A stretch of 37,715 bases of DNA from positions 1 through 37,715 of the forward strand of contig JAMPXK010000022.1 in NCBI GenBank assembly GCA_023701245.1, read 5' to 3'. How positions within the stretch are numbered: the stretch's first letter is position 1; each line of letters begins with the position of its first letter. This document shows, in pieces, positions 1 through 37,715 of the stretch. Source of the stretch: Elusimicrobiales bacterium. GTDB lineage: Bacteria; Elusimicrobiota; Elusimicrobia; Elusimicrobiales; UBA9959. Under the pieces are notes generated by a model. That model was given only the letters and a program-made list of their open reading frames with translations. It was not told the DNA's origin and made no database searches. Position numbers and translations under genes: made by a program.

Positions 1-161
1 CTTAAGATGCCCTTGGACTTTACGGCCTCGGACTGGATGGACAGGATGAACAAACCCTTGGACTGCAGGGATTGTACCGCTGAATCTTCGTCTTCGGAAT
101 CCACCGCCCCGGTAGTTACCGTTCCCTGGGCGTCCTGAACCGTATAGATATACCGTGCCAT
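1..161 (-). CDS. GspF/PilC-type inner-membrane protein, N-terminus only
   Basis: The first 53 codons of a minus-strand gene run off the left edge. The protein begins MARYIYTVQDAQGTVTTG, continues with an acidic Asp/Glu stretch, and has a segment reading LQSKGLFILSI. This is the usual opening of GspF/PilC proteins: a short beta hairpin, then a sequence ending in L..G....I. These proteins are the polytopic inner-membrane platform of type II secretion systems and type IV pili. The start is well supported because GAGGAG lies 4 bases before the ATG. The membrane domains are outside the window, so the choice between secretion and pilus cannot be made. The gene is divergent from the regulator at 321. 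Confidence 0.7.
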   Translation of the reverse strand, partial: MARYIYTVQDAQGTVTTGAVDSEDEDSAVQSLQSKGLFILSIQSEAVKSKGIL

Positions 162-254
162 GGTTCTCCTCGTAACCGAACTTCGCAGTGAGATCTGATG
201 CTTATATTTCCCCTCCTCAAAATAGTAGATTAAACTATGCGAACCGCGCTAGAG

Positions 255-290
255 AGCGATTTGCTCGCTATCGGCCGCCGTCGCTATTAT
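255..290 (+). promoter_or_regulatory. Promoter with overlapping dyad upstream of the HTH gene
   Basis: TTGCTC (261-266) and TATTAT (285-290) are separated by 18 bases and fit a housekeeping promoter. Transcription would start near 297, about 24 bases before the ATG at 321. A small dyad, AGCGA-TTTGC-TCGCT (255-269), overlaps the -35 box and could be an operator for the regulator itself. That last point is inference. Confidence 0.4.
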
Positions 291-320
291 GATTGAATTT
301 AACTAATGTCTGGAGGGGAT

Positions 321-1172
321 ATGCGGACCGTATTTTCGGAAACTTTACGGAGACTAAGAAAAGAGGCTGGGTTTAAGACTGCTTATCGGTTCTATCATTC
401 GAACGGTGGAAAGCCTGTCCTAAAGGTCTCATACCGGATGTATCTCCTTATCGAGCAAGGCAGACTTTTGCCTCCTTTTAGGAACCTGGGGATATATATC
501 CATGCCCTCCGGCTGGTAGTAAAGAGTTCTTCTGCCATGCAACTTGTTTCAGCCTGGCTTAGAGCAACTCTCGGGGATGAACCATTCAGGGATATGTTGG
601 AGCCGTTCTTGAATGTCCCCCCTGTCCATGCAGTGGCGTCACCTCTTAATAAAACCGTAAAAAAACTTTTGTCCAAGAAAAAATTCTTTATTAGTCCGGA
701 ACAAATGGCGGTCATTGTGAGCAACAGAGCGACTTGGCTTTGTTGGAATGCCCTGCTTAATGATACTGCGGCGTGGTCTAGCGCGGCACTGGCGCGTAAA
801 ATGGGCGTTTCTTGCGCACTGGCCAGGCTCGCCTTTCGAAAATTAGCCGAGGCAAAGTTGATTAAGCGGCAGAAAGATGGGACGTATAAATGCCTGATGG
901 CTGGTGCGATGCTGGAATACCCTCAAGGGAATCTTATTCCAGATGCGATCCTGCGGAAGTTCCAGGAATTCGGGGAAAGCGCGAGCGCGGCCGGAGAGAA
1001 GATATTCATGCGGCGGGGACTTCTTCGGGCGTCTGCGCTTGAATTCCATAACTGTTTCCCCCTGCTCGAACTGAATTTGGAAACAGCGGCGGCTTACGGG
1101 ATTACTCAAAAGCAGAGGGACTCTGCTCTGTTTTCGGTGTCTTGCGATGTCGTGAAGATACGTGACTTTTGA
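321..1172 (+). CDS. Putative two-part HTH transcription regulator
   Basis: A 283-residue soluble protein that I do not place in a named family. The N-terminal 90 residues look like an XRE-type helix-turn-helix region (SETLRRLRKEAG, then YLLIEQGRLLPPF, a typical recognition and turn pattern). Around residues 150-190 there is a winged-helix-like stretch (ALARKMGVSCALARLAFRKL, then AEAKLIKRQKDGTY). The remaining C-terminus has no recognisable motif. An upstream in-frame ATG exists at 306, but GGAGGGG sits immediately before the ATG at 321, which I chose. Base composition is clearly lower in GC than most of the window, so recent acquisition is possible. It is divergent from the GspF-like gene, and a terminator follows it. 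A DNA-binding role is an inference from the two helix-turn-helix-like segments. Confidence 0.6.
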   Translation: MRTVFSETLRRLRKEAGFKTAYRFYHSNGGKPVLKVSYRMYLLIEQGRLLPPFRNLGIYIHALRLVVKSSSAMQLVSAWLRATLGDEPFRDMLEPFLNVPPVHAVASPLNKTVKKLLSKKKFFISPEQMAVIVSNRATWLCWNALLNDTAAWSSAALARKMGVSCALARLAFRKLAEAKLIKRQKDGTYKCLMAGAMLEYPQGNLIPDAILRKFQEFGESASAAGEKIFMRRGLLRASALEFHNCFPLLELNLETAAAYGITQKQRDSALFSVSCDVVKIRDF

Positions 1173-1191
1173 GCGTAAAGTCGAATCTGAT

Positions 1192-1230
1192 AAAAGAAGG
1201 CGGGCCGGAGATTCCGGCCCGCCTTCTTTT
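1192..1230. terminator. Perfect bidirectional intrinsic terminator
   Basis: An 18-bp perfect stem (1192-1209 pairs with 1213-1230) has a 3-base loop. The core is GGCGGGCCGGA and its complement. A T-run follows on the plus strand and the A-run at the left gives a T-run on the minus strand. It lies between the convergent HTH gene (ends 1172) and the PpiC-type gene (ends 1255), so it can stop both transcripts. Confidence 0.93.
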
Positions 1231-1254
1231 TGTCCCGCGGCCTAAGCCTGAGGG

Positions 1255-2106
1255 TTACTTCATCACTTCTATTTTGGCTTTCTGGCGCAGTTCGCCGGCC
1301 AGCAGCGGTAGGTTCTGGGTTATGGCCTGGTTGAGCAGGGCGGTCTTGACGTCCTCTTTTACCGTCTCGAAAGCGGCCGCCTGGCCGGGTTTGCGTTCTT
1401 CTGCTTTGAAGATGCTGAAGCCGGTGCCGGTAGCCATGGGCTTGGTGTACTGGCCGGGGGCCAGGGCGAAGACCTCTTTTTCGATCTCGGGCAGGAGCAT
1501 GCCCTTGGAGATGACGCCGATGGCGCCGTTGTTCTTGCGGAGGTTGGCGTCGGCGGACTTGAGGCTGGAGAGCTTGGCGAAATCCGCGCCCACCGAGGTC
1601 AGCAGGTCGTAGGCGTCGTCGGCCTCGGCCTTGCTGTTGACGAAGATCTGGCTGAGCTTCACGGACTCGGGCAGGCCCAGTTTGTCCTTGTTCTTGTCGA
1701 AGAAGTCCTTGGCTTCCGCGTCCGTGACGGTCAGGCGCCTGGAGGCGGCCACCGTGGCGCGGATGGTGAGCTGGCGCCGGATAAGGTCCTTGAGGTCGGC
1801 CGCGGACCAGCCTACGGATTTCAGGTTCTTCTCGAACTGGACCTTGTCGGGGTAACCGGCGGCCAGGCTGTTGAACCGGGCTTCTATTTCTTTGGGGTCG
1901 GCGGTGAGGCCCATGCGGCCGGCCTCTTCCATCAGGAGCTTTTCGTCTATAAGGTCGGACAGACCCTGGGCGCCGTACTGCCACCAGAGTTTCTTGGTGA
2001 GTTCTTCGCGGGTTATCTTCTTGCCGTTGACCACGGCTATGTCCGCGGCGCCGGCGACACCGGCCATGAGGGCCAGCGCGAAGGCTGCTAATATGGCTCT
2101 TTTCAT
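1255..2106 (-). CDS. Exported PpiC/SurA-type peptidyl-prolyl isomerase
   Basis: A 283-residue protein with an N-terminal signal peptide (MKRAILAAFALALMAGVAGA, with AxA-like cleavage near residue 20). A SurA-N-like helical region follows (VNGKKITREEL, then LIDEKLLMEEAGRMGL). A parvulin domain spans about residues 145-245 (SVKLSQIFVNS, ADFAKLSSLKS, NGAIGVISKGMLLPEIEKEVFALAPGQ). Family members isomerise prolyl bonds or act as chaperones for proteins crossing or entering the outer membrane. AGGAGG precedes the ATG. The gene begins 13 bases after mscS and is probably co-transcribed with it. The terminator at 1192-1230 ends the unit. SurA usually has two parvulin domains and this protein has one, so PpiC/PrsA-like is the safer name. 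Confidence 0.88.
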   Translation of the reverse strand: MKRAILAAFALALMAGVAGAADIAVVNGKKITREELTKKLWWQYGAQGLSDLIDEKLLMEEAGRMGLTADPKEIEARFNSLAAGYPDKVQFEKNLKSVGWSAADLKDLIRRQLTIRATVAASRRLTVTDAEAKDFFDKNKDKLGLPESVKLSQIFVNSKAEADDAYDLLTSVGADFAKLSSLKSADANLRKNNGAIGVISKGMLLPEIEKEVFALAPGQYTKPMATGTGFSIFKAEERKPGQAAAFETVKEDVKTALLNQAITQNLPLLAGELRQKAKIEVMK

Positions 2107-2119
2107 TTTTTCCTCCTGA

Positions 2120-3187
2120 CTACTTCTTTACCAAAACGGTCTGGGTCGGGTAAGCCAGCTCGGCTCCGGCGGCGGCCAGGCCTTCCAGCACGCCCAGGAG
2201 GGTCTTTTCGTGGGCGGCCATGTAGGCGTTATAGTCCGGCTCGGTGAGATAATACACGGTCTCGAAGTCCAGCGAGAAATCCCCGCAGTTGACCAGGTTG
2301 CAGCGGTCGAATTCCGCCTTGGGCACGGCCAGTACGGCCTTCTTCACCGCGGCGGGGATGTTCCTGAGTATTTCCGGGCGGGTGCCGTAGACTATGCCGG
2401 TCTTGAAAAGGATGCGCCGCTTGGTGAGGTCCTTGTAGTTGCGGATGCGCGACCCCAGCAGGTTGGAGTTGGAGACCACCACCATCTCCCCGGAGATGCT
2501 GCGGATGCGGGTGGACTTGAGGCCCACGTGCTCTATGGTGCCGGAGACCGCGTCGGAGACTATGAAGTCGCCTATGGCGAACGGCTTGTCGAGCAGGATG
2601 ACGAAAAAGTTGAACAGGTCGCCGAGGATGGCCTGGGCGGCCAGGGCCACGGCCACGCCGCCGATGCCCAGACCGGTGAGCACGGCGGAGATGTTGACGC
2701 CGAGGTTGTCCAGCACGAACAGCACCGCGGCTACCCAGACGAGGGTGCGCAGGATCACCTGGGTGCTCTTTACCACGGAGGTCTTGGCCTGGCCGTCCAG
2801 GGCCCGCTGCGAGGCTACCTTGTTGATCCAGTAGGTGAGCAGGTCCTGGGCGAGGGTGATGGCCCTGTAGGTGAAGACCACGAGCAGCACGAAGTGCAGA
2901 ACTTTGTCGAAAGCTGGCGCACGGTTAAGGTAGCGCACGGCTATGTAGACGGCCACCAGCTGGTACTCGAACCAGCGGAACTTCTCTATGAGGCCTATGG
3001 CGAGGTCGTCTAGGTCGGTTTCGGTCCGTTCGGCCAGGGTCTTGAGGCGGCTGACGCCGATGTTCTTGACGAGGTAGAGCAGTGCCAGGGCCACGCCGAA
3101 GGCCACCAGGGCGTACCCGTAAGCGGCCGGCGTATTGCCCAGCACCAGACTGGAGTCGAACCAGGTCTCGAGGGAGTTTAAATTCAT
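2120..3187 (-). CDS. MscS-family mechanosensitive channel
   Basis: A 355-residue protein with about four or five N-terminal membrane segments, then the pore helix and beta domain of the MscS family. The pore-lining signature reads GLGIGGVAVALAAQAILGDL (about residues 174-193), followed by FFVILLDKPFAIGDFI. The C-terminal half carries the cytoplasmic vestibule pattern (VVVSNSNLLGSRIRNY). These channels open under membrane tension and release solutes on osmotic downshock. The extra transmembrane helices and total length match the medium-size YnaI/YbdG-like branch rather than E. coli MscS (286 residues). No Shine-Dalgarno sequence is seen. A TATAAT box ends 6 bases before the ATG, suggesting a leaderless mRNA. 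Confidence 0.93.
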   Translation of the reverse strand: MNLNSLETWFDSSLVLGNTPAAYGYALVAFGVALALLYLVKNIGVSRLKTLAERTETDLDDLAIGLIEKFRWFEYQLVAVYIAVRYLNRAPAFDKVLHFVLLVVFTYRAITLAQDLLTYWINKVASQRALDGQAKTSVVKSTQVILRTLVWVAAVLFVLDNLGVNISAVLTGLGIGGVAVALAAQAILGDLFNFFVILLDKPFAIGDFIVSDAVSGTIEHVGLKSTRIRSISGEMVVVSNSNLLGSRIRNYKDLTKRRILFKTGIVYGTRPEILRNIPAAVKKAVLAVPKAEFDRCNLVNCGDFSLDFETVYYLTEPDYNAYMAAHEKTLLGVLEGLAAAGAELAYPTQTVLVKK

Positions 3188-3193
3188 ACCCTA

Positions 3194-3199
3194 ATTATA
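3194..3199 (-). promoter_or_regulatory. -10 box placed for a leaderless mscS transcript
   Basis: Read on the minus strand, TATAAT is followed by TAGGGT and then the mscS ATG. A start site 6-7 bases past the -10 box would fall on the start codon. No convincing -35 box is visible. Confidence 0.55.
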
Positions 3200-3386
3200 A
3201 AAGATTTCACAGCCTGTAGGGAAACAGGAGAAGTCGCTGTGGCGATCTTTTAGTTCAGTATATGCGGCCAGGGCCTCTGCCGCCGCGTACTACACAACAG
3301 GTATCCGGCTGCTTAGTCGTCTACCTGTAATCGCAAGTTCTGTCGGGTATGCACAAGTGTCGGCGCTTGTCCTCTATTGCACAAAT

Positions 3387-4337
3387 CTAGTCATTTTCAC
3401 CTGCAACCGCTTCCATGGTGCGGAAAATCTTTTTGGAATATAGTGTTATGTTCGTGGCATGATTTGCTGTTTTGTGAGAGTATGGCGCATCAAGTACCAT
3501 TGTTCCATTCTCTTTGATGTACTGGGTTGAGACAACTCCGGCGACCTTCCACCCTGACGCGGTTAACACAAAAAGAGGGCCGCCGGAATTGCCTCGTGAC
3601 AAAGGACAGTCCGTGTAAATAGAATCTTCAACAATTTTACGCACGCTACACTCTTCGCCGACTACTCTATATCGCCCATTGTATGCATGGGCCGGATATC
3701 CTATGGTGATGGCTTTCATCCCTACAGATATTTCCTCGCTGTCTGCCAATACACTGAAGGGGATGTCTTCTGGCGCCTTAGTGTGCAGTTCCAGTAATGC
3801 AAAATCCCCGCGCTTAACAAAAGGAGAGACGGCCTCATAATTCGAGGACACGAATACTTGTTTTATCGGCAGCCTCTCCCTGAAGGTCTTTATTCTGTCT
3901 ATTTTTATCCCCAATGGGTTCTTCTTGACTATGCAGTGGGCTGCCGTAATGGCCCATTTATCCCCTATCATGAATGCCGTACACCACCCGGTGTCATGTA
4001 TCATAACATGCACCGAATCATACAAAGGGTCGCCATACGCCAATTCACGTGTCGTCCCTGCGAATATTCCCTTCGTATCCGGAATATCAACCGCCGTGAA
4101 ACTGGCGGCGACCTGCGCAGGAATCTGTTGGTTTTCTGTCTTCCCATGGGTCAAATCCACATCGGACGGTTTTACGCCCCGAACGTAATCTGACTTCGAA
4201 AGTTGTTCAAGAGCCGTATTGTCACTAACGGCGTCTCTGAGAGCCAAAGGCCTAACGGTAGATTTCTGTTTCGTGGCAAAGAAAACAAAGAGCGCTATAA
4301 CTGCACCTGCCAAAATACCAGCCCATTGCTTATTCAT
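3387..4337 (-). CDS. Membrane-anchored trypsin-like serine protease
   Basis: A 316-residue S1-family protease. Residues 6-21 form a hydrophobic signal or anchor segment (AGILAGAVIALFVFFA), so the catalytic part should be outside the cytoplasm. The triad is His134 (AITAAHC), Asp178 (RGDFALLEL) and Ser251 (RGNSGGPL). Two likely disulfides are Cys119-Cys135 and Cys230-Cys244. Residues 25-90 form a linker of unknown function. The reading frame stays open upstream to 4523, but AAGGGAG lies 6 bases before the ATG at 4337 and the anchor helix starts right there, so I reject the longer form. Base composition is visibly AT-richer than the surrounding genes, which suggests horizontal gain. The target is unknown; it stands alone. 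Confidence 0.88.
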   Translation of the reverse strand: MNKQWAGILAGAVIALFVFFATKQKSTVRPLALRDAVSDNTALEQLSKSDYVRGVKPSDVDLTHGKTENQQIPAQVAASFTAVDIPDTKGIFAGTTRELAYGDPLYDSVHVMIHDTGWCTAFMIGDKWAITAAHCIVKKNPLGIKIDRIKTFRERLPIKQVFVSSNYEAVSPFVKRGDFALLELHTKAPEDIPFSVLADSEEISVGMKAITIGYPAHAYNGRYRVVGEECSVRKIVEDSIYTDCPLSRGNSGGPLFVLTASGWKVAGVVSTQYIKENGTMVLDAPYSHKTANHATNITLYSKKIFRTMEAVAGEND

Positions 4338-4723
4338 AACAACTCCCTTCTGTGCTTCCTTCTTGGCACAGCTCATTCTGCAAGGTGTGTCGCGTCCGGA
4401 GACCTTTTCACGTGTCACTTGCGGTATTCCCGATTGTACAAAGGCCCGCGTATCTGCGCATGAGGCAAAGGACCTATTTCGGGGTGCCGGGATGCTTAGG
4501 AGCGGCGGACTGGCTAAATTCATGCGTTTAGCGAGTGATGCGCTCGGTATGTGGGATAGATGCGGAAGACCTCGGTGTTAGGTCAGTTTGCGGATGGAGA
4601 ACTCCGGGGCGCGTGTAAGCCTCGCCCCGGCGCTCCACGAAGCGGTAGTTATGCGGATGAGTGTATCTGGTAACAGTTCTTGCATGTTTTTTATGCCAGA
4701 CCGGCTATTCATAGAGGGGAAAT
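4338..4723. other. Gene-free stretch upstream of the protease
   Basis: About 390 bases between the protease start and the terminator of the hydrogenase operon. The open frame continuing upstream of the protease has no signal of its own and looks non-coding. Protease promoter elements should lie here, but I could not identify a convincing -35/-10 pair. No RNA gene or repeat is recognisable. Confidence 0.5.
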
Positions 4724-4752
4724 AAAGAAGCCGGCGCGTGGCCGGCTTCTTC
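4724..4752 (-). terminator. Terminator of the hydrogenase operon
   Basis: An 11-bp perfect stem (4725-4735 with 4741-4751, AAGAAGCCGGC and its complement) encloses a 5-base loop. On the minus strand it is followed by TATTTCCCC, a short T-rich tail. It lies 18 bases after the stop of the ferredoxin gene, the last gene of the operon. Confidence 0.8.
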
Positions 4753-4769
4753 GGACGGGCGGCTGGCGG

Positions 4770-5171
4770 TTACTTGTAATGCCTGCGCAGCTGCTTCTTG
4801 TCCACGCTGGCCAGTTCAAAGTCCTGGGTCATGATGAGGGCCTTCTTGGGGCAGACCTCCACGCACTGCGCGCAGTACACGCAGTGGTCCAGCTTCATGA
4901 TGCAGTCGAACTTCTTCTTGGCCGCCACCGGGGGCTGGCCCTCCACGGGCGCCGGGGCCGCCGGCTGCTCGGCCGACAGCGGGATCTCTATGGCCTTGGC
5001 CGGGCAGACGCGCACGCACATCTGGCAGCCTATGCACTTGTCCGACTCGAAGGCGATGCGGCCGCGGAAGTTGGGGTAGATATGGGCCTTCTCGAAAGGA
5101 TAGCCGCAGGTGGCCGGCTTCTTGAAAAGGTGCTTTATCACTTCGCTGAAAACTCTTGCGGGTTTTTTCAT
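4770..5171 (-). CDS. Hydrogenase 2x[4Fe-4S] ferredoxin subunit (NuoI/MbhN-like)
   Basis: A 133-residue protein with two classical 4Fe-4S motifs: Cys46, 49, 52, 56 (CIGCQMCVRVCP) and Cys97, 100, 103, 107 (CVYCAQCVEVCP). This is the NuoI/HycF/MbhN position in energy-converting complexes, where the protein passes electrons between soluble ferredoxin and the hydrogenase small subunit. Unusually, the two motifs are separated by an Ala/Pro-rich insert (about residues 66-85), so the clusters sit further apart in sequence than in typical NuoI. It is the last gene of the operon, 4 bases after the NuoH-like gene, and a terminator follows. Confidence 0.92.
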   Translation of the reverse strand: MKKPARVFSEVIKHLFKKPATCGYPFEKAHIYPNFRGRIAFESDKCIGCQMCVRVCPAKAIEIPLSAEQPAAPAPVEGQPPVAAKKKFDCIMKLDHCVYCAQCVEVCPKKALIMTQDFELASVDKKQLRRHYK

Positions 5172-5175
5172 GGAG

Positions 5176-6120
5176 TTATCCTAATTTGAACTTAAGGAAG
5201 ATGTCGAAAGCCACCTGCGCCATCGCCACCGGGGCCAGGTACTTCCAGCAGAAGTTGATCATCTGCTCTATGCGGATACGGGCCATCAGCACCTTCAGCA
5301 GGGCCAGCAGGAACGTGATGAACAGCGTCTTGCCCAGGAACACGCCTATCCCGGCCCAGCCCGCGAAACCCAGCGAGCCGCCGAGGAAGACGGCGTTGAC
5401 GAGCGCCGCGCCCACGACCAGTTCCATGTCCACCGCGAGCAGGAAGAAGTTGAGCAGCCTGCCGGAGTATTCCGTGAACTGGCCGCCCACGATCTCGTTC
5501 TTGGCGTGAGGGATGTCGAAAGGCATGCGTTCGAGCTTGACCTGAAGAGCTATAAGCGCCGCCAGGAAGCCCAGCAGCTGCGACGGGATCAGCACCGGGT
5601 GCGCCGTAAAGAAAGCGGCGATCTCCGAGATGTTCCAGGAGCCCGCGAGGATCGCGGGGCCTATCAGCGAGAGCATCAGCGGCACTTCGTAGGCGAAGAG
5701 CTGCGTGAGCACGCGCATGGAGCCGACGGTGGAGTAGGGGCTGGTGGAACTCCAGCCGGCCAGGAAGAACGTCACCGTGGGAATGGTCAGCAGGTAGATC
5801 ACCGCCACCAGGTCGCCCTGGTAGCTGAAGAGGGCCGCCGGCCCGGACACGGGGATGGAGACCAGCGCCGTTATCACCGCCGCCATGGCGAAGTAGGGCA
5901 GGGCGCGGAACATGGCGGAGTCCGCCGCGTCCGGCACTATCACTTCCTTGGCCAGCAGCTTAATGAAGTCCGCGAACGGCTGGAACCACGGGGGGCCCAT
6001 GCGGTTCTGCATCACCGCGCAGAGCTTGCGGTCCACCCACTGCAGGAACATCCCGTAAACGGCCAGGAACAGGAAGCCCGGGAAGATTATGAGGTATGCG
6101 AGGGGTATTATCGATTCCAT
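5176..6120 (-). CDS. NuoH-like membrane anchor subunit of group 4 hydrogenase
   Basis: A 314-residue polytopic protein with about eight membrane helices. The N-terminal cytoplasmic loop has the family signature WVDRKLCAVMQNRMGPPW, followed by FADFIKLLAKE. A second conserved loop reads ERMPFDIPHAKNEIVGG. NuoH/MbhM/EchB subunits join the peripheral electron-transfer arm to the membrane antiporter arm and carry the acidic loop thought to trigger ion pumping. It starts 15 bases after the large-subunit gene and is clearly part of the same operon. Confidence 0.93.
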   Translation of the reverse strand: MESIIPLAYLIIFPGFLFLAVYGMFLQWVDRKLCAVMQNRMGPPWFQPFADFIKLLAKEVIVPDAADSAMFRALPYFAMAAVITALVSIPVSGPAALFSYQGDLVAVIYLLTIPTVTFFLAGWSSTSPYSTVGSMRVLTQLFAYEVPLMLSLIGPAILAGSWNISEIAAFFTAHPVLIPSQLLGFLAALIALQVKLERMPFDIPHAKNEIVGGQFTEYSGRLLNFFLLAVDMELVVGAALVNAVFLGGSLGFAGWAGIGVFLGKTLFITFLLALLKVLMARIRIEQMINFCWKYLAPVAMAQVAFDIFLKFKLG

Positions 6121-6135
6121 TACGTTATCCTTGTA

Positions 6136-7329
6136 TCACAGCCGGGTGAAGTCCACGCCGCGGCGCTTGTACTGCTCTATGCTCAGTTTGCGCAGTTCTT
6201 CCCAGCCGTAGACCTGCTTGCGGCCCTTCTTGGGGTCCCAGACCACGGCGCGGTCCGTGCAGGACATGCACGGGTCGATGGCGGCTATCACCAGCGGTAC
6301 GTCGGCCAGCCAGCCGCCTTCCATCATGTAGGCCACGCTCTGGAGGTTGGCCAGGGTGGGGGCGCGCACTTTCAGGCGCTCGGGCTTGTCGGTGCCGTTG
6401 GCCTTGAGATAGTGGATATCCTCGCCGCGGGGCGCTTCGTAGTGGTTCACGCACTCGCCGGGAGCTATGCGCATGGGCACCTTCACCGCTATGGGGCCCT
6501 CGGGGAGGTTGTTGAGCACTTCCTTGATCATCTTGTAGGACTCCACCAGTTCCAGCGCGCGCACCACCAGGCGCCCGAAGACGTCGTTGGTGTTGTGCGT
6601 GATGAGCTTGAAGTCCAGTTCGTTGTAGATGAGGTAGGGCTCGTCCTTGCGGACGTCGCGCGCTATGCCGGACGCCCGGGCCGTGGGGCCCACCGCGCCG
6701 CGCTCTATGGCCACTTCCGGCGGCAGCTTGCCGACGTTGGCGGTGCGGGCGGCCACCGTGGGTTCCTCCAGGGCCAGCTTGATGTAATAGTTAGTGCGCT
6801 CTATGAGGTAGTCTATGCGCTTGATCACCCCCGCCTTCTGCTCGGCGGAAATGTCGCGGCGCACGCCGCCTATGGTGTTGATGGAGTAGTGGACGCGGTT
6901 GCCGCTGAGCATCTCCAGGCAGTCCAGTACCTGCTCGCGGTCGCGCCAGGTGTACATGAACAGCGTCTCGAAGCCCATCTCGTAGCCGGCCACGCCCAGC
7001 CACAGCAGGTGGCTGTGCACGCGCTCGAGTTCGGCGAAGAGCGTGCGGATGGCGAGGGCCCTCTTGGGGGTCTCGCACTTGGCCAGCTCTTCCACGTTGG
7101 TGATATAGGTGGTGGTGTGGGAGTGGGAGCAGATGCCGCAGACGCGCTCTATGAGGTAAAGGTTCTGGATGTAGGTGCGGTTCTCAGCGGCCTTCTCCAT
7201 ACCGCGGTGGTTGTAGCCCAGGTTCACCGTGGCGCCGGTGATCTGCTCGCCTTCCAGCACGAGCATGAAATTCTCCGGTTCTTTGAGGGCGGGATGCTGG
7301 GGACCCAGGGGAATGGTTATTTTCGACAT
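6136..7329 (-). CDS. [NiFe] hydrogenase large subunit, group 4 (NuoD-like, active site intact)
   Basis: A 397-residue NuoD-fold protein with both nickel-binding cysteine pairs: Cys64 and Cys67 in ERVCGICSHSH, and Cys354 and Cys357 in DPCMSCTDR. Complex I NuoD has lost these, so this is a true hydrogenase catalytic subunit of the membrane-bound energy-converting group 4. A 37-residue tail follows the second motif. In relatives such as HycE a comparable tail is removed by a dedicated endopeptidase after nickel insertion, so processing after Arg360 is likely (inference). No endopeptidase or hyp maturation gene lies in the window. The start is one base after the stop of the NuoC-like gene, with GAGG about 9 bases upstream. 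Reaction: H2 evolution or uptake coupled to ferredoxin and ion transport. Confidence 0.95.
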   Translation of the reverse strand: MSKITIPLGPQHPALKEPENFMLVLEGEQITGATVNLGYNHRGMEKAAENRTYIQNLYLIERVCGICSHSHTTTYITNVEELAKCETPKRALAIRTLFAELERVHSHLLWLGVAGYEMGFETLFMYTWRDREQVLDCLEMLSGNRVHYSINTIGGVRRDISAEQKAGVIKRIDYLIERTNYYIKLALEEPTVAARTANVGKLPPEVAIERGAVGPTARASGIARDVRKDEPYLIYNELDFKLITHNTNDVFGRLVVRALELVESYKMIKEVLNNLPEGPIAVKVPMRIAPGECVNHYEAPRGEDIHYLKANGTDKPERLKVRAPTLANLQSVAYMMEGGWLADVPLVIAAIDPCMSCTDRAVVWDPKKGRKQVYGWEELRKLSIEQYKRRGVDFTRL

Positions 7330-7330
7330 G

Positions 7331-7822
7331 TTATTTGGCCTCCGTGGGGAAAAGCGGGTTCTTAGCCAGGTATTCTTCCACTTTCCAGTCCTTGCGCAGC
7401 GGGTACTGGTCCGTGGGGAAGTCGTCGTCGAGCGGGTAGCGGCGGCCGGGCGGCAGGCCTTCCACCTTTATGCCCAGCATGTCCTGCAGTTCCAGCTCGT
7501 AGGAGAGGGCGCCGGGGAACACCTTGAGCACGCTGGGGAGCACGGGGTTGGTGCGCGGGGTCTTCACTTTCACGTTGACCAGCATTTTGGTGTCGGTCAT
7601 GTGGTAGTGGGCGCCCAGGTTCTCCCCCTCGTCGAAACCGGTCACGGTGGCGAGGTGGTCGAAACCGGCCGCTTTCAGCCAGGCCAGCAGTTCCGGCAGC
7701 CTGGAGGGCTCCAGTTCCAGCCAGACGCGGTTCTTGCGCTGCACCGAGGCGTTGGTCACGGCCCCGGCGAATTTGGCTTCTATGTCGGCTTTGACTTTTT
7801 CTTCTCTGGCAAATTCGCTCAT
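7331..7822 (-). CDS. NuoC-like hydrogenase subunit
   Basis: A 163-residue soluble protein matching the 30-kDa (NuoC) family. The central part reads FDHLATVTGFDEG, then the C-terminal signature ELELQDMLGIKVEGLPPGRR followed by YPLDDDFPTDQYPLRKDW. In complex I and group 4 hydrogenases this subunit scaffolds the large and small subunits in the peripheral arm and has no cofactor. It lies between the small- and large-subunit genes, with a 13-base gap upstream and 1 base downstream. In some relatives it is fused to the large subunit (HycE, NuoCD); here the two are separate. Confidence 0.9.
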   Translation of the reverse strand: MSEFAREEKVKADIEAKFAGAVTNASVQRKNRVWLELEPSRLPELLAWLKAAGFDHLATVTGFDEGENLGAHYHMTDTKMLVNVKVKTPRTNPVLPSVLKVFPGALSYELELQDMLGIKVEGLPPGRRYPLDDDFPTDQYPLRKDWKVEEYLAKNPLFPTEAK

Positions 7823-7835
7823 ATTCTGTTCCTTT

Positions 7836-8279
7836 TTATTTGGAAGCGGCTTCCACGCTCTGTATCATCTTCACGACGCCGTCTATGATGGCTTCGGGGC
7901 GGACCGGGCAGCCGGGGATGTAGACGCTCACCGGCAGCACCGAGCCGACGCTGCCCGGCACCACGCCGTAGCAGCCGTCGAACACGCCGCCGGAGCAGCC
8001 GCAGGCGCCTATGGCCATCACGAACTTGGGCTCCGGCATCTGGTCGTAGATGGTCTTGAGGCGCTTGGCCTGCTGGCGGGTGATGGGGCCGCTGACCACC
8101 AGGATGTCGGCGTGGCGGGGCGTGGCCTTGAGCACCATGCCGAAGCGCTCCACGTCGTACTTGGGCGTCAGCGCGTCCACTATCTCGATGTCGCAGCCGT
8201 TGCAGGCCCCGGAGTTGAAGTGCAGGATCCAGGGGGACTTGAGCAGCGACCAGGTTATCAGTTTGTCTATGGTTTTCAT
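7836..8279 (-). CDS. [NiFe] hydrogenase small subunit, group 4 (NuoB-like)
   Basis: A 147-residue protein with the single proximal 4Fe-4S cluster expected in group 4: Cys26 and Cys29 (GACNGCDIEIVDAL), Cys93 (AIGACGCSGG) and Cys124 (IPGCPVRPEAIIDG). It passes electrons between the Ni-Fe site and the ferredoxin subunit. The short length without extra C-terminal clusters separates it from group 1-3 hydrogenase small subunits. GACNGCDIEI is closer to the EchC/MbhJ/HycG type than to NuoB. It follows the NuoA-like gene by 4 bases. Confidence 0.94.
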   Translation of the reverse strand: MKTIDKLITWSLLKSPWILHFNSGACNGCDIEIVDALTPKYDVERFGMVLKATPRHADILVVSGPITRQQAKRLKTIYDQMPEPKFVMAIGACGCSGGVFDGCYGVVPGSVGSVLPVSVYIPGCPVRPEAIIDGVVKMIQSVEAASK

Positions 8280-8283
8280 TGTA

Positions 8284-8628
8284 TTATCCGACGAAGAGGA
8301 TTGCCAGTATCACCACCACGGCCGCTATGTAGCCGCCCACCAGTTCTATGCCGGCGGACAGCGGGTTGAAGCTCCAGGTGGCGAGCATCAGGCCGGCCAC
8401 GTGCAGCAGCGTGAAGAAGATCGCGAACGGGAAGAAGCCCTGGTAATCGGGGATGGCCTTGGCCTGGTCCGCGGAGACGTCTTCGCCGCAGCCGTAGGGC
8501 TTGTGTTTGGCCGACCCCGGCACCCGGGCCGGTTTGGCGGACAGCGGGCTCAGCAGCGCCGACAGCCCCATTACGAAGAGGAGCGAGATGACGAAGGCCA
8601 CGGGAGGGAAGAGAAGGAGGTCCATCAT
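8284..8628 (-). CDS. NuoA-like membrane subunit
   Basis: A 114-residue protein with three predicted membrane helices: residues 5-28, 68-90 and 93-113. The loop between the first two contains HKPYGCGED, which resembles the PYECG loop of NuoA, and is followed by QGFFPFAIFFTLLHVAGLML in the place of the second NuoA helix. The acidic residues typical of that NuoA helix (FDVE) are replaced by neutral ones. NuoA is a standard complex I subunit; its presence beside a cysteine-complete hydrogenase large subunit is noteworthy. The family call rests on position, size and this loop. Confidence 0.72.
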   Translation of the reverse strand: MMDLLLFPPVAFVISLLFVMGLSALLSPLSAKPARVPGSAKHKPYGCGEDVSADQAKAIPDYQGFFPFAIFFTLLHVAGLMLATWSFNPLSAGIELVGGYIAAVVVILAILFVG

Positions 8629-8631
8629 AAT

Positions 8632-8937
8632 TTATCCTTTGAGGCTGTCCAGGCGCCAGATGTCGGCGTTGCCGTTGACGCGGAAGGTCTTGACCAGCAG
8701 CGCCAGGCCCGCGGCCACCACCACCACCTCGATGACGATCATGGTGATCAGCAGGGCCTGCGCGAGGACCAGGTTGGCGGTCAGCGCGCCGGCGGAGATG
8801 ACGGTCAGCATGGCGGCCTTGGAGATGATCTCCAGGCCGATGAGCTGGCGCACGATGCTGCGGGACGCCAGCATGCAGTAGAAGCCCACGAAGAACAGCA
8901 GGCCTATCAGGTACCAATCCATCGCGAAGACGCTCAT
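8632..8937 (-). CDS. NuoK/MrpC-like membrane subunit
   Basis: A 101-residue protein with three membrane helices. Buried glutamates sit in helix 2 (RQLIGLEIISKAAML) and helix 3 (LITMIVIEVVVVAAGL), the same arrangement as the two functional glutamates of NuoK and of MrpC. It forms part of the ion path between the NuoH-like subunit and the antiporter-like subunits. Its start overlaps the stop of the NuoJ-like gene by 4 bases, indicating translational coupling. Confidence 0.88.
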   Translation of the reverse strand: MSVFAMDWYLIGLLFFVGFYCMLASRSIVRQLIGLEIISKAAMLTVISAGALTANLVLAQALLITMIVIEVVVVAAGLALLVKTFRVNGNADIWRLDSLKG

Positions 8938-9419
8938 TTCTCGGTCCTCCTCGGGAATACCGACTTGATAACGAAGACGCCGCTGGCCAGCATCAGGATC
9001 TGGCCCAGCAGGTCGGGCCGGCGCAGGTCCCAGATGGCGAGGCCCAGCGTGGTGGTGCCGGCGGCCATGCGCCTCCAGGACGCCAGTTCCTCCAGGAACG
9101 GCGGCAGGTAGAACCAGGCGGCTATGCCGAAGGCGGCCAGGGCCAGGGGCAGCGCGTAGAAGCGGGCGCGGCCCTCGGGGTGCTTCTCCTCGTCGCTGCG
9201 GATCAGGCTGACCGCGCCTATGAACAGCACGGTGATGAGCCCGGCGCAGACGGACAGTTCGAATACGCCGGCCCAGGGGGCGCCGAGGTCGAAGAAGATC
9301 AGCGAGACGGTGACGCTGAGCAGGGCCAGCATTATGGCCGAGGTCAGGAGCTTTTTAGCCGTCACGGCCCAGAGGGCGAAGAAGACCGCGAGGACGAACA
9401 GCAGGTTGTGGTAGGTCAT
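8934..9419 (-). CDS. NuoJ-like membrane subunit
   Basis: A 161-residue protein with about five membrane helices. The third helix has the family pattern FELSVCAGLITVLFIGAVSL, equivalent to the NuoJ TM3 (and MbhD) segment that undergoes a pi-bulge change during turnover in complex I. A charged loop RSDEEKHPEG follows. It overlaps the NuoN-like gene before it and the NuoK-like gene after it by 4 bases each. Confidence 0.85.
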   Translation of the reverse strand: MTYHNLLFVLAVFFALWAVTAKKLLTSAIMLALLSVTVSLIFFDLGAPWAGVFELSVCAGLITVLFIGAVSLIRSDEEKHPEGRARFYALPLALAAFGIAAWFYLPPFLEELASWRRMAAGTTTLGLAIWDLRRPDLLGQILMLASGVFVIKSVFPRRTEK

Positions 9420-10846
9420 AACAATATCCTTTCCGCCACCATCTTAGCGTAGGCGTAGAAGTAGGGGAACAGCAGGCCCAGGGCCACTATCAGGGCGCTC
9501 ATCAGCACCACCGGGGCCAGCAGCGGGGCGCCGACTTCGGGGGCGCTTTCTGCGGCCTGGGTCTTCTTGCCGAAGAAGACTTTGCGCTGCATCACCATGA
9601 AGTAGGCGAGGGTCACCAGGCTGAAGAGCAGCGCCAGGGCGGCGTAGCCGCGCAGGCCGGCTTCCCACAGCGCCAGGATTATAAGGAGTTTGCTCCAGAA
9701 GCCCGACAGCGGCGGCACGCCCGCGGTGGAGAGCAGGGCTATCACCGAGGTCCAGGAGGTCCAGGGCATGGAGTGCTCCATCCCCCCCAGCTTTTCCATG
9801 TCGGTGGTGCCGGCGGACTTTTCCAGGCTGGCGCTGTTGAGGAACAGCACCGTCTTGAAGGTGGCGTGGTTGACCAGGTGGAAGATGGCGCCCATGATGG
9901 CCAGCGGCGTGCCGAGGCCGGCCGCCAGCACTATGTAGCCCACCTGGCTGATGCTGGAGAAGGCGAGCATGCGCTTGAAGTCCTTCTGCCGCAGCGCGGC
10001 CAGCGCGCCCACGGCGATGGACAGCAGGCCCAGGAACATCAGCATCTCCGACAGGGCCGCGGCGCGGCCGTCGAAGAAGCGCAGCAGCGTGGCCAGCTTG
10101 ACCACGGCGTAGACGCCGGAGATCTTGGTGACGATGCCGGCCAGGTGCGCGGAGACGGGGGCGTAGGCGCCCTGGTAGGCGTCCGGGGTCCAGGCGTGGA
10201 ACGGCACCACGCCGGACTTGATGAGGAAGCCCAGCATGATGAGGGCGGCCGCGAAAGTGACGGGGCCGGGCGGTACGTCGGACGCCATGAAGATCCTGAG
10301 CGTCTCGAAAGAGAGGCTGCCCAGCGAGAGCATCAGGATGGAGATACCCACGATGATGAGCGCCGAGGCCGGGAAGGTCAGGAAGAAGTACTTCAGCGCG
10401 CCTTCTATGCCCTTGGTCGACTCGTCGGTGGTGATGAGGGCGAACGAGGTGACGGCCAGGACTTCTATGAAAACGTACAGCGTGAAGAAGTCCGTGGTGG
10501 TGACCACGCCGGTCATGGCGGAGACGGAGGCCAGGATCAGGGAGTAGTAAGCCGGGCGGTTGGCCTGCCCATCTTCCATGAACCAGGCGGAGAAGAAGGT
10601 GACGCACAGGCCCACCAGGTAGACCGCGCCCACCAGGAGCAGCGAGAAGCCGTCCCCGGGGATATCGGCGAAACCGCCGGCGATCACCGAGGGGCGCAGC
10701 GCCAGCCAGGCCAGATTGAGCAGGCCGGCCAGCAGGGTCACGTTGGCCAGGATGTCGGCCAGACGCGCGCGGCTGCGCGCCGCGAACGGTATTATCACCG
10801 CGCTGAGCAGCGGGATCAGGAGATACGCGAGAAGTCCCTTGTCCAT
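9416..10846 (-). CDS. Antiporter-like subunit (NuoN/MrpD type)
   Basis: A 476-residue protein with about 14 membrane helices. Key charged sites of the family are visible: the TM5 glutamate in LYVFIEVLAVTSF, the TM7 lysine in LIKSGVVPFHAWTPDA, a lysine in HLAGIVTKISGVYAVVK, and the RQKDFKRMLAFSSISQVGY stretch leading to the broken TM8-like helix. NuoL/M/N and MrpA/D homologues carry protons or sodium through such half channels. The start ATG overlaps the stop of the preceding NuoL-like gene (TAATG). The ion cannot be decided from sequence alone. Confidence 0.92.
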   Translation of the reverse strand: MDKGLLAYLLIPLLSAVIIPFAARSRARLADILANVTLLAGLLNLAWLALRPSVIAGGFADIPGDGFSLLLVGAVYLVGLCVTFFSAWFMEDGQANRPAYYSLILASVSAMTGVVTTTDFFTLYVFIEVLAVTSFALITTDESTKGIEGALKYFFLTFPASALIIVGISILMLSLGSLSFETLRIFMASDVPPGPVTFAAALIMLGFLIKSGVVPFHAWTPDAYQGAYAPVSAHLAGIVTKISGVYAVVKLATLLRFFDGRAAALSEMLMFLGLLSIAVGALAALRQKDFKRMLAFSSISQVGYIVLAAGLGTPLAIMGAIFHLVNHATFKTVLFLNSASLEKSAGTTDMEKLGGMEHSMPWTSWTSVIALLSTAGVPPLSGFWSKLLIILALWEAGLRGYAALALLFSLVTLAYFMVMQRKVFFGKKTQAAESAPEVGAPLLAPVVLMSALIVALGLLFPYFYAYAKMVAERILL

Positions 10847-12696
10847 TATTTAAGTCCTCCTGCCAGCAGGATATAGATGACGGCGCCGGCGATGGTCAGC
10901 GCCATGTAGAGCGGGTAAGAGCCGTTATGGAACCGGCTCGCGGTCCCGCCCAGGAAACCGGCCATCGAACTGGGCGCCGTGTCTATCACCCAGTCGAAGA
11001 AGCGGTCCGCCTTGAACAGTAGCCGCGAGACGGCGGGGACGGCTTTGTCCATGCCGAGCTCGTAGATGTCGAAAGCGCGGCGTTCGGCCAGCGCGTAGGT
11101 TTCCTTGAGCACGGGCGCGTAGTGGATGTGGTCGGAAGCCTTGCTGGCCTTCCCCCCGCCCGCGGCCAGGCCCAGGATGTGGTTGATGACGGCCGCGAGG
11201 ATCACTATCAGCGAGACGAAGTAGAGCTTGTCCAGGTGGAAGCCGCTCATGGTCGGGTTGGGGATGTTCATCCCCGCCAGCGACGGGACTACCAGCCAGT
11301 TCAGCGGCAGTTCCGCGCCGAAGCCGAAAGCCACGCAGATGGCGGCCAGGGCCGTCATCGGCAGCAGCATGGAGAACGGCGCCTCCTTGGCGTCCTTGAG
11401 CCCCTCGGGGCAGTCGCCGAAGAAGACCGAGTGGCCCAGCTTCAGGAAAGAGGCCAGCGTCAGGAACGAGCCCAGCTCCGCGGCCAGGAAGAAGACCGTG
11501 TAGCCGGTGTCCAGCGTGCCCTTGTAGACCAGTTCCTTGGAGAAGAAGCCGTTGAGCGGGGCTATGCCGGAGATGGCGGCCGCGGCTATCAGGAAGCAGA
11601 CGCCGGTGACGGGCATGGCCCGGAACAGGCCGCCGAGCCTGGACAGGTCCGTGGTGCCGGCCTGCCGCTCCACCGAGCCCGCCGTCATGAACAGGCAGGA
11701 TTTGTAGGTGGCGTGGTTGATCATGTGGAACAGGCCGCCGGCTATGCCGATGGGGTTGAGCGTGCCGATGCCCAGGATCATGTACCCGGTCTGGCTGACC
11801 GCATGGTACGACAGCAGGCGCTTGTAGTCCTTCTGCACGAAGGCCATCATGACGGCCACCAGGATGGTGACCGCGCCGAGGCTCATCAGCACCAGCTGCA
11901 TGGTCCCGTTAAGCGAGAACAGGTAGACGCTGGCGCGGGCCAGGAAATAGATGCCCAGGAGCTTGTCTATGGCCGCCGGCACGTAGGCCATGAACGAGGC
12001 GCTGGAGTCGGTGGCGGCGTCGGGGATCCAGGTGTGGAACGGGAACGCCCCGGCCTTGGAGACCGCGCCTATCATCAGCAGCACGTAGGCGAACATGGAC
12101 CAGCCGTAGTCCAGGGTGAGCTTGTCGCGGGAGATCTCGCTCATGCTGGCGGTGCCGGCTATGTAGGCCGTTATGGTTATGCCCACGAGCAGGCAGAGGT
12201 CCGTGACGCCGTTGATGAGGAACGCCTTCATGGCGGTGCGGCGGGCGGCGTGATTATCCTGCGAGAGGGCGATGAAGGTGTAGAGGAACACCAGCAGGCC
12301 TTCCCAGAAGAACAGCATGGCCACCAGGTTGTCGGACAGGGCGGCGCCGGCGGCGAAGCCCTGCGTCATCAGCAGGTTGAAGAAGAACCACTTGGCCGGG
12401 CCCTTGTTGGGCGTGCTGAAGGAATAGACCGAGATGGCCGCGGAGAACAGCGACACCGCCAGGAGCAGGAACGCGCTGAGGTTGTCGGCGTGCAGGGAGA
12501 AGGCCAGCCAGCTGCCCAGCCAGCGCAGCGTCAGGTCCGGCGGAGGCTGCAGGAAGATATTGGCCGCCGCCAGCAGGGAGACCACCGCCGCGCCTATGGC
12601 GAGAAGTTCCTTGAGGTATTTGGTGCGCTCGCTGATGAAGAGCAGCGCCAGGGCGGACGCTATGGGCAGGACTATAGGTATAAGTATCAGGTTCAT
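10846..12696 (-). CDS. Antiporter-like subunit (NuoL type, long form)
   Basis: A 616-residue polytopic protein. The core carries the TM5 glutamate (LFFWEGLLVFLY), the TM7 lysine (VSKAGAFPFHTWIPDA) and the FVQKDYKRLLSYHAVSQTGY signature. About 150 further residues beyond the 14-helix core include an amphipathic stretch (YALAERRAFDIYELGMDKAV) and a final membrane helix. This matches NuoL, whose extension forms the lateral helix along the membrane arm. It overlaps the upstream antiporter-like gene by 4 bases. Confidence 0.92.
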   Translation of the reverse strand: MNLILIPIVLPIASALALLFISERTKYLKELLAIGAAVVSLLAAANIFLQPPPDLTLRWLGSWLAFSLHADNLSAFLLLAVSLFSAAISVYSFSTPNKGPAKWFFFNLLMTQGFAAGAALSDNLVAMLFFWEGLLVFLYTFIALSQDNHAARRTAMKAFLINGVTDLCLLVGITITAYIAGTASMSEISRDKLTLDYGWSMFAYVLLMIGAVSKAGAFPFHTWIPDAATDSSASFMAYVPAAIDKLLGIYFLARASVYLFSLNGTMQLVLMSLGAVTILVAVMMAFVQKDYKRLLSYHAVSQTGYMILGIGTLNPIGIAGGLFHMINHATYKSCLFMTAGSVERQAGTTDLSRLGGLFRAMPVTGVCFLIAAAAISGIAPLNGFFSKELVYKGTLDTGYTVFFLAAELGSFLTLASFLKLGHSVFFGDCPEGLKDAKEAPFSMLLPMTALAAICVAFGFGAELPLNWLVVPSLAGMNIPNPTMSGFHLDKLYFVSLIVILAAVINHILGLAAGGGKASKASDHIHYAPVLKETYALAERRAFDIYELGMDKAVPAVSRLLFKADRFFDWVIDTAPSSMAGFLGGTASRFHNGSYPLYMALTIAGAVIYILLAGGLK

Positions 12697-14132
12697 TGCA
12701 GGTTCACTCCTAAGGTGTTGGTGAGGAGTTCGGCGTACGCGGACGGATAGTAGATGAGCGCGCCGAGGGCCAGGCCTATCAGGGCCAGGGCCATCACGCT
12801 CGCCACCATGGTCACGGAACCCTCTTTAGGGCTGCCGTGGCCGGCCGGTTCTCCGAGGAAGATCTTGTAGAACAGGCGCACGAGGTAGAGCAGGGTCATT
12901 ACGGCCCCGGCCAGGAACATCAGCAGCACGGCGAGGTTGCCGTTCTGCGCGGCCCCGGAGAAGACCAGGAACTTGCTGAAGAAGCCGCCGAAGGGCGGGA
13001 TGCCCATCACGGACAGCGAACAGAGCGCGAAGGCCGTGCCGGTGACCGGCATGGAGGCGAACAGGCCGCCCATCTTGTTGATGTCCTTGGTGTGGGTGTT
13101 CTGCTCTATGATGCCGGCGCAGAGGAAGAGGCCGCCCTTGGCCACGCTGTGCATCAGGATGTAGAGCAGCGCGCCCACGAAGGCCGTCTTGTTGCCGCTG
13201 GCCAGGCCCAGGAAGATGAAGGCGATCTGGCTTACGGTGGAGTAGGCGATGATGCGCTTGATGTCGGTGTCTATCAGCGCGGCGCCCGCCGAGACCAGCG
13301 CGGAGGCGCCGGCCAGGTAAAGCACCGTGTTGGAGAAGGCGTCGGGGGCCGCGAAGGTCACGCCGAAAATGCGGGCGTAGGCGTAGACGCCGATCTTGAC
13401 CAGCACGGCCGCGTGCAGCAGGGAGGTTACCGTGGACGGGGCGACGCCGGCGTCGGGCAGCCAGGTGGAGAAGGGCAGGGTGGCCGACTTGGACAGGATT
13501 CCGGCCAGGATGAAGGCCGCGGCCGCGTAGGAAATGGCCTGGCCGTGGAGCATGCGCAGGTCCAGGGTGCCGTGGTCGAAGTAGACCATGATGATGCCGA
13601 GGAGCATGCACAGCGCGCCGAAAACGGTGACCAGTATGGTCTTGTTGGCCTTGGCCACGTCGCGGTCGGAGCGGAAGAAGCCCACCAGGCGCCAGCTGGC
13701 GAAGCCGGTCATTTCCCAGAACACGTACATCCAGAGGAGGTTGGCCGAGAAGACCAGGCCCATCATGGAGCCCAGGAAGAGGACCACCATGGCGTAGTAC
13801 TCGGTCTGGTTATCGTAGTGGGAGATATAGTCCAGCGAGTAGATAAGGATCACGGCGCTCACGAAGGCCGAGACCGAGGCCATGAAGACCGAGAGCAGGT
13901 CCGCGTGCAGGATTAAGTCGAAGCCACGCGGGAAGTTGAGGGTGAAGTCCGCCGTCTGTCCGCCCAGCACGGTGCTGGCCAGGGAGGCCGCGGCCACGAA
14001 GGTGAACAGGCCCAGGAGCACCGCGAAGGCGTTCCGGGCGGCGGTCGAGATCCGGGCGGCGAAAGGTATCAGGAACGCGCCGAAGACCGGTACCGCGACA
14101 GCGGTTATGAGCATTTTTATCGAAAGATCCAT
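12693..14132 (-). CDS. Antiporter-like subunit (NuoL/M-MrpA type), first gene of the operon
   Basis: A 479-residue protein from the chosen start, with about 14 membrane helices. Family sites are the TM5 glutamate (YVFWEMTGFASWRLVGFF), the TM7 lysine (LSKSATLPFSTWLPDA), HAAVLVKIGVYAYAR, and DIKRIIAYSTVSQIAF. An upstream in-frame ATG at 14162 would add 10 residues. I prefer 14132 (MDLSIKMLITAVAVP) because TATAAT ends 6 bases before it and the -10 box would otherwise lie inside the coding region. With two more homologues downstream, the complex has three antiporter-like modules, the same number as complex I. Confidence 0.92.
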   Translation of the reverse strand: MDLSIKMLITAVAVPVFGAFLIPFAARISTAARNAFAVLLGLFTFVAAASLASTVLGGQTADFTLNFPRGFDLILHADLLSVFMASVSAFVSAVILIYSLDYISHYDNQTEYYAMVVLFLGSMMGLVFSANLLWMYVFWEMTGFASWRLVGFFRSDRDVAKANKTILVTVFGALCMLLGIIMVYFDHGTLDLRMLHGQAISYAAAAFILAGILSKSATLPFSTWLPDAGVAPSTVTSLLHAAVLVKIGVYAYARIFGVTFAAPDAFSNTVLYLAGASALVSAGAALIDTDIKRIIAYSTVSQIAFIFLGLASGNKTAFVGALLYILMHSVAKGGLFLCAGIIEQNTHTKDINKMGGLFASMPVTGTAFALCSLSVMGIPPFGGFFSKFLVFSGAAQNGNLAVLLMFLAGAVMTLLYLVRLFYKIFLGEPAGHGSPKEGSVTMVASVMALALIGLALGALIYYPSAYAELLTNTLGVNLQ

Positions 14133-14138
14133 GAATCT

Positions 14139-14144
14139 ATTATA
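14139..14144 (-). promoter_or_regulatory. -10 box of the hydrogenase operon, leaderless spacing
   Basis: On the minus strand TATAAT is followed by AGATTC and then the ATG at 14132. The spacing places transcription initiation at or next to the start codon. No Shine-Dalgarno sequence is present and the -35 region (TAAAGA near 14162-14167) is weak. Confidence 0.6.
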
Positions 14145-14189
14145 CAAAAAAGAAAAATACATCTTTATTTAAAAAACCTTCAAACGGCT

Positions 14190-14204
14190 ATTAGCGCGGC
14201 TAAT
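14190..14204. promoter_or_regulatory. 15-bp palindrome upstream of the hydrogenase promoter
   Basis: ATTAGC-GCG-GCTAAT is a perfect dyad (14190-14195 and 14199-14204) about 46 bases upstream of the hydrogenase -10 box. A second dyad, CCCCG-T-CGGGG, lies at 14209-14219. The first has the size and symmetry of a dimeric regulator site; an operator role is inferred only from symmetry and position. Confidence 0.35.
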
Positions 14205-14223
14205 ACTTCCCCGTCGGGGCGGC

Positions 14224-14255
14224 AAAAAAAACGGGCCGGCGCAGGGCCGGCCCGT
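14224..14255 (-). terminator. Strong terminator after the carboxyltransferase gene
   Basis: A 10-bp perfect GC stem (ACGGGCCGGC at 14231-14240 with 14246-14255) has a 5-base loop and is followed on the minus strand by a run of eight T. It lies 20 bases after the stop of the carboxyltransferase gene and separates the synthase cassette from the hydrogenase operon. Confidence 0.94.
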
Positions 14256-14275
14256 CTTTGCGCCGTTACCGCCGG

Positions 14276-15919
14276 TTACAGCGGTATGTTGCCGGTGCGC
14301 TCGTGCGCGCCGGGGCGCCGCTTGCCGGCCAGGACGCGGAACGCCGCTATCAGGCGGGCGCGGGCCCTGGCGGGTTCTATGACCTCGTCGATAGAACCCA
14401 TGGAGGCGGTCTGGTAAGGCGAGGCGAACTTGTCCGAGTATTCCTTGGCCAGCTTCACCCGCAGCGCTTCCCGGTCCTCTTCCTTGGCCTCTTTTATCTG
14501 GCGGGAGTAGAGGATCTCTATGGCGCCGCGCGGGCCCATCACGGCGATCTCGGCGGACGGCAGGGAGAAGTTGATGTCGCCCCCCATCAGCTTGGAACTC
14601 ATGGCTATGTAGGCGCCGCCGTAGGCTTTGCGCAGCACCAGGGTGATCTTGGGCACGCTGGCTTCGGCGTAAGCGTAGAGGAGCTTCGCGCCGTGGCGGA
14701 TGATGCCGCCGTGCTCCTGGGCCACGCCGGGCCAGTAGCCGGGCACGTCCACGAGCGTCAGGATGGGGATGTTGAAGTTGTTGACGAAGCGGATGAACCT
14801 CGCCGCCTTGTCGGAGGCGTTGATGTCCAGCGCGCCGGCCATGTGGGCCGGGTTGTTGGCTATCACGCCCACTACCTGGCCGCCCAGGCGGATAAAGCCC
14901 ACTACGATGTTCTTGGCGTAGTCGTGGTGGACTTCCAGGAACTTGTGGTCGTCGGACAGCCACCAGATGATGTGGTTGACGCGGTAGGGTTTGCGGGGGT
15001 CCACCTCGCAGAGTTTCTCCATCAGCGGGATCTTGCGGTCTTCGGAGTCCTTGGTGTCCAGCGCCGGGGCCGCTTCGAAGCGGTTCTGCGGCAGGAAGCT
15101 CATCAGTTCCTTGACCTGCCGGTAGCAGTCCGGTTCGGAGTTGGCCACGAAATGGCAGACGCCGGACTTGGAGGCGTGGGTCATGGAGCCGCCGAGCGTT
15201 TCGAAATCCACTTCTTCGCCGGTGGCGGCCTTCACCACTTCGGGGCCGGTCACGAACATGTTGCTCAAGCCCTTGACCATGAAGACGAAATCGGTCAGCG
15301 CCGGGGAATATACCGCGCCGCCGGCGCAGGGGCCTACGATGATGGAGATCTGGGGCACGATGCCGGAGTACTTGGTGTTGCGGTAGAAGATCTCGCCGTA
15401 GCCGTCCAGGGAATCCACGCCTTCCTGGATACGGGCGCCGCCGGAATCCAGGATGCCTATGACGGGGATCCTGGCGTCGGCGGCCATGTCCATGAGGCGG
15501 GTGATCTTGTCGGCGTGAGTACGGCCCAGCGAGCCGCCCAGCTGCGTGAAGTCCTCCGAGAAAATGGCGGCCAGGCGGCCGTTCACCTTGCCGAAGCCGG
15601 TGATGACGCCGTCGCCTTTGATATGTTTATCCTTGATGCCGAAGTCGGTGCAGCGGCTCTCCATGAGCAGGCCTATCTCCTGGAACGACCCCTCGTCCAC
15701 CAGGTAGGCGATGCGCTCCCTGGCCGTCAGCTTGCCTTTTGCCTTCTGGGCGGCTATTTTTTCAGGAGGCCCGCCGGCTTCGGCGGCCGCCTGGATCTCG
15801 CGGTATTTCCTGAGCGATTCCGGTACTACCCGGACCTTCTTGGGATGGGTTTTCTTCCCGGCCGCCTGCTGCGCCGCCGCGGCGCCGCCGGCTATAGGGT
15901 CTTCCATTAGATCGGCCAT
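14276..15919 (-). CDS. Acyl-CoA carboxylase carboxyltransferase subunit (AccB/PccB/MmdA family)
   Basis: A 547-residue crotonase-fold carboxyltransferase. Both oxyanion-hole regions are present: GPCAGGAVYSPALTDF (about 197-211) and GGAYIAMSSK (434-443), with AEIAVMGPRGAIEILY after the second. It transfers CO2 from carboxybiotin to an acyl-CoA. Ile438 occupies the position that is Asp422 in Streptomyces PccB, where Ile is linked to acceptance of acetyl-CoA; this favours malonyl-CoA production but is weak evidence, since decarboxylase-type relatives can share it. An Ala/Lys-rich N-terminal extension of about 30 residues is unusual. GAGG precedes the ATG by 9 bases. No biotin carboxylase or biotin carrier gene is in the window. 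Position after the synthase and phosphopantetheinyl transferase suggests a role in extender-unit supply. Confidence 0.9.
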   Translation of the reverse strand: MADLMEDPIAGGAAAAQQAAGKKTHPKKVRVVPESLRKYREIQAAAEAGGPPEKIAAQKAKGKLTARERIAYLVDEGSFQEIGLLMESRCTDFGIKDKHIKGDGVITGFGKVNGRLAAIFSEDFTQLGGSLGRTHADKITRLMDMAADARIPVIGILDSGGARIQEGVDSLDGYGEIFYRNTKYSGIVPQISIIVGPCAGGAVYSPALTDFVFMVKGLSNMFVTGPEVVKAATGEEVDFETLGGSMTHASKSGVCHFVANSEPDCYRQVKELMSFLPQNRFEAAPALDTKDSEDRKIPLMEKLCEVDPRKPYRVNHIIWWLSDDHKFLEVHHDYAKNIVVGFIRLGGQVVGVIANNPAHMAGALDINASDKAARFIRFVNNFNIPILTLVDVPGYWPGVAQEHGGIIRHGAKLLYAYAEASVPKITLVLRKAYGGAYIAMSSKLMGGDINFSLPSAEIAVMGPRGAIEILYSRQIKEAKEEDREALRVKLAKEYSDKFASPYQTASMGSIDEVIEPARARARLIAAFRVLAGKRRPGAHERTGNIPL

Positions 15920-15966
15920 GCTGTATTACCTCGCTTTCCTAGTATTCTACCTTTTTACTCGCCGCG

Positions 15967-16620
15967 CTACGGGGCCCTGCCGGCCGCCACGGCCGTCCAG
16001 AAACCCTCGGGGAACGGCCTGGCTTCCACGCTGAACTCCGGGCTGCCCAGGTCCCGGTAGCGCTCCAGCGTCCTGCCCGTGAAAGAAATCCGCTCTCCTA
16101 CCCGGATATCCAGCGGGTCGGCCATCAGGCCCAGCCCGAGGGCTTTCATCAAAGCTTCCTTTATGGCCCAGAGGCGCGTGCCTTCGGAAGGGTCCGGTTG
16201 CGGCAGTTCCGCCGGGTGGAAATAGTCGGAGTACCAGGCGGGGTGCCTGCTCTCTATCTTCTCCAGGTCGGCCCCCAGGAAGGAGGAGCCCGGCCTGAAG
16301 GCGGCCAGGGCCCAGCCGTTGGAATGGGAGATGGACACCAGAGCCCCGGCGCAGCAGGGCCGCCCCAGGTGGTCCATGCCTATCTCCAGTTCCGCGGGCG
16401 GTTTCCCCATGCCGGCCAGCGCCGCTTTGGCGGCCAGGCGGCCGGCCAGCCATTCGCTGCGGCGCTTCTCTATGCGGAACGCCCCGTAGACGTCGGCCTC
16501 CCGCCGGGAGAGCGCGCCGCCCGGGACCTGGCCCGCTACCCGCAGGAATTTAAGGCTTACCCCGCAACCGGGCCACTCCTGGGTTAGGACCTCCGCCGCC
16601 TGCGCTTTATCGGTTATCAC
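15967..16620 (-). CDS. Sfp-type 4'-phosphopantetheinyl transferase
   Basis: A 217-residue protein with the Sfp/AcpT signature: RRSEWLAGRLAAKAAL (53-68), GRP (86-88), SISHSNGWALAA (96-107), GADLEKIE with metal-binding Asp118 and Glu120, and WAIKEALMKALG (151-162) with catalytic Lys154 and Glu155. It moves the phosphopantetheine arm of coenzyme A to carrier proteins. The start is GTG, supported by AAGGA 5 bases upstream. It begins 13 bases after the synthase stop, so the five-ACP synthase is its obvious substrate. Because those ACPs carry Thr in place of the acceptor Ser, this enzyme may be adapted to an unusual acceptor (inference). Confidence 0.93.
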   Translation of the reverse strand: MITDKAQAAEVLTQEWPGCGVSLKFLRVAGQVPGGALSRREADVYGAFRIEKRRSEWLAGRLAAKAALAGMGKPPAELEIGMDHLGRPCCAGALVSISHSNGWALAAFRPGSSFLGADLEKIESRHPAWYSDYFHPAELPQPDPSEGTRLWAIKEALMKALGLGLMADPLDIRVGERISFTGRTLERYRDLGSPEFSVEARPFPEGFWTAVAAGRAP

Positions 16621-16633
16621 TGGTTCCTTGATA

Positions 16634-19600
16634 TCAGATCGGGGTCGGGATCATCGCGTAATCGCGAAGCTCCGCCGCCAGGTTATAGTCCGCGTCGAAG
16701 GCCCAGGCGTCGTAGAGGCTCCGGTTGTCCTCGGTGCGGCCCTTGAAGACGCCGTAAAGGAACAGGGTCTCCGGGTCCTGGGGTTCGTTGTCGTACACTA
16801 TGGCCGCGCCCACGGCGTCCGGCAGGGCCATGGACCTGTCGAACTGGATGTCGCGCCAGCCGCAGGCCTGGAACAGCGCCTCGAACACCAGCGGGTGGAA
16901 GACCAGTTTCTGGGTCCCGTTCTTCCACAGCGGGGCCGCCGGGCGTTTGAAGACGGCCAGGACGGAATTCTTTTCCACCGCGAGCACCCCGTCGAGCACC
17001 TGGAAACTGGGCCCGTGGAAGTAGGTCTTGTAGATGGCCGCGGCGTCGTGCTTGTACTTTTTGGACTTCGGCAGGTCCGGGCGCATGCCGGCGTTCCAGC
17101 CGGAAGGCGCGTCCGCGGCCGCCGTGCCCTTGAAGTGGGTGCGGGTCTGCCCCAGGCGCAGGCCCTTGGGGCTCACGAAGTCCGACTCTATGCGGATCTC
17201 GCTGCCGGCGCCGGAGCCCAGGACCAGGCCCTTTACGCGCACGTCGGCCGGGCGCCCGCGCAGCAGTTTTATGGGCACCGCGAAGCGCACGTCGGTGAGA
17301 GCTTTGGGATGGGTCCCGGTCAGGAGGGTGGCGGCTTCGGCGAAGGCCTCCAGGCCCATCACGCCCGGCACGTAGGGCGTACCGTTTATGGCGTGGTCGG
17401 CCAGGTACGGGTCGCTCTCCAGGGAGAATTCCTTGACGGCGGAAAGGCTCTCGCCTTTCAGCAGGTCTTCCACCTTGGGCGTGAAATGCAGGCCGGTGGA
17501 ACTGGAGGCGGAAAAGCCGGGTTCGTACATCAGCTGCTTGTCCCAGTCCAGCTTTCCGAGGCTGCCGGAGAGAATGATCTCCGGCACCTTGCCGTAGGCC
17601 AATTCGTCGAGCAGGGCCTGCATGCCCTCCTCGGGGTAGAGGAATTCCATCTCCTGCGATTTCAGGAAGGCTTCCACTCCGGGGCGCGCGCCCATGCCTA
17701 TCTGGGCGTAGCCGGTCATGTCCACGGAGAGCGCCCTCACGCCCTTGTTGTGCTGGCTGACGCAGAACTTGGCGATGTAGTCGGAGGCGGCGGCGTAGTC
17801 GGTCTGGCCCAGGTTGCCGAACTTGCCGGCGATCGAGGAAGCCATCACCCAGAAACCCTTTTCCTTCACCACGCCGGATTTCCACATATTGACGGCTGAT
17901 TCGGCCTTCACGTTGAAGATCAGGACGAACTCCTCGGTAGCCTTGTCCACGGCCAGCTTGGAGCGTTCCAGCCCCGCGAAATGCACCAGCCCGTCTATGG
18001 AGCCGAAGTCGGCCTTGATGTTCTCCATGGTCTGGCGCAGCATGGCGTTGTCGGTGAGGTCGCAGCGGTAGTAATGCACTTTCACGCCGAGGGCGCGGAT
18101 GGCCTCCATGTTCCGGTGCATGTCGGCGGCGTCCTTGAGCCGGGTGAATTCCTTCTCGAGCAGCGCCGGGGTGGGCTTGTCGTTGGCGGCTTTTATCTCG
18201 TTCCAGAGCTCGCCCATCTTCCAGGCCTTCAGCTCGGCGTCGCTCATGCCGGTCAGGCGCTTGGCCTTGTCGCCTATTTCCATGATGTCGAGGATGAGGA
18301 TGTTGGCCCGGTGCTGCTCGGCGAGCATCCTGGCGAACATGGCCCCGAGGCCGCGGCCGCCGCCGGTGATGAGCACGTTGCGGCCGTCCAGCGGCGTGAG
18401 GTTCCTGGACTTGTCCAGGGCCTGCGGTTTGCCCACCAGGGTCCAGCGCTTGCCGTCGGCGTAGCCTATGGCCAGGCGCTTGTCGGAATAGAGGATCTCG
18501 TAGAAGGTCTTCTGCACTATGGCCTGGTTGGAGGAACTGGGCTCGAAGTCCAGCAGCTTCACGGCGCTCTTCTCCAGTTCCTTGCGCAGGCACAGCGTCT
18601 GGCCGTGGATGGCCCCGTAGATGGGGTCGTAGACGTCCCTGGTGCGGTAGCCGAAGCCGCCGTCGAGGGTGGTGACCACCGCCAGGAAGGTGGCGTGGCC
18701 TGGGTCCACTTTATTGAGCCCCCCTGAGAGGTGCTTGGCGGCCAGGAACAGCGGCAGGGCGTAACGCTTGAGGTCGTCGTACGCGGCCGTCTCCTGGGAC
18801 AGGGATTTCACCATGCAGCCCGGCAAGTATACTACGCCCTGCGTGTCGGGGTGCGCCGAGGCGAAGTCGGCCAGGGCCTTTTCCAGGGCCGGGACGTCCT
18901 TGAAGTCCACGGTGATGGCGTCTTTCACCTTGGTCCGGGCCGGGGTGAAGATGTAGGAGTCGGCGCGGTGCTTGTTGAGCTCTGTCCGGAAGGCTTTCGC
19001 CAGGTCCAGGTCTTCGGCGAAGATGGCCACCGGGCGCTTGGGGGCCAGCTTCTTTATGACTTCCTGTTCGACCGGGGCGGGTATGATGGCCGGCACGTGG
19101 CGGATGTGGCGCCGGGGATGCTCCTGCCTGGCCGGTTTCTGGGCCGGCAGGGGCTCCGCTGCGGTCTGGGCGGCTGGCGCCGCCAGGTCCAGCAGGTCGG
19201 GCTGATCGGCCTTGCCGGCTTTGCGTCGGGCCGGTTTGGCCGGTTCTGCGGCGGGGGCCGGCGCGGCGGCCTGGGCCGCTTTGCCGGTCTCTTCCATTAC
19301 GAACCTGATGCAGTGACGGATGGTGGGGTAATCCTTGAGCGACAGGTTGTCCCGGCGGGGAATGCTGTAATGCTCGCGCATGGCGGCGAACAGCTCGGCC
19401 TGTTTTACGGTGTCGATGCCGAGGTCGGCTTCCATGTCGAGATCGAGTTCCAGCATGTCCTTGGGATAACCGGTCTTGTCGGCTATCATGGTAAGGATGC
19501 TTTCCTTAACGGCCTCTTCGCCGACGCCCGACGCGGCGGGGAGGTGCGCCGGCACCGGTTTGGGTTCGGCGTAATGCTGCGGCTCGGCCGGCGCCTGAAC

Positions 19601-22600
19601 AGGCGCGGCGGCAACGGCCGGAGTTGTCCCTTTCTCCTCCATCACGAACTTGATGCAATGGCGGATGGTGGGGTAGTCTTTGAGCGACAGGTTGTCACGG
19701 CGCGGGATGCTGTAGTTCTCGCGCATGGCGGCGAACAGCTCGGCCTGTTTGACGGTGTCGATGCCGAGATCGGCCTCCATGTCGAGATCGAGTTCCAGCA
19801 TGTCCTTGGGATAACCGGTTTTGTCGGCTATCATGTTGAGAATGCTTTCTTTGACGGCGTCTTCGGTGACTCCGGAAGCGGCGGGCGCGCGGTGAACCGC
19901 CGGGGCCGGCGCGGAGTGCGCAGGCTGCGGTGCCGGCGCCTGAACGTGCGCGGGGGCCGGGGCTTGGGCCGGCGCGGCGGCAGCGACGGGGCCGGCTTTC
20001 TCCTCCAGCACGAACTTGATGCAGTGGCGGATGGTGGGGTAGTCCTTCAGGGAGATGTTGTCCTTGCGGGGAATGCTGTAATGCTCGCGGATGGCGGCGA
20101 ACAGCTCGGCCTGCTTGACGGTGTCTATGCCTAGGTCGGCCTCCATGTCCAGGTCCAGCTCCAGCATGTCCTTGGGATAGCCGGTTTTCTCGGTTATCAT
20201 GTTAAGGATATTTTCCTTAACGTCGCTCTCGCTGACACCCGACGTGGCGGGGCTGTGAGGCTGTACGGGTTTGGGCTCGGCGTAATGCTGCGGCTCGGCC
20301 TGCGCCTGAGCCGGAGCGGTTTCGGCGGCCGGGGCCCCCCCTTTCTCTTCCAGCACGAACTTGATGCAGTGGCGGATGGTGGGATAGTCCTTCAGGGAGA
20401 TGTTGTCCTTGCGGGGAATGCTGTAGTTCTCGCGGATAGCGGCGAACAGCTCGGCCTGTTTTACGGTGTCTATGCCGAGGTCGGCTTCCATGTCCAGGTC
20501 GAGTTCCAGCATGTCTTTGGGGTAGCCGGTCTTTTCGGTGATCATGTTAAGGATATTTTCCTTAACGTCGCTCTCGCTGACACCGCCGGCCACGGGTGCG
20601 TGGACGGGGGCCGGGGCCGCCTTCGGAGCGGGAGCGGCGTGCGCCGGCTGCGCCGCAGGGGCATGGACGGGCGCGGCTGCGACGGGCGAACCGGCTTTCT
20701 CCCCCAGCACGAACTTGATGCAGTGGCGGATGGTGGGATAGTCCTTCAAGGAAATATTGTCCTTGCGGGGAATGCTGTAATGCTCGCGGATGGCGGCGAA
20801 CAGCTCGGCCTGCTTGACGGTGTCTATGCCGAGGTCGGCTTCCATGTCCAGGTCGAGTTCCAGCATGTCCTTGGGGTAGCCGGTCTTCTCGGTGATCATC
20901 GCGAGCACGGTTTCCCTGACGGTCTCTTCGCTTAAGCCGGCCGGGGCGGGCTTATGCGCCGGCGCCGGTTTGGGCTCGGCGTAGTGCTGGGGAGCGGCGG
21001 CGGCGGGCGCCGGCCTGGGGGCCGGGGCGGCGACGGCGCCTACGGGTTCTTTGACCGGCGCGGCGGGCATCACGGGCGGCTTGCCGGCGGTCTTCTTGTC
21101 CTTAACGCGCAGCGTGTTGAGCACCACTTCCAGCTCCGCGGCCGGGTCGCCTGAAACCTGCTTTATCCAGCTGTTGTAGCGCCCCTGGTCCTCGTAGCGG
21201 GACTCCCCCGCTTTCCAGACCCTTTCGGTCATGGACATGGCCATGTGGGAGCCGAAGCCGGCGGCGAAGCGCAGCGCGTATTTCAGGTCGTAATGGCCGC
21301 CCTTCGACAGGTTGATGCCGGCCAGTTCCGGATCGGGTTCCCGGTAGTTGGCGATAGGCGGGATGATGCCGGTATTGAGCGCGCGCACGGCTACCACGTC
21401 CTCGAGGCCCGCGCCCATGGAGTGGCCGGTAAAGCCTTTTACGTTGCTGACCACCACGCGGTCGGCGGCGGGTCCGAAAGCGCGGCGCAGGGCCTTCACC
21501 TCGGCCGCGGCGGAGCCGCCGCGGGCGGGCGTGTAGGTCTCATGGGACATGAACATCGTGTACGGGGCTATCTCTTCCTTCTTAAGCCCGTAGACATGCT
21601 CCACTTTCTTTATGAAGTTCTCCATTACGCTGGCCACGTGCTCGGTGTCCAGGCGGGTGACGTGGTAGGCGGAGTTGGCGCATTCGGTAAGCAGGATGCG
21701 GGCCAGAGGCTTCATGCCGCGCTCGTGCACCAGGGTCTCGTCCTCTATTACCATACCCACCGCGCCGGAGCCGGCTATCAGGCCGTGGCGGCGGCGGTCG
21801 AAGGGCAGGGCCGCTTCGGAAACGTTGTCCTTGGTGGTGGCCGTGCCGCTGGCCAGGAAGCCGGGCATGGTCCATTCCTGGATGGTCTCGTTGGTGATGT
21901 CGTCGGCGGCTATAACCACTACGCGCTTGCACTTGCCGGCGCGGATCCAGCTTTCGGCCACGTGCACCGCCTGGGTGGTGGAGGCGCAGGCCGCGCTCAC
22001 GTGCAGCGACGGGCCTTTGGCGCCCACCCACTGGGCGAACTGGCTGTCGGCTATCGGGATCACCTTCAGCAGGAAATTCTGGCTGAAAGAGTACGGGTCT
22101 TTGTTCTCGCCGGGCTGGTAGCCCGCGAATTCTTTCTGCAGCCAGGCGCGCAGGCCGGCCTTGTCGGCCTCGGTGGGCAGCTTGTCCACTATCTGGTGAT
22201 AGACGCCCCACAGCTGTTCGGCGGTCTTGCCGGCGTACTTGTGGTTGAAGAAATGCGTGACTTCCTTCAGGAGCGACTCGGTCACCGGGAAGGCCGAGGC
22301 GAACACTACGCCGGTCTCGGAGGCGGCGGGTTCGGGCAGGGCCCATTTTTCGGGCAGGTAGCTGCCCGTGGTGGTCTTCTTGTAGTAATGGACCAGCGGC
22401 AGGCCCGCGTCCTTGAGGGCCAGCACGCCGGCGCCGATGGCCATCTTGAAGGTGGTGTCCAGCGCCTTGGCCACGGTGTGAGGCAGGCCGAATTCCTTCT
22501 CTATGTCCAGCGACCCGCTGCGGGCGGACAGTTTTATTGCCTGGTCCACCGAATCTATCTTCTCTATGCTGTGGTTGCCCGTCGGGGACTTCACCACGCG

Positions 22601-25600
22601 GATGATGTTCTTCTCTATCTGCTTCTCACGCCATTCCCCGGGGATCTGCTCTATCATGTTCTTGCCGGCCAGGATCTCGTCGAGGTTATGCTCGCGGAAC
22701 AGCTTGTCCCAGGTGCCGGGCGTGCCGCCCGCTATGCCCGAGACCGCTACCGGGTTGAAGTTGAAGCCGTAGCGCTCGGCGAAAGCGGCCTTGTCGGCCG
22801 GCAGCGCGGCCGGCCCGCTCACGGGAACCGGCGAGGCCGCCGGCGCGGAGACCTTCATGGCCCAATTCTGGTAATACGGGTTGAAGAACCTGCCGCCGTT
22901 CTGCGGGGCCTTGCCGTTCCAGTTCACGGGGATACCCAGGGCCGTCATATTGGCCAGCAGGTCGTTGAGCTCGGTGATGCCGCCGCGCTTGGGGTGGTTG
23001 GACGCCAGCACGGTGATATCCTTTTTGTCCTTGAACGTGGCGGTGGCGAAGGCGCTGAGCACGCGCTTGGGGCCGCACTCTATGAAGGTGCGCACACCCT
23101 CGGCGTACATGCGCTCGAGCTGCTTGATGAACTCCACGGGGCTGGTCATCTGCTTGATGAGCATGTCGTAGATGCCCTGCGGGTCCGTCGGGAAGAAGTC
23201 CGCGGTCACGTTTGACAGGATCTTCATGTCCGCGGCCTTGATCGGGATGTTCTGCAGGAAGTTGCGGTACGGGCCCATGGCCGGCGCCACTATCTCGGAA
23301 TGGAAGGCGTGGCTTACGGCTATTTCCCCCGCCTCCACGCCCATGGCCTTGAAGTGCTGCACTGCGGCCTCCACGGCCTTCGCCTCGCCGGCGATGACGG
23401 TCTGCAGCGGGCAGTTCTTGTTGGCGCAGATGACGTAGCCGGATATCTTTTTGAGCTCGACGTCCACTTTGTCGCAGCCCAGGGCGATGGAGGCCATCTT
23501 GCCCGGGTCGGCTACTTTTACCGACGCCATTTCCTTGGCTCGGCTGGTGACGGCGCGCAGGCCGTTCTCGAAGGTGAAGATGCCGGCAGCGGTGGCGGCG
23601 GCGTACTCGCCGAGCGAATGGCCTATGGCCATGTCCGGCTTTATGCCGAATTCCCTGAACAGGCGGTACATGGCTATGTCGGCCGTCATCATGGACGGCT
23701 GGGTGAGCTGGGTCTGCTTGATGGCGGCTTCACGCTTGGCCAGTTCTTCCTTGCCCTCGCCGGGCCGGCTCCAGATGGCCTCGGTCAGGCGGATGCCTAT
23801 CATCTTCTCCAGGATGCCATCGGCCTCGTTGAAGGTCTCCTGCACCACCTGGTACTTGGCGGCCAGGTCGCGCATCATGTCCACGTACTGCGAGCCCTGG
23901 CCGGGGAACAGCAGGCCCACCTTAGCCTGGTTGGTGCCGGTTTTGAAAGTATAGACGCCTTTCAGTTTAAAATTGAGCGGCGGCTCGGTCCAGGTCTCGG
24001 CCTTGCCGTTCTTGGCCATGAATTCCACTTTCTCCAGCAGGTCCTTCGGGGACTTGGCCACCACGGACACGCCGTAGGCGGCTTTGGGTTTCAGCATGGA
24101 AGGCTGGGCGTAAGCGGCCAGAGGGTAGGCCTCAGGCCATTTCGAGAACACGGCGGCGGCTTCGTTCTGGGCGTTCTTTATCACATCCGCGGGCGTAGCG
24201 CCGGTAAAGGTCACCGCTTCGCCCTGCAGGTTGGCGAAAGGCGCACGGGAATTTTCCACTATCTCAACGGAGGCGGCGGGAGTTTCGGCAGCGGCGCCGG
24301 CTTTCGCGAAGCGCTGGTGGTTCGGACCGGTGTATTCTTCCATGGTCACGTGGAAGTTGGTGCCGCCGAAGCCGAAAGAGGAAACGTTGGCCCGGCGCAG
24401 GCCGTTCTTGTTCCAGGGTTCGGCTTTATCTATCACCTTGAAGAGGTTGAGGTCTATGCCGGGGTTGGGGGTCTTGTAGTTTATGGAGGTAGGCAGGGTC
24501 TTATTGTAGATGGCGAGCGCGGTCTTGGCTATGGAGACGGCGCCGGCGGCGGCTTTGGAATGGCCGATCTGCGACTTCACCGAGGTCAGCCCCAGTTTCT
24601 TGCCCGCGCCCATATGCGGGCCGAACACTTCGCCCAGCACCTGCACTTCGGCCGCGTCGCCTACCTTGGTAGCGGTGCCGTGGGCTTCCACGAAGTCCAC
24701 GTCCGCCGGGGAATAGTCCACCTGGGCGAAGGCGTTCTCTATGGCTATTTTCTGGCCTTTCGGGTTGGGGGCGGTGATGCCTTTGCCCTTGCCGTCGGAG
24801 GAGGCGCCCACGGAGTTGATGAGCGCGTAGATCTTGTCGCCGTCCTTGACCGCGTCGGAGAGGCGCTTGAGCACGTACACGGACACCGCTTCCGCCATCA
24901 CGAAGCCGTTGGCCCGCGTGTCGAAGGAATAGGAGCCGTCGGCGGACAGGGCGCCGATCTTGCAGAACTTCACGTAGGCCGGCGGCGACATCATGTCGTC
25001 CGCGCCGCCCGCTACGGCCATGTCGAACTTGCCGGCGCGCAGGCCCAGCACCGCGTAGTCCAGCGCCGCCATGGAGGAGGCGCAGGCCGCGTCCATGGTC
25101 ATGTTGGGGCCGTTGAAATTGAAGATATTGGCGATGCGGCCGGCCGTCACGTTGGCCAGCTCTCCGGGCATGGTGTCCTCGGTGATCTTGATGATGTCCT
25201 TGTCTATGCCGGCCTCGTACTCACTTATCATCGCGTCTTTCTTGTCCTGGGTCAGGGAGGCGAAAGCGGCCGTTTTCTTAAGCACGTCCTCGTTGTAGAA
25301 TTTGTACACGCGCATGTCGGTCATTTCCTTGCGCGTTGCGCCCATGGCGTTGCCTATCACGGCCGCGGTCATCTTGGGGTCGAAAGGCTTCTTATCGTAG
25401 CCGGAATCTTCCAGCGCCATGCGTACGGCCTCTATGGTCATCTGCTGAAGGCGAGAGATCTGGGTGGCTATCTGGGGAGGGATCTTGTACTTGATGGAAT
25501 CGAACTTGAAGCCTTCTATGAAGCCGCCTATCTTGGAATAGGTCTTGTCCGCGGCTTTATGGTCTTCCGAGAAATAGAGTTTCCAGTCCCAGCGGTCAGC

Positions 25601-25717
25601 GGGGACTTCTCCTATGCAGTTGCGGCCTTCCACTACGTTGGTCCAGAACTGCTCTTTGTTCAGGGCTTTGGGGGCTATGATACCGAGACCGACTATCGCT
25701 ATTTTTTCATTGTTCAT
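16634..25717 (-). CDS. PfaA-like iterative polyketide/fatty-acid synthase, KS-AT-KS-5xACP-KR-DH
   Basis: A 3027-residue megasynthase. KS1 (about 1-465) has Cys212 (DAACASS), His346 (EAHGTAT) and His386. AT (about 600-900) has Ser701 (GHSLGEYAA) and HAFH at 803-806, a malonyl-type motif. KS2 (about 985-1500) keeps Cys1244, His1392 and His1432, though its first His lies in SHETYTPARGG instead of EAHGTGT. Five ACPs span 1595-2145, with Thr1633, 1751, 1866, 1988 and 2103 at the expected Ser. KR has GGGRGLG near 2452, Lys2604, Ser2628 and Tyr2641. The double-hotdog DH (about 2745-3027) has His2775 (HAINGTPYVPG) and Glu2946 where Asp is usual. No enoyl reductase or thioesterase is seen. KS1 resembles PfaA of polyunsaturated-fatty-acid synthases. 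I chose ATG 25717 (MNNEKIAIVGLG) over 25759, since the KS fold begins there. The product is unknown; a polyene or unsaturated acyl chain is plausible. Confidence 0.94.
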   Translation of the reverse strand: MNNEKIAIVGLGIIAPKALNKEQFWTNVVEGRNCIGEVPADRWDWKLYFSEDHKAADKTYSKIGGFIEGFKFDSIKYKIPPQIATQISRLQQMTIEAVRMALEDSGYDKKPFDPKMTAAVIGNAMGATRKEMTDMRVYKFYNEDVLKKTAAFASLTQDKKDAMISEYEAGIDKDIIKITEDTMPGELANVTAGRIANIFNFNGPNMTMDAACASSMAALDYAVLGLRAGKFDMAVAGGADDMMSPPAYVKFCKIGALSADGSYSFDTRANGFVMAEAVSVYVLKRLSDAVKDGDKIYALINSVGASSDGKGKGITAPNPKGQKIAIENAFAQVDYSPADVDFVEAHGTATKVGDAAEVQVLGEVFGPHMGAGKKLGLTSVKSQIGHSKAAAGAVSIAKTALAIYNKTLPTSINYKTPNPGIDLNLFKVIDKAEPWNKNGLRRANVSSFGFGGTNFHVTMEEYTGPNHQRFAKAGAAAETPAASVEIVENSRAPFANLQGEAVTFTGATPADVIKNAQNEAAAVFSKWPEAYPLAAYAQPSMLKPKAAYGVSVVAKSPKDLLEKVEFMAKNGKAETWTEPPLNFKLKGVYTFKTGTNQAKVGLLFPGQGSQYVDMMRDLAAKYQVVQETFNEADGILEKMIGIRLTEAIWSRPGEGKEELAKREAAIKQTQLTQPSMMTADIAMYRLFREFGIKPDMAIGHSLGEYAAATAAGIFTFENGLRAVTSRAKEMASVKVADPGKMASIALGCDKVDVELKKISGYVICANKNCPLQTVIAGEAKAVEAAVQHFKAMGVEAGEIAVSHAFHSEIVAPAMGPYRNFLQNIPIKAADMKILSNVTADFFPTDPQGIYDMLIKQMTSPVEFIKQLERMYAEGVRTFIECGPKRVLSAFATATFKDKKDITVLASNHPKRGGITELNDLLANMTALGIPVNWNGKAPQNGGRFFNPYYQNWAMKVSAPAASPVPVSGPAALPADKAAFAERYGFNFNPVAVSGIAGGTPGTWDKLFREHNLDEILAGKNMIEQIPGEWREKQIEKNIIRVVKSPTGNHSIEKIDSVDQAIKLSARSGSLDIEKEFGLPHTVAKALDTTFKMAIGAGVLALKDAGLPLVHYYKKTTTGSYLPEKWALPEPAASETGVVFASAFPVTESLLKEVTHFFNHKYAGKTAEQLWGVYHQIVDKLPTEADKAGLRAWLQKEFAGYQPGENKDPYSFSQNFLLKVIPIADSQFAQWVGAKGPSLHVSAACASTTQAVHVAESWIRAGKCKRVVVIAADDITNETIQEWTMPGFLASGTATTKDNVSEAALPFDRRRHGLIAGSGAVGMVIEDETLVHERGMKPLARILLTECANSAYHVTRLDTEHVASVMENFIKKVEHVYGLKKEEIAPYTMFMSHETYTPARGGSAAAEVKALRRAFGPAADRVVVSNVKGFTGHSMGAGLEDVVAVRALNTGIIPPIANYREPDPELAGINLSKGGHYDLKYALRFAAGFGSHMAMSMTERVWKAGESRYEDQGRYNSWIKQVSGDPAAELEVVLNTLRVKDKKTAGKPPVMPAAPVKEPVGAVAAPAPRPAPAAAAPQHYAEPKPAPAHKPAPAGLSEETVRETVLAMITEKTGYPKDMLELDLDMEADLGIDTVKQAELFAAIREHYSIPRKDNISLKDYPTIRHCIKFVLGEKAGSPVAAAPVHAPAAQPAHAAPAPKAAPAPVHAPVAGGVSESDVKENILNMITEKTGYPKDMLELDLDMEADLGIDTVKQAELFAAIRENYSIPRKDNISLKDYPTIRHCIKFVLEEKGGAPAAETAPAQAQAEPQHYAEPKPVQPHSPATSGVSESDVKENILNMITEKTGYPKDMLELDLDMEADLGIDTVKQAELFAAIREHYSIPRKDNISLKDYPTIRHCIKFVLEEKAGPVAAAAPAQAPAPAHVQAPAPQPAHSAPAPAVHRAPAASGVTEDAVKESILNMIADKTGYPKDMLELDLDMEADLGIDTVKQAELFAAMRENYSIPRRDNLSLKDYPTIRHCIKFVMEEKGTTPAVAAAPVQAPAEPQHYAEPKPVPAHLPAASGVGEEAVKESILTMIADKTGYPKDMLELDLDMEADLGIDTVKQAELFAAMREHYSIPRRDNLSLKDYPTIRHCIRFVMEETGKAAQAAAPAPAAEPAKPARRKAGKADQPDLLDLAAPAAQTAAEPLPAQKPARQEHPRRHIRHVPAIIPAPVEQEVIKKLAPKRPVAIFAEDLDLAKAFRTELNKHRADSYIFTPARTKVKDAITVDFKDVPALEKALADFASAHPDTQGVVYLPGCMVKSLSQETAAYDDLKRYALPLFLAAKHLSGGLNKVDPGHATFLAVVTTLDGGFGYRTRDVYDPIYGAIHGQTLCLRKELEKSAVKLLDFEPSSSNQAIVQKTFYEILYSDKRLAIGYADGKRWTLVGKPQALDKSRNLTPLDGRNVLITGGGRGLGAMFARMLAEQHRANILILDIMEIGDKAKRLTGMSDAELKAWKMGELWNEIKAANDKPTPALLEKEFTRLKDAADMHRNMEAIRALGVKVHYYRCDLTDNAMLRQTMENIKADFGSIDGLVHFAGLERSKLAVDKATEEFVLIFNVKAESAVNMWKSGVVKEKGFWVMASSIAGKFGNLGQTDYAAASDYIAKFCVSQHNKGVRALSVDMTGYAQIGMGARPGVEAFLKSQEMEFLYPEEGMQALLDELAYGKVPEIILSGSLGKLDWDKQLMYEPGFSASSSTGLHFTPKVEDLLKGESLSAVKEFSLESDPYLADHAINGTPYVPGVMGLEAFAEAATLLTGTHPKALTDVRFAVPIKLLRGRPADVRVKGLVLGSGAGSEIRIESDFVSPKGLRLGQTRTHFKGTAAADAPSGWNAGMRPDLPKSKKYKHDAAAIYKTYFHGPSFQVLDGVLAVEKNSVLAVFKRPAAPLWKNGTQKLVFHPLVFEALFQACGWRDIQFDRSMALPDAVGAAIVYDNEPQDPETLFLYGVFKGRTEDNRSLYDAWAFDADYNLAAELRDYAMIPTPI
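19290..20935 (-). repeat. Tandem array of five near-identical ACP-coding repeats
   Basis: Five direct repeats of about 345-366 bp lie inside the synthase gene. Each encodes a nearly invariant core (KTGYPKDMLELDLDMEADLG, then IDTVKQAELFAA, then YPTIRHCI) and is separated by Ala/Pro/His-rich linkers. Spacing of the modified residue is 118, 115, 122 and 115 residues. Similarity extends to the DNA level, which points to recent duplication or gene conversion and makes the region prone to copy-number change and assembly collapse. Confidence 0.95.
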
Positions 25718-25757
25718 AATCTTTTTTTGCCTTTTCCAGGTTGCGTTGTTCCATCCC

Positions 25758-25773
25758 ACCCCAATAAAGGGGT
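25758..25773 (-). promoter_or_regulatory. Leader hairpin upstream of the synthase gene
   Basis: ACCCC-AATAAA-GGGGT forms a small hairpin about 40 bases before the chosen synthase start. The leader from the AT-rich block at 25830-25855 (possible promoter, many TATATA steps) to the ATG is over 100 bases and also holds the dyad AACGGTCCGTT. A regulatory role is speculative. Confidence 0.25.
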
Positions 25774-25844
25774 TCCCGGGGTTCTAAATTGTGGGGGTAA
25801 ACGGGTCAGAACGGACCGTTTAAGGATGTCATATATATATTTTA

Positions 25845-25890
25845 TTAAAAAAGCCCGGTCTCAGGCAACCTCAGGCGCCTGGTCGGAGCA
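25845..25890 (-). terminator. Possible terminator after the glycosyltransferase gene
   Basis: On the minus strand a GC-rich, imperfectly paired segment (CCAGGCGCCTGAGG, then GCCTGAGACCGGGC) runs directly into TTTTTTAATAAAA. The T-run is good but the stem is interrupted. If weak, glycosyltransferase and synthase would be partly co-transcribed. Confidence 0.4.
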
Positions 25891-25912
25891 GTTTCGGGAG
25901 GCGGAAGACGGC

Positions 25913-27547
25913 TTAACGGAGGTTCTGCGGCTTGGGGATCATCAGGTAAAGCACGCCTTTGCGCGGAGAAAGCGGGGTAGCGTACTCCGCGGTGTCGAGC
26001 ACCTGCATGCGGGGGTCCGGCGCGAAGGAGATGCGTGCCCTGTACCTGTGGACCTTCTGCCAGTCCCACTCGCCTATCAGTTTGAGGGGTTTCATGGCTT
26101 TCAGGTAGGCCATGTTGCGCTCGTAATTGTGCCAGGCCTCGAAGTCGAAGCCATTGATGATATCCTCCGGCTTGATCTCTTCCCTGGGTTTACAGGCGAG
26201 CTCCCACTTGGCCTTGTTCCAGGCCAGGTAGTCCTTGGTGCCGGCCCAGCCCAGCAGGGCGTACAGGGCCAGCGCGAAGCCGGCGGCCGGCCGGGAGAAC
26301 CTTATTCCCCTCGCCGCGAAGACCGCCGCCATGGCGAACCAGGGCAGCAGGGTGGGCAAGAGGTAGCGGTCGAAGTACTTGGCGCCCATAAGGGAGATCG
26401 CCAGCTGCCCGAAAGCGGCCAGGGCCACGAAGCGCAGGGCCGGTCCGCCCCGGCGCAGCGCCAGGCCCGAGGCGTTCATCAGCACTACGGACGAGACCAC
26501 GGCCGCCGCCGTTGCGGCGAGCCAGAACAGGCGGCTGGAAAAGACTCCCGACGGCTTGAAGGCCGACCCGGCCAGGGTCAGCGCTCCCAGGCCGGAGTTG
26601 GCCAGGGTGTTCTCCAGGTAGGGCAGGGGCCCGTTAAGCAGGGCGAAGCCGGCCATGGCGGCCAGCGCCAGCCAGGGTCCGGCGGCGGAAACCCGTGAGC
26701 CGGTGCCGTTGCGGGACGTGAACCGGCCCAGGCTGAAGACGTAGCCGGCCGCCAGGGGCAGCAGCAGCAGGCCGGCTTCCGCCATGGAGGCGAACAGCCG
26801 GTAAAAAGAATCGTTGAGAAAGGACAGCGGGCTGGAAACGTGGGCCAGCGTGGCCGCCGCCACGTAATTTTCGGAAGCCCAGGTCTGCCCGTGCATCAGC
26901 CTGAACCACAGCGCGTAGCCGGCCATCGCCGCCGCCGGCGGCCCCCAGACCGCCGCGAGGGTGCGCCACCTGGCCCGGCCCTGCGCCAGCAGGCTTAGGG
27001 GCAAAGCCCGCGGCAGGGCCACGGCCAGCTGGCGCGTCAGGTACGCGGCGGCCACGCAGACCCCCGCCCAGACCAGCGCCGGAGCGTCGCCCGGGTCCTT
27101 CAACCGCCGCACGTAGAAATAAAGCGCGCAGGTCATCCAGAAAAAATAATGGACGTCGGTCATGAACGAGTTGGCCAGCACCAGGTAGAGCGGGCTGAAA
27201 GCCAGGGTGAGGCCGGCCGCGGCCTTTTCGAAAAAGCCGGCCTCGAACTCGTCGAGCAGTTTGACGAAGACGAAAACGGCCCCGGCCGCCACCAGTACGT
27301 TGGCCGCGCGCAGGGCTGAAAAACTGAACCCGAAAAGTTTGGAGCAGAGCGCGCCGAAGAGGATATGGAAGACCTGCGTGGAAGAGCCCCAGTCGCAGAG
27401 CGTCAGGCGCCCGGTCTCGGCGAGGTTCTTTACGGCCAGGGCGTAGGCCCAGTCGTCGTTCAGCGGGAAATCGAAGCGCCACGGCGCCAGGGTGGCGGCA
27501 AAAATGACGAACAGCGCGGCGACGGCGTATTTTCCGTATTTGTCCAC
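25913..27547 (-). CDS. GT-C fold membrane glycosyltransferase (ArnT/PMT-like)
   Basis: A 544-residue protein with about 11-12 membrane helices. The first periplasmic loop carries the acidic motif FPLNDDWAYA (Asp31, Asp32), the metal or acceptor site of GT-C enzymes that use polyprenyl-phosphate sugars. A later segment, NSFMTDVHYFFWM, fits the second acidic loop of the PMT_2 family. The C-terminal 120 residues form a soluble periplasmic domain. The start is GTG, with a G-rich Shine-Dalgarno-like run 5 bases upstream. It is divergent from cydA. The acceptor is unknown; it lies upstream of the synthase on the same strand, so glycosylation of the synthase product is possible but not shown. Confidence 0.8.
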   Translation of the reverse strand: MDKYGKYAVAALFVIFAATLAPWRFDFPLNDDWAYALAVKNLAETGRLTLCDWGSSTQVFHILFGALCSKLFGFSFSALRAANVLVAAGAVFVFVKLLDEFEAGFFEKAAAGLTLAFSPLYLVLANSFMTDVHYFFWMTCALYFYVRRLKDPGDAPALVWAGVCVAAAYLTRQLAVALPRALPLSLLAQGRARWRTLAAVWGPPAAAMAGYALWFRLMHGQTWASENYVAAATLAHVSSPLSFLNDSFYRLFASMAEAGLLLLPLAAGYVFSLGRFTSRNGTGSRVSAAGPWLALAAMAGFALLNGPLPYLENTLANSGLGALTLAGSAFKPSGVFSSRLFWLAATAAAVVSSVVLMNASGLALRRGGPALRFVALAAFGQLAISLMGAKYFDRYLLPTLLPWFAMAAVFAARGIRFSRPAAGFALALYALLGWAGTKDYLAWNKAKWELACKPREEIKPEDIINGFDFEAWHNYERNMAYLKAMKPLKLIGEWDWQKVHRYRARISFAPDPRMQVLDTAEYATPLSPRKGVLYLMIPKPQNLR

Positions 27548-27630
27548 AATGTCCCCCCCTAACCTGGAGATAGTTTACAAATATTGTCCGGCGCCCGGCA
27601 AGTTTTGGGCGTTTTGTGATTTTTAAGGTT

Positions 27631-27660
27631 TTGTGGAACCCGCCTTATAATTATTATAAT
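27631..27660 (+). promoter_or_regulatory. cydA promoter
   Basis: TTGTGG (27631-27636) and TATAAT (27655-27660) are 18 bases apart, and a second TATAAT lies at 27646-27651. The expected start near 27667 gives a leader of about 23 bases holding AAGGA 8 bases before the ATG. The same AT-rich block reads TATAAT on the minus strand and may also serve the divergent glycosyltransferase gene. Confidence 0.6.
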
Positions 27661-27689
27661 TGTGTCACCTTAATACAAGGATGGTCGCT

Positions 27690-29000
27690 ATGGACACACT
27701 GGCTTTGAGCAGGCTGCAGTTCGCGGTCACCGCGATGTTCCACTTTCTCTTCGTGCCGCTGACCCTGGGGCTGGGCTGGCTTACCGCCTGGTTCGAAACC
27801 CGTTACGTCCGCACCGGCGACGCCAGGTACCTGGCCATTACGCGCTTCTGGGGCAAACTGTTCCTGATAAATTTCGCGCTGGGCGTGGTGACGGGCATCA
27901 CCATGGAGTTCCAGTTCGGCATGAACTGGGCGGAGTACTCCAAGTACGTCGGTGACATTTTCGGCGCGCCGCTGGCCATCGAGGCCACGGTGGCCTTCTT
28001 CCTGGAATCCACCTTCATCGGCGTGTGGGTCTTCGGCTGGGACCGGCTGTCCAGGAAGGCGCACGCGGCCGCCATGTGGATCGTGGCCTTCGCCACCAAT
28101 ATGTCCGCCCTCTGGATCCTGCTGGCCAACGGCTGGATGCAGCGCCCCGTCGGCTATATCCTGCGCAACGGCCGCGCCGAGATGGTGGATTTCTGGGCGC
28201 TGGTGACCAACGCCTACGGCTGGCTGGAGTTCTTTCATACCGTTTTCGCCGGCTGGGTGATAGCCGGGTTCTTCGTGATGGGCGTGAGCGCGTGGCACCT
28301 GCTGCGCAAGAACCAGGAAGAACTGTTCCGGAAATCTTTCGGGGCCGGCGCGGTGTTCGCGCTGGCCAGCTCGCTCGCGGTGGCCTTCGTGGGCGACCTG
28401 AGCGGCATGAACGCGGCCCGCAACCAGCCGGCCAAGTTCGCGGCCATGGAGTCGGTCTGGCAGACGCGCACAAGCGCGCCTTACACGCTGCTCTCCTTCC
28501 CGCGCCTGAAGGGCGAGGGCAATTATTTCGAACTTCTCGAAGTCCCCAACGCGCTGTCCCTGATGGCCTTCCGGGACCCGCACGCCGAGGTGAAGGGCCT
28601 CGACAGCTTCCTGCCGCAGGACAGGCCGCCGGTGCTGCCTGTGTTCCTGAGCTTCAAGGCGATGGTGGCTTTCGGAATGCTGTTCATCCTACTGTCGGCC
28701 GCCGGGGCCTGGCTCTGGTACAAGGAGCAGCTGCACCGTTTCCCCCTTTACCTTAAGCTGATGGTCTTCGCCATCCCGCTGCCTTATATCGCCATCCAGC
28801 TGGGCTGGATCGTGACCGAGATGGGCCGCCAGCCCTGGGCGGTTTACGGGCTGATGCGCACCGCCGACGCGGTCTCCATGACGGTTACCCCCGCCCAGGT
28901 CTGGCTGTCGCTCGGGGGCTTCACGCTGTTCTACACCGCGCTGGGCGTGGTGGACGTCTGGCTGCTGGCCAAATACGCGCGCAAGGGCATGGAGGGGTGA
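27690..29000 (+). CDS. cydA: Cytochrome bd oxidase subunit I
   Basis: A 436-residue membrane protein, the haem-carrying subunit of cytochrome bd quinol oxidase, which reduces O2 to water with high affinity without pumping protons. The N-terminus LSRLQFAVTAMFHFLFVPLT holds His18, the equivalent of the E. coli His19 haem ligand. Later family segments are MEFQFGMNWAEYSKYVGDIF, AFFLESTFIGVWVFGW and GWIVTEMGRQPWAVYGLMRT. It is much shorter than E. coli CydA (522), so it belongs to the short Q-loop type. An upstream TTG-initiated frame adds 10 residues, but AAGGA correctly spaced from 27690 supports the ATG. Its partner cydB follows after a 163-base gap that contains an inverted-repeat element. Confidence 0.96.
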   Translation: MDTLALSRLQFAVTAMFHFLFVPLTLGLGWLTAWFETRYVRTGDARYLAITRFWGKLFLINFALGVVTGITMEFQFGMNWAEYSKYVGDIFGAPLAIEATVAFFLESTFIGVWVFGWDRLSRKAHAAAMWIVAFATNMSALWILLANGWMQRPVGYILRNGRAEMVDFWALVTNAYGWLEFFHTVFAGWVIAGFFVMGVSAWHLLRKNQEELFRKSFGAGAVFALASSLAVAFVGDLSGMNAARNQPAKFAAMESVWQTRTSAPYTLLSFPRLKGEGNYFELLEVPNALSLMAFRDPHAEVKGLDSFLPQDRPPVLPVFLSFKAMVAFGMLFILLSAAGAWLWYKEQLHRFPLYLKLMVFAIPLPYIAIQLGWIVTEMGRQPWAVYGLMRTADAVSMTVTPAQVWLSLGGFTLFYTALGVVDVWLLAKYARKGMEG

Positions 29001-29001
29001 C

Positions 29002-29127
29002 GGCATGCCAGGGCGGCGGAACGCAAAACGCGCTCGGCCACACCGTGGCCTCGCTCATCATTCGCCCTCCGCGCTATGCAAGCGTCGGGCTCACGAAGGT
29101 TTTGCTAACCCGCCGCCCTGTCATGCC
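29002..29127. repeat. 126-bp inverted-repeat element between cydA and cydB
   Basis: Two arms of 28 and 29 bases (29002-29029 and 29099-29127) are inverted copies sharing 24 positions: GGCATG, one mismatch, CAGGGCGGCGG, a 3-4 base variable spot, then GCAAAAC. The interior contains a perfect small hairpin, GGCCAC-ACC-GTGGCC (29036-29050). The element begins 2 bases after the cydA stop. It codes for nothing evident and has no clear target-site duplication. It could be a MITE or REP-like insertion, or a structured operon spacer that tunes the cydA:cydB ratio. No second copy is seen in the window. Confidence 0.8.
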
Positions 29128-29163
29128 TTTGGGCAAGTTTTAATTTAAGGAAAGAGGGAACTT

Positions 29164-30189
29164 ATGGATTACGCTAAATTGTGGTTCGTGTTCTGGGCGG
29201 TGCTCTGGGCCGGCTACTTCGCGCTCGACGGTTTCGACCTGGGAGTAGGGTTTTCCGGGTGGCTCGCCGCCGGAAATGAAGAGGAGCGGCGCGGCGTGTT
29301 CGCTTCGCTGGGGCCGTTCTGGGACGGCAACGAGGTCTGGCTGATAACGGCGGGCGGCGCCACTTTCGCCGCGTTCCCGGCCGTTTACGCCGGGCTGTTC
29401 AGCTGGCTTTACCCGGCGCTGCTGCTGATCCTGTTCTCGCTCATCGCGCGCGGCGTGTCGCTGGAGTTCCGCGGCAAGGTGCAGGCCGCCGCCTGGCGGT
29501 CTTTCTGGGAACGCACGGCGTGCGTCTCCAGTTTCCTGGCGGCGCTGCTCTTCGGCGTGGCCTTCGGCAATATTTTCCGCGGGCTGCAGATAGGGGCCGG
29601 TGGTTACGCCGGCACGTTCCTGGGCCTGCTCAACCCTTACGCGCTCCTGACGGGCCTGCTGTTCTGCGCCTTCTTTTTCTTTCACGGCCAGCTTTGGCTG
29701 GCCTTCAAGGCCCCCGCGGGCGCGGCCGCCAGGGCCGGACGCCTGGCCGGGCGCGCCTGGTACGCGCTCGCCGCGCTTACGGTGGTCTTCCTTGCCTGGA
29801 GCTGGGCGGCTACCGGGCTTTACGGCAACTTCCTGGTGCGTCGTGAACTGGCGCTGCTGCCGCTGCTGTTCGCCGGCGCCCTGGTGCTGGCCAAGGTGCT
29901 GCTGGCGCTCGGGCGGCCTTCCAAGGCCTTCCTCGCTTCCTTCGCCGCGATAGCCCTTTTTACGCTTACGGGGTTCGCCGGCATTTACCCGGCGCTGCTG
30001 CCGTCGGCCATAGACCCGGAGTTCAGCCTTACCGTTTACAATTCCTCTTCCAGTGCCTATACGCTGCGCCTCATGACGGCGGTAGTGGTGGTTTTCCTGC
30101 CGGTGGTGGTGGGCTACCAGGTCTGGGTGTACCGGCTGTTCCGGGCCCCGCTTGGCGCGGAAGAACTTAAAAAAAGCGGCATGTACTGA
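29164..30189 (+). CDS. cydB: Cytochrome bd oxidase subunit II
   Basis: A 341-residue protein with about nine membrane helices. The family signature is clear: FWAVLWAGYFALDGFDLGVG near the N-terminus, then LGPFWDGNEVWLITAGGATF (about residues 50-70). CydB carries no haem ligands but is needed for stable assembly with CydA. AAGGA and GAGGG precede the ATG. No CydX-like small ORF was recognised after it; the next gene has its own promoter-like box. Confidence 0.96.
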   Translation: MDYAKLWFVFWAVLWAGYFALDGFDLGVGFSGWLAAGNEEERRGVFASLGPFWDGNEVWLITAGGATFAAFPAVYAGLFSWLYPALLLILFSLIARGVSLEFRGKVQAAAWRSFWERTACVSSFLAALLFGVAFGNIFRGLQIGAGGYAGTFLGLLNPYALLTGLLFCAFFFFHGQLWLAFKAPAGAAARAGRLAGRAWYALAALTVVFLAWSWAATGLYGNFLVRRELALLPLLFAGALVLAKVLLALGRPSKAFLASFAAIALFTLTGFAGIYPALLPSAIDPEFSLTVYNSSSSAYTLRLMTAVVVVFLPVVVGYQVWVYRLFRAPLGAEELKKSGMY

Positions 30190-30224
30190 GAGTTACAACT
30201 GAAAACCAATAAAGATTTTGATAA

Positions 30225-30230
30225 TATAAA
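30225..30230 (+). promoter_or_regulatory. -10 box with leaderless spacing before the MBL gene
   Basis: TATAAA is followed by CTAATA and the ATG at 30237. No Shine-Dalgarno sequence is visible and no good -35 box is found at normal distance. It follows the same spacing rule as the boxes at 3194, 14139 and 35683. Confidence 0.45.
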
Positions 30231-30236
30231 CTAATA

Positions 30237-31076
30237 ATGAAGATAAAATTCTGGGGCGCCCGCGGTTCTATCCCTGTTTCCGGGCGGCAGTACATCAAGT
30301 ACGGAGGCAGCACCACCTGTCTTGAGATCCGTTCCAGGAAGAACGAACTTATCATCGTGGACGCGGGTTCCGGTATCCGCCTGCTGGGCAAGGAACTGCT
30401 CAAGCACGGCCCCGATAATTTCAACATGCTGTTCACCCACTCGCACTGGGACCATGTGCTGGGTTTCCCCTTCTTCGCCCCCATCTACGGCAAGCGCACC
30501 CATATCCGGATAATGGGCTGTTCCTTTTCCTCGGACCCGGTCCGGGAGATCATCGCCAAGACCATGCAGCCGCCCGGCTTCCCGGTCAAGTTCGAGGAGA
30601 TCTCCGCGCGGTTCGAATTCGACTCCCTTTGCGCCAGCGGCTGCGACATCGGCGGCCTGCAGGTGCTGCCCATAGAGTTGAGCCACCCCAACAACGGCCT
30701 GGGCTACAAGTTCTGCGAGAACGGCCGCACCTTCGTTTTCCTGACCGACAACGAGCTCGGCTTCGTCCATCCCGGCGGCAGGCCCGCCGCGGATTACGTG
30801 GCTTTTTCGCGCGGCGCGGACCTGCTGGTGCACGACGCCGACTACACCGACGCGGAATATCCCCGGCGCCGGACCTGGGGCCACTCCACCTGGCAGCAGG
30901 CCCTGGACCTCGCCCTCAAGGCCGAGGTGCGCGCGCTGGGTCTTTTTCACCACAACCAGGACAGGCACGACGCGCAAGTGGACAAGATAGTGGCGGAATG
31001 CGCGCGCAGGATCCGCAAAGCGGGGTCGAAGCTTAAATGCTTCGCCGTCAGGGAAGGTCAGGAAGTGAAACTTTAA
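30237..31076 (+). CDS. MBL-fold metal-dependent hydrolase
   Basis: A 279-residue metallo-beta-lactamase-fold protein. The metal motif is THSHWDH (His68, His70, Asp72, His73), with further likely ligands in ELSHPNNGLGY, DADYTDAEY, WGHSTWQQA and LFHHNQDRHD. The opening KFWGARGSIPVSG, then YGGSTTCLEI, is typical of the RNase Z/PhnP-like branch often linked to signalling or cyclic-nucleotide-type phosphodiesterases. The substrate cannot be read from sequence. It is the first gene of an operon with the next two genes (gaps of 19 and 3 bases). Confidence 0.85.
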   Translation: MKIKFWGARGSIPVSGRQYIKYGGSTTCLEIRSRKNELIIVDAGSGIRLLGKELLKHGPDNFNMLFTHSHWDHVLGFPFFAPIYGKRTHIRIMGCSFSSDPVREIIAKTMQPPGFPVKFEEISARFEFDSLCASGCDIGGLQVLPIELSHPNNGLGYKFCENGRTFVFLTDNELGFVHPGGRPAADYVAFSRGADLLVHDADYTDAEYPRRRTWGHSTWQQALDLALKAEVRALGLFHHNQDRHDAQVDKIVAECARRIRKAGSKLKCFAVREGQEVKL

Positions 31077-31095
31077 ACCGGAGACGCCTAAGCTT

Positions 31096-31596
31096 ATGCC
31101 CACATTCAACTTTTACTCCGCCTGGATGGACCCTGTGTTTTACGCCTGGGCGGCGGCCGCCGCGGCGGGCCTGGTGGCCCTGATCTATTCCATCCGCCGC
31201 TACCTGGAACTCAAGAACGCTTCTTTCGAGGACGAACTCGCCGCGCCGGCCGACCTGGCCGCCGAACCCGCGGCCGAGCTGCCCGCGCTCGCCGCGGCCG
31301 AACAGCCCGACCTGCCCGCCGAAGAACCGGGCTCCGCCGCGCAGCCGGAGCCCGCCCTCGAGCAGGCGCCGCCCTCCGAAGGCAACCGCGCCGAAACTTT
31401 CGTGCGCGGCATCTTCGACGGCATCTCCGGACTGGACGCCCGCCTGAAGGATATAGAAGCCGCGCTCTCCAAGGGCCGCGTGAACGGGGATTTCACCGTC
31501 AAGTTCCTGGAAGACCTCGTCCAGGATATCGACGCGCTGGACAAGCAGAAGATAAAGGCCAGGATAGAGTACCTCCTGTCGGACCTCAAAAAATAA
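31096..31596 (+). CDS. Membrane-anchored small protein with Ala/Glu/Pro-rich linker, unknown function
   Basis: A 166-residue protein that I do not recognise. One membrane helix lies at residues 12-31 (FYAWAAAAAAGLVALIYSIR). An Ala/Glu/Pro-rich, probably disordered linker covers about 40-95. A charged helical C-terminus (LDARLKDIEAALSKGR, then FLEDLVQDIDALDKQKIKAR) looks like a short coiled coil. Start ATG 31096 has only a weak GGAG upstream. It is sandwiched between the MBL hydrolase and the barrel protein and ends 3 bases before the latter, so a shared envelope role is plausible. Confidence 0.75.
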   Translation: MPTFNFYSAWMDPVFYAWAAAAAAGLVALIYSIRRYLELKNASFEDELAAPADLAAEPAAELPALAAAEQPDLPAEEPGSAAQPEPALEQAPPSEGNRAETFVRGIFDGISGLDARLKDIEAALSKGRVNGDFTVKFLEDLVQDIDALDKQKIKARIEYLLSDLKK

Positions 31597-31599
31597 GGC

Positions 31600-33015
31600 G
31601 TGAAAGTGGCAAACTCTCTTAAAGCGGCCGGGGGCGTTCTTTGCGCGTTGCTCGGCGCCGCCTTTTGGGCCGCCCCGGCGCAAGCAGGACTTTTCCCGGA
31701 GAACGCTTTCAGCGACGAGGCCCGCGGGCTGACCGCCGCCCAGTTCCTCAAGGTCCCCCCGTCGGCCCGGTTCGCGGCCCTGGGCGGCGCCGGGCTGGCG
31801 TTGCGCGGACCCGACGCTTTCTTCCTCAATCCCGCCGGCTCGGCCGGGCTGCCCTCCGGCGGCCGGGCCGTGGCCGCGTCCTACGAACTGCTGCTGGAGG
31901 GCGCCTCCCGCACCGGGCTGGTATTTTCCGACTCCGCCCGCGCCGGCGTCTTTTCCGGCGGTCTGATCTACCACGGCGCGTCTCCCGGGGAACGGCTGGA
32001 CGGCGCCGGCGCCGGGTCCGGCAGCGAGGTGCAGGCCTACGACCTGGCCGCCGCCGCCGGGTGGGCCCGCAGCTTCCGGTCTTTCGACGTCGGGCTCAAC
32101 CTGAAGTACATCAAGTCCGCCCTGGCCGGAGAGACCGGCGCTTCCGCGGCGCTCGACGCCGGTTTTATTTTCAAGGACCGGGACTCGCGCACGGAACTGG
32201 CGGTGGCGGCGCGCAATTTCGGCCCGCCCCTCAAGCTGGGCTCCGAGCGCGACCCGCTGCCGTTCGAACTGGGCGGCGGCCTGCGCTGGAAGTACGTCCC
32301 CGAGTTCAGCCTGCTCATGGAAGGACGCCTGCCGGCCGATCACGCGCCCTACCTGGCCTTTGCAGGCGAATACGCCCTGCCTTACTCCGGCGCTTCCGGC
32401 ATGTTCCTGCGCGGCGGCATGAATTTCAAGAATTACGACGACCACGGGTTCATGGGGGCCTTCGCGGGCGGGTTCGGACTGTACTTCGGCGGCTTTTCCC
32501 TCGATTACGCGTTCTCCCCGTACGGTGAGCTGGGGGCCGCGCACCGCATGACGGCCGGCTGGGCCTGGGGCGCGCCGGCCAAGCCCGTCAAAAAGAAGGC
32601 GGCCGCCTCCGGCGCCCGCGTGCCGCGCCTGGCCGTCAGCCCCTTCTCCGCCGGCAAAGGCGTGACGGAGACGGAGGCCGCGGTGGTGCGCAACCTGACC
32701 GAGTCCGAACTGGTCAAGGCCGGGCGCTACAAGCTTGTGGAGCGCTCCAAGCTGGATTTCATCCTGGCGGAAAAGCGCCTCGCCTACGCCGGCCTCGCCG
32801 CCAATTCTTCGGCGGCGGAACTGGCGCGCCTCTCCGGCGCCGAGCTGGCCGTCTTCGGTTCGGTGAGCAAACGCAGGACCGGTTATTATATTACGGGGCG
32901 GCTGGTGGACGCCGCTTCAGGGGAGATCCTGATCTCGGAAACCGTGGAGGCTCCCGAGGATTATCTTTTCCGCGACGCGGCCCGGCGGCTGGCCGCCGCG
33001 CTTTCCCGCCGTTAA
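31600..33015 (+). CDS. PorV/UPF0164-like outer-membrane barrel fused to CsgG-like domain
   Basis: A 471-residue exported protein with a signal peptide (residues 1-29, ending APAQA). Residues 40-330 have the PorV/PorQ pattern: KVPPSARFAALGGAGLAL, then DAFFLNPAGSAGL, followed by alternating beta strands ending LDYAFSPYGELG. After a Lys/Ala linker (about 340-350), residues 350-471 look like a CsgG/FlgO-type domain: RLAVSPFSAGKGVTETEA, YKLVERSKLDFILAEK, ELARLSGAELAVFGSVSK, TGRLVDAASGEILI. The start is GTG. The first part predicts an outer-membrane barrel and the second a periplasmic domain. The fusion of the two is unusual to me. Stop codons of this gene and the convergent TPR gene overlap. Confidence 0.82.
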   Translation: MKVANSLKAAGGVLCALLGAAFWAAPAQAGLFPENAFSDEARGLTAAQFLKVPPSARFAALGGAGLALRGPDAFFLNPAGSAGLPSGGRAVAASYELLLEGASRTGLVFSDSARAGVFSGGLIYHGASPGERLDGAGAGSGSEVQAYDLAAAAGWARSFRSFDVGLNLKYIKSALAGETGASAALDAGFIFKDRDSRTELAVAARNFGPPLKLGSERDPLPFELGGGLRWKYVPEFSLLMEGRLPADHAPYLAFAGEYALPYSGASGMFLRGGMNFKNYDDHGFMGAFAGGFGLYFGGFSLDYAFSPYGELGAAHRMTAGWAWGAPAKPVKKKAAASGARVPRLAVSPFSAGKGVTETEAAVVRNLTESELVKAGRYKLVERSKLDFILAEKRLAYAGLAANSSAAELARLSGAELAVFGSVSKRRTGYYITGRLVDAASGEILISETVEAPEDYLFRDAARRLAAALSRR

Positions 33016-33503
33016 TTCCCTTCCAGGTTCTTCAATCTCCAGGTATTGCGGACGGTGGGTTCCAGCTTGGCCGCCATGCGCGCGGTTTCCAGCGCCTGCT
33101 CCCTGTTCCCCAGTTTTTCGTGGACCTCGCTGAGGCGCTCGTAGTAGGAGGCGTTGCCCGGGTCTTTTTTCAGGTGCAGTTCCAGCAGGCGGACTTCCGC
33201 GTGCTGGCGCCTGGTGCGCAGCGCGGCCAGGGCCCGGTACCGGCTTTCCTTGTAGAGCATGAAGCCGGCCAGCGCAGTGGTCAGGAGTATGTCGTAGACG
33301 AAGGCGTAGCGCGGCCAGCGCACCAGCACCACTATGTTGGAAATGTAGACGAAGACCAGGAAGAAGGACCCCGCCAGGAAAGCGTCGGTGAAGGAGAGCG
33401 AGCCCTGCAGGTATTTCTTTTCCCGGCGCTCCAGTATCCAGACCAGGCCCCAGGCCCAGGCCAGCGCGAAGACCGTGCAGTAGAGGATTATCCCTAGCAG
33501 CAT
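33012..33503 (-). CDS. Small membrane protein with C-terminal TPR-like repeat
   Basis: A 163-residue protein. Three hydrophobic helices (residues 2-22, 41-62 and 69-86) precede a soluble tail with a TPR pattern: LELHLKKDPGNASYYERLSE, then VHEKLGNREQALETARMAAK, followed by LEP. TPRs bind proteins; the partner is unknown. Its ATG directly follows the TAG of the phosphatase gene, so the two are translationally coupled, and it is last in a three-gene operon. Confidence 0.8.
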   Translation of the reverse strand: MLLGIILYCTVFALAWAWGLVWILERREKKYLQGSLSFTDAFLAGSFFLVFVYISNIVVLVRWPRYAFVYDILLTTALAGFMLYKESRYRALAALRTRRQHAEVRLLELHLKKDPGNASYYERLSEVHEKLGNREQALETARMAAKLEPTVRNTWRLKNLEGN

Positions 33504-34295
33504 CTAGGCGCCCTTCTTGAGCAGGCGCCGGATCACCGCGAGCATGCCCGCCTGGAGCCGGCGGTTGGCGGCCAGGGTCTGAGACCCCATGGCCGCGTCC
33601 ACGGCCCACCGCCCGCCGCTGAAATCCGTGACCGCCCCGCCGGCTTCTTCCACCATCAGCTTGCCCGCGGCCACGTCCCAGGGCTTCAGGCCGAACTCCC
33701 AGTAGCCGTCGGTGCGGCCCGCGGCCACCCAGCACATGTCCAGCGACGCCACGCCCATGCGGCGCACGTCGTGCGAGCGGCGCATGAACTCCGAAAAGAA
33801 CTTGCAGTAGAAGGCGGCCTTCCGGGCCCGGTCGTACGGGAAGCCGGTGACCAGCAGGGACCTGGAGACCGAGGCGACTTTAGAGACAGCGAGCCTTTTG
33901 CCGTTGAGGAAGGCCCCGCCGCCTTTTTTCGCCAGGAACAGTTCGTTCCTGAAAGGGTCGTAGACGCCGCCGGCCTTCACGGCGCCGTTCTCCGCGAAGC
34001 CTATGGACACCGCCGCCGCCGGGAAGCCGTGGGCGTAATTAGTGGTGCCGTCCAGCGGGTCTATGATCCACAGGCGCCGGTTCGGGGTCTGCCTGACGGC
34101 GCTTTCCTCCGCCATGTAGCCGTCGTCGGGGAAGGCGCGGCGTATCAGGCCCAGGACGGCGCGCTGGCTGGCCAGGTCCGCCTCGGTCAGCAGGTTGGCG
34201 CGCCCTTTGAGCCTGTAGCCCACCTTGCCGAACTTGGCCTTCAGGATCTTGCCGCCCGCCAGGGCGGCCTTCTTTATCAGCTGCAGTTCTTTCAT
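33504..34295 (-). CDS. Inositol-monophosphatase family phosphatase (SuhB-like)
   Basis: A 263-residue enzyme with the full Mg2+-dependent family signature: Glu64 region (MAEES), WIIDPLDGTTNYAHGFP with Asp79 and Asp82, and WDVAAGKLMVEEAGG near residue 207. Length matches SuhB/IMPase (about 265). Substrates in the family include inositol phosphates, histidinol phosphate and fructose-1,6-bisphosphate, and SuhB also has a role in ribosome biogenesis; sequence alone does not choose between them. It overlaps the upstream kinase gene by 4 bases (ATGA). Confidence 0.92.
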   Translation of the reverse strand: MKELQLIKKAALAGGKILKAKFGKVGYRLKGRANLLTEADLASQRAVLGLIRRAFPDDGYMAEESAVRQTPNRRLWIIDPLDGTTNYAHGFPAAAVSIGFAENGAVKAGGVYDPFRNELFLAKKGGGAFLNGKRLAVSKVASVSRSLLVTGFPYDRARKAAFYCKFFSEFMRRSHDVRRMGVASLDMCWVAAGRTDGYWEFGLKPWDVAAGKLMVEEAGGAVTDFSGGRWAVDAAMGSQTLAANRRLQAGMLAVIRRLLKKGA

Positions 34296-35098
34296 GATGT
34301 CCTTAACAGGGCTATGCGCGCCGCGGCCTGCTCCGCCGGGATCGACGCCTCCAGGAACGAGACCTTCCGCCCCGCCAGGGCGCGCCGGGCCGCTTTAATG
34401 AAACCGGCCCGGAAGTGGAAATTCTTTATCAGCCCGCCGGCCAGGGCCACGTTCACCCGGCCGCGTCCTTTGCCGGCGGCCTGCCGTACCAGGGCGGCCA
34501 GTTCTTCCTGGGCGCGCGCGGTCAGCGCGGCGGCCTGCCCGTGGCCGTCCAGGGCCAGCAGCAGCAGTTTTTTCGCGTAGGCGGCCGAGCGCCCGTGCCC
34601 CATCTTTCCCGCTTCGTGCAGGCGGCCGCGCAGCTTCAGGTACTGGCGGCCCAGCCAGCGCCCGGAGCCTGGGTCGCCGGACGCCGGGTTGAGCCCCCCG
34701 GTCTGCCTGAAAGCGCCGGGGCGGCCGCAAAAGGCCACGGAGCCCGTGCCGGCTATGAGCAGCATCCCGTCGCGCCCGCGGAACGCGGCGTAGTGGGCGG
34801 CTTCGGCGTCGGAAATGACGTCCACCAGGTTGAGGCGCCCGGCCAGCGCTTTGAACAGGAAAGGTTTTTTCCATTTGCGGCCGAGGGCGCCGCGCGTGGC
34901 GATGACCAGGGGCGCGGCGGCGGCGCCGGGCCACCCGGCCAGCAGCGCTGTCAGCTTCCCGGGCAGGGAGCGCAGCGGCACCGTGCGCGTCCGGACCGTC
35001 CGCAGCGGGCGGGCGCGGCGGTCCAGGGCGGTCACCCTTGTCCAGGTGCCGCCCCTGTCCACCCCCAGGGCGGCTATCTTCTTCGGTTCGCTTGGCAT
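34292..35098 (-). CDS. BadF/BadG-type sugar kinase or ATPase
   Basis: A 268-residue ASKHA-fold protein. Phosphate 1 loop: ALGVDRGGTWTRV (residues 10-22). Phosphate 2 and adenosine regions: GMLLIAGTGSVAF, ASGDPGSGRWLGRQYLKLRG and VNVALAGGLIKNFHF. Family members include N-acetylglucosamine kinase and activator ATPases of dehydratases. There is no Fe-S ligand Cys pair in the typical place, so a kinase is more likely (inference). It leads an operon with the phosphatase and TPR genes, which suggests sugar-phosphate metabolism or salvage. Confidence 0.82.
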   Translation of the reverse strand: MPSEPKKIAALGVDRGGTWTRVTALDRRARPLRTVRTRTVPLRSLPGKLTALLAGWPGAAAAPLVIATRGALGRKWKKPFLFKALAGRLNLVDVISDAEAAHYAAFRGRDGMLLIAGTGSVAFCGRPGAFRQTGGLNPASGDPGSGRWLGRQYLKLRGRLHEAGKMGHGRSAAYAKKLLLLALDGHGQAAALTARAQEELAALVRQAAGKGRGRVNVALAGGLIKNFHFRAGFIKAARRALAGRKVSFLEASIPAEQAAARIALLRTS

Positions 35099-35107
35099 GA
35101 CGGTTTA

Positions 35108-35137
35108 TTGACGACGGGAACGGCTAAATGATATCAT
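35108..35137 (+). promoter_or_regulatory. Promoter of the PTS IIA-like gene
   Basis: TTGACG (35108-35113) and TATCAT (35132-35137) are separated by 18 bases. The start would be near 35144, giving a leader of about 16 bases without a clear Shine-Dalgarno sequence. Confidence 0.5.
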
Positions 35138-35159
35138 ATAACTTCGTCATCAGTCCTTT

Positions 35160-35630
35160 ATGATAAGACAGTCAGACGGCGTAAGCCTTTCAGCGTTAAT
35201 AAGCCCAGAAAACGTGCTTTTCATACCGGGTGCCCCTTCCAAGGAGGAGGCCGTGCTGCAGCTTACCGAAAGGATGCTGCCGCAGGTCGGCAAGCTCATA
35301 GGCCGCAAGGCGCTTTTTGACCGCGTGGCCGAAGTGGAAAAGCTCAACCAGGTGCTGGAGAGCGGTTTCTATATCCCGCACGCCAAGTTCCCGGACCTCG
35401 ACGGTTTTCACGCCGTGCTCGGCATCGTTCCCGAAGGCTTCACCGATCCGGCGACCGGGCTCAAGGTGCGGGCGCTGCTGCTGCTGCTGTCCCCCCACAA
35501 GCCGGCTTTCTTCCAGCGCCACCTGAACATGCTGAGCCTGCTCAGCCAGACCTTCCAGCCGGAACTGATAGAGAAACTGGCCGCCCTCCGGGACCCGGCC
35601 GCCGCCGCCGCCCTGGTAACGGGCAAATAG
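35160..35630 (+). CDS. PTS EIIA type-2 domain protein (PtsN/fructose-like)
   Basis: A 156-residue single-domain protein with the type-2 IIA fold. The phosphorylated histidine is His74 in GFYIPHAKFP, and the helper histidine is probably His121 in FFQRHLNMLSLLS. LGIVPEGF and VRALLLLLSPHK are also family-like. No EI, HPr, IIB or IIC genes are nearby, so a regulatory PtsN-like role on transport is more likely than sugar uptake. The APC permease follows 65 bases downstream on the same strand and is a possible target (inference). Confidence 0.85.
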   Translation: MIRQSDGVSLSALISPENVLFIPGAPSKEEAVLQLTERMLPQVGKLIGRKALFDRVAEVEKLNQVLESGFYIPHAKFPDLDGFHAVLGIVPEGFTDPATGLKVRALLLLLSPHKPAFFQRHLNMLSLLSQTFQPELIEKLAALRDPAAAAALVTGK

Positions 35631-35682
35631 ACCTTTTCCCCGCAGCGCCTCCTTCCGCTTTAGTCCCCTTGCGGTAAATATA

Positions 35683-35688
35683 TATAAT
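35683..35688 (+). promoter_or_regulatory. -10 box with leaderless spacing before the permease gene
   Basis: TATAAT, TAATAT, then the ATG at 35695, within a very AT-rich block. No Shine-Dalgarno sequence. The permease therefore probably has its own leaderless transcript in addition to any read-through from the IIA gene. Confidence 0.5.
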
Positions 35689-35694
35689 TAATAT

Positions 35695-37698
35695 ATGGTC
35701 CCCAACCAGAGGTACAAGCAGGTCTTCGTTCTGAGCACGGCCATGCTCAGCTTCATCTCTTTCTGGAAGGCCGCCTCCGTGGTGCTGTGCGACTTCGGCT
35801 CCAGCGCCTATTACGCCGGCGGCATCGCCATGAAGGCCTTCGGTCCCGCTTTCCCCTGGTTCATCCTCGGCGTGATGCTGTTCGCCGGGCTGATGCTCGG
35901 CGTCTACACCGAGTCCTGCATTATGTTCGTGCGCGGCGGAGTTTACGTCGTGGTGCGCGAGGCTATGGGCAAGGTCATGGCCAAATTTTCCGTCTCGGCG
36001 CTGGTCTTCGACTACGCGCTTACCGGGCCCATCAGCTCCGTCACCGCCGGGCTTTACCTGGGCGGCCTCCTCGCCAATATCCTGCCGCTGCTGCATATCA
36101 ACTGGCATGTGCCGGCCAGGGCCTTCGCCGTTATCTTCGCCCTGCTGGTGACGGCCTACTTCTGGCGCGAGAACATCCGCGGCATAGAAGAGTCAGCCGA
36201 CAATAATTTCAAGATAATCGGTTTTGTGGCGGTAGTGGCCGTGCTGCTGCTCGGCTGGTCCGGGGTTACGCTCTACCACCGGGGCTTCACCCTGCCGCCC
36301 TTCACGCCGGTGGTTACGCATGAAGCCCTCGGCTGGACCGTTCATTTCCCCTGGCTCAAGGCCGTGGGCCTGGTAGGTATCCTGATGGCTTTCGGGCACT
36401 CCATCCTGGCGCTCTCCGGCCTGGAGACCCTGGCGCAGGTTTACCGGGAGATAGAGGACCCCAAGGTCAAGAATCTCAAGAAGGCCGTGGTTTCCATCTT
36501 TATTTTCAGCGTGCTCTTTACCGGCCTGCTGACCTTTATTTCCGCGCTCATCATCCCCCCCGACCTGGTGGCCGGGAAATACGCCGAGAACCTGCTCAGC
36601 GGCCTGGCGCTGGAGCTGGACGGCCCGTACTGGGCCCGCCTCGGCATGCAGGTGCTGGTGGTGCTGTCGGGGACGCTGATGCTGGTGGGCGCCGTCAACA
36701 CTTCGTTCGTGGGGGCCAACGGGGTCCTTAACCGCGTGGCCGAGGACGGCATCCTGCACGACTGGTTCCGCCACCTGCATAAGAAATACGGCACCACCCA
36801 CCGGCTAGTCAACATTATCGCCGTTATCCAGGTGCTGATAATCATGATCTCCGGCGGAGATATTTTCCTGCTGGGCGAGGCTTACGCTTTCGGCGTACTG
36901 GCCAGCATGAGCTTCAACACCATGTCCCTGGTGATCCTCCGGTTCAAGCGCCGCGAAGAAGAGCAGGAGTGGATGTTCCCGGGCAATATCAAGGTGAACA
37001 ACGTGTATTTCCCCGTCGGCCTGATGCTGGTCCTGCTGGTCCTGCTTTCGGCCACCGGCATGAACCTGCTGACCAAGAAAGTGGCTACCCTGGGCGGCCT
37101 GGCCTTCACGGCGGTTTTCTACGCCATCTTCTACGTCTCGGAGAAAATGAACGAGAAGAAAGTCCGCCTTTACGCCCCGGACGATGACAACGACGAAAAG
37201 CTCAACCTGCGCCGGGAAGCGGACATCAATACGGTGGTGCCCGAACTCACCAGGGCGCGCCGCATCCTGGTGCCGGTGCGCAACCCCAACAACCTGGTGC
37301 ACCTGGCCGCGGTGCTGGAGACCGCGGACGACGACACCACGGATATCATAGTCCTGAGCGCCAAGATCGCCAAGGGCATCCAGTCCGGCGGCGAGACCAT
37401 GTCCGACGAGGACAAGGAAGTGTTCAGCGCCGTGGTCCTGCTGGCGGAAAAGTACGGCAAGACCGTAAAGCCGATCTTCGTGTTCTCCAACGACCCTTTC
37501 TACTCCATGGCGCAGGTGGCCCAGGCCGCGGGCGCCGACGAGATAGTGATGGGCGTGTCCGGTTCCACCGGGGCGGAGATCCAGCTGGAGCGCCTGGCCA
37601 TGGCCTGGGGCATGCTCAAGAAGCCCGGCGAGGCCGGCAAGCCGCTGCTGGCCCGGGTGGTGTGGGAAGGCCGCCAGATGACGTACCAGCTTTCATAA
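35695..37698 (+). CDS. APC-superfamily amino-acid permease with C-terminal Usp domain
   Basis: A 667-residue protein. Residues 1-490 form about 12 membrane helices of the APC type (GSSAYYAGGIAMKAFGP, RGGVYVVVREAMGK, ALSGLETLAQVYREIEDPK, GANGVLNRVAEDGILHDWF). Residues 520-660 form a universal-stress-protein domain: RRILVPVRNPNNLVHLAAVL, DIIVLSAKI, then VMGVSGSTGAEIQLERLA, resembling the G-x2-G-x9-G nucleotide loop. The Usp domain probably senses ATP or another nucleotide and gates transport (inference). Substrate is not predictable; an amino acid or other organic cation is typical. It lies after a PTS IIA-like regulator. The gene is complete and ends 17 bases before the window edge. Confidence 0.9.
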   Translation: MVPNQRYKQVFVLSTAMLSFISFWKAASVVLCDFGSSAYYAGGIAMKAFGPAFPWFILGVMLFAGLMLGVYTESCIMFVRGGVYVVVREAMGKVMAKFSVSALVFDYALTGPISSVTAGLYLGGLLANILPLLHINWHVPARAFAVIFALLVTAYFWRENIRGIEESADNNFKIIGFVAVVAVLLLGWSGVTLYHRGFTLPPFTPVVTHEALGWTVHFPWLKAVGLVGILMAFGHSILALSGLETLAQVYREIEDPKVKNLKKAVVSIFIFSVLFTGLLTFISALIIPPDLVAGKYAENLLSGLALELDGPYWARLGMQVLVVLSGTLMLVGAVNTSFVGANGVLNRVAEDGILHDWFRHLHKKYGTTHRLVNIIAVIQVLIIMISGGDIFLLGEAYAFGVLASMSFNTMSLVILRFKRREEEQEWMFPGNIKVNNVYFPVGLMLVLLVLLSATGMNLLTKKVATLGGLAFTAVFYAIFYVSEKMNEKKVRLYAPDDDNDEKLNLRREADINTVVPELTRARRILVPVRNPNNLVHLAAVLETADDDTTDIIVLSAKIAKGIQSGGETMSDEDKEVFSAVVLLAEKYGKTVKPIFVFSNDPFYSMAQVAQAAGADEIVMGVSGSTGAEIQLERLAMAWGMLKKPGEAGKPLLARVVWEGRQMTYQLS

Positions 37699-37715
37699 CG
37701 CGCGTGGTGAGGGAC

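What the first reader, a model, noticed from the sequence alone, without database searches (positions are those of the whole stretch)
19290..20935. All five ACP domains have Thr where the phosphopantetheine-bearing Ser is expected
The carrier motif reads DLGIDTVKQAEL in every copy, where PfaA-type ACPs have GIDS(I/V)K. Codons are clearly Thr, and no other Ser lies in the motif. The change is uniform in five domains and an Sfp-type transferase is encoded 13 bases downstream, so the ACPs are unlikely to be dead. Either a Thr-accepting carrier family exists here, or the arm attaches elsewhere. I recall DxGxDTVKQAE motifs in other bacterial multidomain synthases but cannot search for them.
Basis: partly seen in the sequence, partly recalled or inferred. 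Interest (0 to 1): 0.82.

Follow-up and report, generated by a model that had tools for sequence, protein, structure and literature searches.

The report
Acyl carriers with threonine attachment site
A probable lipid-making enzyme in a little-studied bacterial phylum has carrier domains in which the expected attachment serine is a strictly conserved threonine, next to a gene for its own arm-attaching enzyme, which points to an unusual kind of carrier that can be tested at the bench.

Summary
All five tandem ACPs of a 3041-aa synthase (KS-AT-KS-ACPx5-KR-DH) have Thr (ACC) at the start of helix II, where the phosphopantetheine Ser belongs. An intact Sfp-type transferase starts 13 bases downstream, then a carboxylase gene. 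It is not a local mutation: 232 of 232 motif copies in 93 loci are Thr, with all four Thr codons (most loci were found partly through the motif). Read from the second KS instead, 61 of 61 copies in 30 loci are Thr. A Nonomuraea homologue also has Thr. PfaA-type synthases of the same phylum, sometimes of the same genome, have Ser (27 of 27), as has the genome's FAS ACP. 38 of 206 Thr domains have no Ser in the 77 residues examined. Catalytic residues of synthase and transferase are almost all kept, so these are not decaying genes. The synthase class is known (Shulse and Allen 2011, Type R); I found no report of its Thr in the held library. E. coli ACP S36T is reported as unmodifiable. Best reading: the dedicated transferase puts phosphopantetheine on Thr. 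The bond is inferred, not shown. New variant of a known kind.

The parts
16634..25759 (-). Type I synthase, KS-AT-KS'-ACPx5-KR-DH, 3041 aa from GTG (an ATG at residue 15 is a likelier start, by eye)
   Evidence: Pfam ketoacyl-synt, Acyl_transf_1, KR, PP-binding, PKS_DH_N
24332..25708 (-). KS1 domain (Cys-His-His kept); limits approximate
   Evidence: Pfam and NCBIfam ranges; aligned C, H, H in 54 of 54 loci
22970..23923 (-). AT domain (GHSLGEY; HAFH, malonyl type by a recalled rule); limits approximate
   Evidence: aligned S, H, F in 60 of 60 loci
21095..22747 (-). second KS-like domain, in the place called CLF in Type R by Shulse and Allen, but with Cys and two His; limits approximate
   Evidence: aligned C, H, H in 62 of 62 loci
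20696..20950 (-). ACP1, Thr codon ACC at 20819-20821
20342..20596 (-). ACP2, Thr codon ACC at 20465-20467
19997..20251 (-). ACP3, Thr codon ACC at 20120-20122
   Evidence: model
19631..19885 (-). ACP4, Thr codon ACC at 19754-19756
19286..19540 (-). ACP5, Thr codon ACC at 19409-19411
17714..18376 (-). KR domain (Pfam range)
   Evidence: aligned Tyr in 68 of 68, Ser in 66 of 68 loci
16637..17512 (-). DH domain; limits approximate
   Evidence: PKS_DH_N; aligned His in 67 of 67 loci
15967..16620 (-). Sfp-type 4'-phosphopantetheinyl transferase, 13 bases after the synthase
   Evidence: aligned to Sfp, E 0.0012; model pLDDT 93.5, best solved fold match 4mrt, Sfp with CoA and PCP
14276..15919 (-). 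acyl-CoA carboxylase carboxyltransferase (mmdA/PccB-like), conserved third gene of the block
   Evidence: Carboxyl_trans 588.9 bits; downstream on the same strand in 51 of 53 loci with room

Best explanation
The five ACPs are working carriers that hold 4'-phosphopantetheine as a phosphodiester on the side-chain oxygen of the invariant Thr instead of Ser. The adjacent Sfp-type transferase is the dedicated enzyme that puts it there. The carboxylase supplies malonyl-CoA, the AT loads it on the Thr-bound arms, and the two KS, the KR and the DH build a reduced or unsaturated acyl chain in the manner proposed for Type R secondary-lipid synthases. If housekeeping AcpS does not accept Thr, the synthase would be active only in the presence of its own transferase. 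Shown: the sequence, its position, conservation, linkage and kept active sites. Inferred: the Thr-arm bond, the insulation from AcpS, the substrate and the product.
For: Position: the Thr aligns with the phosphopantetheine Ser of solved ACPs and starts helix II in the model; the best fold matches are ACPs, though 0 of 276 reach E 0.001. Fixation: 232 of 232 motif copies in 93 loci, codons ACC 109, ACG 105, ACA 11, ACT 7; 78 of these loci came, whose patterns included EADLGIDT. Read from the second KS, without selecting on the ACP motif: 33 of 33 copies in 15 of 20 loci and 28 of 28 in 15 of 20 loci; all 30 readable genomes had matched the ACP profile before. In the phylum 129 of 137 genomes with the second KS match the Thr-type ACP profile, and 0 of 25 genomes of the Ser-only class have that KS. 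Selection: in the central 20 codons the window differs from L063 by 12 synonymous and 0 replacement codons. No rival Ser: 38 of 206 domains have none in the 77 residues examined. Contrast: PfaA-type loci have Ser in 27 of 27 copies in 12 loci, also in genomes with the Thr type (G183, G184, G188); the FAS ACP reads DLGADSLD. Linkage: transferase in 62 of 63 loci with room, carboxylase in 51 of 53. The transferase keeps H99, D118, E120, W151, K154, E155, K159 in 19 of 19 Elusimicrobiota rows. The ACPS-family search of the own genome found two transferases, AcpS and this one. 4PPT_N matches: 117 of 148 Thr-type genomes, 14 of 192 others. Synthase active sites kept.
Against: No mass or chemistry is available here. 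E. coli ACP S36T is described as not modifiable and not functional (PMC3340395, passages), and the spinach ACP Ser38 to Thr or Cys change as causing loss of function (PMC9310384, background passage), so Thr is a real handicap for ordinary systems. The transferase shows no clear residue that would explain Thr acceptance: transferases from Ser-type genomes of the phylum look similar. The Nonomuraea transferase-like stretch has Asp where the active-site His is expected. The PP-binding search of the own genome found only 3 of these 5 ACPs besides the FAS ACP, so it could also have missed another client of the transferase. 31 of 148 Thr-type genomes lack a 4PPT_N match; at least 8 of these have a transferase by direct comparison.
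Confidence: 0.76

Rival explanations
1. The arm attaches elsewhere in the ACP (another Ser, or the Thr of KTGYP or of YPTIRH) and helix-II Thr is only structural.
For: T of KTGYP and T of the YPT motif are also nearly invariant (0.985 and 0.971 of 206 domains).
Against: No Ser column is conserved and 38 of 206 domains have no Ser in the 77 residues examined. A Thr at the start of helix IV is an ordinary conserved feature of type II PKS ACPs (PMC7949117, passage), and TGYP also occurs in Ser-type ACPs of the phylum. The D-x-G-x-D context of helix II is kept.
Confidence: 0.08
2. The domains never carry an arm: they are spacers or docking beads, and acyl chains ride on the free FAS ACP in trans.
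For: A normal Ser FAS ACP and AcpS are present in the genome.
Against: An Sfp-type transferase is linked in 62 of 63 loci, and with the FAS ACP presumably served by AcpS no other client was found in this genome (the carrier search was not exhaustive). The helix-II motif is the most conserved part of the domain, the opposite of decay.
Confidence: 0.1
3. Thr itself is acylated or otherwise modified directly, without phosphopantetheine.
For: None beyond the lack of chemical data.
Against: Would leave the conserved linked transferase without a role; I recall no carrier that works so.
Confidence: 0.04
4. Sequencing or assembly artefact, or a local loss in one genome.
For: ACP repeats do break assemblies (contig ends in L253, L254, L259).
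Against: The same Thr occurs in 93 loci from many separate assemblies and with four different codons.
Confidence: 0.005

Closest known systems
Type R secondary-lipid (Pfa-like) synthase, Shulse and Allen 2011 (PMC3098273)
   Same: One PfaA-like protein KS-MAT-CLF-ACP(3-6)-KR followed by a transferase gene; Elusimicrobium minutum is a listed member (two parts of the text read).
   Different: The words threonine and serine do not occur in its main text, so the acceptor change is not reported there. The second KS keeps Cys-His-His here, and a DH domain is found.
PfaA of marine PUFA synthases (TIGR02813)
   Same: KS-AT-tandem ACP-KR order; 944.7 bits
   Different: Below the curated cut-off of 1010.1; Ser in the ACPs of PfaA-type loci of this phylum (27 of 27) against Thr here; extra KS and DH in one chain.
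Sfp-type phosphopantetheinyl transferase (Bacillus Sfp, 4mrt)
   Same: Fold and catalytic residues
   Different: Inferred to use Thr rather than Ser; 19% identity in the fold alignment.
E. coli AcpP S36T (artificial variant)
   Same: Thr at the acceptor position
   Different: Reported as not modified and not functional with the E. coli system (PMC3340395, passages), whereas here Thr is the fixed natural state.

Membership tests
Type R secondary-lipid synthase | Single PfaA homologue with KS-MAT-CLF-ACP(3-6)-KR | tested here: met
   five ACPs; second KS in the CLF place, though it keeps Cys
Type R secondary-lipid synthase | Transferase gene downstream | tested here: met
Type R secondary-lipid synthase | Transferase motif P1b' hShxH | tested here: met
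   VSISH at residues 95-99 of the transferase (by eye; motif definition)
Type R secondary-lipid synthase | KS falls in the Type R clade of the published tree | not tested
   named Type R KS sequences were not on hand; in my own tree the Thr group is one side of a branch (100/98)
Type R secondary-lipid synthase | Lipid product | not testable with these tools
   product unknown
PfaA, TIGR02813 | Score over curated cut-off | tested here: not met
   944.7 against 1010.1 bits
ACP / PP-binding, PF00550 | Domain score over cut-off and ACP fold | tested here: met
   23.3-25.3 bits against 20.8 for three of the five ACPs (two were not listed); fold matches are ACPs, none under E 0.001
ACP / PP-binding, PF00550 | Phosphopantetheine Ser at the start of helix II | tested here: not met
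   Thr in 5 of 5, aligned to the Ser
Sfp-type transferase | 4PPT_N plus ACPS domains with the Asp-x-Glu and W-x-x-K-E-A-x-x-K motifs | tested here: met

The most novel reading that the evidence does not exclude
A separate natural class of acyl carrier proteins, seen here in two phyla, is primed on Thr by a co-evolved transferase. The change makes the carrier invisible to housekeeping AcpS, so that synthase activity is switched on only by its own transferase: an orthogonal carrier-transferase pair made by evolution.
Probability: 0.6. Interest if true: 0.85.

Novelty: new variant of a known kind. Interest (0 to 1): 0.76.

Why it matters
The phosphopantetheine Ser is treated as the defining residue of carrier proteins. 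A fixed natural Thr class would mean that carriers without the Ser cannot be written off, would widen the known chemistry of phosphopantetheinyl transferases, and would offer a carrier-transferase pair that AcpS may not touch. It also gives a first handle on an unknown product of Elusimicrobiota, a phylum with at least one cultivated member, Elusimicrobium minutum.

Tried and rejected
Looking for other phyla was largely unsuccessful. The one genome-contig scan kept the best 80 (78 loci) of 542 confirmed stretches, itself a capped list; the titles that name a taxon are all Elusimicrobia, the others unnamed bacteria. A viral-contig scan found pattern matches but no relative. In plasmid records the ACP query hit one record, Nonomuraea, and the second-KS query hit five: Nonomuraea over 90% of the query and four partial matches, two of them annotated fabF. 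So the spread to Acidobacteria and Chloroflexi rests on the Type R membership list, not on ACPs that I read. Looking for a transferase residue that marks Thr acceptance gave nothing clear.

The first codon count read the Asp codon by an off-by-one error and was redone. A first active-site count with strict patterns undercounted and was redone on alignments. The motif pattern found 18 copies of the Ser set; the count used is that (27). Counts contain overlapping loci and are not used. No such synthase with Ser was seen. The 20 loci were picked by hand, not at random.

Paper searches for a reported Thr carrier found none: in the held open-access library only. Two papers listed for threonine proved irrelevant on reading the passages. 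A paper on the Azotobacter type I synthase ArsA that might bear on this is not held.
Full report
What is there. The window is contig C74 of a 2.5 Mb genome assembly whose close kin in the named collection are Elusimicrobia. On the minus strand lies a three-gene block: a 3041-aa synthase (25759..16634), a transferase whose start follows 13 bases later (16620..15967), and an acyl-CoA carboxylase carboxyltransferase (15919..14276). The synthase reads KS-AT-KS-ACPx5-KR-DH. ACPs 2-5 are 79-88% identical to the first, and each of the five has DLGIDTVKQAEL with an ACC codon for Thr.

Is Thr at the acceptor place? Yes. Profile alignment to solved carrier proteins puts it on the phosphopantetheine Ser. 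An AlphaFold2 model of ACP3 from 13 Elusimicrobiota rows (mean pLDDT 82.9) starts helix II at exactly this residue; its best fold matches are ACPs, although 0 of 276 reach E 0.001.

Is it more than a local change? Of 61 genomes (own and near relatives) 60 match the ACP profile, and in the phylum 173 of 340 do; I class 148 of them as Thr type, by match strength and by the families that I sampled, and only part of these were read letter by letter. In 93 loci read (78, 13, the window and Nonomuraea) all 232 copies that fit a motif pattern open at the acceptor position are Thr, with codons ACC 109, ACG 105, ACA 11, ACT 7. Because the 78 loci were found partly through the pattern EADLGIDT, I also read ACPs downstream of the second KS. 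Thirty genomes, 12 of them without an ACP match, gave 20 loci; ACPs could be read in 15, all 33 copies Thr. A second set of 20 loci, picked by hand, gave 28 of 28 in 15 loci. Some of these genomes are also in the first set, and all 30 readable ones had matched the ACP profile. Over the whole phylum 137 of 340 genomes have the second KS; 129 of them are Thr type; none of the 25 genomes of the Ser-only class has it; of the other eight, six could not be read and two have a lone KS gene. In the central 20 codons the window differs from L063 by 12 synonymous and no replacement changes; over the seven loci compared, replacements there are 0-1 in the six Elusimicrobiota loci and 4 in Nonomuraea. Thr is therefore under strong purifying selection over a deep divergence.

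Contrast within the phylum. Twelve PfaA-type loci, taken because weaker matches had already shown Ser, have LGIDSIKRV in 27 of 27 copies, and three genomes (G183, G184, G188) carry both types. The window genome's FAS ACP reads DLGADSLD. A KS1 tree of 55 rows (33 of the 55 Thr-type sequences and all 22 others) puts the Thr group, Nonomuraea included, on one side of a branch (100/98). That tree carries long-branch warnings, Nonomuraea among them, and three rows labelled PfaA by best hit group with PfaC-like rows.

Are the domains alive? Aligned catalytic residues are kept: KS1 C-H-H in 54 of 54, AT S-H-F in 60 of 60, second KS C-H-H in 62 of 62, KR Tyr in 68 of 68 and Ser in 66 of 68, DH His in 67 of 67 (an Arg of the KR cofactor loop in 57 of 68). 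The transferase follows on the same strand in 62 of 63 loci with room (58 within 500 bases), the exception being L073, and the carboxylase in 51 of 53. Its catalytic residues are invariant in 19 of 19 Elusimicrobiota rows; it models well (pLDDT 93.5) and its best solved match is Sfp bound to CoA and a carrier protein. The ACPS-family search of the own genome found two transferases, AcpS and this one. The PP-binding search found the FAS ACP and three of these five ACPs, so it is not exhaustive. Across the phylum, 117 of 148 Thr-type genomes have a 4PPT_N match against 14 of 192 others. These genomes are related, not independent. At least 8 of the 31 misses have a transferase by direct comparison (G173, G179, G180, G181, G183, G184, G188, G190), and 3 of the 14 others have the second KS, so the synthase was probably cut by the assembly (G035, G095, G126).

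Could the arm sit elsewhere? No Ser column is conserved, and 38 of 206 full-length domains have no Ser in the 77 residues examined, in 24 loci (at least one of the 38 is partly unread). Two other Thr columns are nearly invariant, but both lie in places also seen in ordinary ACPs.

Literature. Shulse and Allen 2011 (PMC3098273; outline, passages and two parts of the text read) described this synthase class as Type R in Acidobacteria, Chloroflexi and Elusimicrobium minutum; their main text does not contain the words threonine or serine. In E. coli, ACP S36T is stated to be unmodifiable and non-functional (PMC3340395, passages), and a background sentence in PMC9310384 says that the spinach Ser38 change to Thr or Cys led to loss of function. 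Searches for a reported Thr carrier found none in the held library; most subscription papers are not held, so this is weak evidence of novelty.

Mechanism. The best reading is that the dedicated transferase attaches phosphopantetheine to the Thr oxygen and that the synthase then works as other Type R synthases are supposed to. If AcpS rejects Thr here as the E. coli system is reported to, the change also insulates the synthase from the housekeeping enzyme, which would explain why the transferase gene nearly always sits beside it. This last step is inference. I found no transferase residue that marks Thr acceptance.

Verdict. The synthase is a known kind; the fixed Thr acceptor is, as far as I could search, an undescribed variant with a direct bench test.

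Noticed in passing
window 21095-22747: The second KS domain, in the place that Shulse and Allen call a chain length factor in Type R, keeps Cys and two His in 62 of 62 loci, so it may be a working KS.
   Followed up: partly
window 14276-15919: A carboxyltransferase (mmdA/PccB-like) is the third gene of the block in 51 of 53 loci with room; the part of the 2011 paper that I read mentions a carboxylase gene only for Koribacter, between synthase and transferase.
   Followed up: yes
L205 10156-17907: Nonomuraea gerenzanensis has a single-ACP homologue (LGVDTVKQAEIF), followed by a biotin carboxylase-like ORF (by eye), a weak carboxyltransferase match and a transferase-like stretch in which Asp replaces the usual active-site His. 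The record lists no gene there.
   Followed up: partly
L206-L217: PfaA/PfaC-like clusters with Ser ACPs also occur in Elusimicrobiota, even in the window's own genus (G005, G008, G015, G031).
   Followed up: partly
L267 9619-11040 and L268 2679-4109: G177 and G178 have a lone gene of 463 codons related to the second KS (38-39% identity) with no AT, transferase or ACP-motif match in the stretch fetched.
   Followed up: partly
G040, G049, G050, G127-G129, G135, G136 (genus g7): Thr-type ACP matches without the second KS; two lie in open frames of 2489 and 2772 aa (G050, G049), possibly a variant synthase.
   Followed up: no
window 4770-14162: Minus-strand run of genes that look by eye like a membrane-bound NiFe hydrogenase or complex I-like respiratory complex.
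   Followed up: no
window 27660-30189: Two plus-strand genes that look by eye like cytochrome bd oxidase subunits.
   Followed up: no
window 25913-27547: A 544-aa protein upstream of the synthase has no Pfam or NCBIfam match; hydrophobic, possibly a membrane glycosyltransferase by eye.
   Followed up: partly
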